Shown here one piece after another: positions 1 through 64,000 of a stretch of 64,000 nt of DNA. The stretch is from Isoetes taiwanensis (Eukaryota; Streptophyta; Lycopodiopsida; Isoetales; Isoetaceae): the NCBI GenBank assembly GCA_021234155.1, contig JAJEKV010000023.1:10179141-10243140 (forward strand), given 5' to 3'. The notes under the pieces were generated by a model. It was given only the letters and a program-made list of their open reading frames with translations. It did not search any database and had not been told where the DNA came from. How positions within the stretch are numbered: the first letter of the stretch is position 1; every line of letters starts with the position of its first letter. The translations under genes and the position numbers were made by a program.

Positions 1-23
1 TGTGTGGTTGATGTACCGGCCGA

Positions 24-95
24 AAAGCTTATCACCGGATAAAAAAAACCCCCGCCCTTTGGGTTTCGAGGAAAAACCCTAGTGATAAGCCTTCT
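24..95 (-). repeat. LINE-B 3'-UTR-like fragment with stem
   Basis: A stretch reading ggataaaaaaaacccccgcc followed by gggtttcgaggaaaaacc matches the 3' untranslated motif of the LINE-B copies at 5,911-5,965, 13,938-13,985 and, inverted, 40,350-40,400. It is flanked by gcttatcac and gtgataagc, which pair as a 9-bp stem. Only the UTR motif is recognisable here, not the coding end of the element. Confidence 0.5.
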
Positions 96-342
96 CAAGA
101 AAGGGCTTAGACAAACGTAAGGCATAGAATCGCCCCAAAACCCCCGCATGGAGAAGTTAAAACAGATGTCGCCGCCAACCCTGCACTGCACACATCACCA
201 ACACAACAAACGCAGACAAACATAACATACCGTAGAATAGCATCACCCGTGGGGTGGAAAAGCATCACCCAAATGGGTGGAAAAACATGATAAACAGAAA
301 CTTATACAAAATACAATAAACAAAGAAGGGGGGGAGGGTGGG

Positions 343-913
343 TTCAAAGAGAATAAGGTAATCGGCCGAGAGAAGAGGAAGCCGATGAGACGAGGATGCG
401 TAAACGCCTACCGAAATAGCTTAACTCCCAACCAACACGGGCATGCGCCGCCCGCATGCATGCATGACATGCATGCTCGTCCCATTCTAGAATGGCGATC
501 CGATGTCTCGGATCGATGCGATTCTAGAATGGGACTCGCAAGAAACCAACAAACCGCCCGACTACCAGAGAACTTCCTTACAAACTAGGATCGAGGACGA
601 AGGTCACAGGACGAGGCCAAAGGCCGGAAAGGATAGCATGAAAGAAACGCCAAATTGGCTAAACCAGCGTGAAGAAGCCCTCCCCGCCTGGAAACAATTC
701 AAAGAGAATAAGGTACTGCTGAGAGAAGAGGAAGCGCCGATGAGACGAGGATGCAGAAACGCGCCTGAAATAGCGAACTCCCAACCAACACGGGCATGCG
801 CCGCCCGCATGCATGCATGACATGCATGCTCGTCCCATTCTAGAATGGCGATCCGATGTCTCGGATCGATGCGATTCTAGAATGGGACTCGCAAGAAACC
901 AACAAACCGCCCG
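343..913. repeat. Direct repeat (about 217 bp, two copies) with palindromes
   Basis: Bases 343-560 and 698-913 are near-identical copies with a period of about 355 bp. Each contains the same foldback at 481-535 and 834-889: cccattctagaat, then gatccga-tgtc-tcggatc, then attctagaatggg, giving an outer inverted repeat around an inner hairpin. A run of gcatgcatgcatgac lies just before each foldback. Short open frames across both copies are shadows of the repeat. The spacer 561-697 is unique here. Function unknown. Confidence 0.75.
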
Positions 914-921
914 GGCGCTTT

Positions 922-1657
922 GTTGGTTTCATGCGAGTCGCAGTGCAAGAATGTACAGAAGAAAGTCATGAAAGAATTTTGGAAGAAAACATAATCTCCA
1001 AAACTGAATTGATTCAATTACAAGAGCAAACCTGTGAGATATCAAGGTATTGTATTGCTTGTGTTCTCCTCTTCATGACATCTCTAACCTTTGGTGAAAC
1101 TTTGGTATTGTCAAGCCAAAATTCACGAACCTGACATTTGATTGAATCATCGATTCTATTTGATCTTGGCATCCTTCCTGCCAAAGCCCATACATTTGCT
1201 CCACTTAATGACATTATCTTCCTTCTTGCTGCAGCTTTGGATAAATTTCTTGGCTGTATCTTTAGCAATTTTGAAGAAACATTCTTGTTTATATCTCCTT
1301 TTTTCCAACAATCATTGATAACGATGTGAATGTTTTGCAGCCAATTTATCTTTGCTATTAGCAGACTTTACTTCTTGAAGCCCAACTTTCAAGTTTCTGA
1401 TCATTGATTTCATAACAATAACTTCGGAAGGATTTCCAATTACAGGTTCGAAAAAAGAAAAAAGCCTGTCATCTTGCAACAAACGAGCACAAAAAACTAA
1501 TCTTTGATCTGGACGAAGCGTTTGCCAGCAATCGAGGATGCAATCCACCGACTTTGTCAACACATATTTGCTTTATTTGTTTTGTGGCATAACACTGGCC
1601 AATGTCGGCATACTTGCGCTTAGAACCATCACTTCCATTGGAATTCTCACCCTCCAT
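922..1657 (-). pseudogene. Unknown protein gene fragment, frameshifted
   Basis: On the minus strand an ATG at 1,657 opens a Ser/Asn-rich start (MEGENSNGSDGSKRKYADIG). The reading then changes frame near 1,565 into a stretch ending about 1,320 and again into 1,014-1,268, which holds VREFWLDNTKVSPKVRDV. The three pieces read in order on one strand with protein-like composition, so they look like one damaged or intron-containing gene. I do not recognise the family. An F-W-x-D-x-x-x-x-S-P motif followed by basic residues resembles conserved segments of some transposon-associated proteins, but this is impression only. LINE-A copy A1 starts just upstream. Confidence 0.4.
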
Positions 1658-1952
1658 GAACAGATTGAAATTGATTTGTATTTCTTGTAGATTCAATTGG
1701 CATGTGTTTGCTTCTGGAATTCGTTCGGTGTTCGTCCTGTGAAAGGGGGAAATTTCGGAAAGGGAGGGACGGATCCATTCGAATTGGTTCGGTGGTTAAC
1801 CAAGAATTTCGGGGGCACTGTCAGGGATGATCTTGCAATCATTGCATATCTGACACAAAACGACAAACCATAGTATCTTGATGTACATCTAACATGTACC
1901 CCAAAAAAGCACAAATTCGTCCTTCAATTCAGTACGATGTACGTACACCCTT

Positions 1953-4900
1953 TCATGCTTTTACCCCCTTGTCCTCCAGTAATATCAGCAGGGAACCATA
2001 CAGATCAGCTAGGAGTTTGTGATTGTAGTACATGGTTCTATACCTGGTCAACTGTCTTTCTGTGAGGATGAAATTATGATTGGCCAGGAAAGCCCAAATG
2101 CAGTGAATCTGAACCACCTCCCTGCAGAATATAGATGCCCAAAGATCTTCACTCTCTTTCAGATATCTGATGTGCCCTTTCTTCATGAGGAAGGACTCCA
2201 TGGAAGTAGCCAAATCATTCTTCATGACCTGATCTTTGGAGCCTTGGCTATATGGCGAGATGTCATCAAATTTCCGAGCTCCATCTCCATGCAAGAAGTT
2301 AAGGTATTCTAGTATCATCCGAGAGAAAATCATTAGAATCCACAACATTTAAATTGGAAGCAAATAAATTATAGTGACCCCTAAAAGCGCCATGATTCTC
2401 CCAGTTCCTGTCATGATTAGCTCCAAATTTATTTTTATAAGCAGTGGCAATAGTCTCAAAGTCAAATTAGAAATTCATCTTAATCCAGAAGACATACAAG
2501 ACACGGTTTCTAGCTTTCCAAATATTCCAAAGTGCAATGAAAATGACTGTGTTTTTTAAGCTATCATTGTTTTGGATGAAAGAAAGAAAATTCCCATCAT
2601 ACAAAATACCAAATTTATCAGCAATCCAATTCCAGAAGCCAATCAACTTATCACAACAAAAAATATGAGTCATATCTTCAACAGCATTACATCTTAAAGG
2701 ACAGTCTGCCATAATGTTTGGATATCTATTAGACATAGAATGTAAATTGTTTAGACTGCCATTAGCAACAAGCCATATGAAATAGGAAATTTTGGGAGGG
2801 CAGTAAGAATTCCAAACATTCTTGAAGAGAATTTTGAGCTGATCATGATTAATACCCCATTTGACCATTGCTTTGCTGTCTATTGGACCAGAAGCTATGG
2901 CAGTATACACATTTTTCACTTTATAATCAAACTTACCATTCAAAAACCAGTCTCCTTTCCCAGAGTTAGGAGAAAGATTAGACAGGAAAGGCTTGATAAA
3001 AGAATAGACCTTTCTATCAGAGGAGGTACCTTTAATAATATTTTTTAGAGCAGTCCAAGAGATAATTCTATCTCCAACAAACAGATCTCTGATGAAGTAT
3101 AACCCAGCATCATGCCATTTCTTACAAATCTTAGGATGCTTGATGGCCAGAAATGTAGAATTTTGATCAGCTAAGATAGGGTTCCAAAATATAGGCAGAT
3201 CACAATGAAGCTTATCAGAAGAGATGAACTGAAAATGTTGAGAGATGGAATTCCAAGCTTTAATCATATTGCTCATTAAAGGAGAGATATTGGGAGCAGT
3301 CTTCAGATGAGTGAAGGCAGAATTAGGCAATAAGTGTTGAATAGATGGATGACCAGAAGGACGACTTTGATTGATCCAGAATCTGACGAAATTGTAGGCT
3401 GGGGATTGATTCCCATGAATAGCCTTCCAGACAAATTTACCTGCAAGAGATTGAGCTTGGAGGAAGAGATTTTTACAGCCAAGACCACCAGAACTTTTTG
3501 GTTTGCATATGGAGTTCCAGTTAACTAGGTGACTACCTTTCTAAATAAAATTCCTGATAATTTTCTCTAGCTCCAAGTAAACACATTTAAGAGCAACAAG
3601 AGCAGTGGAGAAATAAACATGAGAGCTTGCAAGGACAGAGTTTGCTATAATAGTTCTGCGAGCTAGAGTGAGGTAATTCCTGTAATTATTCAGCTTTTTC
3701 TTTATTCTCTCAATAATAGGATCCCAAAGACCCTTTAAGCTATGAATTAATGATAAGGGCATCCCCAAGAGCTTAGTAGCTTGACCAGATGGGAGAACAT
3801 TAATACCAAGCAGTTGATGATCAGGAATATCCCCTATAATGAGACTTTTACTGATATTAAGATAGATACCAGAAGCAGCTGAGAATTTATTGATTACATT
3901 AAGGAAGCATTCAATATTGGCCAAATCAGCATGAAGAAATGAGAAGGTGTCATCAGCATATTGGAGCATAGTAAGATATTCATCTGAATTAGGAAGCTTG
4001 AGGCCTTTGATTAGGCCATTATCCTGATAATAGGAAATAACTTTGGTTAAAAAATCAGCTGCTACCAGGAAAAGATAAGGAGCAAGAGGGCAACCTTGCC
4101 TAACACCACAAGATAAGGAGAAGAACCCTGATGGCATACCATTAATAAGAACAGCAGATTTAGATCTCAGATTTAGACCTAGAATAAGATTAATGAGCTT
4201 GGGATGGAAACCAAGTTTAGCCATAGCAAACTCTAAGAAATCCCATCTAACTGAATCAAAGGCCCTTTTGAAGTCCAGTTTGAGAAGAATGCAATTTTGA
4301 TTAGAAATTTTATTCCAGTGCAAACCTTCCATAGCAGCCACATAATTATCGAGAATATATCTATTAGGAAGAAAGGCTGACTGATTTGGACTAATATTTC
4401 TTTGCAAGAAGCTGTTAATTCTGAGAGCAATGATTTTAGCACACAACTTATAAGTAGTATTGGTAAGAGAAATGGGCCTCCAATCTTGGAATTTACTCGG
4501 ATGATCAACTTTTGGAATCAAAGAGATGAAACCACTAGCAATGGAGGTCTGAAGATAATCATTATTCCAGAAGTCATGAATCATGGAGGTAAGATCATAT
4601 TTGATAATATCCCAGAACTTAATATAGAACTCAGCTGACAAGCCATCTGGACCAGGAGATTTGCCCTTGCTGAAGGAAGAGAGAGAGAGGAAAGAATTTT
4701 TTGCTGAGAAGGAGGAGTAACCATGGAGTCATTCATCACTTCAGGAACAGAAGGCAGAATATTATTCACTATATCTTTAAAATCATTTGCCTCTACCAAG
4801 TCAATAGGTGGAATAGGTTTATTCTGGAAGATATCCATATATTTATGCTTGAAAAAAGTGGCAATATCAGAATGAGAAGAATGCTTGGTACCATTGTCAT

Positions 4901-5825
4901 CAATCACCTTAGATATAGAATTTCTCAACACTCTACTCTTAGCTACTCTAAAGAAGAATTTAGAGCTACCAGAATCCATCTTATTGGTGTACTTTATCTT
5001 ACATCTGATAGTAGAGCCCTTGGCCTCAATCTCTTCAATGCTTCTAATTTTCCTTTCCAACATGTCCTCACCTATCTGCAGATTTAAATTTGTAGGATCC
5101 TGCTGAAGTAAGGATCTGATATCTTTCATAAACATGAGAAGTTGATTTTTTTCCTCACAGCAATTAAGGTGCATAGTTTAGACCAAGTTTTGATCCAGGT
5201 TTTCACAGCTTTAATTTTAGAGTAGAAAAGATTCTTTTGCTGCCTATTCCCATTATTAACAGCCAAGTTATTCATTCTCTCAGTCAGATCCTCATAGAAG
5301 GCAACAAATTGAGAGCAAAAGTTCTCATTATCTAGAAGAGAGATATTGAATTTATAAGGAGTACTTCCTTGCCTCTGGATCTTGGTGACATGAGAAGTGT
5401 GAAGAAACTGAGGCTGATGATCAGATATAGAGGTTCCTTCATCACTAGAAACATAGCTGTTGTCCCAGAAAGAGGTGGCAGGGTTGGACACATAAAATCT
5501 ATCCAAAGTGCAGTAGACACGGGCTTTGTCTTTCTGTTTATTGGACCAGGTATAAGTAGCAGTGGAAGAGGGAATGTAGATTAGACCATTGTCTGTTAGA
5601 AGAGAATCCCAGGCCTGTTTTTCAGATCTAGTCATATTGATCTTATTCCCTAACTTTAATTCCCAGGAGGGAGTGTTATTAAAGTCACCAGCAAGGATCC
5701 AATTATCCAAATTTTGGGAGCCTAACCATGAATTAATCTCATTCCAAACAGACTCTCTATCATTTGGAGAAGTAGGAGCATAGACATTAACAACACCAAA
5801 GATGGAGTTGGAAATAGAATAGAAT
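1953..5825 (-). pseudogene. LINE-A A1 ORF2: endonuclease C-part, RT and C-terminal zinc region
   Basis: From high to low coordinate: APE-type endonuclease core with VVNVYAPTSP, ILAGDFNNTPS and a late SISDHQP (about 5,825-5,350); linker (5,174-4,581); reverse transcriptase at 4,641-3,541 with LKLDFKRAFDSVRWDF, GVRQGCPLAPYLF and catalytic LQYADDTF; then 3,330-2,467 with the zf-RVT-like segment SYCPPKISYFIWL...CPLRC...THIFCC. A further frame, 2,348-1,953, continues to the C-terminal tail and shares an E/D-DLW motif with copy A2. Frameshifts near 5,130, 4,600, 3,500 and 2,400 make it non-functional. The role would have been target-primed reverse transcription. Confidence 0.85.
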
Positions 5826-6286
5826 AGAATAGAATTGTTTTTATCGTCCACGGAGACCAATCGGCCTATGGGACCCAATACAAAAAGCGCAGCAGTCACA
5901 TTACTGCCCGGATTAAAAAACCCCCGCCCCGAAGGGTTTTCGAGGGAAAAACCGTGGCAGCAATAAGACTGCTGACATCAATTAAATGGTTGACTGGGGG
6001 CATATCTGAGCCCTCAAGTCCAGTACTTCCTGAATGTATGATCCGAGTGAGCGCACCGAAGTCGTGCCCAGTATCATGTGTAGCGGCTCATCAGATCTAA
6101 TCAACTGAGCATAGCGTGTCCGAATCTGATCATATATGGCGGGCTACTGGAAAGTGTGACACTCATCCTCAACGACTCCGCCCGGCAAAGACCGACAAAC
6201 CCTATCCTCGACGTGGCTCCCCAATCCATCGACTGTCTCAATCCGGAGATGGTGGGCACTGTCTTGAATGGAGGCGATATGCCCGC
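5826..6286 (-). pseudogene. LINE-B B1 zinc-knuckle end and 3' UTR
   Basis: The minus-strand translation in broken frames matches the C-terminal Cys/His region of copy B3 (WIGEP, then C-x2-C...H...C), but the cysteines lie in different frames here because of indels. Downstream lie the conserved UTR motif at 5,911-5,965 and the terminal block ttgggtcccata...ggtctccgtggacgat, at 5,840-5,880 on this strand. The motif is flanked by cagcagtc and gactgctg, which pair. Confidence 0.7.
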
Positions 6287-9073
6287 TTTTTTTTTTTTTT
6301 TTTTGAGGTTAAGGCAGGTTGATATTACATGCAAAAGAAGTTACATGAATATGTACAGCAATTGCAAAAGGAGAAACCTTTGCAATGCTTACTTGTCCCA
6401 AGAAGGGACTGAAAGAGGCATAGCACAGCTAGATATTCAAAATTTTTGTACCGGTGTAGACAAAAAGATCAGATCAGATCAGATGTCTGTAATAGTTCAA
6501 GACAGAAAACAGAACTGGAAGTTTCTACTCATAGCCCAAAACAAACTCCAATGGATCAACCTGGACAATATGGAATACTGTCTCAAGCTCATCAAGATCC
6601 AAAGGGGTATGGACCATGAACTGCAGCATGATTTCAGAGGTGATGTCAAAGTGCTCCTCCATTTTTTGCAAAGAAAGTAAATCTTCAAATCATTCCACCA
6701 CCAAAGATCTTCATCATCCAGAATGACTCCCAAAGCTGTCTGTGCCAAAATGTGCTGCTTCAGGTGAATCATCTTGGCCTTGATTATCCCCCTCGTCCAC
6801 TGCTCAAAAGCCGGTTTAGGATCATACCTTCCACGAGATGGGGGGATAACCATATCATAATGCTCAGTCACAAAATCTGTCAATGTCAACATCAGCATCA
6901 GAGATAGTAAGTTTAAAGAAAGCATAAAAACCATGGTAATTCCCTAAAGAATCCCAATTTCTGTCATATGCTAAGCCCTTGCTTCTTCTATGTGCTATAG
7001 CTGTCTCAACCAAATAGGATCGAAAAGCGTGCTTTAATCCAATTGAGATTAAATGTTTTGTGATCATGAACGATTCTGTTTCTGTGCTTCCAAATAGACC
7101 ATAGGGCCAGAGTTCTCAGAGTACCACAGAAGGCACTAGGGAAACTTAGAAAGTCAAAAAATTCCTGTGAAGATGAACCAGGAGTGGACTTACAGAGATT
7201 TTTTGCCCAGAGCCAGAAGGGCAGAAGCCTCGGGCACTGAAAGACATGCAGGTTGGATTCTGGAGCTGGCAGCCTAACGGGCAAATATTGGACTGAGCAG
7301 CCTTATATTTTGATATTCTCTCATTAGTGGATAAACTCTGATTCAACAGAAGCCATCTGAAAAGAAGAATCTTTTTTGCACAATGTGCCTGCCATCCCTC
7401 AATGATTATTTTGATTGCCTCATGCTGAGTGCAACCCCATTTTGTAGTGACCTTAAGATCAGAAGGTTGAATGATCATTTTGTAGATCTTGGACACACTG
7501 TATCTCTTTTTTCCTTCACAGCTCCATGAAATAGGATCCATTGAGTCTTCCCAGTTGCTCAAGGAACTAGAGATGTCAGAGAAAATCTTTTTGTTGACCT
7601 GTGTGTCACTGATTCTTGCAACCAGCTCATGCCAGGTAAGCCAATTGCCATTACACCTGAGATCAGCTATAGTTTTGAGACCTGCATCACTCCATTCTTT
7701 ATATTTTCTCGGATGTTTGAGAGCCAAGCATCCTGCCTCTGTAGGAAGTAAATTGTGATGCCAAAAGAAATGAAATTTGGAGCTAACCTTATGAAGATTA
7801 TCTGCGTGAAAACAATGGGAGACTTCATTCCAGGCCTCTAAAAGCCTCCTCATGATAGAAGATGTATGGGGGCCAGCTGTTAACTGGTAGAAGGCCGAAT
7901 CTGGGAGCTGATGTTGAATTGAATTGCTTCCCACAGGTTTAGTTTGCTGAACCCAGTACCTGATGAAGGCCATGGCAGGAGAAAGATGAGGAGACCATAA
8001 AGCACACCAGATCAATTTTGCAGCTAAAGCCTGAGCCTGTTTGAACAGATCCTTGCATCCTAGGCCCCCAGAATCCTTGGGAGTGGTGAGATTCTGCCAA
8101 GCAACTTTATAGTCCCCTTGCCATATAAACTTTCTAATGGCAGTCTGAATTTCCTGATAGGTTGCTTTGTCAGGCACAATTGCAGATGAAAAATAGATGT
8201 GCGTGCTGGTGATTACTGTGTTGGCAATTTCAACCCTTCCTGCCAATGAAAGAGAGGCAGGATACATCATGAATTTTCTTTTGATCCTGTTTGTAATAGG
8301 AGATCAAAGACCATGCAAACTCATGTCTGGTGCAAGAGGAAGACCCAACAGTTTGGTGGCCATCCCTTTTTCGAGAATTACTATATCAGCAATTTTTTCC
8401 TCCTTAGAATCCAAGAGGATGGTACATTTGGCTTTGTTCAATAAAACTCCTGAGGCTTTGCCAAAGGTCTCCATGGCGCATTTAAAGGCAAAGATGCTTT
8501 TCCCATCATCCTCCAAAAAATGAAAGTATCATCAAAGATATTGCATCGGAGAAAGAGGCATACCTTCATTTGGCATCCGGAGGCCTTGGATTTGTCCATT
8601 ACATTTGAAGCTTGAGAGTAACCCCGGTCACCATCTCAAAGAACTATTAAAAGAGGTAAGGAGCCAAAGGACACCCTTGCCTCACTCCTCTTTTGCAGGG
8701 GAAAAAAGAGGAGGGGCAGCCATTAATCAAGACTGCAGATCTGGCCTCCTTGTTGAAGGCAAGGACCAAATTGATCACCTGTTGAGAAAATCCCAAAACC
8801 TCCATGGCCCTACTCAAAAAATCCCAATTAATAGTATCAAATGCCCTTTTAAAATCCAGTTTTAGGAGCATGCAATTCTGGTTGGTTAGATTACTCCAAT
8901 GTAATCCTTCATAAGCTCCAATAAAGTTGTCAAGGATACTCCTTCCAGGAAGGAAAGCAGTCTGTAGGGGACTAATGAGGCTTTCCAGGGTAGGCTTAAC
9001 CCTGTTTGCTAGAATTTTTGCAAGAACTTTATAAATGGTGTTGGTCAATGAGATTGGCCTCCAATCAGAAATT
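6287..9073 (-). mobile_element. LINE-A copy A2, 5'-truncated, with poly(A) tail
   Basis: On the plus strand an 18-bp T run (6,287-6,304) is the poly(A) tail of a minus-strand LINE. Its body extends upward through the C-terminal region and RT and stops abruptly at about 9,073 inside the RT N-terminus (DWRPISLTNTIYKV), a typical 5' truncation. It sits inside LINE-B copy B1, whose sequence resumes at 9,074 and at 6,286. This is the innermost layer of nest I. Confidence 0.8.
6497..9048 (-). pseudogene. LINE-A A2 ORF2 remnant (RT to C-terminus)
   Basis: RT pieces: 9,048-8,647 with LKLDFKRAFDTINWDF and GVRQGCPLAPYLF; 8,516-8,304, after damage across the expected catalytic YADD; and 8,270-7,146 with the thumb and connection region (SLAGRVEIANTVI, GGLGCKDL). 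The zinc segment (CPLGC...LHVFQC) spans 7,300-7,230 in two frames, and the tail 7,067-6,497 ends with DDEDLWWWNDLKIYFLCKKW. At least five frameshifts are needed to read it through. It is closest to copy A1 within this window. Confidence 0.8.
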
Positions 9074-9094
9074 CATGGGCAGATGTGAACGTAG

Positions 9095-10167
9095 TTAGTG
9101 TTGTGGGCCTCGTTCTAATGTGGGATTTATGTGTTGCTTGTAATGTGCTGTTTTGACTTGCTCTAGAGCCCTGGAATCCCAAAGCTTGCTGGAGAAACAA
9201 GCATCAAGGTAACATCTCAGCCGTCCACGATCCGCCTCTGTTTCTACCGGATGCACATGTGCTCTGGACATTCCATCGAAGTTAGCCCATTGCACTCTTT
9301 TATCCTTCCAACAATTCTTGAGTCGTTGTGGTCCCATTGCCCTTTTTGCATAAGCCAAGTCGTGGTAGACGATCATCATCCATATTTACCACCTTCCTCG
9401 AAATAGACGATGTGTCTATCAAGGGCCGCCGGCCGGGAAGTGGCAGGAAACCTATCTCCCCGCAACAAAATTTGATATGGGATTTGTGGATTTCACTCCG
9501 AAAGTGCCCGTGCTAAGAAGGCCTTCGCACTGTTCTAAGTCGCCCAAGTAGCAAGGGACACCACCGGGCCCCGGACTTCAACTCCGCACAAAAGAACAGC
9601 TCTACCAATACCCCGAACAGATGTGCCCGATGCCCCCAATCATATAGTTCTCGCTCTGTGGTTATTGTTCTCGCATTGCATAGAGTGCTTTCCCGCCGCC
9701 GCTACACGCAATCTTATCGAAGTGTCCCAAAGATAGTATAGAAGGAAACTCCACTCCCGTGATACTTGTAGGTGGGTGTCACCTCCACTTGTTGCCCTCG
9801 ATAAGTGAATGAAGGGGCCTTGGATGGCGCGAGGATGAGATTAGGACCACCTTGGTCTTGGCAGATTGACGTTCATGTCCGTGGCTCCGGCGAGAATGTA
9901 TCCCGAGCATCTAAGTGAGACCGCATATCCTGCGGAGTGTGAGCTAAGAGGTCAACATCGCCCCGCATAGATGAGTTGTCTGATGACCTGATGCAAAAGT
10001 TGGGTCCCGCCACCCCCATTGTCCATGAGCCAGTGTTCCAACTGGTCAATGTACAGACCAAACAATGTTGGGGAAAGAGGACATCCCTGGCGGACCCCAA
10101 TACTGCTAGTGAATGGTTGTCCCGTCATCCGCATCTGGCCTGTACAACTCTCGTACAACCTGTAGAC
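9095..10167 (-). pseudogene. LINE-B B1 reverse transcriptase remnant
   Basis: GVRQGCPLSPTLFGLYIDQLE at about 10,105-10,045 is RT palm sequence. The catalytic YADD block appears as IYAG/RC because of an indel near 9,965, after which DVDLLAHTPQDMRSHLDA follows in another frame. The remainder to 9,095 is heavily frameshifted and ends with RCYLDACFSSKLWDSRALEQ, which is shared with copy B3 at 19,620-19,680. The GVRQGCPLSP and FGLYID wording separates this family from the GVRQGCPLAPYLF LINE-A family. Confidence 0.75.
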
Positions 10168-10476
10168 CTGCCAAGTTTTAGAGGGACCATTATGAAGAAA
10201 AATATGAGTGATATCACTCTTCCATATTATAGCAAGACCACCACTAGCCCCAACATAATCAATCCAAATGGAGGAGGAGTTAGGGTGAATCCATTCACCT
10301 AGATTGCTACACTCAAAAGATGGCAGCTCAATCTCTTGAAGAAGAATTATGTCAGCATTGTATAATTTGATCTGAGCAATGGCTCGTCTCCTTTTAAGAG
10401 GATCTTTAATGCCTCTAAGATTCCAGGATAAAATCTTCATATCCAGAGAGAGAAAGGGGAAGAACATGGAAATCAA
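10168..10476 (-). pseudogene. LINE-A A1 ORF2 start: endonuclease N-terminus
   Basis: Minus-strand MKILSWNLRGIKDPLKRR is the classic start of an APE-type LINE endonuclease. It is followed by LLQEIE, with the metal-binding Glu, and a GGLAIIWK segment. The frame appears to run on into an RT motif, but that is the junction with inserted LINE-B B1, not a natural fusion. The ORF1 stop lies a few bases upstream of the ORF2 start, the arrangement expected for coupled translation. Confidence 0.85.
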
Positions 10477-11459
10477 AATCTGGATATTTTAGATTTCTTT
10501 TTGCTCCTGGTGTTTTGGGCAGGAGTCTTATTCATATCTGATGGGATCTTCCCTATGTTATTCCTGGCTTTTTTAGCAGATTTCTTGGCTGGAGGATCAA
10601 TTTCAGTCTTAGAGAGATTAGCAATGTTGTCTATAAGATAATCCTCCTTGCCCCAATTTTCTTTATCAGTTACATAATCTTCACAATCACTATAATCAGA
10701 GCAACCACCAGGATAAAAATGAAACATAGAGTTATTATCAAGAGTATTTAATGGAATAGAATCTAATACTTGCCTGGAGTTTTCTTGAAGCTCCATTTGC
10801 ACTACTGAATCTTGTTTATCCTCTGGAGTCTCAGGAACAAAGTCAGAAGTAGCTATCCCTTTGAGCTCAGTATCTTTGGAGAAACCTTGATCAGCTGTGT
10901 CATGAACCATTTGCATTTGCAAGGAAGCTAGCTGATCTGCAACCTTACTAGATATTCTTGGAGGACTGAAAGGTTCTTCCACAATTGGTGAATCCAAGTC
11001 AATAAGGGATGGGAGTGAGGACTGAATGGGAGGAATGAGTGGAATAGAATTATGAACTGTGGCAGTCTCAGAAGGGTGTAATGATGGAATGGCATGTGAA
11101 GATAAACATTCTCTGCTCTTATCTAAATCTAAATCTAGATCATTGTTTAGGTCAGATAATACCTTAAAAGGGTTTTGACAGTCGATATGCAGATCAGTTT
11201 GATGTTGAACCTGATTATCTTGATGTTGCTGATTATCTTTGAAAATAACTTCATTGGTTTGACTTGTGGATTTAGTCAAACCCATATCCAAATGACCAGG
11301 AGGCACATTAGAAGTTATGTTTAGCTGGGACAGACTTGCTGAATGAGTGGAAGAAGTCTGTGAAATCCTTGGAGTAGGATTCATCTTTTGCTTAGCTTTT
11401 CCTTGAGATTTCATAGTTAATGACCCATCTTTGCTTATGTTTTTGATGGGGTAGTCCAT
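10473..11459 (-). CDS. LINE-A A1 ORF1, C-terminal region
   Basis: This is a 328-codon open frame, Ser/Gln/Asp-rich, ending in a basic Lys-rich tail (KKSAKKARNN, RSKKKSKISRF). LINE ORF1 proteins are RNA-binding, gag-like chaperones, and the basic C-terminus is compatible. Continuation of ORF1 upstream, in other frames, is suggested by KVKIRVNALTA at about 11,490, which parallels KLKIRVKADEF in copy A3. The DUF4283-like N-terminal domain seen in A3 is not found here, so this copy is probably 5'-truncated near 11,590. Confidence 0.65.
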   Translation of the reverse strand: MDYPIKNISKDGSLTMKSQGKAKQKMNPTPRISQTSSTHSASLSQLNITSNVPPGHLDMGLTKSTSQTNEVIFKDNQQHQDNQVQHQTDLHIDCQNPFKVLSDLNNDLDLDLDKSRECLSSHAIPSLHPSETATVHNSIPLIPPIQSSLPSLIDLDSPIVEEPFSPPRISSKVADQLASLQMQMVHDTADQGFSKDTELKGIATSDFVPETPEDKQDSVVQMELQENSRQVLDSIPLNTLDNNSMFHFYPGGCSDYSDCEDYVTDKENWGKEDYLIDNIANLSKTEIDPPAKKSAKKARNNIGKIPSDMNKTPAQNTRSKKKSKISRF

Positions 11460-11590
11460 TAGGCTGTAAGAGCATTGACCCTTATCTTGACTTTTGGCAT
11501 CCTTGATGATGTGTCAAACATAGATCATGAGTGGCATGTTTAGCTTTTTCTGGAATGACCCCTTTGACCAGAAGTTTTGGTTCTCCAATT

Positions 11591-13844
11591 GTTATTCCAT
11601 TGCTTTTCTTGTATACATATGTAATAACTGTATATTATCCCATAGTATTGCATTTTTAATGTTCAAAAGTCCAAAAGATAACTAGAATGGAATGTTCATA
11701 ACATCTCAAAGTTAGTTAATCTTTTAGTTTCAAAGTAAATTATTCATTTACGAAATGCTGATTATATAGTAGTTTATGGGGTATATATGCAGAGAAAAAT
11801 ATTATTCTATTTATGATACTTGTTCAAATCAGTTTTGAAGGATCAAATAGGACTAGAGTTAGAAATCTATTTATTTTGTGTTCCATATACATTTCATACT
11901 ACATATTTCAAAAGTAAATATACACCGACAATTGAAAAAGTGTTTTAGATAAAGACATTGGGAATTTTCTACATGAGCATGGTGCATTGACATGAGATGC
12001 ATTATTGAAGAAATCTAGCCTAACCTAGAATCTTAAATATTGCAAGGATAATATACACGTGGAGAATATATGCAACACATTTGAGTAAGAAAGTGATGAT
12101 TCTTCAACCTCTAAAGACATAATATACGCGTAGAGAATATGTGCAACATCTTTGACTAAGAAAACGATGGCAAAAAGCCAGTATAATGATTTCATCTCAC
12201 AAATAGCTATCAGTCATTTATAATACTCAAAGGACATCGTCATTATTTGGCAAACATGGCACGACTAATAGGATTGAATAATGGAGGATTCTCTATAAAA
12301 GAGACTCACATTCGATCAAAAGGGCAAAATCTAGACAACATAGTCGACATTAGGAGTTGGTTTAACTCAATAGTTTGAGCTAAATTCCATGGGGCTAATG
12401 CCTACATGTTCTTGGTGTTTGCTTGTGACCCAAAGGTCAAGCAAGGGAGAGGTCAATGACACTAATAATAAGTATAGCAACGATAATGCGACAAAGCATA
12501 ACGAGTTGCCTCCTAAACGTGGCAAAGTGAAGGCTACCATAGTTGCAGATATCAAGCTAGTGTGTGCCACAAAGACTTGAATTTCAAAAAGTTGATCGCA
12601 TGTAAGAGATGATGTATAGCTTATTTATTTAATTCTCTGTGATCCTTCCTTTATAGTTTCCTTATATATTATGTGTACGCCTAACAACATGGTCTTATCT
12701 AATTATGCGTATACAATGGCTTATATAGCCTTTGAGTTTGTAGCTCGTATTATATATATTTGGCTTGTTATTAAAGAGACGTAATGTTGATTATTTCTAA
12801 AAGTAACTTGCTAAGGTTCCTATTCATTTCATGTTTTGTATATTGGTTTTATCATGTCATAATTTTTATTTCCTAGTGTTAAAGCCTAAAATTAGCAATT
12901 AAGATCTTAAGATGGCATTTGTTGCAAAAAGATAGAGGAGAATTAAACCTTTGGCACTGTCCACTACCTGGTGTAGATGCTCCTTCTTTTAATATAAGAA
13001 GGAGTTGCTTCTAGCCATGTGCTAAAATACTGCATGATCTTTTATGTCGCCCACATGATCAATCATCCTCTTTTTTTTTGTCTTTTGTCGTATACAAAAA
13101 AAGGCACCTTATATATCTTCAAAAAGAACATAATTTTAAAGATAATTCTCTCTCTAGTATAACGAGATTGTTATAAATAGAATAGAATAGTCCAGTTTCA
13201 TGTGGAACCCCTCTGTTGATCGATTTTTTTCTATTGCAGAGCACATTATCTTCCATAACCCATAACTCCACTTCAATACTCTATAACCTAAAATTCCCAT
13301 GCATAAACTTCATGTGTGGACTTTATAAAAATTTGGAAATATTTGTCGATTTTCAGATTGTGCTTGAATTTTTTATCGAAGCCCTACTAAAATTATTCAA
13401 AAGCCCCATCAAATATGACCGATTTTTTGATGCATGAATACCTTTAACATAACAAACATTATTTTTATTAACCAAGTCTAGCTCCAAAGACCTTGCATTT
13501 TTTGGCGCAACTAATTTGGGCAATGCTCCGAATCACTTTGTTTTTCCCAGATCCTTTGCTTCACATACAAATTCATCTTGTTTTAAAAAACTTAAAGCTC
13601 TTGCTCTCTGATTTTCATTAGACAATATATAAATTGAATTTTTTCATAATCTAGATGTCAAATCCCCGATTTTGCTTGTAATATATGTATTATTAAAGTA
13701 ATGTAATAGTGTGCACCTGGACGGCGCCGGGTCATGAAATCTATCGATCATATGACCCAGAAATAGCACCTTTCAAGAGAGAGTGATCAATTATGATTCA
13801 GAGCATCGTACATGGGTGTCTATAGTTTGGAAATATGATATAGA
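11591..13844. other. AT-rich intergenic stretch, no gene seen
   Basis: No convincing coding region was found. Open frames are short and AT-biased. A ctctataaaagagactc stretch at 12,291 looks like a TATA box but has no supported gene after it. A near-repeat, ata(c/g)acgtg-gagaatat, occurs at 12,050 and 12,120. A short tagaatagaatag run at 13,178 resembles the tails next to LINE-B 3' ends. It may be decayed repeat DNA. Confidence 0.5.
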
Positions 13845-14330
13845 ATTGAATAGAATTGAATGGTTATTTATCATCTACGGAGATCAATAGGCCTATGGGA
13901 CCCAATCAAAGAGACAACAAAAAGTATTATTGTCAGGATTAAAAAAATCCCCATCCCGAAAGATTTTCAGTGGAAAAACCTTGGCACTACTAGGTATGCT
14001 GCGAAACTACACAATGAGATATTTTGATATGTTTCCATTTCAATGAAGTATTTGAGGACATAGCTGTGTGTGCACATCCATGATCTTCTGGAGATAAGAT
14101 CCCAGTCCCCACTGAACCCGTGTCCACTAGTACATGGAGTGGCTGGTTAGGTAGGATCAACTCAGCATAGCATGTCCCAATGTGAGTGAATGCCATACAT
14201 TTCTGAAGGGTGTGGCATTCGTCCTCAATGGCACCCTGTTGGCAACACTGACAAGTCCTATCCTCACGTGCCCCCGAGCCCATCTGGTTGTCTCAATTCA
14301 GAGGTGATGTGCACTTGTGCGTATTGAAGC
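13845..14330 (-). pseudogene. LINE-B B2 zinc-knuckle C-terminus and 3' UTR
   Basis: A minus-strand frame at 14,283-13,990 reads REDRTCQCCQQGAIEDECH and on to a final Cys, a C-x2-C...H...C zinc-binding pattern shared with B3 (DRLCQCCQTGAIEAESHTF). Downstream come the 3' UTR motif (13,938-13,985) and the block ttgggtcccataggcctattgatctccgtagatgat on this strand, split over 13,875-13,912. The element then ends in an (attcaattct)-like tail instead of poly(A). Confidence 0.8.
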
Positions 14331-14746
14331 TGTTGGAATAATCATAGGATATTTGCTCATAACATATTTTGTGTGCATTTTAACCATTGAATTTTAACTT
14401 TCAATGGTTCTATGGTTTTACTTCAAACAACATCATGGCAATAAGGGATTGATTTTCGAACTAGGCGGCAAGAAGGTTGGAGATTGGTCCGGCTAAGAGG
14501 TCGGATCAGACTAATAAAATAAAAAAGGAGAATGATCAGATAAGGGCGGATTCTTTCTGAGCAACTGCAGGATTGAAGAAGATTCGGCTTGTGCTGTCGG
14601 AGAATAAGGGAGCAAAGGATCGTGGTTCTGAAAGGTTACTGTAGCAATAAGTTGCAATTGTTAATCAATTTGTTAATGGTGGTTCAAACAATCTTGAATA
14701 CAAGGGAATTGAAAGATAATCCAATCTAGACAGTATTTTGCTTTTA
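14331..14746 (+). repeat. copia-1 5' LTR
   Basis: A 416-bp copy starting TGTTGGAATAATC and ending cagtattttgctttta, matched by 51,434-51,853. It ends in TTTTA rather than the usual CA; the position is fixed by the target duplication and the primer site. Confidence 0.92.
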
Positions 14747-14747
14747 T

Positions 14748-14760
14748 TGGTATCAGAGCC
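14748..14760 (+). promoter_or_regulatory. copia-1 primer-binding site
   Basis: TGGTATCAGAGCC lies one base after the 5' LTR. It is complementary to the 3' end of plant initiator methionine tRNA, the usual minus-strand primer of plant copia elements. Confidence 0.95.
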
Positions 14761-14768
14761 ACAATACA

Positions 14769-17302
14769 ATGGCCACTAGATTTGGTGCCACGCTGTTGAA
14801 CTCCATTGAAGTGTTTGATGGTCTGGTGGGAGGGGAGAATCAAGTATCAGATGCTAACAGCTCTTCTGCAACAAAGGCTGTTGACTCTGGAATTGTCAGT
14901 AAGGGAACAATAACCAAGGCTGATGATGAAACTAAGATTAATCAGGCTACGACGATCATTACATGTAAGCTTGCTCCAAGTATTTTGCTAAAACTCAGGA
15001 ATCTGAGTCCTAAGGATGCATGGAATTATCTCATAAAACATTATGAAGTGAAAAATTCCTCTCAACTAGAGTTTTATAAAAAGGAATTAAGGAAACTAAA
15101 GTATGATGGAAAAACAGATTTAACAAAACTATTTCATAAGTTTGACACGCCTGGTGTAGATCTAGAGGCAGCTGGTGCAGGTATATCTGAAGCACATCAG
15201 ATCTTGGGTATTTCCAAAATGTTTTCAAACTTTGGAACACTAAGTGTGCTTATTAGAACTGTAACTAAATCAAGAGAAGAAGCTGAAATGATAGCTCGAA
15301 TTGAAATTGAACAAAAAGAAATGTTAGAAGAAGAAAATGAGGAGGAGTCAGCAGAAGTATTGATTGCCAAGAAAGGCAAAAGAACTGATACAGGTGACAG
15401 CAAAACAAAGGTTGTAGGACCTTGTTATGGTTGCGGAGAGCATGGACACTTAAAATATAACTGTCCAAAGATGAAGACTTTCTGTTATACGTGCGGAGGT
15501 GCTGGACACTTCTCTTCTCAATGTCCTAGTCCCAGAAATATGGCAGGCAAGGGAAGAGGCAGGGGCAGAGGAAGAAGCAACAGAGGAAGAGGGCGTGGTG
15601 CAAGAACTGCCTACACCAATATTGCAGTTGGAGTTGAAGAAGCAGAAGAAGAGGTAAATCTTTGTTGCTCTACCTTTGAAGACATAAATTCTGAAAAAAC
15701 GTTTATTGTAGATAGTGGAGCTGAAAGAACAATCGTAGGCTCAGCTCAACAACTTATCAAGGAAGAAGAGGGTAGAAGTCCCAAAAACATTCGTTTAGGA
15801 GATGGGAGTTTGAAGAAAGTTAACTCGAGATCTTTGATAAGGAAGAGTTGTAAACTTAACAAAAGTTTTGTGTGTAAAAGGGATTGTGAAAAATCTGATT
15901 TCAGTTGCTCAGCTAGTTGATTTAGACTATCAGGTGGTGTTTGACAGGCACATTTGTAAAATCCTGAAAAATAATGAAATATGTTTTTTTGCACAACGAG
16001 TAGGAGACCTCTTTGAAATGCATGTACCTGATAATATTCCTTGTATCAACAATGCATCAATTGTATCTATGAAAACGTGGCATGAACGTCTAGCACATAC
16101 TCATATGCACAATGTGGAGACATTATGTAAACAAGGACACATAAATGCATCAGAAAAGGTTAATGAAGGAAACGAGAAGTTTGTTTGCAGGGGATGTGTT
16201 CTGGCAAGAGTACAAGATTGCCATTTCAGAAAAAGGCTAAGAGAGCTGAAGCTCCTCTGGATCTAGTTCACACGGACATATGTGGCCCACTAAATGTGAA
16301 AAGCAAAACAGGTAAGCAGTTTTTTATCACCTTTATTAATGATTTTACTCGAAAATCTAAAACCTACTGTTTAAGGAGGAAAAATGAAGCCTTACAGGCC
16401 TTTAAACACTACACTGTTGAAGCAGAGAGACATAGAGAGACATACAGGTAGAAAACTAAAATGTCTAAGATCTGATCACGGTGGAGAATATATTTCAAAG
16501 GAATTTAAGCAATTTTGTATTGAAAGAGATATTAGAAGGCAGCTGACCTGTAGGTATTCACCTCAACAGAACGGTGTAGCGGAAAGAAAGAATAGATCCA
16601 GTTTAAATGCAGTAAGAGCTATGCTCAAGCATGTAGGTCTGCCAAATATGCTTTGGGAAGAAGCCCTGAAAACAGCAATCTATGTACAAAATAGAGTGCC
16701 AACTGTAAGTCTAAAAGGGAATATTCCAGAAATTATGTGGTCTGGCAGAAGCCCTGAATATGAAAAGTTCAAGATCTACGGCTGTTTAGTATATGCTCAC
16801 ATACCAGAAGAGCTGAGAAAGAAACTAGATGACAGAGCTCTGGAAACTTATCTAGTTGGATACGATGAGGAGTCAAAAGCATACAGATTGTATGAACCAA
16901 AGCAGAATAAAATTTATGTTAGTAGAGATGTCATTTTCGTAGAGAAAGAGCTGTACAAGGATAGGCATACAGCTAAAGCTAAGATCGAAATAAGCAAAGG
17001 AAATTATCATAAAAACCAAGATTCTAATATGGAGTATGATACTGATGATGATGATGAGCAGAGGAAATCAGTCATATTGAACCCATTCGAAAGAGAAAAA
17101 GAGAAGCTCAAAGGCTTATTTCAGAATTTGTGGAAAAGGATATTCAACTAGAGGATCTTGGAAGAGATTCTAGTGGCAAAAGTAGAAGGCTGAAGCAATC
17201 TGCAGAAGTTGAAGCAATGCATGATAATTCAGCACACGACACCACACTAGCATTGATGACTGTGCTTGAAAAGGATGTCCCAGTGACATATGATGAAGCA
17301 GC
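14769..17302 (+). pseudogene. copia-1 gag, protease and integrase
   Basis: Starting from ATG at 14,769, a UBN2-type gag region (LAPSILLKLRNLSPKDAW) leads to two CCHC knuckles, CYGCGEHGHLKYNCP and CYTCGGAGHFSSQCP (15,420-15,525), an RG-rich stretch, and protease FIVDSGAERTIVG near 15,705. GAG-pre-integrase and the HHCC zinc segment cover 15,868-16,200. The integrase core has HTDICGPL (first Asp), LRSDHGGEY (second Asp) and SPQQNGVAERKN (Glu). Frame changes near 15,850, 16,200, 16,440 and 17,130 break the polyprotein. It stops at 17,302 in VTYDEAA, where copia-2 is inserted just before RT. Confidence 0.92.
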
Positions 17303-18160
17303 TGTAACAAATTTAGAGATAGTCACAGAAAACAATTATTCACTTAGGACAACGCAATCATTGTTTCATTGTAGATCAACATCACACTATAGCCTTAGAG
17401 TTTTAATTTCAAAGAACTTTCTCCATACCATATATTTTCTAGCTCAATCACAAAGTTTAGACATGGTCACATTAGTAAGCTTAGCTTCACATAATAATTA
17501 AAGCTATGAAGCAAACAACAAATCACCATTACTCATTTATCCCTTCAATGGTTATTCTTGCATTATGTGTATACTTCACTATGAATACAGTTTACAATGG
17601 AACCTTCAGTATTCGTCCTTCACAACCTGAATCGATCTGTTCTGCAATCACCCGAACTAAAGCTTCCCTATTTACAACTTCAATTTAATCTTAGCAGTCC
17701 GGCGGTGATGCCAGACCGCTAGCAACTTTCCGGAAGCAGCCAGATCTTCATGTCTGGTTTGTATTGGACCGAGCCAATTCAAATCGACTTTGGCTCCAAG
17801 CATCTCGATGGATCTTCGAATATTCCCTTGTATTGTTTCAAGGGTTTGCACCCTTAAAGCAATGGTTAATCATTAACCATGCAAACACCATATTTACTTA
17901 GGTCAATTTATTCAACCTAAATACGTCTTCACTTGCTCAGATAAATATATGAACTTGAACATATAATTGCAAGTCCCTGTTCTCACCATTCTGACTTCAA
18001 ACTTAGAGCATTTCTTTGCTTAGATCATTCCCCTGCCTTTATGCACAGATATCACCAGTGTTCTTCCATAGAATTTACTTAAGATAAAATAAGTAAATTG
18101 TGACATAACTCCAACAAAGATTATGATATGAACAATTTATTCTTCTCTATACTTCTCACA
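17303..18160 (-). repeat. copia-2 3' LTR
   Basis: An 858-bp LTR bounded by TGTAAC on the plus-strand left and CTCACA on the right. It matches 43,306-44,003 plus 49,507-49,908. On the minus strand it is preceded by the purine run gaaagggaaa, which serves as polypurine tract. The RNase H frame ends at 18,137, 24 bases inside the LTR. Confidence 0.92.
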
Positions 18161-19612
18161 TTTCCCTTTCAGATCATAATCCTTGTAATCTCTGCAGTTC
18201 AGTTCTTTAGCTAGTTTTGCAAACCTGATACCACTTAGACCCTTTGTGAATATATCTGCCAACTGTTTTTCAGAACTAATATATTCAAGTTCTATGATCT
18301 CCTTATTCACCATTTCCCTGATAAAATGCATTTCCATCTCTATGTGTTTTGTCCTTTCGTGCATCACATGGTTTTTGCACATAGCTATACAGCTCTGATT
18401 ATCACAATAAAGAGTTGTTTCTTTACTTTGCATAATTCCTAGTTCATTCAAGAACCTCCTGCTCCAGATTATTTCTTTGCTTGCCAAAGTTGTGGCAGCA
18501 TATTCAGACTCTGCTGTGGATAATGCTATAGATGATTGCTTTTTTGTTCTCCAAAACACAGGACCACCACCAAACATTAGAACATATCCAGATGTTGACT
18601 TTCTTTCATCTAAATCTCCACACCAATCTGCATCTGCATATGCTCTGAGGTTTAAATCAATTCCACAATATGCAATGCCTCTTGTTTTTGTTCCTTTTAG
18701 AAATATCAAGACCTTCTTTGCTGCCTTCCAATGCTGTTTGCATGGATCACTATTATATCTGGTTAAAACATTTACAATATAACTAATGTCTGGTCTAGTG
18801 TGATTTGCAACATGCAGCAAACTTCCAACCAATTGCCTATATGGTGTTCTCCTCATTTCTTCTCTTTCACTACCAGTCTTGGGGCACATCCTTTTTGACA
18901 ATTTTTCTCCTACTGTTAGTGGTAGTATGACTGGATTGCAGGTCTCCATGCTGAACTTTTCTAGCAGAGCATCAATGTATTTTTCCTGGGAGAGAAATAT
19001 TCTCTTATTAATCCTATCCCTTTTAGTTTGGATCCCTAAGAACTTGGACACTTCACCTAAGTCTGTCATTTTATATTTTTCTTTCAATATCTCCTTGCAT
19101 TGACTGAGAATGTTCATACTGCTTGCTGCCAGTACACAATCATCAACATAGATAGCAATTATGCAAACATCTTTATCTCTTTGTAGAATATACACATTCC
19201 CATCATTCTCCAACTTGTTAAGACCTTGTTCTTTTAGATAACTGTCAATGCACTTGTACCATTGCCCTGGGAGCCTGCTTTAAACTATAAACTGCTCTTT
19301 TCAATCTCCAGAGCCTTTCCTTGCCATTTTCAAATCCCTGTGCTTGTTTCATGTATACTTCCTCTTCCAATTCTGCATTTAAGAATGCAGTACATACATC
19401 CATGTGATATAATTCCATATCTAAGGCATTTGCCATGGCAATGATCATCCTGATGCTGGACATTTTCACCACTGGAGAATACGTTTCTTCAAAGTCTATA
19501 GCTTTTTGTTGTGAGTAACCCTGAGCAACCAATCTTGCCTTATACTTAGGAGATCCATCTGCATTCTGTTTAAGTTTAAAAATCCATTTGATTCCAATTG
19601 CTTGCTTGTCTT
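18137..19612 (-). pseudogene. copia-2 RT (most) and RNase H
   Basis: On the minus strand GIKWIFKLKQNADGSPKYKA starts the RT at 19,606. It continues through YSPVVKMSSIRMIIA, FLNAELEEEVYMKQ and LKQAPR (19,532-19,245), then after a frame change 19,213-18,137 with the intact catalytic AIYVDDCVLAAS, FLGIQ, the connection LVGSLLHVANHTRPDISYIV, and RNase H with YADADWCGD, STAESEYAA, YCDNQSCIAM and HIEMEMHFIRE. The missing RT start is at 40,468-40,580. The C-terminus reads into the LTR and ends at KCEKYREE. Confidence 0.93.
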
Positions 19613-19692
19613 ACCTTGCGGGAATACCTGGACGCTTGCTTCCTTGGCAAGCTCTGGGACCCCGGTGCTCTAGAGCAGGTCAAAATAGCCCA

Positions 19693-20428
19693 GAGCTTAG
19701 CGCCTGTTCCCAGGGAGAATTCCCCAACCCCGATGGATGAGGCTTTGCTTGAAGCTGTTCTCCAGGGGTTGGGAATTACTAATCTCCCCTTGGAATTACA
19801 GGACTCCTTAGTTGTTTTAGAAGATTTGATAACCATTGCAGTGGAATCTCAGTCTAGAATAGGTTCGGGCTTAGTTATTTCTTTCTGTGCATTATCTGCT
19901 TTGATAGATCTGGCTCTCTAAGAGTTACAGCCTACAACTCTCAGCCGTACTTAGCACTGGAAAACAGATTTGAACGTAATCTCTTTACTATGAGCGCTCC
20001 CCTGGAATTCGGCATTGAACCTATCTTTCATTGGGCGACATTCTTCGACCTCCAGCAATCCCAGCACATCAGGGATCTTGACATGGTGGTTTGGAGGTAT
20101 CTAGTTGCCAATTAGCAGTTTTCTTGGGCCCCGTGCCAGATCTAGGGGGCCTGACAGGCTAGGGTCAGGTTTGAATTTCTAGGATTTGCATTTTCTGTGT
20201 TTTCTGGGTACCTCCCGTCAAATCTTGGGCAAACTTCTCCTCGGGGGCAGGAAGGAGTTATCATTGGCAGTTACTTTCCTTTCTGGGGGGAAAAGGTAAA
20301 GGGTTTGATCCCTCTTCTCGGAATAGGCTGCTCTTCCTGCCGTTTCAGTTTTTGTGAAGAATCTTTGGTCTTTGGGAAGCGACATACATGAGAACCAAGG
20401 CAAGCACCTCAGGCCCGCAATTCAGTAG
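19693..20428 (+). other. LINE-A A3 5' leader with small ORF
   Basis: The region begins right after the target duplication. ATG at 19,732 opens a 63-codon frame, MDEALLEAVLQGLGITNLPL onward to 19,921, acidic and hydrophobic. It resembles no family I know and could be an upstream ORF. The remaining 500 bases hold the presumptive internal promoter; I cannot point to a specific motif. Confidence 0.4.
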
Positions 20429-20429
20429 G

Positions 20430-21270
20430 GAAGATGACGAATGGAATCACATTTTCTGGTTGGATAGCAAGAACGATAAAGCCTGGGGATATTGAAAGAA
20501 TTGTTTATGGGGATGGAGATTATAAAAGACCAGCAGAAGGCAGCAGCTTTTTGTATGGGAGTGCTTGAGGATGTCGGAATTCTTGCATGCAGGAAAAAAA
20601 TGGAGGTTATTGACAAAGATTATTTGAATGGAAGAGCCAACGATGGGGACTGGGTCTGGAATACATTTGGTTACCTGCAGGAATTAGACAATACCCTCTA
20701 TAAGCTCATTACCGTGAAGCAGGGACACACTGAGACGGATTGCTGTAGCCTCAAGAACAGCATTTTCAGGGCTTACATGGACGAGATGCTGGCGAAAGTT
20801 AAGAACCTTATCATTCAGTGGGATGGGATAAGGGAGAACTCTAATGCGAGCATCAGGCTCATAAGGAGGTGGGAAGAAGCAGAAGACCACGTAATCGAGA
20901 GGCAAAGGAAAAGTTTTAGGCAAGGGCTGGTCTTGAACGAACCGCTGGAAGGGGTGTCTACATCCTTAGAGGTTTACCAGATAAAGGGGAAGAAATCGGC
21001 AAAATGTAAAATCAAAGACTCAAATGGATTCTTCAACCCGGAAGAGTTAAATTCGTGCGACTGTGGGGACTGCATGGAGGTCAAGCTCTCTGTGCTGAAT
21101 GTGCAGAAAACGAAGATTGGAGAGAACAAAATTAGCAACTCTATCCCGGTAGTCGGCAAGAATGACAAAACAAAAGGTCCATCTTCTCCTCCCTCATATA
21201 AAAATATTCTCATGAATGATGGACATTCTATTCCTCAACCGACTAACTCAGGGTATCAGAATACAGTCAG
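20430..21270 (+). pseudogene. LINE-A A3 ORF1, N-terminal part
   Basis: Two overlapping frames read here: a short one from ATG at 20,432 (MTNGITFSGWIARTIKPGD) and a longer one, 20,492-21,270, so a frameshift near 20,490 is likely. The longer frame carries ELDNTLYKLITVKQGHTE, a Cys-rich patch (SCDCGDCMEVK) and PPSYKNIL, and is cut after SGYQNTVS by the chromovirus. Coding resumes at 34,447 with SSEFIDLFGILDSSATDMF. The insertion therefore splits one gag-like ORF1 protein. Confidence 0.75.
21266..21270 (+). repeat. Chromovirus target site duplication (left)
   Basis: gtcag here and at 34,447-34,451 immediately outside the LTRs; 5 bp is the usual duplication length for gypsy elements. Confidence 0.85.
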
Positions 21271-22881
21271 TATGACGCTCCCAGAATATATACGACCCTC
21301 GGACGTATACATACGGGGACTTTCCCCTCCCATGGCGATCATCTCACCATGAGCAGGGCCCTCCGTCTGTTTCGGGCCATCTATGAAATGAGGCCCGAAG
21401 AAGGACACGAAGGGGTCATTCGGCCCACGCCTTCAATGGGACTCCTACGTCGCGGAAGCATGAATATAAGGGTTAGCACACAGCACGAATATACATAAAT
21501 AACCACCACGAAGGGTGGCGCATCCGTCCAAAATACCAACGGCATAGAATATGCATCTAATCCTAAGAAAACGCCCAAAAACCCAGGTTCTACCCCCGCT
21601 CGGACTCGGTGAGGATCGACCGACATTTGGGCCTCAAGAGATCAGCAGACCGGAGTCTTGGCATGGCGTTGGCTGGCATAGAACATCGGCTAGGGTTGTC
21701 CACTCCATCCGCCCCTCCCCGTGCACACTTTGCGGATGGGTCAATTCATGCTATGGCCGCTATAGCCTTTGGGAGAGACGCAGGTTCAAGGGATCACCCT
21801 TTTGAGCCTACTCCGGGTTCATGGCCTTTGGTCCGATGAGGCAAGGTGGGAAGCGTCCCCTTCGGAATCCGCGGTGGTTCCATGGGTGAGCTAGAGAATA
21901 CGTGCGCATCGGCGCTGACCCCCGCATCCGTGCCGACTTACTCACCCTAAATCTACTCAAAGTGCAAGGTGCTCCATACGGATCACACCTCTACACCGGG
22001 GAGTGTCGGACCCATACCCGGCCCCCACGTGGCCAGGCCATCGGGCCTAGCCCCTTGAGGGAGTCTCGGGGAGCCTTGTATACTGCAAGACCCCACCCCT
22101 CATGTCACCTTTGTGTTCCTTGTCTGGTGCTAAGCCAGACCATAGCATCTAGGACCCGGTGGGCTCTTGTGCACAGGCCGCATATAATGGGACTCTACAG
22201 GGCGCTAACTAGGAGCAAACTACAATACACGGTTCAGAGGTCTCTACCCCGTAATCCCCCGTTTGAGTCGATTAAACAAAGAACTAAACAATCCATCCTT
22301 TCAGATTAAGAACCAGAATTGAATATAAAGAGAACTTGCTTGTACAATCAAGGGTTAGTTTCTATGATTGAATCACAAAGAGAACAGAGAAACGGACACA
22401 ACCAAGCGTTATCTAGAATCCACATAGCCACCTACACGAATTACATTTGGACTCGTTCCCATGGGGGCCTCCATCTCCCGGGAGTTGAGAATTCATTTGT
22501 TGATTCACAGGAACGACTGGTATGGTGGCTCTCTGCTGGTGTATGATGGCGCTCAGCTCCTGGCCTTCCTTGGTCGATCTTCAGGAGTCAATCACGCGGG
22601 ATAGGGGTCAAGTTGGCATCCTAACTTGGCAACCCCCATCTTTGCCTAATCGATTGGGGCAGGTGGCGCCTTCCCAAACAATAATTAGCCTAATTAAGTT
22701 ATTATCTTTAATGTATTAAATTAGCATAGCTAATTTAATCCTTTTAAGAGTAACCCCCATGGTTACAATTAAGTTCCCATACCCCCATGGTGGCGTACCT
22801 TTAGGGGGGTGACGTGCTTGTATTTGTACATGTCCCGTATGAATACGTGACGTAGACCGTATAAATACGTGGAACGTCACA
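21271..22881 (-). repeat. Chromovirus 3' LTR
   Basis: About 1.61 kb, matched by 32,827-34,446 with scattered substitutions and small indels. On the minus strand it starts TGTGACG and its other end is CGTC(C)ACA in the 5' copy, mutated to CGTCATA here, so the termini form a TGTGACG/CGTCACA inverted repeat. Short open frames in both LTRs are incidental. Confidence 0.92.
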
Positions 22882-22894
22882 TTCTCCCCTCCTT
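22882..22894 (-). promoter_or_regulatory. Chromovirus polypurine tract
   Basis: Minus-strand aaggaggggagaa directly abuts the TGTGACG start of the 3' LTR. It is the expected plus-strand primer. Confidence 0.92.
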
Positions 22895-23395
22895 AAAAAT
22901 AATGCTGTCCTCAGCATTGGGGTTAGCTAATCGAATACATATAAATAAAGCACTCAATTAGAAAATGGAGTTAAGAAGATAACATTAACACGTTGAAATT
23001 ATAGTATTTCGGACAGTAATACATTGAAGTTGAAAATATCAAAGTACAAGCACCAAGGTGTCTTATACAAACTTATTATCAAGAGAGTGTAGGACCGAAG
23101 TCCGATTTAAAACATCCAGACAACAAAAATCACACATGTAGACAAAACCAATACGGGAAAAGTTGGGTCATCAGCAACCCTCTATACAAGGCAGGTGATG
23201 ATCTGTCCACTGGCCTGCACACATCAATATACCCGTAGGTTAATAATATGATTAAATTGTGGTTGAAGGGACCACCCCCTATAAATAAAAGAAAAAGTAT
23301 CTAGAAGGGAACCTATGATGTCTACGGCTTGCAATTCATTGTGGCATAAGGAATGTTCAGTTCCCCTTATAGCCGGAATGAACGCAGTCTATTTA
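22895..23395 (-). other. Chromovirus 3' untranslated stretch
   Basis: Five hundred bases between the end of the integrase/chromodomain frame and the polypurine tract. AT-rich, with no coding region or repeat recognised. Confidence 0.6.
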
Positions 23396-25037
23396 CTAGA
23401 TGCTTTCTAAGCAAGTCGCGGTCATGTCAACATCAACAATACACCACGTCCTAGAGAACATGAAGGTGATCTCATCATTGGTTATTATTATAATATACGA
23501 TGCATCTACCCCTCTAGAACATGCTTCTCGGCAAATCAAGCCTTCAAGCTTACCGCCGGGAGCGGGGTTGATAGCATCGTTGATGGTGCGGCCCTGAGTT
23601 TCCCGCATGAAGTCCGGGTAGTGCTTCTCAAGGTCTATCTTCATCACCCAGGTAGCATCTTCAACTGGTAAGTGCTTCCACTTGACCAAGTATTGCAACA
23701 TTTGAGTCCTTCTGGTCTGTTTGTAAGCTCGGTCAAGAAGAGCTTCGGGCACTATTTCCAGCTGCTCTTCAGACATTTCTAGGAGAGTTGGGGTATCCAA
23801 AACCTCGTCCGGATCAGGGGTGTGTTGCTTCAGAAGACTCACGTGAAAGACCTTGTGGATCTTCAAGCGGGGTGGCAAGTCCAAGCGATATGCCTGTTCT
23901 CCCACGCGTTCAGTAATCCTGAGCGGCCCAGCCCATCATCGGGTGCCAACTTCTTCTGATTACCAATTTTAAGCTTGACTTGTTTTACTTTGATCTTAAG
24001 CCAAACTGATTAAGCCCCACTGGAAGATTCGTGGGGTTCGGTGCTTATCTGTTAGACTCTTCTGACGACTGCGTGCGGCCAATAAGTAACCCCGAACTTC
24101 CTCCACCAAGGCCTGCATTTCTAAAAGGAGTTGTTGAGAGACCTCCACTTTAGAAACATGGTTATGCCAATGTGCGGAGTAAGACATTGATAGCCATAGT
24201 TTATCATGAAGGGAGACATCTTTGAAGACTCACCTTAAGATCTTGTTATAGGCGAACTCTACCAGATAAATATAATCCGCCCATTGTGACTGTTTACTCC
24301 ATACATAGCTTCGTAGCATATCTTCGATAATACGATTGACACGTTCTGTTTGACCATCTGTCTGAGGATGGTAAGCTGTACTCATGGCAAGCTTGGTCTG
24401 GATGGTGGCGAAGAAATCCTTCCAGAATGCACTGACAAACTTAGGATCCCTATCGACACAATTACTCTCGGCATCCCGTGCAACCTGAAAATTTCTTTTG
24501 CAAAGAGCAAGGCGGTGTCGGCGGTGTCCGTGGTGCGACATGGCGGAAGTGAGCCATCTTTGATAATTTGTCGACCACGACCATTAATGCATCATATCCA
24601 CGGAGAGTGCGTGGAAGGCCCACAATGAAATCCATGGTTATGACTTCCCACTTGGCATTGGGCACATCCAAAGGTTGCAACTCCCCTGGAACTCTTAATT
24701 GCTCAGCCTTGGTTTGCTGACAAACCTGACACTGCTTGATGTACCTAGCAATATCCTTCTTCATCGAAGGCCAAAAATAGCTGGAGCGGATCTTAAAGTA
24801 AGTTTTCATAAAACCCGCATGTCCCGCTATAGGGCTGTTGTGTGTGTCATGGAGAATCAGCTTTCGCACCCCTGAAGTCGCTGGAACACACAACTTATCT
24901 TTGTGATATAACAAATTGCCCTCTTTCTTATATGAATGGAATGCTTCACGTTCTTTATTGGTACGGGCTTCCTTACCCAAACTTTCCCAAATATTACAAA
25001 ATTCGGGATCGTGGCGGGTCATTCTATCGCTTCCCAA
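23396..25037 (-). pseudogene. Chromovirus integrase with chromodomain
   Basis: In minus-strand order: the zinc-binding HHCC segment (AGHAGFMKTYFKIRSSYFWP...CQVCQQTK), catalytic core with MDFIVGLP (first Asp), VIVSIGIP/DRDPKFVSAFW (second Asp, across a frame change near 24,470) and AYHPQTDGQTERVNR (Glu), and the GPY/F-like region GPLRITERVGEQAYRLDLPP. The chromodomain at about 23,720-23,600 reads MLQYLVKWKHLPVEDATWV. Frameshifts near 24,470, 24,230 and 23,990 split it, although residues around each active-site Asp and Glu survive. This domain order defines chromoviruses. Confidence 0.93.
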
Positions 25038-25040
25038 ACT

Positions 25041-28000
25041 TCATTTGGTGAGTGTGGAAATGGCGTTACAATGGGTCCGGGTTATGAAGGGATGACGTGA
25101 CAAAGCATCCGCAACCACATTGTGCTTTCCTGGCTTGTATACAATCTCGAAGTCATATTCCTCGAGGAATTCCATCCATCTTCGCTGACGGAGATTTAGA
25201 TTTGGCTGGGTGGATAGATAGCGGAGACTCTGATGATCCGTATCGAGCTGAAACCTTCTACCAAGGAGGTAGTGTCTCCAAATACGGAGAGCACGAACAA
25301 CTGCCAGCAACTCCTGATCATGGGTAGGATATCGCTGCTCTGCATCATTCATCTTCTTTGAATCATAGGCAACAACTCTCCCTTCCTGCATTAAGACTCC
25401 ACCGGTAGCTATCTTACTAGCATCGGTGGCTACCGATTTATCCTTTTCAGGATCAGGCAAGGTGAGGACCGGTGTAGATGTTAAAGCATCCTTGAGCTTC
25501 TGAAAGCCGACTTGGACTTTTGCTTTCCAATGTTCCATCCAATCCTTCATTTTCTCATGCCTTGTGAGATTGGTAAGAGGTGCGACAATTGTTGCAAAAT
25601 CCTTAACAAATTTCCGATAATATCCTGCGAGTCCCAAGAAACTCCGGACCTCTGAAACATTAGCTGGAATGGGCCAATCCTTTACTGCTTCTATCTTGGC
25701 TGGGTCCGTAGCAATTCCTTCTGCTGAAATAATATGCCCTAAATAGTCGACCCTCGGAGTGGCGAACTTGCATTTAGAAAACTTGGCAAAGAGCTGATGG
25801 CGTCTTAGCTTCTGCAAAGCCAAGCGAAGATGTTGTTCATGTTGCTGCAAGGTTTTACTATAGATGAGAATGTCATCAAAGAAAATGACAACAAAGTCAT
25901 CCAAGTATTGGCGGAAGATGTCATTCATCAACCGCATAAATGTTGCAGGGGCATTGGTCAATCCAAAAGGCATGACGGTAAACTCATAATGCCCATATCT
26001 GGTGTGAAAAGCAGACTTATGAATGTCCTCCTCCTTAATCCTTATCTGATGGTATCCGGAGCGCAAATCAATCTTTGAGAAATATTTTACTCCTTGTAAC
26101 TGGTCCATAAGATCATCTGCCCTAGGCAAATCATAGCGATTCTTGATGGTATGCTTATTGAGTTGCCTATAATCAATACACATCCTTAAGAAGCCATCTT
26201 TCTTCTTGACAAAAAGAATAGGAGCGCCAAATGGTGAAACACTGGGCTGAATAAACCCCAGGTTCAGTAACTCTTGTAGTTGTTTCTTAAGCTCCGCTAA
26301 CTCTGGAGGGCTCATTCGGTACGGGGCCTTGCTGGTAGGCTTAGTACCCGGTTCAAGAGTTATTTCACATTCTACCCCTCTGAAAGGAGGAAGCTTGTGG
26401 ATCTCATCTGGAAAAAGATCGCTAAATTCTCGAAGAAGGGTAGCAATGTCTGGTGCTAAGGCGTCGATTACTTGCTTCTGCTTGGAGTCAGACTCAATGG
26501 AGGCAAGTTTAATGAGGCAAAGGAGTTCATTCCTGCGTATAGCTTTTTCTAACTTGTTTATTGACATCGACTGCATAGCGGAGTGGAATGAATCACCTTT
26601 TATAGTCACACGTGCTCCATTAGCGGCGTTGAAGGTGACCTCCCGTTTCTCACAGTCTATGTTGGCCTTGGCAGATGCTAAAAACTCCATTCCAACAATA
26701 AGATCATATTTGCCAATGTCCATTAACTCAGCACCCAAGGCAACTGGTGCACCTGGCAACTGCATCTTAAGGTTAATACGGCGGCCATGAGTGTGTCTGA
26801 TCTTACCACTGGCTAATGTGACTGGCTTAGGTCGGGATCTCAACGTTTCCAGCTGCAGTACCTGGGCCATTCTAGGAGAAGCAAAATTATGCGTACTACC
26901 CGTGTCCATCAAAATTATGAAGGGCTTACTGTCTACTTGGCCTATTGTAGAAATAACAGAAGGCTGACTTTCAGCGTTGCCTGTTTCTATAGCGGCAAGA
27001 ATATGAGACGCACCGTGAATGTACTCGGGAGCCTCGTCCTCCGCAGGGAGATTGGACTCCAGATCTTCCCAATCAAGGTCGGCCATGGCCAGCTGGGCAG
27101 TCTGCGTGACGTACGGGCAATTCTGCATGAAGTGTCCAGGCCTCATACACCTGTAGCATGCCTTATCCCGGCGGAGCTGTTCTCTGGCCTCTTTAGGAAT
27201 GGACTGTAAGAGGCCCCGAACTTCCTTGCCGGCATTGTTCTGCTTATCTGGCGTGCTAAAGGCGACTTTCTTCTCCTGGCGGCCGTAAGAATTGTGCTGA
27301 GAGGGCCCCGGACTTGGCGAACGGGGTTTGTAAGGCGTGGACGGGCGTGGCTGCGAGTAAGGAGCAGGTCGCGGATACTGGTTCCTTGGCGTGTCCTCCT
27401 CGAGGCTTAATGCCTTAGCTTCCGCCTCTGCTACTGATTTTGGGTCTATGGCCTTGACCATGCGTTTAATGGATGGGGCCAACCCTTCAATGTAGCCCTC
27501 TACTGCCCTTTTTTCATTCATTCCTGGTACATACAACCTCAAGCGCATAAATTCATCCGTGTAGGCCTGAACGGACATGCCCTTCTGTTCCAACCTGTAG
27601 AAGGTCTGAATCTGTTGGCATTTGTGCGCACGAGGCACGTAATGCGATTTGAAAGCCTTAGCGAACTTCTTGAACTTGCACCTGCTCCTGTCCAGGTGCT
27701 TAGCTCTGGCATAACCCTTCCACCAAATACGGGCAGCTCCGGTAAGGTTGGTGGTGGCAACCTTCCCTGTATCCTTCTCCGTCATTCCATAGGACTTCCC
27801 AAACTCCTTCATTTCGTCCAACCAAGATTCTGCATTCAAGCCTCCTCTGGATTTCCCATCAAACTGAGCCAACTTCCGGTTCTTCCATATACTAGTTATG
27901 GCTGTATCAACGGTTTTTCGGTATTCCTTATCCTTACGCCTCGAATGGTCACTGTCTGATAGCGATGACCCAGAAGACACCGAAGTGGTTGAATGTGAGG

Positions 28001-28073
28001 AAGCGGCGCTATCCTTAGAGGAACTTCGATGACGCTTAGCATGAGTCCTCCTTTGTGCAGTGCAGGGGCTAGC
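25041..28073 (-). CDS. Chromovirus gag-protease-RT-RNase H polyprotein
   Basis: One uninterrupted frame of 979 codons from 27,980, open back to 28,073. Gag (retrotrans_gag, [14 protein letters not shown]...FKSHYVP), CCHC knuckle [15 protein letters not shown], aspartic protease [15 protein letters not shown] with [25 protein letters not shown] and catalytic [11 protein letters not shown], and RNase H with [28 protein letters not shown] and VVADALSR. No in-frame ATG precedes WLDEMKEFG, so initiation may need splicing, frameshifting or a non-AUG codon from upstream. Having no stops in 979 codons means this part stayed intact until recently, unlike the integrase. Confidence 0.95.
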
Positions 28074-28533
28074 TCACGGGAGGAGATGGCTGTTGTCAGT
28101 GTGTGGACTCAATGGTCGCGGAGGTAATTCCGGTCCGGCCCTCCGAAGTTTGTTGCGGTGGATTGGTATGCAACACATAGGCCCTGTAATTCGCCCGAGT
28201 TGCCTTTTTATTAACATCAATTCTGTTCAGGGGTGAGCCCTCTTGGCGTTGGAGGGTGTTTTCTGCCGCGGCGTTACGCACACCAGATCTATAGGAGCAT
28301 TCATGAATATATAAGCAGATTTACATTAATGTACAATCCCTTTTAAAATAACCGAGACAAAAAGAATATACAAACAGAAGACAATATTTTTATTTCATTC
28401 AAGTTGAGTACAACAACAAGTTGATTGGTACATGGGTTAAGACAAAAGTAGGTATGATACAGTGGAAACTTTTAAAGTTCTACTCGCACACAGCGTAACA
28501 GCAACAAAGAAAACATAACGGAAGAGATCAGGC
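28074..28533 (-). other. Chromovirus spacer between ORF d and gag
   Basis: A 62-codon minus-strand frame (28,281-28,096, MRNAAAENTLQRQEGSPLNR) ends about 20 bases before the open part of gag and is the only candidate for an upstream start. The rest, 28,282-28,533, is AT-rich and holds the 3' end of ORF d. No other feature seen. Confidence 0.4.
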
Positions 28534-29022
28534 CTAGGGGTTGGCGAAGGGGTACAGGATCGCGTAGCGGGTACTCTCCCGTACAGCTCGGACGAGTTTA
28601 TAGCGTGCCCAGGCTTGGACAATGATTGCTTGGTATTCCCATGTTGGGCTGATAATGAGAAGGTTAAAAAGCCTTCGCATAGCATAAAAGAGTTGCCAAA
28701 GGTGGTCGTTGGCGTCCTCGAAAGCCTCGTGCCTGCTCATATTCCAGTAATCCCAGGTACGACACAGGGTCATCTTCAGATCTTCGAGAGCTCGGTCCCT
28801 AAGGATGTTAACTATCTCCAGCCCTTTGTCAGGGTCGTAGGGCTCTCCTGGTGGCGGTGGTTCGATCTCATAGCCTTCCTCCCACTCTGGATATTCACCA
28901 TATCTCTGGCCATAGTCTTGATCCGGTGGTCCGGGATCGTCTCTCCTAACCATATCGGTGATTCTCTCCTCATATTCCCAAATGGTTCCCTCTGCAACAT
29001 AGTTAAAATGAATAGAGAACAT
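28534..29022 (-). CDS. Chromovirus extra ORF d, unknown
   Basis: A minus-strand frame with an acidic, Tyr/Pro-rich first half (YGEYPEWEEGYEIEPPPPGE) and a helical, aromatic second half (TLCRTWDYWNMSRHEAF). A good splice acceptor (taactatgttgcag then agggaacc) lies near 28,991, so the likely exon starts there and the first dozen codons of the open frame may be intronic. It could be the last exon of a gene including ORF c. I do not recognise the family. It is codirectional with gag-pol. Confidence 0.5.
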   Translation of the reverse strand: MFSIHFNYVAEGTIWEYEERITDMVRRDDPGPPDQDYGQRYGEYPEWEEGYEIEPPPPGEPYDPDKGLEIVNILRDRALEDLKMTLCRTWDYWNMSRHEAFEDANDHLWQLFYAMRRLFNLLIISPTWEYQAIIVQAWARYKLVRAVRESTRYAILYPFANP

Positions 29023-29231
29023 TTTGTAATGCCACTATATTCTAAACTTTAATGCTTTTGAAGAGGATGTTATAAAAGAACAATTCAGTTATACTCATCA
29101 AGAGAACTTTGTATTTGATAAGTAAATAAGGTACATCATTTTTCAATATGGTCCAAACAGTTGCCAATCCAAAATCTCATAAATACACGTATATATATAT
29201 ATATAAACAAAAATTGTATAGCACCATTAGT

Positions 29232-29747
29232 CTAGGAACTAGGCCCTGCCTCTTTATCCCTGGCCCTAGGAGGTGGTGGAGGCGGTCGGTGTCGCAGCAG
29301 AGTTATCCCAGGGTCTACTGTGGCAGCCGCAACAGATGCAACCTCCGGTGGATATGCAACGGCCAATGGGGCTGCCGTGAGGAGCTTCATTCCCATCCAA
29401 GGCGCAATATCCTGACCCAAGGCCGTCAGGGCGAGATCCTGTCGTACGAGTACATAAGTAAACGTACGATAGGGAAGCTTCTTGTGGCCGGCCATTGTAG
29501 AAAGTGCACGGAGGGCCCACCATGAAGCTTCAGCCTCTGGTCCTAGATCCCGGGCTATGAAGAGGACTTGCCCGTGTCGGAAGGCCGACAAAAAGAAACG
29601 GGTAAGGTGGTTACCCAAAGACCTTCCCTTATGGAGTCTCGTGATGTCTTTGCTTCCTTCCTTATCCAAGTCCATGGGGACTTCTTCCTCCTTGAGCTCC
29701 CTGTTGCTCCTCCTTCTTGTGCTAGGGGTTATGATATAAATCTTCAC
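29232..29747 (-). CDS. Chromovirus extra ORF c, unknown
   Basis: A 171-codon minus-strand frame with a charged N-terminus (RELKEEEVPMDLDKEGSKD), a central hydrophobic/aromatic part (HLTRFFLSAFRHGQVLFIA, LPYRTFTYVLVRQDLAL) and a proline-rich end (RHRPPPPPPRARDKEAGPSS). It lies between ORF b and ORF d in the same orientation, with an intron-like gap to d. No family recognised. It may be an exon of a single b-c-d gene. Confidence 0.5.
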   Translation of the reverse strand: MKIYIITPSTRRRSNRELKEEEVPMDLDKEGSKDITRLHKGRSLGNHLTRFFLSAFRHGQVLFIARDLGPEAEASWWALRALSTMAGHKKLPYRTFTYVLVRQDLALTALGQDIAPWMGMKLLTAAPLAVAYPPEVASVAAATVDPGITLLRHRPPPPPPRARDKEAGPSS

Positions 29748-29859
29748 CCCTCATCATCCGAGCCGGAGGGAATCTCAACCATATTGATGTTTGGAACGTG
29801 AGGTCCCATAGTCGCGGAAGGCATCTCAGTGCGGGGTTGCTTATTTGGTTCCTCGCATC

Positions 29860-30645
29860 TTAAGTCTCGGCGTAATAGAGTCTCCGCCCGGCTCTATGGT
29901 CTCCCCGACGGAATGAAGGCGCTGGTGCACCTCCGAAGGAAGCTTCGGTAGAAGTGAAATCGATAAAATCATCCATACAATACTCCCGCAAGCTCGTAAA
30001 AGTACATGGTCTTTGCGCTTGCGCCGAAATCCGCCACCATATGATACGTCCAGATAATATCATCCAAGAGAAGGTACTCTTGCCCTTGGTGATAGATAAC
30101 TGGAAGGCCGTCTAACCCTGACAAGCCTATAGCTTGTTCACGGCGCGGTGGTAACTCCTCCGCTAGCTCTTTCCAACGGGCAAAGTCGCCCATACCTATA
30201 TGCTCGTCATCCCCCTCCTCGGAGGACTCAGGCAGTTTGCCCTTCTCTACAGGCAAGGTTTCATCCTCAACGTATTGGTCCATGAGGATGGCTAGGCTTA
30301 AAAGTAGCTTCCGGATATTGCGCCCACGATCTTTGGACCATCGGCGGTGTTTACCCCATCGGAGTTTCCCCTTGGGGACGTCATAAGCGCGTGTGTGTCC
30401 CCGCCTAACATCTGCCACTACTATCTCCGCTCCAAATACAATTGGGGAGGATCCCCGGAGGAATACACGAGGAAGCATTTCCTCCATGTAGAAGTCAAGG
30501 AAGGAATCCGTGAGTCCGGGATGCCGCTGATACTTGTGAGGAGGTCTATCGCGTTGGCATAGCAAAGGTTGCAGCAGGTCGAAGGGAACTTGTGGATCCC
30601 ATTTCTCTCCATCATGGTACCAAAGGCAAAGGTCGGCGGAGCCAT
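29860..30645 (-). pseudogene. Chromovirus extra ORF b, unknown, frameshifted
   Basis: ATG at 30,645 lies in a strong context (agcgccATGGCT), starting MAPPTFAFGTMMERNG. The frame then shifts near 30,550 into a 198-codon stretch (30,565-29,969) with DSFLDFYMEEMLPRVFLRGS, an RWGKHRRWSKDRGRNIRKLL basic segment and a QEYLLLDDIIWTYHMVADFG segment, and shifts again near 29,985 to end at 29,860. Globular composition, no membrane span, no recognised domain. A promoter-like spacer precedes it, so it may be transcribed separately from ORF a. Confidence 0.5.
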
Positions 30646-30825
30646 GGCGCTAGAAGGGAGGAGAGAGGAAAAAACGTTTGAAATAACCCTTAAAGTCCCC
30701 TTTTAAACCCTTTTTTAAAAGCTGACGTCAGCACTTTAGTTTATTATTAACATAAAAACCATTAAACTTTTTAATTCAAAATATTACAAAAAAAATATTT
30801 ACAAATGCGGACTCCCGCAAGTAAG
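30646..30825 (-). promoter_or_regulatory. Promoter-like spacer before ORF b
   Basis: AT-rich spacer between the histone H3 stop and the ORF b ATG. On this strand it contains the perfect palindrome gctgacgtcagc (30,721-30,732; TGACGTCA, a bZIP-type ACGT core), then a tttaaaa TATA-like run about 10 bp further, then a pyrimidine-rich leader cctctctcctcccttc before the ATG. Order and spacing look like a small plant promoter. Inferred from motifs only. Confidence 0.45.
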
Positions 30826-31140
30826 CTAAGGTTGCTCCCCCCGTATCCTAGGTGAGGGCTAGATCCTTAGGCATTATGGTGACCCTCTTTGCGTGGATAA
30901 GCGCAAGATTGGCGTCACCAAAAAGTGCCACCAAGTAGGCTTGGCAAACCTCTTGGGAGCCAAAATTGCAAAGGTCTGGAAGCGAGATCGGTCTTGAAGC
31001 TGGCACAATGCGATCTCCCCGTACCGGCTACGAAAAAGGTAGCTTCCTGATCAGAAGCTCTGTAGACTTCTGAAATTTGATTTCCGCCAAGGCCGCGATA
31101 CCGGTCGGGGTACGTGAGGCTTCCTCTCGTGCCAGGGCTT
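30826..31140 (-). pseudogene. Histone H3 coding sequence captured by the chromovirus
   Basis: Minus-strand translation gives unmistakable H3 core blocks in order: GIAALAEIKFQKSTELLIRK then LPF (about 31,100-31,030); REIA-like GEIAL; FKTDL; RFQ with [36 protein letters not shown] (near 30,890); and the terminal RIRGE two codons before a stop at 30,826. These match alpha-N through the C-terminus of canonical H3, where LLIRKLPF and [12 protein letters not shown] are invariant. The blocks lie in different frames because of several 1-nt indels, so no intact H3 is encoded here. A CENH3 origin is disfavoured because the core keeps MPKD and KLPF. An H3-like tail may extend to about 31,290 (ADRRQQR, RSTGRLR). 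It sits at the 3' end of ORF a, same strand as gag-pol. Confidence 0.9.
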
Positions 31141-32063
31141 CTGAGGCGCCCCGTCGATCGATTGGGCCTCTTAGCCCCAACAGCCGGTCGGGAGCTATCC
31201 ACCCGCTGCTGCCTCCGGTCAGCACTCGTCTTCTTCCCAAAAGCCCCGACAGTCCTTAGTTTCTCTTTGTACTGACTGTCGGCCTTATGGGCTAGACCCT
31301 TCTTCCGGTGCTTAACCTTCTGATGCGTCGGGATTGGGCCCGGCCCACTCCCAGATGCTCCTCCATCTTGCTGGTCCCAATGGTCTTGCCGGTCCTGCTC
31401 CTCCTGCTCGAGCTTCTCCCGTTCTTCCCGGGCCCTCCTCAAATCTTCCTGAATCTGGACAAACAGCTGGGCTGCAGCACGGCGATTAAGTTCAGCTTGG
31501 TACCACTGTGGTCGCAGACCCATGTCTATCTGAATGGTTATCAGATAGTCGATGCTGATATCGGGGATTTCTCCCCATACAAAACTGTTGGACTCCTCCT
31601 GCCAACGGTATGGAGGAACCTCAATGGCTCTGCCATCAATGACGGCAAAGCCGTCCCCGAGGTACCTGTATTCCCTTCCACGGGCTGCCGTATCTGCCCT
31701 CTCGATCTCTCTATGATCATCCTCTCTGGCCAAACCCCTAATACGGTCGGCCTCTGCCCTGATATCTTCCTCCTCTGTATGGCCTTCCTGCTCGGGAGGA
31801 TAGAATTTGATGAGCATCATAACCATATCAGGTTGCTCAACAATGGTATAGGGAAGCTGGCGAAGGTTCAGCCGGATGAGGAATGGCTCTGAGAAGTGAT
31901 AGATAGGATATGGAATCCTATCGTTGTTCTCAAACCGGTTCACCAGCTCATCTAACAAGATATCAATGAGGGCTGGGTCAGTAGCCATGTGCTTGGCAAT
32001 CATGGCGTAGATCTCCACGATGCTCAAGGTAGTTGGATCTGGGGCGCTCTTGGTGATGGCCAT
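31141..32063 (-). CDS. Chromovirus extra ORF a, joined to histone H3
   Basis: ATG at 32,063 in good context (gctATGGCC) starts MAITKSAPDPTTLSIVEIYA. Residues 1-110 are helical and hydrophobic (IDILLDELVNRF, FLIRLNLRQLPYTIV); about 200-245 is a charged Arg/Glu coiled-coil-like stretch (EDLRRAREEREKLEQEEQD); then a Gly/Ser/Pro linker and a basic segment (HQKVKHRKKGLAHKAD) lead directly into the H3 sequence. The raw frame stays open to 30,915 but leaves the H3 frame. It looks like a roughly 270-residue unknown N-terminal part fused to H3. No family recognised for the N-terminal part. Confidence 0.6.
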
Positions 32064-32811
32064 AGCGGCGCTATGATGGAAAAAAAAACGGGTAATGAGG
32101 CGCTGGCGGCGAAGGGGATGACAAAGGGGGCGCTAAGATGCACAAGGCACAAGGGCGCAGGAGCAAGGTCCGGTCTGGTGGCGATGGCTGAGGGCGGCTC
32201 AGGCGGTTGGAGGCGCGGAAGCAAAAGCAAATGACAAGAAATGGTTTATTAAACGGCCACTTAACTTTTAAAATTTCAAATTTTTTTCCTTATTAACTTC
32301 GAATTTTTATTATTAAAAAAATTATACGGCGGAAATATCGAACCTACTGGCCGGGGCCGGTTGCATTATACTTCGCCTCGACTTCGGCGTCGTCGAAAAG
32401 CAAGCAAATACCGAAGTTGACTGGCGGACCCAGCGTTGACTTCGGGTCCGGCGGGCCCGGCGCCGACAAACATTTCGGTATACGCCTTTGACTACAAAAC
32501 TACAAAAGGCAAGCGGGCCCGAAGTTTGTTTTGGGCCTGCCCTTGACCATTTTAAGCCTAGAGTTGACTGTTCTAGGGTAATTCGAACGCCCGATCCAAT
32601 GGAACCATCATCTTCGTCATTGAGCTACCCATCGACACCTGTTAGGCCTCAATCTTGGGCCCTCCACTTCAAAGCTACAATTTCTTAACTTAACCTAACA
32701 CCAAGCCAAACAACAAAGAGAACTAACGACACATTGACTTAGCCTCCTCCTAACTACCGGTGCTACGAAGTTAGTGTTTGGCGGTGCTATGATTTCGAGC
32801 AACCAGAAATC
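32064..32811 (-). other. Chromovirus leader between primer site and ORF a
   Basis: About 750 bases without a supported gene. The part nearest ORF a (32,230-32,340) is very AT-rich with ttaataataaaaatt runs and may be a promoter, parallel to the spacer before ORF b. The rest is GC-richer and contains a gccggggccgg-like patch. Confidence 0.5.
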
Positions 32812-32825
32812 ACGGCTCGATACCC
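32812..32825 (-). promoter_or_regulatory. Chromovirus primer-binding site
   Basis: Minus-strand gggtatcgagcc follows the 5' LTR by one or two bases. It matches the initiator-Met-tRNA complement TGGTATCAGAGCC apart from one missing base and one substitution. Confidence 0.75.
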
Positions 32826-32826
32826 T

Positions 32827-34446
32827 TGTGGACGCCCCGTAATATATACGACCCTCGGACGTATACATACGGGGACTTTCCCCTCCCATGGCGATCATCT
32901 CACCATGAGCAGGGCCCTCCGTCTGTTTTGGGCCATCTATGAAATGAGGCCCGAAGAAGGACACTGAAAGGGGTCATTCGCCCCGCCTTCAATGGGACTC
33001 CTACGTCGCCGGAAGCATGAATACAAGGGTTAGCACACAGCCGCTAATATACATAAATAACCACCACGAAGGGTGGCGATCCGATCAAAATACCAACGGC
33101 ATAGAATATGCATCTAATCCTAAGAAAACGCCCAAAACCCAGGTTCTACCCCGGCTCAGACTCCAGTGAGGATCGACTGACGGCTGGGCCTCAAGAGATC
33201 AGCAGACCGAGTCTTGGCATGGCGTTGGCTGGCATAGAACATCGGCTAGGGTTGTCCACTCCATCCGCCCCTCCTGTGCACACTTTGCAGATGGGTCAAT
33301 TCATGCTATGGCTTCGCTATAGCCTTCCGGAGACGCAGGTTCAAGGGATCACCCTTTTGAGCCTACTCCAGGTTCATGACGCCTGGTCCGATGAGGCAGG
33401 TCGGGGAAGCGTCCCCTTCCAGAATCACAGTGGTTCCATGGGTGAGCTAGAGAATACGTGCCGCATCAGCGACCCCCGCATCCGTACCCGACTTACTCAC
33501 CCTAAATCTACTCAAAGTGCAAGGTGCTCCATACGGATCACACCTCTACACCCGTGGAGTGTCGGACCCATACCCGGCCCCACGTGGCCAGGCTATCAGG
33601 CCTAGCCCACTGTAGGAGTCTCAGGAGCCTTGTATACTCGTGCAAGACCCCACCCCTCATGTCACCATTGTGTTCCTTGTCTGGTGCTAAGCCAGACCAT
33701 AGCATCTAGGACCCGGTGGGCTCTTGTGCACAGGCCGCATATAATGGGACTCTACAGGTCGCTATCTAGGAGCAAATTACAATACACGGTTCAGAGGTCT
33801 CTACCCCCCCGTAATCCCCCCGTTTCAGAGTCAGATTAAACAAAGAACTAACAATCCATCCTTTCAGATTAAGAACCAGAATTGAATATAAAGAGAACTT
33901 GCTTGTACAAACAAGGGTTAGTTTCTATGATTGAATCACAAAGAGAACAGAGAAACGGACACAACCAAGCGTTATCTAGAATCCACATAGCCACCTACCT
34001 GAATTCTGGCTGGACTCGTTCCCATGGGGCGCCTCCATCTCCTGGGAGTTGAGAATTCAGCTGTTGATTCACAGGAACGACTGGTATGGTGGCTCTCTGC
34101 TGGTGTATGATGGCGCTCAGCTCCTGGCCTTCCTTGGTCGATCTTCAGGAGTCAATCACAGGGATAGGGGTCAAGTTGGCATCCTAACTTGGCAACCCCC
34201 ATGCTGCCCAATCGATTGGGGCAGGTGGCGCCTTCCCAAACAGTAATTAGCCTAATTAAGTTATTATCTTTAATGTATTAAATTAGCATAGCTACTAATT
34301 TAATCCTTTTAAGAGTAACCCCCATGGTTACAATTAAGTTCCCATACCCCCATGGTGGCGTACCTTTAGGGGGGTGACGTGCTTGTATTTGTACATGTCC
34401 CGTATGAATACGTGACGTAGACCGTATAAATACGTGGAACGTCACA
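32827..34446 (-). repeat. Chromovirus 5' LTR
   Basis: A 1.62-kb LTR. On the minus strand the U3 start carries three ACGTCA/TGACGT cores within 75 bp (gtgacgttcc, tacgtcacgta, cacgtcacc), separated by atttatacgg, and is conserved in the 3' LTR. Ends TGTGACG and CGTCCACA. Confidence 0.92.
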
Positions 34447-35635
34447 GTCAGTAGTGAATTTATAGATTTGTTTGGTATTTTGGACTCCTCTGCTACTGAC
34501 ATGTTTACCAAAAATGCTATTTTAATACATTTCCCGCGGGCTTGCCCAAATCAAGGGGATATCAAGAATTGGATTACTAAATCCCAGCACATTCCTATTC
34601 TTTCTATTCTTAAGCTGGATAAGAAGACTTATCAAATTGTATGCAGAGATGAGGTTTGCGTCAAGCAAATCCTAAGAAGGAAGTTGGATTTCATCAACAA
34701 TGCTCCTTTTTATATCATGAATTGGTCCCCTAATTTAATACCAGGCTCGGAGGAGGAAATTCAAACTTCTACTTGGCTTTCTTTCCCGAATCTCCCCCCA
34801 GCCTTTTGGACTCGCTCCCATCTATATGCCCTCTGCGAATCTTTAGGGGAGGTCCTTGAAATTAATATCCCCCAAACTAACTTTCCCACGGTTTGCATAG
34901 CTAAGAGAATTAATTCGGATTGGAAAAAGATAGATAGATAGATACATAGATAGATACATAGATAGATTTTTACGTCATGCCACATTGGCAGCGTCCATGA
35001 GGACATATGACGGACCCCCAGAGACTTGAACACAAGATCTCTTAGTTGCTAACCCAATGGACTAGCCAATAAACCGAACAAGGGGGAACAAAGAAGCTTA
35101 AGATCAGAGTCAAGGCTGATGAATTCATGGACCTCACTATTAATTACTCTAAATGGCCGATCCATGACCCAGTGGCGATCCCAATCCAAAAGCTTAAACA
35201 GGTATGGGTGCCGAAGGTCAATAACAAGGAAAACTCAGGGGTTGAAAGGGATGTGGTTGAATCTGATAAGAGCATTCAAGCTCAGATTACCCCTTACCAA
35301 AGAGAGAACGATGAAATTCCATCGAAGGTAGAGCTTCATGATGACATGGTGGTCCTCATCAAAAATATAAACCTGGCCGTGAGAATTGACACAGGAGATA
35401 TTATCTTCACTTTTCCTAATTATTCTGACCCCGTTCAGAATGAAGATGTTGCAGATACCCGGCTGGAAACTCAAGGTTATGAGAACCTTCTCGACTCAGA
35501 AGACAAGGGATGGAACATAGTGGACAGGAAAAAGGGCAGAGGTAAGAAGAAACTTAATTTCAGCTCAAGCAGGTCGAGCCCAAGAAAACAGACCATCCAG
35601 GCGGGGATGGCTTTAGGGAAATATAAATATTAATG
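34447..35635 (+). pseudogene. LINE-A A3 ORF1, C-terminal part
   Basis: After the chromovirus, ORF1 resumes SSEFIDLFGILDSSATDMFT, followed by a DUF4283-like gag region (WITKSQHIPILSILKLDKKT, FINNAPFYIMNWSPNLIPG, WLSFPNLPPAFWTRSHLYAL). Near 34,928 (SDWKK) a SINE interrupts it, and coding continues from about 35,095 (KLKIRVKADEFMDLTI) to KYKY and a stop at 35,635. The stop overlaps the ORF2 ATG as TAATG, suggesting termination-reinitiation. Confidence 0.8.
34928..35085 (-). mobile_element. tRNA-derived SINE with GATA-type tail
   Basis: On the minus strand tggctagtccattgg (35,069-35,055) fits a polymerase III A box and tgttcaagtctc (35,033-35,022) a B box, about 36 bases apart as in tRNA genes. 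A short unrelated body follows and the element ends in a (tatc/tatg)n run at 34,966-34,928. It interrupts LINE-A A3 ORF1 between SDWKK and KLKIRV. A weak flanking similarity (ggaaaaaga / ggaacaaagaag) may be the target duplication. Confidence 0.7.
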
Positions 35636-38600
35636 GATAGAGATATTAGTTGTATAACATGGAATCTCCAGGGTATCAATAATAATATTAAAAGGGAAAG
35701 AATGAAGGTTTGTCTCTCATCCCTCAACCCTGATTTTTTGTTTATCCAGGAACATAAATTACACGATTCTGATCATGAGAAAACCATTAGTAAAACTCTT
35801 CCTCCTAATTATAGTATTTGGTCTATTCCTGCTAATGATTCTTCTGCAGGTATTGCAATTGCCTGGAAGAACTATTTAAACATTTCTGATACCTATATGA
35901 TCAATAATTGAGATGGTAGGTGGCAGATTCTTCTATGTACCATTTATAGAATAAAGCTTGCTCTGGTAAATATCTATGCCTTTAACAATCCTACAGAGAG
36001 AGTGGACATATGGAAAGGGGTGAAGAACAGTCTAGATAATCTTGAGTATGATGAATGTATTTTGGGTGGATATCTTAACATGGTTACTAACAGTTTTATG
36101 AGAAACAAGAATTTCAAACCTCTTGGCAGGAAGGAAAAGGAGGCGTGGCTGGAGCTCACTGAAGCCACAACTTAAATCTAGCCAGAACTAAGCCAGATTC
36201 TTATAGCTGGACAGATAAGATAATTGACCCTACATTATGCCTTCATGATAGGTATTATCTCTCTGAAAATCTGGGAACAACAGTAGTAGGGTCAACAATT
36301 TGGAAGGGTACACCCTCTCGGATCATTACCCCCAACAGTTGAGAATTATGGCTATCAATCAGTCCAAGAACAAGAGGAAAACCTATTTCAAGCTTAATAC
36401 CAGTCTACTCGATCATGAAGAATTTATGGATAGGCTACAGGAGGTCTTAAATAAATTCCCCAAACCCATTGGTCACTCTGGTTGGATGTTCTGGTGGATT
36501 CAAGTTGCTAAGGCAATCAAGAATTGGCTCAAGGAATGGGGGAAGCAAGTGCATCTTAATAAGCTCTCCTCCTTGCAGAAATTGAGAGATAGTCTGCCCA
36601 ATGCTCCTGAGGAGGAGAAGGATAACATCAAAGCAGAAATCGAGAAGGAAGAAATTAGGATAGCTGAAGGGTGGAAGCTTAAAGCCAAGATAAGAGAGAT
36701 AAAGGATGATGAGAGAAGCAGCTCCAAATACTTCTTTGTAAAAGCTAAAGGCAAAATTAGGAAGAATCATATTTTTGAAATAAGAGCTGGGGATGAAGAC
36801 ATTACAAATGAAGACCAGATCAAAATTGCTGCAGCTAACCATTTCAAAAACATTATGGGCACCAATCAAGACAGCACCCAGGAGAATATGAATAGGTTTA
36901 TAAATCTCCAAGCAAAGGTAAGTATGGAGGAAAATTCTAGCATCGAGAGGCCCTTCTCCAATGAGGAGATTTTCCAAATTGCAATAGAAATGGAAAAGGG
37001 TAAAAGTACGGGCCCTGATGGGCTACCAGTGGAATTTTTTTTATCAAAGTATGGCCTATTTTAGGGGATAGCTTTACTAATTTGGATAATGAGTTCAGGG
37101 ATGTAAAACGCTTGGATGCGAGAATCAACACGAGCTTCATCACGCTCATCCCTAAGACTGATATGCCAGTTACTCTCTCGGATTACAGGCCTATCTCTCT
37201 AACCAATGTTATTTATAAGATTATTTCAGGTACAATTGCCAGAAGGCTTAAGAGTGTGCTAGAAAGGATTATAAGCACCACCCAAGCTGCCTACTTAAAG
37301 GACAGATTCATCTTAGACAACGTAGTCACAGCTATGCTGGGTCTGAACTGGGCTAAAGACACCAATCAAGATATAGCACTAATCAAGGTGGATATTACCA
37401 AGGCTTTCGATACGGTAAGTTGGGATTTTTTATTCAAATGCTGTAGAGCCTTAGGCTTCTCGGACGAGGTAATTCTCCTTTTCAAAGCAATACTCTCAAA
37501 TTCTAGATCTTTTGTTTTAATTAACGGAGAATGCGGCCCCTTCTTCCCCCTGCAAAGAGGGGTAAAGCAAGGATGCCCACTAGCTCCATTCCTATTTCTT
37601 ATTATTATGGAGGCTCTTCATGGTAAATTAGAAGAAGCAAAAAGATCTAATGTGATCCAAGGTCTCACCCTCCTTGATAATGGAGAAATGGATCAAATCT
37701 TGAATGGACATTTTGCAGATGACACATTCCTCTTAGTATCGATGGACAACAGATCCCTTACCAACACTCAGAGCATTTTGGAAGAATTTGGTGTAGCATC
37801 GGGATGTAAAATCAATCCTATCAAATCTAAAGTTGTAGCCAGAGATCAGGTAAAAGGAGAGCAAACAGCTGCTCTTCTGGGCTGTAAGTATATCCTCCCT
37901 ACCAGTGCTTCCAAGATTCTAGGGATCCCCTTAGCCCTTAAAGGTAGTCCCTCAGATATTTGGTCTGATATTATTGAGAAATTTCAAAGAAAAGTTGATA
38001 GTTTAAATTCCAAGTATATCTCTAAGCAGGGTAGAGCTATTATTGCAAATTTTATTATCTCCTCCTCACATGTCTACCAGTCATCCGTCATTCTTGCTCC
38101 GAAGAAAGTGACATCCAAATTACAGAGCATCATTGGGAGATTTATTTCTTGCGGGCAGAACAGAAGGTGCTGGACTCCTGTGGCCATGGAGAAATGCTGC
38201 AAAAGCAAAAGTATGGGGGGGCTTGGAGTCATAAATATTGAGAAGCAGGGGATTGCCCTCGCTGCCAAATATCTCTATAAGGCAGCCTTTAATCTGATCA
38301 ACCATCCAATCTCTATTATTATTAGGCATTACTTGAGCAGATGTCTCTCTTATGGATGGAGGAAGTTAAATTTAGTACTACCCCACTTATTTTCTTCCCG
38401 ATCAAGGTCCCTAACTCTATCCCTGGTCTCATTAAGAAGTGGATCCGAGCCTGGAACCTGGTCAAGGGGATGTTTACTTGGAAAGAGGGGCTGTCCATGA
38501 ACCAATTCATTTTTTGGAATCCGGCTCTTTTTACTAACGACTCTTCCTTATGTTTAGCATGCCACTTCCCGGAGCAGGCAAGGATTTGGGGGAGCAAAGG

Positions 38601-39631
38601 AATTCTCTACATCACAGACATGTATGATGACCAAGGAATCATTCCCTTTCACCTTTCAGCCCTGGAGGGGGAAGGGAGAAATACTGAGGTGCTCTACAAT
38701 AATATTTGTCTAACGCTCTCTCAAGGGAGATGGACAGACGACGATGTCAATTGGAATTATAATGGAATCAGTGGCTTCAATGTCAAAAATGCCTACAAAT
38801 ACCTGATGAGAGATCAGAAACTCTCCATGCACAGCAAGTGGCAGACAGAGGAGGAGAGATGCACAAAGAACTTAAAGTTCATGTGGTCAAGCCCAATTCC
38901 CCCAAAAGTGAAGTCTTTCATGTGGCAGCTTTGGCACAGGGCTCTGGCCACTAATCATAAGAGATACAGGATTCATATGGCAGATTCGTATGTCTGCACC
39001 AGGTGCATTAGTCACAGGGAAGATGAGGAACACCTTTTCAGATCATGTTTCTAGTCGGAATGGGTCCTCGAGCTTGCATCTAACAATTTTGGATACGACC
39101 TTAACTCGATTGATTCACTGGAGTTCTTTATGCCAAATACTCCTAAAGATTGGAGGATTTATATTCTGCTCTGGCGTATTTGGAAGGGGAGAAATAATTT
39201 CATCTTCAATTGTGATATAACTCACCCAGAGGCTATTATCAAACAAGTTCAATACGACATCAAATGGATTTTGGCTGCTGTATAGACTCAATTTTGTTTC
39301 TAACTTATATCTTTCTGGTATTACAGGAATTATCTTTGTACTGGTGCGCAAACTCAAATGGAAGAGGATCGATGCGGCAACTAATCAGCAATGGATCAAA
39401 GTGTTCGGCCCTCCTAATCTTTATGGTCATGAAGAGCCTTGCCTATGCAACTGCTGCTGTGACCAGAACCCAGATGCAAGAAGAGGAATGCTTTGTGAGG
39501 CAAAGGACAGCAAAGGTCGATTTAATATGGCTAAAGCAGAATCCTGCATGTGCGCCTTCTGTGTGCTATCGGTTATGGTCAGAGGCAGGGGCAGGAAATC
39601 CAGGAATATCAACCTCAAGTCATACTTTTAG
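35633..39631 (+). pseudogene. LINE-A A3 ORF2: endonuclease, RT, zinc region
   Basis: The endonuclease starts ISCITWNLQGINNNIKRERM with FIQEHKL, and VNIYAFNNPTERVDIW after a stop near 35,910. Its late SDHYPQQ is at 36,320. The RT at 36,960-38,300 has FITLIPKTD, YRPISLTNVIYKII, KVDITKAFDTVSWDF, GVKQGCPLAPFLF and HFADDTFLL (the catalytic pair is present, with F for Y). A frame change near 38,340 leads to 38,341-39,054 with PPKVKSFMWQLWHRAL and CTRCISHREDEEHLFRSC, a zf-RVT pattern. The tail to 39,631 is Cys-rich (EPCLCNCCCDQNPDARRGML). Stops near 35,911, 36,175 and 37,064 inactivate it, yet most blocks are long and clear. Confidence 0.88.
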
Positions 39632-39868
39632 AAGACATCAGACCACTTATGTGTTACAGGGTTTATGCATCATGATCCAGACTATGCTGAAAATTTTTCC
39701 TATAAACTTTATGTCCACATATTCTAGGGTTATACTTCCCTCCAAAAAGTTTTTTTTCGATACCTTAAAGAGGGTTAAACTTCCCTTCAAAAAGTATATT
39801 TTGTTAACTTATAATTTATAATTAATATATAAACATGCTTTCAATAAAAAAAAAAACAAAATAGCCCA

Positions 39869-40467
39869 TTACAAGGAGCACATCAACCCCGCGTTGGCCC
39901 GGGGCCCGCAGCTCTACCTGCGTTCCCAGCTGCCCCTGAAAAAGCGCAGACTCATTGCCTCCATTCGCACAGGTGCCCACCATCTCCGCATCGAGATGGG
40001 CAGGTGGATTGGGGAGCCCTGCCAGGACAGGCTCTGTCAGTGCTGTCAAACGGGTGCCATTGAGGCCGAGTCTCACACTTTCCAGAGTTGCCCAGGATTC
40101 AATCAGATCCAGACCAGATACATTCCTTTAGTACGGCCGGACTTGCCCCTACATTTGCTGATGAACACACCGTCAGTACGTGCCCTAGGGTCGTACATTC
40201 AGGAGGTACTGGATCTGCGCAAGCCCACCTTTGCCCCCGCCTGGCTGCTCGCTGATCAGGCACTATGGGTACGGTACATGAGTGTATATATTTGTGTGTT
40301 TTTGTATTTCGTATATTGGAACAGTTTGTCAGCAGGCTGATTGCTGCCACGATTTTTCCCTCGAAAACTCTTCGGGGCGGGGGTTTTTTAATCCGGGTAG
40401 TAATCCGCTTGCTGCGCTTTTGTATTGGGTCCCATAGACCGATTGGTCTCCGTGGACGATAAAAATA
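39869..40467 (+). pseudogene. LINE-B B3 C-terminal zinc domain and 3' UTR
   Basis: The best preserved LINE-B C-terminus: HYKEHINPALARGPQLYLRS, then LIASIRTGAHHLRIEMGRWI and DRLCQCCQTGAIEAESHTF with a final FQSC, ending at 40,340. The C-x2-C...H...C pattern is the zinc-binding motif common at LINE RT C-termini. The 3' UTR follows with the conserved motif on the plus strand (tttttccctcgaaaactctt, ggggcgggggttttttaatc) flanked by cagcaggctgattgctgcc and a partly complementary ggtagtaatccgcttgctg. It ends ...gtggacgataaaaata with no long poly(A). Confidence 0.85.
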
Positions 40468-41209
40468 CCTTCCTTCCTTTTGGTAAATCTGTAATTTCAT
40501 ATGTTGATGTCCTTTCAAATGATTCCATTTCTTCAATCATAGCCCTTTTCCAATTTTTAAGTCATGATTGTTTATTGCATCTTCATCACTTTCAGGAACC
40601 TCTGTTTCCATAATTATCAATGCTTCTGATGTGTTTTCTGGTAGTTTATCTGTTCTGCCACTTTTACCATTTTCTTTTCTTCCATACATGTCAACATTAA
40701 ATCTCAATTCTTCCCTAAGTCTTTCTCCTTCATTTCTCCTTTTGTTGTCTTTCTTTGCCATCTCATGATTTTGTTCTCTATTTGTGTCCTGTTCTCCTAT
40801 GTCTTGTATGACAACTTCATTACCTGTATTATTTCCAATACCCTGTTCTGCTTTATCAGAGGCATTTTCTATTTGTTCCTTCCCTTCATCAAAGTCCATA
40901 ATTGTTTCTTTCCTTGCTGTTTCCTCAATTTTCTAGTCAGCTTCAGTGATTTCATCACATTCTTTGGGCATTTCACAGTTTATCTTGGGTTTATATAATT
41001 GGTTTTCCACAAAAGTCACATCCCTACTTATCATAATATTTCTTTTTTTCTGGGTTATACATTCTGTACCCCTTTGAGCACTCATCATATCCAACCAAAT
41101 AACTTATGGTTGATCTATTGTCCAATTTCTGTCTTAGCTCTTCAGGAACATGAGAATATCCCAGACAACCATATGCCTTGTATTTTTCATAGCTCGGTTT
41201 CTTCCCTGA
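40468..41209 (-). pseudogene. copia-2 RT start and integrase-RT linker
   Basis: Minus-strand WKRAMIEEMESFERTSTYEI then TDLPKGRK is the start of copia RT, cut at 40,468 by LINE-B B3 and continued at 19,606. Upstream, 40,899-40,537 is a highly charged linker (DEGKEQIENASDKAEQ). The integrase C-terminal part at 41,209-40,950 includes YGCLGYSHVPEELR and LVGYDECSKGYRMY in slightly different frames. Confidence 0.85.
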
Positions 41210-42293
41210 CTACATCTGTTCAGGTGTTTTCCCAGTTATTGCCTTTGAAGGCAGCACATTGTGCATCTCCACAGCAGTTTTCACTGCCTCTTCCCAAAGA
41301 AAATTAGGAAGACCAGCATGCTTCAACGTGAATCTAGTTGCATTCAAAATAGTCTTATTCATTCTTTCTGCCACTCCATTCTGTTGTGGAGTGTAACTAC
41401 ATGTATATTGTCTTTTAATCCCTTTATTTATGCAATAATTAGCAAATTTGTAAGACATGTACTTACCTCCTCTGTCAGATCGAACACATTTGATTTTTCT
41501 TCCTGTTGAGCACTCCGCTTCAGCAGCAAATCTTTTAAAAGCTTCAAAAGCTAGATCTTTGGTCTTAAGACAATATACTTTGGTTTTCCTGCTAAGATCA
41601 TCCACAAAAATTAAAATAACGTTTGCCAGATATACCTGTTACATTCAAGGGTCCACAAATATCAGTATGAACCAGTTCTAAGATTTCTTTTGCATTCCTT
41701 TTTGCCCTTGTGAATGGCAGTCTGCTATGCTTTCCAAGCATGCATCCTTTGCACACAAAATCATTCATCTTGATGTTAGTTGAGCTTAACCATCCTTCTC
41801 TAATTGTCATTTCTATGTTCTTTATATTCGTATGACCAAGTCTCTCATGCCATAATTCAATGTTTGGTTTTGTTGTCAAATTTACACTGCCATAACAGTT
41901 GGGACTGATTCCAAATAAATTTCCAACAAAGATTTTACAATGCATTTGTTCAAACACAACTTTGAACCCCATGTCAACTAATTGAGCAATGGAGATCAAA
42001 TTTCTCACTAAGCTGGGAACACAAAGTACATTCTGCAGATTTATTCTTCTACCACTTAAGTCAAATAATTCCAACACTCCTACATCTTCAACCTTTTGCA
42101 AATTTCCATTGCCTACTTGGATGTGGCCACCACCATTTCCTTTGCAATCCTTTAAGATTTTGGCTGAGCATGCAATGGTTTTCTCAGCTCCACTATCTAG
42201 AATTAAAAGATCATCACCATTAGATCCTTTTTCACAAGATAAATAAGTTGAAACACTTACCTCTTCTTCTTCATCTCCAGTTTCTTCTTCCAA
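41210..42293 (-). pseudogene. copia-2 protease and integrase
   Basis: 42,293-41,598: protease LLILDSGAEKTIACSAK, GAG-pre-integrase with LWHERLGHTNIKNIEMTIRE and CKGCMLGKHSRLPF, and first catalytic Asp in LVHTDICGPLNV. A one-base change near 41,605 moves the frame. 41,605-41,210 continues with DDLSRKTKVYCLKTKD, CVRSDRGGKY (second Asp) and YTPQQNGVAERMNKT (Glu). All D,D,E residues are present, and only this frameshift breaks the region. Confidence 0.92.
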
Positions 42294-43277
42294 GAGTATC
42301 TCTTCTGCTATATGAGCTTCTGAGCTTGATCTTCTGCCCCTTCCTCTTCCTCTGCCTCTAAAACTTTAATTTCCCCTTCCACCTCTAAATTTTCCTCTGA
42401 AATTTTCTTTTGGAGAAGAACAATTTGAAGCATAGTGACCTCTTCCCCCACAATTGTAACAATTTATATCCTTTGATAGCTTAGGGCAATTAATTTTAAT
42501 GTGGCCATATTCATTACAATTGAAGCATGGGCCAATCTTCCCTACTTGGCGAGATTCAGCCTTACCTTTTCCTTTTGCCATTAAAATTTGACTTGTGTCT
42601 TCCTCCTCCAGAACTATGTTCTGCTCCAGCTCTGTTTTAAGCATCTTTTTAGCTTCAAGTCTTGTTGTTGCAATGGTCCTAATAAATGTTGCAATGTTTC
42701 CCAGATTTGTCACTGCCCTTGAAATAGCTAGTACTTGCTGTTGCTGTGAGTAAATCACACCAGCTCCTTCCAAGTCTGCTATTATATTGTCAAAGTTTTG
42801 GAAAAAGTCATTTACATTATCCCTGTCATGAAACTTAAGTCTCCTCAGTTCATTTTCTAATAAATCAAATTGAGAAGATGTCTTAGCTTCATAGGTTGTC
42901 AGCATATAATTCCACATTTGTCTTGGAGACATCCCTCTCAATCTCAAAACAATTCCAGCACTTACTTTGCTCATTATAATACCTTGAGCCTCACGAATCT
43001 TTGCATTGTCAGCCACCTGATTTGCTCCAGAAGTTGCACCGACTTCTCCTGCCACAATTTGATCTTCATTTGTAGAAGAACTTTCTCCATTCACCTCAGC
43101 TACCAATCTCCTTCTAGAGGTTGACCTGCTGGTTTCTTCTTCTGAAGATTCAATAAGACCCCATAGATCTTCTACTTGAAGCACATGTTTCACTTTCTCC
43201 TTCCACACTTGAAAGCCAGAATCCCCCTTGAATACATCTATGGCATTCAACAATCTTGCTCCAAATCTGCTAGACAT
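42294..43277 (-). pseudogene. copia-2 gag
   Basis: ATG-type start MSSRFGARLLNAIDVFKGDS at 43,277, parallel to MATRFGATLLNSIEVFDG of copia-1. A UBN2-like body (IIMSKVSAGIVLRLRGMSPR) leads to two CCHC knuckles, CFNCNEYGHIKINCP and CYNCGGRGHYASNC, and an RG-rich tail. A single stop (taa near 42,366) separates it from an in-frame continuation FRGRGRGRRSSSEAHIAEEI into the protease. The similarity to copia-1 gag suggests two members of one lineage. Confidence 0.92.
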
Positions 43278-43289
43278 TCTGTCTGCAAG

Positions 43290-43304
43290 CCTGCTCGGAT
43301 ACCA
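43290..43304 (-). promoter_or_regulatory. copia-2 primer-binding site
   Basis: Minus-strand tggtatccgagcagg, one base from the LTR end. It matches the initiator-Met-tRNA complement for the first seven bases (TGGTATC), then diverges with cgagcagg. Confidence 0.85.
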
Positions 43305-44473
43305 ATGTAAGAAATTTAGAGATAGTCACAGAAAACAATTATTCACTTAGGACAATGCAATCATTGTTTCATTGTAGATCAATATCACACTATAGCCTTT
43401 AGAGTTTTAATTTCAAAGAACTTTCTCCATTTTCTAGCTCAATCACAAAGTTTAGGCATGGTCACATTAGTAAGCTTAGCTTCACATAATTTTAAAGCTA
43501 TGAAGCAAACAACAAATCACCATTACTCATTTATCCCTTCAATGGTTATTCCTGCATTATGTGTATACTTCATGAATACAGTTTACAATGGAACCTTCAG
43601 TATTCGTTCTTCACAACCTGAATCGATCTGTTCTGCAATCACCTGAACTAATGCTTCCCTATTTACAACTTCAATTTAATCTTAGCAGTCCGGCGGTGAT
43701 GCCAGACCGCTAGCAACTTTCCGGAAGCAGCCGGATCTTCATGTCTAGTTTGTATTGGACCGAGCCAATTCAAACCAACTTTGGCTCCAAGCATCTCGAT
43801 GGATCTTCGAATATTCCCTTGTATTGTTTCAAGGGTTTGCACCCTTAAAGCAATGGTTAATCAATAACCATGCAAACACCATATTTACTTAGGTCAATTT
43901 ATTCAACCTAAATACGTCTTCACTTGCTCAGATAAATATATGAACTTGAACATATAATTGCAAGTCCCTGTTCTCACCATTCTGACTTCAAACTTAGAGC
44001 ATTAGGTGTAAATTTTCTCAGGTTTTTTTCCCAATGGGTTTTATGGTTTTTTCTATATAAACTTATGAAGCTGGCTATAAGTTAGTAAAACATGATCTAT
44101 AAATGGTGAGAATGGGGTGCTTTCCCAATCGAGTGTGAGGGCGATGAGGACAATCACCACGAGAGAACGGGTGGAACAAAACATATATTTCCCCTTATAA
44201 TGTCTTCACACTGAGTCTTTAGTAGGTACACTCCTTAACAAGTATACAACAATAGAAACAAACAATAAATTTATAATGAAATCATAAAAGTCTATTCAAT
44301 TGTAAAATACACTAGATAATAACAAATAGAGTCCATTCCTATATAACAATAATAAGAGTCAATTCCTTAGCAAGTACACTGGTTAACTATAAGAAAATTA
44401 TAATAATATGATTGTCACACACTAAATAGAATCTTAATTCTAATCATGAACTTAATTTTAATCATGATGAGCA

Positions 44474-45091
44474 TCAATGCCCATCGTGGTCGTACTTCCT
44501 CAACATAATTGACAAACAGTCACTTGTAAGGATTGGTTGAGCTGAAGAGATGTCCACTCTAGGATCTACTCCCAAGATATGGAAGTACACATAGAAGAGA
44601 TGTTTGCACGGTACAAATAACCTTTTCTTCTCGTGTCCCATGTAATCAACACATGTACAGGAGGGCATTTTGTTGACAGACACCCGATAAGTTGTTGTAG
44701 GCCTCTTCAGGTGGAAATCAACATGAGAGTTAGCCACTACAATCTCAACCATCTCGACTTCAGCTTCCATGTGTAGAGCCTCGTCAAATCTAACCATAGC
44801 TTGATGACCCAATTGTTTGCGCTTGTACATCTTCTTCCCAAACCTGTACATGGTAGAGGAAGATTGTCCTTGCGATATATTGATAGGTGGCATATCCATC
44901 CGTGGCATGCCTGACATATTGACACCTCGTAAAGTGTAACCTCCTTTTTCCAGCCTCCTCAACTCTTCCTCTGTCAATTTCACTCCCTTCTTTACTGGCC
45001 AATCTGTAGTTCGTTCTGGTATGTTGGAAACGCACTTCCTGAGGTTCCAAGTGTGTTCTACATGATCTGGGCAGAACCATATCCATTGCAT
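44474..45091 (-). pseudogene. SWIM zinc-finger protein fragment
   Basis: A 205-codon frame without an upstream partner. Its C-terminal third reads SCTCVDYMGHEKKRLFVPCK then H, giving C-x-C...C-x-H, the SWIM zinc-finger signature. SWIM domains occur at the C-terminus of MULE/FAR1-type transposases and in some host proteins. The N-terminal part (KLTEEELRRLEKGGYTLRGV) is basic and helical. No DDE transposase core is visible nearby, so this is either a MULE 3' remnant or an isolated exon. Confidence 0.65.
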
Positions 45092-45329
45092 CGTGTGCCC
45101 ATTCGGATGTACAATTGTAGAACTTTATATTTTTGAGATATAAGCTTGTTTCATTTTGAACTTGTATATTCTTCAGGAATAGAGGAGGAGCTGCTGATCG
45201 GAGGAGGTGTATGGCACCGTAGCTTGCATTTTTGGTCTAAGGTAAACTTAGAGCAGTTTGTCTATTTGTCCTGCAGGTTTATTTGTCCTCTTATGTGCAT
45301 CAGAATGTTTACTTTTCCTGTATGAATAT

Positions 45330-45970
45330 GAGGCACTACGGCGCCATAGCCTCCTACGTGCATCGAAATTTCTACTTTGCTTGTCTCAGGATGAGGCAGT
45401 ATGGCGCCATAGCCTATCAAAATGTGCATCAAAATTTCTACTTTGCTTGTCTCAGGATGAGGCAGTATGGCGCCATAGCCTATCAAAATGTCAATTTGTT
45501 TTCTATCAAATGAGGCATTATAGCATAGAGGGGTAACTATCATAACTGAAAATGGCATCCCAATCCCTTGGGATTCTGATATGCATTGCACTAAGACCTG
45601 CAGCTTGTCCCTTGTCTTGTATCAATATCAGGCACTACGGCGCCATACCCTCCTACATGCATCAGATAGGTCCAACTTTTTGTATCAATATGAGGCACTA
45701 TGGCGCCATAGCCTCCGTCCTATGTGCATCTATATTTCTATTTTGCTTGTATCCGGATGAGGCACTACGGCGCCATACCCTCCTACATGCATCAGATAGG
45801 TCCAACATTTTGTATCAATATGAGGCACTATGGCGCCATAGCCTCCGTCCTATGTGCATCTAAATTTTGTATTTTGCTTGTATCTGGATGAGGCACTATG
45901 GCGCCATAGCCTATCAAAATGTCTATTTTTTGTACCTATTGAGATACTACGGTGCCGTGGCCTATCAAAA
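45330..45970. repeat. GGCGCC-centred tandem repeat
   Basis: Nine copies of a core gcactaYggcgccatagcc (with g-t-g-c-c-g-t variant in the last) at spacings of about 50-170 bp, embedded in larger duplicated blocks: aaaatttctactttgcttgtctcaggatgaggcagt twice at 45,363-45,470, and cctacatgcatcagataggt twice at 45,651 and 45,782. The core is a self-complementary GGCGCC. Frames reading RHYGAIA are a by-product. Confidence 0.75.
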
Positions 45971-46205
45971 ATGTCTATTTTTTCTTATATCAATTTTCTG
46001 TCATATTATTTCAATTGTTTCCACTGATTTAATTTACTTTATGTTTATTTCCTTTTCTTTGCAGACTATTGATATTCTTGCTCTAGCAAGCACTGCGTCG
46101 CCATACCCTGTAAGTTATATCTTAGTTATAGAGTTAATCAACTCAGGATTTTCCTTGTTATGACAAGCATTGCAGTGCCATCCCCTTTAAGTTTAGACTC
46201 TAAGT

Positions 46206-47614
46206 TTGTTTTGTTCCATATTCAGGACTTATCTTGCTCCAAATAACACTGTGATTGAGTCATCCTTAATTATCTATTTGTGCTACACCAATCCTTTGGC
46301 ATGGTATCAACACGTAAGGATCCAAACTTCCAAGAAGAAACAAGCAGATGCATTGGATGATAATACAATTGTGGAGGTGGATGCTGCATTAACAGAGGAG
46401 ATTGTATCAGACTTATTAGAAAATGTAAGAATTAAAAGAGTTACACATCCTCCTCCTATACCACTATGCAGGATATTAAGGCACGAGGCTATAAGGACCG
46501 TTAATACAAACATGTCTCAGATGAAAGAAACTTTTCATTATTAGGGAAAAAAGTTCTTTCATTCTATCTATTCTCACTCCTCATAAAGAAAGCATACCAG
46601 TTGATGATGGAATTGTGGCAAGTTGGGATCCTTTGTGGAAAGAAGTGAATGAAGCCTTTGAGAAACAAGTACGTCTATCTGAAGATTGGAAAGATCTATA
46701 GTAAAATCCGGATCTCAGGACTAGTAATTTCCATAGTGATATGGAATTTGATGTGGTTAGGGAAGATCTTATTCAATTGTGCTCATCTATTACATCAAAA
46801 AAAGAAAGTCACACCTTCAACAGAATGCAGAATTTTGTCCGCAAACACTGCAGGTTGAACAAAAGAAAATACTTTTCCAGGAATGGCAGAGCACGGGATT
46901 GGGGAGCAGACCTGATTTTTATTGACCTTCCAACAAATGACATGCCCAATGAAGGCGTTGTACAAATACCTGAATGGAACATATGTGGTGAAGAGCTTAT
47001 CAATGCCAGCTTTAATGTGGCAAACTTGTGTCTGGATGATGCCAGTTGGTTGGTTGTTATGTGCGCAATTGAAAATTCTACTCTTGTTCATTCTTTGGCC
47101 ACAAGAAACAATCTAGAAAGTTCTCACAAATTTACCTTGTGTTCTGATACTCCTTTTGGATATAGAAAGGACAAACTTGGCATGTTGGAGATTTGTAGTT
47201 TGGATATTCACCTCTTATCCCGTGTTGGAACACTACCAGCTTTACAGTCCCATAAAAGCTTTGCGATTAGAAAAATGGAGTACAACCGATCGGTATTAAA
47301 GCAAAGAACATTTCAATCTGCTTGTAGGAGCCTTTTACCAGTAAAAAAGCTTCACTATAATTCTGAGAGATCTGTTATGCTGTGTGAATTCATACTGGAC
47401 ATGCTTTGCCCCCACGATGGTGTGGTGGTGGATCTACTGGCTGGGACCGGTTCAACGGCAGAGATGCGCTAAGTTCGGATGTCACTACTTTGGTATGGAG
47501 AAAGAGCTAGATCTTGTTGATTTCATTCAGAACAAAATGCTGCCAAAATTCTCCAACACACAACCACCAGCCATAGAGGCTTCAGGAGAAGAACTTGAAG
47601 AGCCTGAGGATTAG
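46206..47614 (+). pseudogene. DNA methyltransferase-like (N4/N6, beta-class) gene remnant
   Basis: Main frame 46,741-47,472, then a one-base frame change into 47,470-47,614. It holds ADLIFIDLPTNDMP, where N4/N6 MTases have the catalytic (D/N/S)PP(Y/W/F) motif (here D-L-P), and near the end MLCPHDGVVVDLLAGTGSTA followed by KFGCHYFGMEKELDLVDFI, the FxGxG SAM-binding motif I and acidic strand-2 equivalent (GxxxxGxEK). Catalytic motif before SAM motif is the beta-class order of bacterial-type enzymes. Upstream frames 46,206-46,544 and about 46,553-46,700 (DDGIVASWDPLWKEVNEAFE) look like its N-terminal domain. The altered DPPY motif and stops suggest a pseudogene. Confidence 0.7.
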
Positions 47615-48273
47615 TAAGGTTGACATTTTGATCATTTTTTGGTGTTTGCTTTTCATATACTGATAATTATATTTTTATGCTTTGTTCAGTGTGTTACCCT
47701 GCTATGCAGCAGAAATGGCAATTTTAATGGCTGCAGAATCCACACCCACATTCAAGCAAATAAGAAGACATCGCTATGTGTATATTGATGATGAATGTGA
47801 AGAAGTCTAGTTGAGGTACTGTAATTTTTTAGTTTATAACACTTTTGGATAACATAGTCCACAGTCATTCCTAGGATGGGTCCTATGATACAACAAGTTG
47901 AAGTGAAGTGGTGTTCTCATTGAGCTCTTTGAAACACTGAGTACAAATTGGTTCCCCGTACTAGGGGTTGAAGTTTTGAAAAAATATGCTCCGAAACTAG
48001 ACAATCATCGAGAGCATGAATAGATAAAGAGACAAATCATCCTCCATGTAGGCTAAGCAAAAATGAAGGATGCTCCATCGTTAACATATGTCAGCCGAGA
48101 ATTCTTCGATAAACAGGATGGCGAGACCCTCAAGGATGAAGCGCGACCCCTCACACCGTGATAACCAAGATACTCCAAGAGTAACCTGTAGAGTCAAAAC
48201 TGTAACAAGAAAATGACATATTAGGGAGTTAGGCGCCCCACGCATCAATACAATATCGTATCAAACCAATAAT

Positions 48274-48510
48274 ATGGCTCGGCGGCTCCAAGGCCACGCC
48301 GAAAAAGAAACAACAGCCGACCAATCGGGAATCTTCCACGGAATGAACATCGTAGGAAAACCATCCGACTTAGTGCTGCCTCGGAGGCTACATCGCCACA
48401 CCGAGAGAACAATGAAAAGAAATTATAACTCGGAGGCTACAGTGCCACGCCGAGAAAGAATGAAATAATGAGTAAGCCTCGGAGACAACAGTGCCACGCC
48501 GAGAAAAAAA
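48274..48510. repeat. CTCGG...CCGAG short inverted-end repeats
   Basis: Four copies of a roughly 30-bp unit such as ctcggaggctacagtgccac with gccgagaaa at about 48,275, 48,378, 48,430 and 48,477. Each starts CTCGG and ends CCGAG or GCCGA, so each can fold. Confidence 0.65.
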
Positions 48511-49460
48511 AGAAAAATAAGAGCATATGTACTTTCAAAGAAGATAGAAAGAAAACATGGAGGTTATCACGGGCCTCAGGATGATCCGAGAGGTATAGAA
48601 AAATAGATAAACATAAAGCTGACAGACCGATTAGAAGGAAATGGAGCAACTTCCACAAAGGAAAATGAGAAAACAGGAAATCAGACGTAGATATGACCCA
48701 ACAAGCTCAGATATTATTGAGGGAGAGGAGGGCGGGGAGACTTATGGAGCCGGAAATGAGGAGAATGGAAAGGAACTCAAGAGAACGCCGATGACTAAAA
48801 ATGAGGAAGGAGGCGATATAAATAGGAGATGTAAGGTAGGGCACCATCCAAGGAATATCGGTTCTATTGCTATCTCAATAGAACCGTGGCATTACATCTT
48901 ATTTCAAAAAATCTTTTATTGCATTCATTACAGAATTGTCCAGTGTCTGCTGGAAGGGAGTAATTTCTACTGGAATATTGAATGCACAAGCTAGATGGAG
49001 TATCAAATATGAAGTCTCAATGGATCTTAGAAACAGCAACAGATTATAACAGTCATTATTGTTGTTTTAAGTTATTGGTATTGTTCTTTTCCTAAATTGT
49101 TGTTGTTATTCATTTCTCTCTACGTTATTGTTTTTGGGGACTTGTTGTTTTCCAAGTTATTGTAGTTGCTCTTTTCAATCTCTAAGTTGTGAGAGTTATT
49201 GTTCTTGTTATTCTTATGAGAGTTACTATTAGGATGTACATTGACCCGATTTAACCTCTAACCTTACTAGTAGTAGCTTAAGATCTTACCATTAGATAAA
49301 AAAACTACAATTTTGAAACTCTTATTGATATGGACATTGACACTCGCAATCATCTAGATAAATTGATTTTTGAATGTTTTTTAGTGTATTCAACAAAGAG
49401 GGGCATGCTCCTTTTGACAAGGGGATTTTGTCATCACCGCGAAAGAAGACCCCAAAAACC
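48511..49460. other. No gene seen
   Basis: A 117-codon plus frame (48,641-48,994, Glu/Arg-rich, EIIEGEEGGETYGAGNEENG-like) has low complexity and no recognisable domain. The rest is T-rich with repeating gttattgttgtt. No convincing gene. Confidence 0.4.
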
Positions 49461-49908
49461 AAAAAAAAAAAAAAAAAAAAAAAAAACCTATAGTTGAAAA
49501 TCCCCGTTTGTATTGGACCGAGCCAATTCAAACCGAGTTTGGATCCAAGCATCTCGATGGATCTTCGAATAGTCCCTTGTATTGTTTCAAGGGTTTGCAC
49601 CCTTAAAGCAATGGTTAATCATTAACCATGCAAACACCATATTTACTTAGGTCAATTTATTCAACCTAAATACGTCTTCACTTGCTCAGATAAATATATG
49701 AACTTGAACATATAATTGCAAGTCCCTGTTCTCACCATTCTGACTTCAAACTTAGAGCATTTCTTTGCTTAGATCATTCCCCTGTCGATATGCACAGATA
49801 TCACCAGTGTTCTTCCATAGAATTTACTTAAGATAAAATAAGTAAATTGTGACATAACTCCAACAAGATTATGATATGAACAATTTATTCTTCTCTATAC
49901 TTCTCACA

Positions 49909-51407
49909 GCAGCAAGTTGTAAAGACCATAAACTATGGGAAAAAGCAATGGAAGATGAGATGGTCTCGTTTAAAAGAACATGGACGTATGAAGTTGTGGA
50001 AATGCCAAAGGATAGAAATGTCATAGACAACAAATGGATATTCAAAATCAAAGATATGCCAGATGGTAAACAGAAATATAAGGCCAGGCTGGTCGCAAAG
50101 GGATTTTCACAAAGAAAAGGTGTTGATTACACAGATACATTTTCTCCAATAGTGAAAATAGCCAGCATAAGAATGCTACTAGCTTTAGGCAATGCGCAAG
50201 CACCGCTTTTTTGAATGTAGAACTTGAGGAGGAGATATTTATGAGACCACCTGCTGGTTTTGAAGAAGCTAATAACAAGATTTGGAGACTTAAGAAAGCC
50301 GTGTATGGGCTTAAGCAAGCACCAAGACAATGGTACAAATGTATTGATGAATACCTCGTAAAGCAAGAATTTACTAAATTACAAACGGATGGAAATTTAT
50401 ACATGTTTAAAAATGACAGGAAATTCTGCATAAGCGCTGTATAGGTTGATGATTGCATTATGGTCTCAAACAATTCAGTATGCTTGGATACATGCGAAAA
50501 CATATTGAGCAGAAGATTCAAAATGACAGACCTTAGAGAGTTGAGAAAATTCTTAGGAATTAAAGTGGAAAGCAATAGATCAGAAAAAACATTGAAGCTT
50601 TCACAGGCTTCTAACATCTCAGGAATGCTAAATCGATTTCATATGAATGACTGCAAAATTGCAACCACACTGCTGGTACCAGGTCATCAAATCAGTGCCA
50701 AACTTTATCCTCAATCTTAAGAAGAAATAAACTATATGCAGAGTGTTCCGTACAGAGAATTAATAGGAAGTCTGTTATATGTAGCTAATGCTACACGTCC
50801 AGATATATCTTTCGCAGTAAACTTGCTTTCAAGGTATAACAGTAATCCTGGAAGAATGCATTGGTCTGCTGCTAAACGAATTTTGAGATATCTGAAAGGA
50901 ACAATAAACTATGGTATTTGCTATGCTGGATCAGATTGTAACTTGAAAGCATATGCAGATGCTGACTGGAGTGGAGATTTAGACTGCAAACATTCAATAT
51001 CAGGGTATATTTTAATGATGGAAAATGCACCTGTAAACTGGAAATGCAAAAAACAAGCCACAGTGGCTCTATCAAGTGCCGAAGCAGAATATGGCGCAGC
51101 CACACTAGCAGCAAAGTATATAATCTGGATGAGAAGGCTTCTCAATGAAATTGGAGTATCTTGTATAAATGCTACAAGTTTATTCTCAGACAGTAATAGC
51201 TGTGCAATGGCTAAGAACCCAGTTCTACATGACAGATCCAAACGTATAGAACTCAAAACGCATTTCATCAGAGAAGTAGTGGAGAAGAAATATATTGAAG
51301 CAATCTATATCTGCACTGAAGATCAAATAGCTGATTTGCTAACAAAAGCTCTGAGAGAACCACGTTTCAATTTACTAAGACAAAAGCTGGGAGTTACAGA
51401 AAGATGA
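49909..51407 (+). pseudogene. copia-1 RT and RNase H
   Basis: Directly after copia-2, AASCKDHKLWEKAMEDEMVS starts RT. It continues through KARLVAKGFSQRKGVDYTDT, then after a frame change (50,205) FLNVELEEEIFMRPPAGFEE and LKQAPRQWYK. A TAG stop at 50,442 replaces the Tyr of the catalytic YVDD, leaving VDDCIMVS. After another stop (50,718), VPYRELIGSLLYVANATRPD leads to RNase H with YADADWSGD, SSAEAEYGAA, FSDSNSCAMA and HFIREVVEKKY. The end at TER is 27 bases before the 3' LTR. Protease and integrase are at 14,769-17,302. Confidence 0.93.
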
Positions 51408-51423
51408 CAGAGAAATATCCTAT

Positions 51424-51433
51424 GAAGGAGGAG
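51424..51433 (+). promoter_or_regulatory. copia-1 polypurine tract
   Basis: gaaggaggag directly before the TGTTGG start of the 3' LTR; primer for plus-strand synthesis. Confidence 0.9.
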
Positions 51434-51853
51434 TGTTGGAATAATCATAGGATATTTGCTCATAACATATTTTGTGTGCATTTTAACCATTGAATTTTAA
51501 CTTTCAATGGTTCTATGGTTTTACTTCAAAAAGACAGTATCGTGGCAATAAGGGAGTGATTTTCGAACTAGGCGGCAAGAAGGTTGGAGATCGGTCTGGC
51601 TAAGAGGCCGGATCGGACTAATAAAATAAAAAAGGAGAATGATCAGATACGGACGGATTCTTTCTGAGCAACTGCAGGATTGAAGAAGATTCGGGTTGTG
51701 CTGTCGGAGAATAAGGGAGCAAAGGATCGTGGTTCTGAAAGGTTACTGTAGCAATAAGTTGCAATTGTTAATCAATTTATTAATGGTGGTTCAAACAACA
51801 TTGAATACAAGGGAATTGAAAGATAATCTAATCTAGACAGTATTTTGCTTTTA
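51434..51853 (+). repeat. copia-1 3' LTR
   Basis: A 420-bp partner of 14,331-14,746, followed by gaagc (51,854-51,858), the second copy of the target duplication. Confidence 0.92.
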
Positions 51854-51858
51854 GAAGC

Positions 51859-53372
51859 TATGCTTCTCCATGGAAAAATGTGTATGTAGGTAGCACTGCG
51901 GACCCCGTGTAAGCATGTGATTGTCCTAATGTTGTGCTGGTAGTATACTGTTTTAACCTCTTCTAGAGCACTAGCATCCTAGAGCTTGATGTGGAAGCAA
52001 GCATCAAGGCACTAGTTCAGGCAATGGTGGTCCCCGTCAATTTATATCTGCATGCACCTGTGCCCCTGCATATTCTATCAAGAGAACCACTAAGCTCATC
52101 TCATCTTCTAGCAGGCCTTAAGGTGTTATGGACATATAGCCATGGTAAAAGCAAGGTTTTGGAGACCGTCATTACCCATACTAACTACCTTTTGAAAATA
52201 TATAGTGTGATAGTCAAACGGCCCTCTGTAGAGGCAAGAAACCTATCTCCTAGTCAAACGGCCCTCTGTAGAGGCAAGAAACCTATCTCCTGCAGAAGAA
52301 TCTAATATGGGACTGTGGATTTTACCCAAGTGCCCAAGATATAAAGGCTCTTTGCACCTGCTCTAGGTCATTCCAGGTGGCCAAAGATCCCGCCAAAGAT
52401 ATCACCGGCTCTGCCTTGTAATTGTTGATCTGCATCACATACAGTGCCTTCCAACCCATTGTCACTCATAACCAGATAGAAGTATTCCAGTATGTGGTGG
52501 AAGGAAACTCTACGCCAAGGACTTATAGATAGGTGCTATCTCAACATTTTGCACTTGATAAGTGAGGGAGGGAAGCATTGGATGAGAAAGACAACACTTT
52601 AGTCTTATCCAGATTAACCCCCATTCCTATCGTCTGGCAGAAAGTATCCAGGGCATCTAGATGGTACTGCATAGTCATTGGGAATGTAGGCTAAGAGGTG
52701 TACATCGTCAGCTTATATGAGCGGCCTAATAATGTGGTGCACAACTTGAGCTCTGTCAACCCCCCGTTCAACATGCCATCCTTCCAATTGATCAATATAG
52801 AGGTCAAATAGTGTTAGAAAGAGGGGACAGCCCTAGCATACCTCAATACTACTATGTCTGAGCATGTCCCATACGACCTGTAAATCTAATTTTGCAAATC
52901 CATGGTGGTCTCCAAAAGCCTCAATCTTCCAACAACTTCTTCTAAAGCAAAGTGAAAAGCCTTTACAAAGTCGATGAAGTAGCATTGTCAGTGATTCCTG
53001 CTATCCTCGACCAAAGTCCATAGTGTGAAAATATGACCAATGGTGGAGTGTCAGGGTCTAGATCTTGGCCATGTGAAGGCTCACACTTCTGCCTCCTTTG
53101 CCCATGTCATTAGATGTTGCTCAAAAATGCCAGCAATTTTGCACGAGCAAACTAACCATGATTGTTCAATAATTGGCTCGGAGGCGAGGGTCGCTTGTCT
53201 TATAGATAGGGACTACCCTGCTAGTGCTCACTGTGGTGGAAATCGTTTCAGTAATGCCCTATTGAACAATGTAGCTAGGGTGGGCCGTATTGGTGGCCCT
53301 GCCCATTTGAACAGCTTTGCTTGCATGCCGTCCAAGTCTATCGCTCTGCCATTTGCGAGATGCTGCAAGCTC
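51859..53372 (-). pseudogene. LINE-B B2 reverse transcriptase remnant
   Basis: Minus-strand reading in many frames: LANGRAIDLDGMQAKLFKWA at 53,360-53,300 (RT N-terminus), FIDFVKAFHFALEEVV-like near 52,970 (the palm segment holding the first catalytic Asp), LDLQVVWDMLRHSSI near 52,880, GCPLS-like and LYIDQLEGWHVERG near 52,800-52,760, and the region homologous to B1 9,080-9,860 thereafter. Stops and indels occur every few dozen codons. A 40-bp tandem duplication (tagtcaaacggccctctgta...) lies at 52,212-52,291. Confidence 0.75.
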
Positions 53373-55082
53373 TGAGTGGCATATACCTCTATGATATTGC
53401 TTTTACACGGTTTTCTAAGAGGGTATTGCTTTTACACGGTTTTCTTCTACTGTTAGTTTGAGCGAGCATAGGCACACAGCTTTCTTCCACTGCTTGTCCA
53501 TGCATGCATAGGCACAATGTCTTCTTCTACTGCTTGTCTATGCCCATGGGTTTTCTTGATTTGTTTTGCATTGTTCCTTCACGCAAAATACTTTTTGATA
53601 CTATGTTTTGTCGTTTGTACTGCGGTTGAATGAAGAAAACTGACAAGCCTATTGAAGTGCACTCCTTTTGGAAGACCACCAGGAGGAGGCGAACATAAAA
53701 AGATAAGAATCCTTAGAAAGAAGTTTTCGAGAGCCCGTCGAACTTTCGAGTGGCAGACCATGGTTCCTTTTTTTTTGTAAGAAGTGGCAGTGGTTGCTAA
53801 TCAGAGGTATCGGTGAACTTGCTATGGCTCACTATATGTATATTTAAATATTTGTGTTAACAGTGGTAAGGAAACTCCAGAACGTCCTGAGATGATGGTC
53901 CAAGAGATAAAACATTTCCAATTGGTGCTCAGCAATGTTTCTGACTTTCTTTCCCTTTAGAAAAGCACGGTATTATATGGTCGCTACAAGGTGACAGAGC
54001 AATTTCACTAATGATCTGTAGTGCAATTGCATAGTTTTTTCCCCCAAAATTTTGCTCTTTTCGCAAATTAAAAAAAAAAAAAAAAAAAAAACATGTCCAA
54101 AAGCACAAACACAATTCTGAAAAGTAAAATTTGGAAGAACAATCACATGTTTTAAGCATGATTAAAAAAAAAAACACGATATTACAGAGTAAGAACACAA
54201 AGCTAAGAGTGATTAGTTAAATATAATGTACAAATACAATAGTTGAATAAGAATAGAATTTCATAGTTTATGATAGCATTCATCAAATATCCATTAGAAC
54301 CTGCTTGTAAGTGAGGTTTCTCTTCCTCGTATCCTCTATGTTGACTGTTTCATCTGAACCAGAAGGATTAATGTCTTTTATCTTCGTCTTCTACCAGAAG
54401 GGTTAACATTCTAGCGATTTTTCTAAGTCTTTGTCTATGCGTGTATAGCATTGCGATTTTTCTAAGTCTGTGTCATAGCACACGGATTTTAGTTTGAGGC
54501 CTTTGCCTATACACATATAGCATAATGATTTTTCTTTGGTACACGTAACTGGCGTAGATTTATGTGAGGGTCTATTCTAGCGTACACATTTTTATTTGAG
54601 GTATGTGTGCATATATAGAGCTTAATTTTGTAGCTTAATGTCTAAAGCTAGTTATTGTAAGTATACTACTAACAAATGCTAAATAGTTAAGTAGGTTAAA
54701 AAAAATGAGCAACTTGTGCCCATACGCGTATGGGCAAAGCCCTACAGATAAATGCTCGACCCTTGGTTTTCCCTCTGTTTTTCCTTTCTTGTAACAACTA
54801 GGAGTTATCCTTCATAGATTTTTTCATTAAAGCAGATCCTCTCGGAGTTTACCTTACCATGTCATACCATTATCGCACTGACTGGACGCCTAATATTATA
54901 CCCTATCGTTATCCAGATTGCCATTCTTAATTATGCAACCCCCTCTCACGATGATGTCCCATCATACGTTCCTTCTCTTGTGCCTTACTTCCTCTGAAAT
55001 TTTTGCTCGACTTCGAGCCTCAGCGATGCCTGACATTTGTCTCTTTCAATGGCTAGAATCCCTCCATAGAAATATCATATAA
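53373..55082. other. Intergenic stretch, no gene seen
   Basis: It includes a 29-bp tandem duplication (ttgcttttacacggttttct, 53,398-53,446), degenerate repeats with ctactgcttgtc and cataggcaca (53,455-53,540), a 22-bp A run at about 54,069 and repeated gatttttctaagtct near 54,420-54,470. No open frame of substance. Confidence 0.5.
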
Positions 55083-56948
55083 ATGGCACCAAGAGCTGCT
55101 ATAACCCTTCTTTTCAAGTGTTTTTCGACCTCATTGTCTCCTTTAAGCACCTCAACATTTCGTCACAAGACCATGGCTGCCTCTTCACGATTCAACACTC
55201 TGCATGCAACAACCCCAATGAAGGCTACAACTTTTTCTTTGGTAAGTTTTCCACCATCTCTCTTCCGCCGCCTTTGTAAGGAAACAATTGCGCTATTGTG
55301 GTTAGGGTAGGTCTTGACCATTTTGTAGATCAGGAACTTCCAGTTCCCAATCCTGGGCAACTACGACAATTTGTCACCAATCTGGTTAGTACTTCCACAG
55401 GTTTACAAATTTTTGTGGGTGGAACTTCAATTTTCCTCAATTCAGCACTTGTCTCCAAAGTTTTTAGACTTGCTAGCATACCACACTCGTTGGACTGGTC
55501 GAACTTACAGGACTTTGATGTCTCTCCTTATGTTGATATCTCCTACTCGAATAACTCCACAAAACTCACCACTTTCGCCAAGAATCATGAATCTTTTGTC
55601 AAGTTTTTGTAGAGAAAGTTTTTCGGCCATTCTGCCAAAGACACCCACATCAGTAAATATTTTTTCAACACATCCATCGCTGCTATTCATTCTGATAAGC
55701 CCATTGACTGGCCCCAACTCTTGTTGCAGCGTAATATTTGAGGAATTGAATCGTCTTCGAAAAGTCCCGGGCTCTGGCCCTAATTCTGCAATGGGTGCCT
55801 ATTTTCAGGCCCTCATCAACCAATGTCTTCCAATTCTCAGCACTGTTGAAAATATATCCATGTCTCGGGCCTCCAGTAAAGTTCTCTCAAAGGTAACTCC
55901 CATTCAAGATCTTATGGACGAGACCTCCCAGCAACAACACATAAATGTTAATCAGGAAGAAGTTCACCATCCCTCTCCATGTAGGAAATTCTCCATTGCC
56001 ATCTGTTCATCACACCATTCAGCAAAAGCCACTCCATCTGATCCTAAACATCACTCACAGGTTTCCACACCTCATGAAGTTTATTATCAGCCTCATCAAC
56101 CTTCTATGCAAGCTTTGTATGAGTATGAGCAGCAGGTATCTGGCTGTATTCTGCAGTTACAGAAATTCCAAGACAAACTAATGAATGATATCAAAGTCCA
56201 TCTGGATTCCTATAATGCTCTCAAGAAGGAACTCCATAATCTTACCACTCAGAAAACTAGTCTCAAAGAGCAGCTTTAAGAGAAACACATCACTACTCTG
56301 GCCACCCGTAAGGAATTGAAAAGGGCTCAGGAGGCCATGGCTCAGTTGGAAGCCATTCACGTTTCATTGCAGGTTCAGGTACACACTCTCCAAGACCAGC
56401 TCACGGCCAAGGATCAGCTCCTTCAGGATACCTTGGCACTCTATTGTAGTCTTCAAGAAGAGTTCCAAACTCAAAAGAGTGTCACCACTCAACAACAGCT
56501 GCGTATCACCGAATTGGAAGGCCTAGTCACTGCTGCTCATATACATGTCAAAACCTTGGAAACCCAGTTGCAGAATTCTGTTAAGCAAAAAATTATTGAT
56601 GATATAGAACTTGCGGGTCTTCAACTTCAAATCTCTTCCATGGGTACCTCTCGCTCTCATAACACTCATACTCATCAAAAGATCAAAGAACTCAAGTGCA
56701 TGGTGGAAGAAAAGACCAATCAAATCCAAGATTTGAGGCACCAGCTCCAACAAGCGGAACAATATGCAGAAGATGCCCATGCCAACATCGAAAGATGCTC
56801 TGTTCTTGCAGCACACATAAGCACGGATTGTCCCTTCCCCATGGGATACCTTGACTATGTCAAATCACGTCGTCATCTTTTCCTGATAAGATGGTCAGTG
56901 CATCTAGCTCGGTGGAAGGCGCTATCATGGTCAATGGAGCACACATAA
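55083..56948 (+). pseudogene. Coiled-coil protein gene, damaged or intron-containing
   Basis: ATG at 55,083 starts MAPRAAITLLFKCFSTSLSP, and a good splice donor (tttg|gtaagt) follows at about 55,240. Then come 55,298-55,612 (LDWSNLQDFDVSPYVDISYS) and, in another frame, 55,618-56,279 with LRKVPGSGPNSAMGAYFQAL. The final part, 56,230-56,948, is a long coiled coil (TLQDQLTAKDQLLQDTLALY, KIKELKCMVEEKTNQIQDLR) after one in-frame stop at 56,278. The order, an N-terminal globular part with GxxSAMGxYFQAL, a Ser/Pro/His-rich linker and a coiled coil, recalls plant transposon-associated proteins of unknown function. I cannot name it. Confidence 0.5.
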
Positions 56949-57062
56949 GCACGGATTGTCCCCTCCCCATGAGATACCTTGATGTCAAATCATGGCATCA
57001 TCTTTTTCTTATAAGATGACTCAGTGCATCTGGCTCGGTGGAAGGCGCTATCATGGTCAATG
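56811..57062. repeat. Tandem duplication of about 126 bp
   Basis: 56,811-56,937 and 56,938-57,062 are near-identical, each starting agcacacataagcacggatt and ending ggcgctatcatggtcaatg. The duplication truncates the coiled-coil frame. Confidence 0.75.
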
Positions 57063-57069
57063 ATTCTGT

Positions 57070-57655
57070 GTGCCTTTGGCCTGGTTTATAATAGAAGAAA
57101 GAGGCACGTTGTGTGCCCTGGTTAACTTTCAGCTGCTCCTTGTCGAGGATCTTCCGTTCTTCATTTTTCGAACAGTCCAACCCATGGCTTATGTTCTGCA
57201 TGATTTTTATCTGGCTCATTCCCATGGAAAATTTTCAAAATACCACCCTGAAGTATTCACGAGAAATCAGTCTGTTGTGTTGCCATCTCACACTCTGGGC
57301 GCAGGAGACTCTTTAATGTGCTCAAACCCATTTACAGAGAGATTATGGCATTGGCTATGCGCAGCTGTTTCTCGAGTATGTTGGTACTCTGAATACCATC
57401 CGTACTTATTTGGAGAATGAGATTATTCCACTAGACTGGGAACCGTCTCCTCTAGAGATGTTGATGCGGGTGAAAGCATGTTGTAGTGGAACAAAAACGT
57501 GCATTTTAGCACCACATTTTTGGGTGCTAAGTGTGGTGGGAACTACCAAATTTGTGGTGGGAGAGGGAGTTATTTTTTCAAAAATACACATGATTACTTA
57601 TTCAAAATTTTGTCCTTTCAGTCTTATTCAGGCTTATTCAGCAACGTACACGATC
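57070..57655 (+). other. Possible coding fragment, unrecognised
   Basis: A 116-codon frame at 57,070-57,420 (WFIIEERGTLCALVNFQLLL) and a further frame at 57,410-57,676 read onward without a known motif. An inverted repeat, tttagcaccacatttttggg / gtgctaagtgtggtgggaac, spans 57,506-57,545. Too little to call a gene. Confidence 0.25.
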
Positions 57656-57785
57656 ATTTTCCCTCAAAAACTCTGATCACGCTCCCTTAATCCGGCAAGA
57701 CCATTTCTGATTCTGAATTTTCATTTTCCCTCAAAAACTCTGACCACGCTCCCTTAATCCGGCAAGACCATTTCTGATTTCTGGC
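57656..57785. repeat. Tandem duplication of about 65 bp
   Basis: ttttccctcaaaaactctga through ggcaagaccatttctgatt occurs twice (57,658-57,716 and 57,723-57,781) with single differences. Confidence 0.75.
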
Positions 57786-57803
57786 AAGAAGATCGATCAC
57801 GAA

Positions 57804-58404
57804 ATGGCTCTGATCATACCGGACTTGAATGCCACGGGATACACCTACAAGGAAAAGTTACAGGCAAGAAAAGCATTACGCCACACAAGAAGAAATCGAG
57901 TCTGTTTGGGGACCGAAAGTATTAGGAAAATCCACTTACAGGTGGGTTGCATTCTAGATTCGGGGATGCCCATGATTCTCTGTTGTTTAGAATATTGTTT
58001 TGTTTCATCATGCAGGTTGAAGAATATGAGCAAGGAGAGGTATAATGAATATATGTGCCTTTACAAAAAAATCACAGTGGGGAAGTGTGCACGGGGAGGC
58101 ATGGCCTCTGGAGACTATGGTCATTGCGTATTACCTTCACACAAAAGGAAAAGAAATAAATTGGTTGAGTTTCTGGCAACAGTTAAGAGAAAAAGGGTCT
58201 GAAGCCTCTCCGTCCCAACGTAAGAGGAAGCATGCAATCATTTCAAATAGTGAGGAAGCAGAGCAACCTGCCACAGATGATGCTTCCTCTCTTGAAATGA
58301 CTAGGCCACAATTCAAGCCTCCTCAAGCTGTAAGAAGAATCTCGGGGAAAATCACTGAAAAAATAGGTACTTTTCAACCCTCTTCTTCTGGAACCACCAT
58401 ATGA
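57804..58404 (+). pseudogene. Unknown small basic protein gene, two exons possible
   Basis: ATG at 57,804 starts MALIIPDLNATGYTYKEKLQ. A donor-like cag|gtgggt at about 57,940 and an acceptor-like catgcag at 58,015 suggest a 75-bp intron. The downstream frame 58,045-58,404 reads SVHGEAWPLETMVIAYYLHT then KGKEINWLSFWQQLREKGSE and a Ser/Lys-rich end with a nuclear-localisation-like QRKRKHA. No known domain. The following DNA (58,405-58,560) is non-coding. Confidence 0.4.
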
Positions 58405-58579
58405 TGCAATTTAATATTGGAACTGTTATTTTCCAGCAAGGTCTAGCAAGCTTGAACAATCAGGTACACCACTTACTTCTTCATTTGGGTGTGTTGTAAG
58501 TTTGTGTAGGAAATTTGTCTTTGCTAGTTTCGAGTTGTGGTGGATAATTTCAGTTCCGCATGAGTATGTAGCTCCAAAT

Positions 58580-59165
58580 GTGTTCTGGAGACGGTCATAT
58601 GGTGCCGGTTATATGTTAATAATGTAGTTTGTAGCATATGTAGTGTCATATAGTACCAAACGTGGTACCTTATCCGAATAGTGAATTGGCTTCCATATGT
58701 TTCTATACTTAGTGTCATATGTGATGTTAGATATGGTGATACTTGTGAATGGTGGATTGTGCGCCATATGTGGTGCCAAGCTCGCTGCGCTAAATATTGC
58801 ACCACGCCATATCCGCCACATATGGGGTGGTGGATGCACACGGATGTGGTGCCTTCGTGCATTGTGGTGCCACATGTGGTGTCTAATGTGGCACCACTAT
58901 GGATCCACATTTTGCACCACATGTGGTGTCTTTGACGCCATTTGTGGGCAGAAGTAATGGATTGCCATATGTGGTGCCTTGGGTGCATTGTGGTGCCATA
59001 TGTGGTGTGGCATGTGGCACCCGTTTGGTGCCACATGCCACACCACACAATGGTGAATATGACGCCATTTGTGGTGCAAAGTTTGTCATGATGGAATTTG
59101 TGGTGTGTAAAGTGGTGCCTGTTGTGTCATGTGGTACTAACCTTGGATTACTTTCCGGATGAATT
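58580..59165. repeat. CATATGTGGTGCC-rich repeat block with long hairpin
   Basis: At least a dozen variants of catatgtggtgcca / gtggtgccacatgtggtg in both orientations. A 17-bp perfect stem, ggtgtggcatgtggcac with gtgccacatgccacacc, lies at 59,005-59,045. Short frames on both strands (MWHHNARRHH and the like) come from the repeat. The motif is related to the satellite after 62,841. Confidence 0.7.
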
Positions 59166-59925
59166 CAACAGGACACCGGGAGAATGGATCAACTCTACAA
59201 GATCAAGAAGTGATTTGTTGTAAAGGCAAGGTTGCAAACTTGTGATCAAAGCCTGCAGGTGCTACAAATGAAGGTTCAAAGAACTTGAGTTCCGCATCGA
59301 GAAGATGAATAAAGATTAAAAAAAAATGGGAAGGAATGATTAAGGATAAACCAAGTCGTGGCGGAGGCGGTATTAGGGCTATATGCCAAGATACGAGGTC
59401 GAAATGAAGGAACTATTACCGTAACTTGAGCGGATAAAAATCGAGGAGCTTAATCATTGTCGGCCCGGGAAGGGAACACAACAAAGATTGAAAGTCTTTG
59501 GAACCAAGGTTAGAGGTTTTTCGTCTTGCAAGGACCGTCTTCCTTTATTTGTCTTGGATCCACTACTTCCGGACCTTGATAAGGTCGACGATTATAGTAG
59601 TGGTTGTCCATTCGTGGGAAGATCCTCCAGTGGATGGGGAAACCACTACCAACTTTGATTCTTTGAATCAGTCACCAATACCATCTTCCATGTCCTTTCA
59701 GCCTCTTGAGGTACTTCATAACAAAATTCTGAAGTGCTTAGTATAATTGTATTCTCATTGACAAATTTCGTTCACTTTGCAGGATTTGTAATCACTGTTG
59801 CATTGAGAATTCTTTGTCATGAATTTTCTACAAAGCATGGGTACAAGCCTTAGGTGTGAGTAGGGAGGATCAAAAGCAACTTCAAGCTCTTGAGGCACTT
59901 ACGGTGTGAGCACTTATAGGTAGCT
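59166..59925. other. No gene seen
   Basis: One 82-codon plus frame (59,498-59,746) without recognisable motif. Mixed composition with gaagat/aagatt-rich stretches. Nothing else supported. Confidence 0.4.
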
Positions 59926-60240
59926 CGAAAAGAGAGTAAGCTGGCTTAGTCTCCTCTCTTTTCTCGTTTATCGTATCTAATTTGCCCCCTAGGATGACAT
60001 CGCTCACCGGGTGGCGTAATTAGATACCTCAAGCAGAAACTTCGAAAAGGGAGTAAGCCCGACATAAAACAAGATCTGGCTGGCTTAGTCTCTTTTGCTT
60101 CTCTGTTTTTGTATATCTAAAGTGCCCCCGGGATGAGATCTTCGCTCATTTTAGGGGACACTTTAGATATATAAAAAACAGAACATCGAAAAGAGAGTAA
60201 AAAAGTCCGGAACTTAGTTAAAAAAACAAAGCATAGTTAC
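59926..60240. repeat. Twin hairpin units
   Basis: Two tandem units start cgaaaag(a/g)gagtaagc at 59,926 and 60,043, and a third start is at 60,187. Each unit folds twice: gaaaagagag with ctctcttttc and then tatctaatt with aattagata in unit 1; aaaagggagtaagc with gcttagtctctttt and then tatatctaaagtg...cccc with gggg...cactttagatata in unit 2. The stems are conserved while sequences differ. Confidence 0.65.
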
Positions 60241-60452
60241 AATCAATTGTGATTCAATTCCGTGTTTGCGAGCATGGTGCCGTTTACTAATTCAGGTCTA
60301 ACTGTTCATACCGGGTGGCAATGACTATGTGAGTCCATCTAGCACACCAAAAGGGAATTATTTACTACCCTCAAAGGTAACCAAGTCTTGTTTGATGCAA
60401 TTGGGATATGTAGCTTACTTCTTCATCCCTACTTTGTAGATATAGATGTACA

Positions 60453-61141
60453 ATGTGGTCAGTTAGGGGACAAGACACTCGCACCCTTCGAAAAGCATTA
60501 GACGAGATAGAAACTTCGGGCAAATCAGAAGATGCACCAAGGTTACAGGAAGTCGGACAAATCGGTAGATGTCAACAAATCAAGAGGGTGCATCAAGTCA
60601 AGCTCCGAGAGGGTGCTCCAATCGGACAAGAATCTGCCGGATCAACAGATGCATTAAGTCATGCTCCACACCAATCTGCCAAATCAGCAGATGCATCAGG
60701 TTATGATCTGAACAAATCGTTTCGTGAATGTAAGTCACAAGGTAACTTCCAACCTTTTGTGCCTGTCTTCTTTTTAATTTGACCCATATAGTTACCGAAC
60801 CATTTAAATTTTTGCATTTTGGAAGTGTCTCGGAGAAAAAGCAAGAGCAGAATTCCAAGCAAAAGACACCTCCAAGACATTACGGGCGAAGTTTCCATCC
60901 CCGCACGAATAGTTCTTTGAAGCGAAGTTTCCACCACCGCACCAAGAAATGCCGGCGAAGTTTCCAGCCCCGCACCAACTCTGTCCATGCGAAGACTACA
61001 AGGTTAAGCCCAATCACCTTGTTTTTTACTACAATGGAGTTTCGGGTAGAAGCTATGACAAGAGTGAGTCCATACCCCTTTGCCAAAGAAGATGATGTTA
61101 AGTTGATCACACTTAATGAGAACCAAGTGGGTAGTAACTAG
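60453..61141 (+). other. Possible coding exons, unrecognised
   Basis: 60,453-60,782 reads MWSVRGQDTRTLRKALDEIE with repeated ATDA/SADAS-like segments, and 60,779-61,141 has three repeats of SFHPRTNS/SFQPRTNS followed by MEFRVEAMTRVSPYPFAKED. The DNA shows three gcgaagtttccaNcccgcac repeats at 60,888-60,985. A further readable plus-strand piece at 61,358-61,440 is RELLIDDARYKGYLNAPNTM. These could be upstream exons of the protease gene at 61,753, but I cannot prove linkage. Confidence 0.3.
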
Positions 61142-61752
61142 ACCAGCCGGGGCGAAGTTCATAGATTGGTGCGGTTAGAATTTTCATATAGCACTTTGGT
61201 CCGGCTGGGGCTCAAAACTTGAGAGTCATAGTTAAGGGAGCATTGATGAAACACAAGGACAAATTCAAGTTCATATGGAGTCGGGATCCTTTGTACCAAC
61301 ACAAATTTATTTAACAAAAAAAGCCAATTTTTTGAAGCACTGAAAAAACAATTTCTAGGTTTCACAAAGAGAGCTTCTCATTGATGACGCTAGATACAAA
61401 GGGTACCTCAATGCGCCAAACACCATGATGGCAATTAGATGGCCTCGTGAATGATCTAAAGGTTTGGCCAGGGGTTCTTTGAAGGCGAGGGAATGTGCAA
61501 AGTTATGTCGAAAAGCAACAAAATCTTTGAATATGTTTGACACCGAGAGTCAAATTTGTATTAATATGATGAAAAACATAGAACTAAAGCCTAGAAATAG
61601 TATTATTGTGTATATGATGTAACCTCTCTTGACTTTTTAATATAAACAAAGTTTTACTTCAATTGTTCATTTCTTGGCTATTTCAATGTTCCTCAAGGTT
61701 TTCAATGATCTTCCATTTGCTGAATGTAAACTTACACCACCAGCACGAGGAC

Positions 61753-62460
61753 TGCAGTGTTAAGAGCGCACATCCGACCAGAACACTTGCCACTTGAAGT
61801 GTTTAAAGGATGTGAGGAGCCTCTTGTGCTTGATCAAGAGGCAATCGAGAATATTGGAGAAAAGTAGGGATTGGTTGATGACGGGATAGTCCATTTCTTC
61901 ATGAGGTTAGTAATTTAATATAAACAACTCAGATTTGAAGTCTTCATTTGTTTCTTAAATCATCTTGTTTTACCGGACCTTGGACTTTGGCGGGTGTATG
62001 CACCAATTACGCATCAAGCATGACATGGAACAGAGGTTCCATTTCATGGATCCGCTCATTTACATATTACTGTCGAACGAGCTTGCTTCAAAGGACAAAC
62101 TGTTGCACCCTCAACTTGCAATTTCGGAATGTACCATTCTGCCAGCATGTTATCAGAAGCACTGGACAGTGTATGTCATTGTAGGTCTTGGAGGTCAGCC
62201 AGTTAAATGTCGGCCGGTGTGTACCATTTTTGACAGCCTAGAAATGTACAAGGGCTCCGAGCTTGTCATGAGTTTTGTTGAGGATGCAAACACAAAATTC
62301 CCAAGCACCATAAAAGCTGCACCACAAGAAAATTACAAGTTCCCCACTCGGTCGATTCTTTGGTCGTGGTGGTCGCTATATGTGTCTTTCGTAAAGAAAG
62401 TTGTGGGCTGCGAATAATGCGAGACTTGGACATACTATCCCAATGCAAGGTGAGTTCGTA
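61753..62460 (+). pseudogene. Ulp1/C48-type SUMO-protease-like gene
   Basis: A first stretch, 61,753-61,904 (EHLPLEVFKGCEEPLVLDQE, then VDDGIVHFFMR), ends at a donor-like gag|gttagt. The main frame 61,965-62,417 has FHFMDPLIYILLSNELASKD, the catalytic-His block KHWTVYVIVGLGG and the catalytic-Asp block CTIFDSLEMYKGSE. The nucleophile block SCGLRIMRDLDIL is present at about 62,400-62,440 but in another frame, after damage near 62,340. H-D-C order and the HW and DSL motifs match Ulp1 peptidases, which cut SUMO from proteins. Such domains are common in plant MULE-type transposons as well as host genes. Confidence 0.65.
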
Positions 62461-62840
62461 GAATTTGAAGGTATTACTCATCCAATGTGAGGCCTGATAT
62501 GTTTGTTGCAGGGTGTACCAATTTCTAGTTCGCGAGCTGTTGGACACGCGCTGTAACGATGATTGATGTTGTGAAGCACGATTCTTTGTAGTAATGAAGT
62601 GAGGTTGACGAGATCAATAGATCTTTACTTGTAATCACATGTTTGTATTATTGTAACCAAAGAGGTTATTCTTGTAACCTATTCTTTCATTGACACTCTA
62701 ATGTACATTGTTGTATACTATTGTATACAATAGACTTTTCTGGCTGACCAGAGCAACACTCTGGTGGAGTTCAAATCTCCAAAAGAAATTGATGTATTCA
62801 AAGATTCATGACAATGTGGTGTTACATGTCGTGATAGATG
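62461..62840. other. No gene seen
   Basis: Transition from the protease fragment to the satellite. Contains gtatactattgtatacaata (62,712-62,731), a short palindrome. Confidence 0.4.
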
Positions 62841-64000
62841 TGGTGATGCAAATGGTGCATGTGGTGAATCATGTGGTGCATTTGGTGAACCATGTGGTGA
62901 ATCATGTGGTGAATCGTAGGTGGCATGTTGGAGCTTACGTGGCATGTTTGACTTTCATTGACCAACATGTTTGGTGATGCAAATGGTGCATGTGGTGAAT
63001 CATGAGGTGTATTTGGTGAATCATGTGGTGAATCATGTGGTGCATCGTAGGTGGCATGTTGGAGCTTACGTGGCATGTTTGAGCCACCTTGGCATGTTGG
63101 AGCCTAGGTGGCATATTTGAGCCACCTTGGCATGCTTGAGCCTTTACATGACCTTTGTTACATGTTTGACTTTCATTGACCAACATGTTTGGTGATGCAA
63201 ATGGTGCATGTGGTGAATCATGAGGTGCATTTGGTGAATCATGTGGTGAATCATGTGGTGAATCGTAGGTGGCATGTTGGAGCTTACGTGGCATGTTTGA
63301 GCCACCTTGGCATGTTGGAGCCTAGGTGGCATATTTGAGCCACCTTGGCATGCTTGAGCCTTTACATGACCTTTGTTACATGTTTGACTTTCATTGACCA
63401 ACATGTTTGGTGATGCAAATGGTGCATGTGGTGAATCATGTGGTGCATTTGGTGAACCATGTGGTGAATCATGTGGTGAATCGTAGGTGGCATGTTGGAG
63501 CTTACGTGGCATGTTTGACTTTCATTGACCAATATGTTTGGTGATGCAAATGGTGCATGTGGTGAATCATGAGGTGTATTGGTGAATCATGTGGTGAATC
63601 ATGTGGTGCATCGTAGGTGGCATGTTGGAGCTTACGTGGCATGTTTGAGCCACCTTGGCATGTTGGAGCCTAGGTGGCATATTTGAGCCACCTTGGCATG
63701 CTTGAGCCTTTACATGACCTTTGTTACATGTTTGACTTTCATTGACCAACATGTTTGGTGATGCAAATGGTGCATGTGGTGAATCATGAGGTGCATTTGG
63801 TGAATCATGTGGTGAATCATGTGGTGCATCGTAGGTGGCATGTTGGAGCTTACGTGGCATGTTTGAGCCACCTTGGCATGTTGGAGCCTAGGTGGCATAT
63901 TTGAGCCACCTTGGCATGCTTGAGCCTTTACATGACCTTTGTTACATGTTTGACTTTCATTGACCAACATGTTTGGTGATGCAAATGGTGCATGTGGTGA
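62841..64000. repeat. Satellite with 131/218-bp monomers and 567-bp higher-order unit
   Basis: Unit starts (tggtgatgcaaatggtgcat) lie at 62,841, 62,972, 63,190, 63,408, 63,539, 63,756 and 63,974, giving lengths 131, 218, 218, 131, 217, 218. The short unit lacks an 87-bp block (agccaccttggcatgttgga...). Variant bases recur every third unit: gaaccatg in units 1 and 4, gaggtgtat in units 2 and 5. The array continues past the window. Internal ggtgaatcatgt 12-mers form a lower-order repeat. Minus-strand frames reading SPHDSPH are repeat artefacts. Confidence 0.95.

Follow-up and report, generated by a model that had tools for sequence, protein, structure and literature searches.

A family of Ty3/gypsy chromoviruses in the lycophyte Isoetes taiwanensis almost certainly encodes a conserved protein of its own in which the product of an additional open reading frame, ORF a, is fused to a histone H3. 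Our overall explanation, which rests on sequence comparison and to which we give a probability of roughly 0.6, is that this old fusion acts as a tail-less nucleosomal H3 variant. The copy from which the family is described here lies in the window, by which we mean the whole analysed stretch of 64,000 nucleotides, and has the following features.

21273..34444, minus strand: Ty3/gypsy chromovirus with ORF a-H3, flanked by identical 9-bp sequences
32831..34444, minus strand: 5' LTR, which differs from the 3' LTR by 74 mismatches and 29 gap events
31296..32063, minus strand: ORF a head of 256 codons with the novel domain, the coiled coil and the start of the linker, open in the window copy
31241..31295, minus strand: linker from the ORF a head to the H3-derived part
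30826..31240, minus strand: C-terminal part of ORF a, derived from H3 and broken in the window copy
29232..30649, minus strand: ORF b, in two open pieces in the window copy
28534..29034, minus strand: further open frame of 166 codons upstream of gag
25041..28073, minus strand: gag, protease, reverse transcriptase and RNase H in a single open frame of 1,010 codons
23396..25040, minus strand: integrase part, interrupted
23606..23752, minus strand: chromodomain, type II by eye
22880..22894, minus strand: purine-rich tract adjoining the 3' LTR, recognised by eye
21273..22879, minus strand: 3' LTR

ORF a, the H3 part, ORF b and the 166-codon frame all lie 5' of gag in the same sense, and a Pfam search with the 166-codon frame gave no match. 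The pol domains follow the Ty3/gypsy order with protease, reverse transcriptase and RNase H preceding the integrase, as RVP_2, RVT_1 and RNase H were found within 25,041-28,073, the integrase zinc-binding domain (PF17921) within 24,462-25,040 and a chromodomain at the integrase C-terminus (PF00385, E = 1.9e-8, score 34.6 against a cut-off of 25.1). The LTRs and the target duplication claimed in a preliminary description of this DNA are indeed present, the former at about 21,273-22,879 and 32,831-34,444 as expected of a chromovirus and the latter as the identical 9-bp flanks; the target duplication usual in Ty3/gypsy chromoviruses is 5 bp. Both LTRs are about 1.6 kb long, with TGACG at the start and CGTCA at the end (3' LTR) or nearly so. 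Of the primer site and polypurine tract named in the same description the tract could be recognised by eye, whereas the primer site, located just inside the 5' LTR, is a loose match to the motif of the tRNA-iMet type. Terminal inverted repeats and a hAT transposase, the marks of a hAT transposon, are lacking and LTRs and gag-pol are present instead. As judged by eye, the first and the last residue of the chromodomain cage are non-aromatic, giving the domain a type II look according to the type definition in the available text of PMC3059260. The element therefore probably does not read H3K9 methylation via the classical cage, so that from the general background that chromodomains bind H3 marks the presence of the domain holds here but its direct application does not. 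Elsewhere in the window a pair of repeats (17303-18012 and 43306-44003, 26 kb apart and 96% identical) encloses the gypsy element together with Copia-like open frames and perhaps marks nested elements. Open frames resembling LINE-type reverse transcriptases by eye are located at 34408-39054 and 2467-10488, one of them adjoining the gypsy element. From 62814 to the window end at 64000 there is a dense array of tandem repeats, whose units measure about 130, 218 and 348 bp.

In the window copy the H3 blocks stand in order on the element's sense strand, as had been claimed, covering 31,240-30,832 of the minus strand with E = 2e-19 in a tblastn search with H3.3, for which the reversed window used as control gave no match at E 1. 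When frameshifts are allowed for, H3 residues 1-135 can be aligned throughout and 79 of the 127 codons in the alignment are identical, and its score of 267 against a maximum of 56 among 60 shuffles shows that the likeness is not due to chance. The same alignment requires 10 frameshift steps and contains one stop, and the core alone differs from the nearest open copy by six frameshifts and one stop. Thus the blocks are real, but the H3 coding sequence that had been proposed for the window is not a single reading frame, being spread across three frames and broken. The frame of ORF a itself stays open across the H3 part as far as 30,915, for the most part out of frame with H3; the idea of an overprinted tail, with the ORF a frame kept through H3, was dropped as other copies have H3 in the ORF a frame. 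In score, identity, frameshifts and stops the window copy resembles simulations of neutral decay at about 0.15-0.2 substitutions per site, its H3 core has a pN/pS of 1.02 against the nearest open copy, and the codon preference in the window (0.007 for the ORF a tail versus 0.133 for the head) fitted a decayed relic as well.

The damage to this copy is patchy, with the LTRs, H3, ORF b and integrase between 21273 and 34444 being hit and the gag to RNase H frame and the ORF a head being open. Compared with the open copy L002, the region between about 31,190 and 29,590 shows one to five gaps per 100 bp; there is a single gap in total from 32,290 to 31,190 and none in the 200 bp below 29,590. Uniform ageing does not fit 29 gap events in the LTR pair next to an open gag to RNase H frame of 3 kb, and for this reason a dating of the window copy by its LTRs was set aside. 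The pattern rather suggests conversion or an assembly error. That the H3 breakage stems from errors in assembling a high-copy repeat and not from real decay has, in our estimate, about even odds: besides the patchiness relative to L002, it would agree with an assembly built from nanopore R9.4.1 reads and polished with racon and pilon, as stated in the available text of PMC8566536, but conversion by a decayed copy would give an identical picture.

The genome (1,658,258,908 bases in 1,110 contigs) was searched for further copies, giving 1,063 first-look candidates for the H3 segment, 3,723 for the ORF a head (148 of them scored) and 45,258 for gag-pol (45 scored), figures which are not copy numbers. 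The H3 segment is multi-copy, and the best 40 of its 1,063 candidates that were scored are near full length at 81-100%. For a closer comparison 88 loci were fetched, eight from the H3-segment search (the window copy included) and 80 of the 148 ORF a matches, which were taken down the score list so that the sample favours well-preserved copies. H3 is present in all 88, 80 of which had been picked by ORF a alone. In 37 of the 88, head, linker and H3 can be read without interruption from the methionine to the H3 stop, over 404-419 codons; in the other 51 the fusion is not open in this sense, with two being open through H3 from an unrecognised start and 49 being broken or ending elsewhere. One of the 37 (L069) lacks 11 core residues, leaving 36 full-length cores for some of the counts below. 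In all six open copies checked for it (L002, L014, L053, L072, L080 and L088) the same LTR ends just upstream of the leader, and in five of the six gag-pol follows at the expected distance. Several of the 88 loci (L001-L088) show an open ORF a head beside a heavily broken H3 part. As such copies are many, some of them may need no H3 or may depend on H3 supplied in trans, and from their sequences there may be a lineage that has lost H3.

Selection on the fusion was estimated by pairwise NG86 comparison of the 37 open copies, whose pairwise values are not independent of each other. Constraint is strongest in the H3 core, with a dN of 0.018, a dS of 0.51 and a ratio of 0.035 (666 pairs), followed by the ORF a head with 0.077 (665 pairs, one being dropped as saturated or undefined) and the coiled coil plus linker with 0.218 (666 pairs). 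Within the 36 full-length cores the ratio is 0.022 for the alpha-N helix, 0.042 for alpha-1, 0.025 for alpha-2 and 0.030 for alpha-3, and 0.060 and 0.022 for loops 1 and 2, respectively. Constraint is weaker at residues 37-43 (0.12) and 58-63 (0.215), and the last four H3 residues reach 1.06, an estimate based on few synonymous changes. As a control, 52 loci outside the 36 were compared with their nearest open copy. Pooled over the 36 loci whose cores are broken by a frameshift or stop, pN/pS was 0.38 (from 0.02 to 1.02 for single loci), in contrast to 0.057 for the 16 loci with open cores and 0.066 for open copies against their nearest open copy, so the method does see relaxed selection where the frame is badly broken. 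Both checks proposed along with the initial claim, one looking for further copies that are bounded by LTRs and keep the ORF a-H3 fusion intact, the other testing for selection on the H3, have therefore come out in its favour, with 37 of 88 fusions open, the LTR upstream in six of six and a core dN/dS of 0.035. A second conserved orphan before gag, beside ORF a-H3, is ORF b (28534-30649), which in two other copies reads as one uninterrupted frame of 434 codons or more and has a dN/dS of 0.082 (24 copies, 276 pairs); no relative of it was found in Pfam and none in the PDB at E 1.

To look at the linkage from the side of the polymerase, we asked for the fusion upstream of the scored gag-pol matches. 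For at least 16 of the 45 a listed ORF a or H3 match lies 2.7-6.3 kb upstream on the same strand, and for 15 of the other 29 the expected place of ORF a-H3 was fetched. Homology to the fusion was found at 12 of these 15 loci and reaches the H3 part in 11 of them (L116, L118, L119, L120, L123, L124, L125, L126, L128, L129 and L130), ending within the ORF a head in L117; at the remaining three no ORF a or H3 was seen at the expected place, with ORF b only at L121 and nothing at L122 and L127. The copies L128, L129 and L130 belong to deeper subfamilies. Their head and linker are 30-34% identical to L002 (over 130, 305 and 310 positions), which is from the subfamily of the window copy, but their H3 cores are 84-88% identical to it over 99 positions. 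Between L129 and L130 the identity is 44% over 431 positions with H3 included. These sequence comparisons show that the family comprises at least three deep subfamilies with the ORF a-H3 fusion, in which strong purifying selection maintains the H3 fold while the head has diverged.

For the origin of the H3 we compared the element cores with 15 intronless host H3 genes that are 97-99% identical to H3.3, a set obtained by a search that would miss intron-bearing H3 genes. The host genes (L089-L103) fall into four protein types with a glutamate at position 77, and one intronless gene has T31 and H87, a plant H3.3 pattern. Since the host too has intronless H3 genes, absent introns were dropped as a sign of capture from mRNA. 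In an IQ-TREE reconstruction the 36 element and 15 host cores form the two sides of one branch with a support of 100/100, and with six deeper-subfamily cores and 14 of the 36 the split between element and host is recovered with 100/99; a FastTree analysis run before had supported the element clade with just 0.774. This split fits one old capture before the subfamilies separated, which is also the simplest reading of the fusion in all three subfamilies, though the trees are unrooted and contain H3 from Isoetes taiwanensis only. At synonymous sites the differences between element and host have reached saturation (pS 0.92, compared with 0.58 between host genes), indicating that the capture is old. 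The inference that a host-type H3 was captured and joined to an extra ORF is supported by the 37 open fusions among 88 copies and their core dN/dS of 0.035.

In the encoded protein a head of some 200 residues is followed by a coiled coil, then by a basic linker and finally by the H3 body, which is clear from about residue 37 and has a looser likeness to H3 from about residue 26. Five fusions from three subfamilies match PF00125 with E values of 1.7e-40 to 3.2e-42, the fold being a core histone fold of H3 type (140.7 bits against a cut-off of 26.4), and in the PDB L002 is matched best by H3.3 with E 7.3e-53. In 34 cores from the wider subfamily of the window copy the identity to the host core is 86% on average (range 82.8-88.9%). 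All 34 have F54, T86, F87, I89, A102, G105, A107 and L124 in place of the host residues, and A125 and P135 are each present in 33 of them. These ten positions differing from the host take in the chaperone loop at 86-89 and the changes may weaken normal deposition. Centromeric H3 (CENH3) has a diverged core and a longer loop 1, and this identity was rejected as the 34 cores align to H3 without insertion at 82.8-88.9% identity to host H3. The canonical modifiable tail with K4, K9, K14, K18 and K23 is replaced by the linker, so that K4 and K9 are without counterpart. In most copies read the lysine of an [AG]K[ST]xP motif aligns at H3 K27, with GAKTVP, GGKSIP or AGKTLP in the three subfamilies where H3 has ARKSAP; a few copies depart from it. 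A single-sequence fold of the ORF a head predicts helices with low confidence (mean pLDDT 46.8). Among 7,000 candidates for ORF a in the protein database none reached E 0.001, and its best PDB match has E 0.21. No relative was obtained from IMG/VR with ORF a, with gag-pol, with part of ORF b or with two diverged fusions as queries, a result of little weight as exact short peptides are needed and gag-pol was missed, too.

As H3 occurs in 88 of 88 copies and is part of 37 open fusions, and as the core is constrained, the subfamilies are deep and the element cores form one group, we regard the fusion as a gene of the element and not as a chance insertion. A processed H3 pseudogene that landed in a single element copy would explain the 9-bp word common to both flanks of the H3 part, but a flank word of this length was reached in 57 of 1,000 shuffles, a poly(A) was not seen by eye, and the same junction is found in 37 open copies with an H3 that is multi-copy and under purifying selection, leaving this origin a negligible chance. 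The preliminary description had itself named a lone copy with a processed pseudogene and its own target duplication as the picture expected from chance, and the segment is multi-copy instead. Very improbable, too, is a captured relic decaying neutrally as a passenger in the family. Taken alone, the window copy fits neutral decay, both in the simulations at about 0.15-0.2 substitutions per site and in its pN/pS of 1.02, and such a relic was our first reading from the window; for the family it was overturned by the whole-genome search, with 37 of 88 copies open throughout, a core dN/dS of 0.035 and cores kept at 84-88% where the heads share about a third of their residues, while it may still hold for the window copy.

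For the role of the gene product we weigh two readings. In the reading that we prefer, the fusion would pair with host H4, enter the nucleus through the H3-H4 chaperone route and become part of nucleosomes as an H3 variant with an N-terminal extension and no tail, by which the element head would be displayed on chromatin. There the head could anchor complexes of the element for integration and/or copies of the element could be kept from H3K9-type silencing, an escape that is conceivable because such a nucleosome would be without the usual lysine 9. The alpha-N helix of H3 contacts DNA only in the nucleosome, and both alpha-N and loop 2 matter mostly inside it. As these nucleosome-specific regions are as constrained as those facing H4, we consider it slightly favoured that the fusion enters nucleosomes. 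The main rival, which we rate as rather unlikely, is a role in transport or packing via histone chaperones, where the fusion would bind H4 and chaperones or nucleic acid and the particle or cDNA would be condensed or carried into the nucleus, with the fusion not being stably nucleosomal. It would agree with ORF a being the first ORF after the LTR and before gag, with the constraint on the H4-pairing helices and with a head and coiled coil that could be a self-assembly part according to the low-confidence model (mean pLDDT 46.8). The constraint on alpha-N and loop 2, regions with mostly nucleosomal roles, is like that on the rest and argues against it and for a nucleosomal H3 variant.

Core histones encoded by parasites are known from viruses, such as the bracovirus H4 with an extended tail and the histones of giant viruses, but these are viruses of animals or protists and not retrotransposons, and their histones are not known to be fused to a retroelement ORF. 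The nearest precedent found is a hAT transposon of Pyrenophora tritici-repentis with the histone H3-like gene H3L, described in the available text of PMC3538342 with 26 very similar copies. Both are families of transposable elements with an H3-like gene (PF00125), and H3L corresponds fully to neither H3 nor CenH3, its tail being altered as well. It differs in being an ORF of its own in a DNA transposon with terminal inverted repeats, for which the authors suggest possible drift, whereas the Isoetes element is an LTR retrotransposon with a head fusion, many diverged copies and strong purifying selection. Among LTR elements, Gypsy elements of orchids carry an AlkB-type RNA demethylase ORF according to a screen of 121 angiosperm genomes (PMC9289625, available text). 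They, too, have acquired a host-type domain and retain it in an extra ORF, for which a role in host-element conflict has been proposed, but the domain is an enzyme in its own ORF2, whereas the lycophyte element has a histone joined to an ORF at its 5' side. The additional ORFs of the plant elements Grande, RIRE2 and Retand are also conserved in most family copies but mostly occupy the stretch from pol to the 3' LTR, in either sense or antisense orientation, and the word histone has no occurrence in the main text of PMC7264820, as far as available. LTR element families of bdelloid rotifers carry accessory domains (GDSL esterase, DEDDy exonuclease) in an acquired ORF3, which differs in its position and in the enzymatic nature of the domains, and in the available main text of PMC5408684 histone is likewise absent. 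Capture of a histone by an LTR element had been called very unusual beforehand. This applies to the retention of a histone, which is rare, but not to capture as such, since gene capture by plant LTR elements is common, with 672 genes in rice and 1,343 in sorghum (PMC3726574, available text). A shallow search of open-licence full texts, as far as accessible, found no histone described in a retrotransposon. Captured accessory ORFs are known, and this search gave no description of a histone as cargo or of such a degree of retention.

Chromoviruses are known for reading chromatin, and a retrotransposon lineage keeping its own histone could write it. Tentatively, the sequences would be compatible with an old clade of LTR retrotransposons that loads its own H3 variant and writes its own chromatin, in the form of K9-less nucleosomes bearing an element protein that would resist silencing or mark integration sites. 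If chromatin is written by the elements, the arms race between silencing and transposons would become testable at the level of the nucleosome. With their many diverged copies in one genome they also provide natural data on which positions of H3 are essential without a tail and with a large domain attached.
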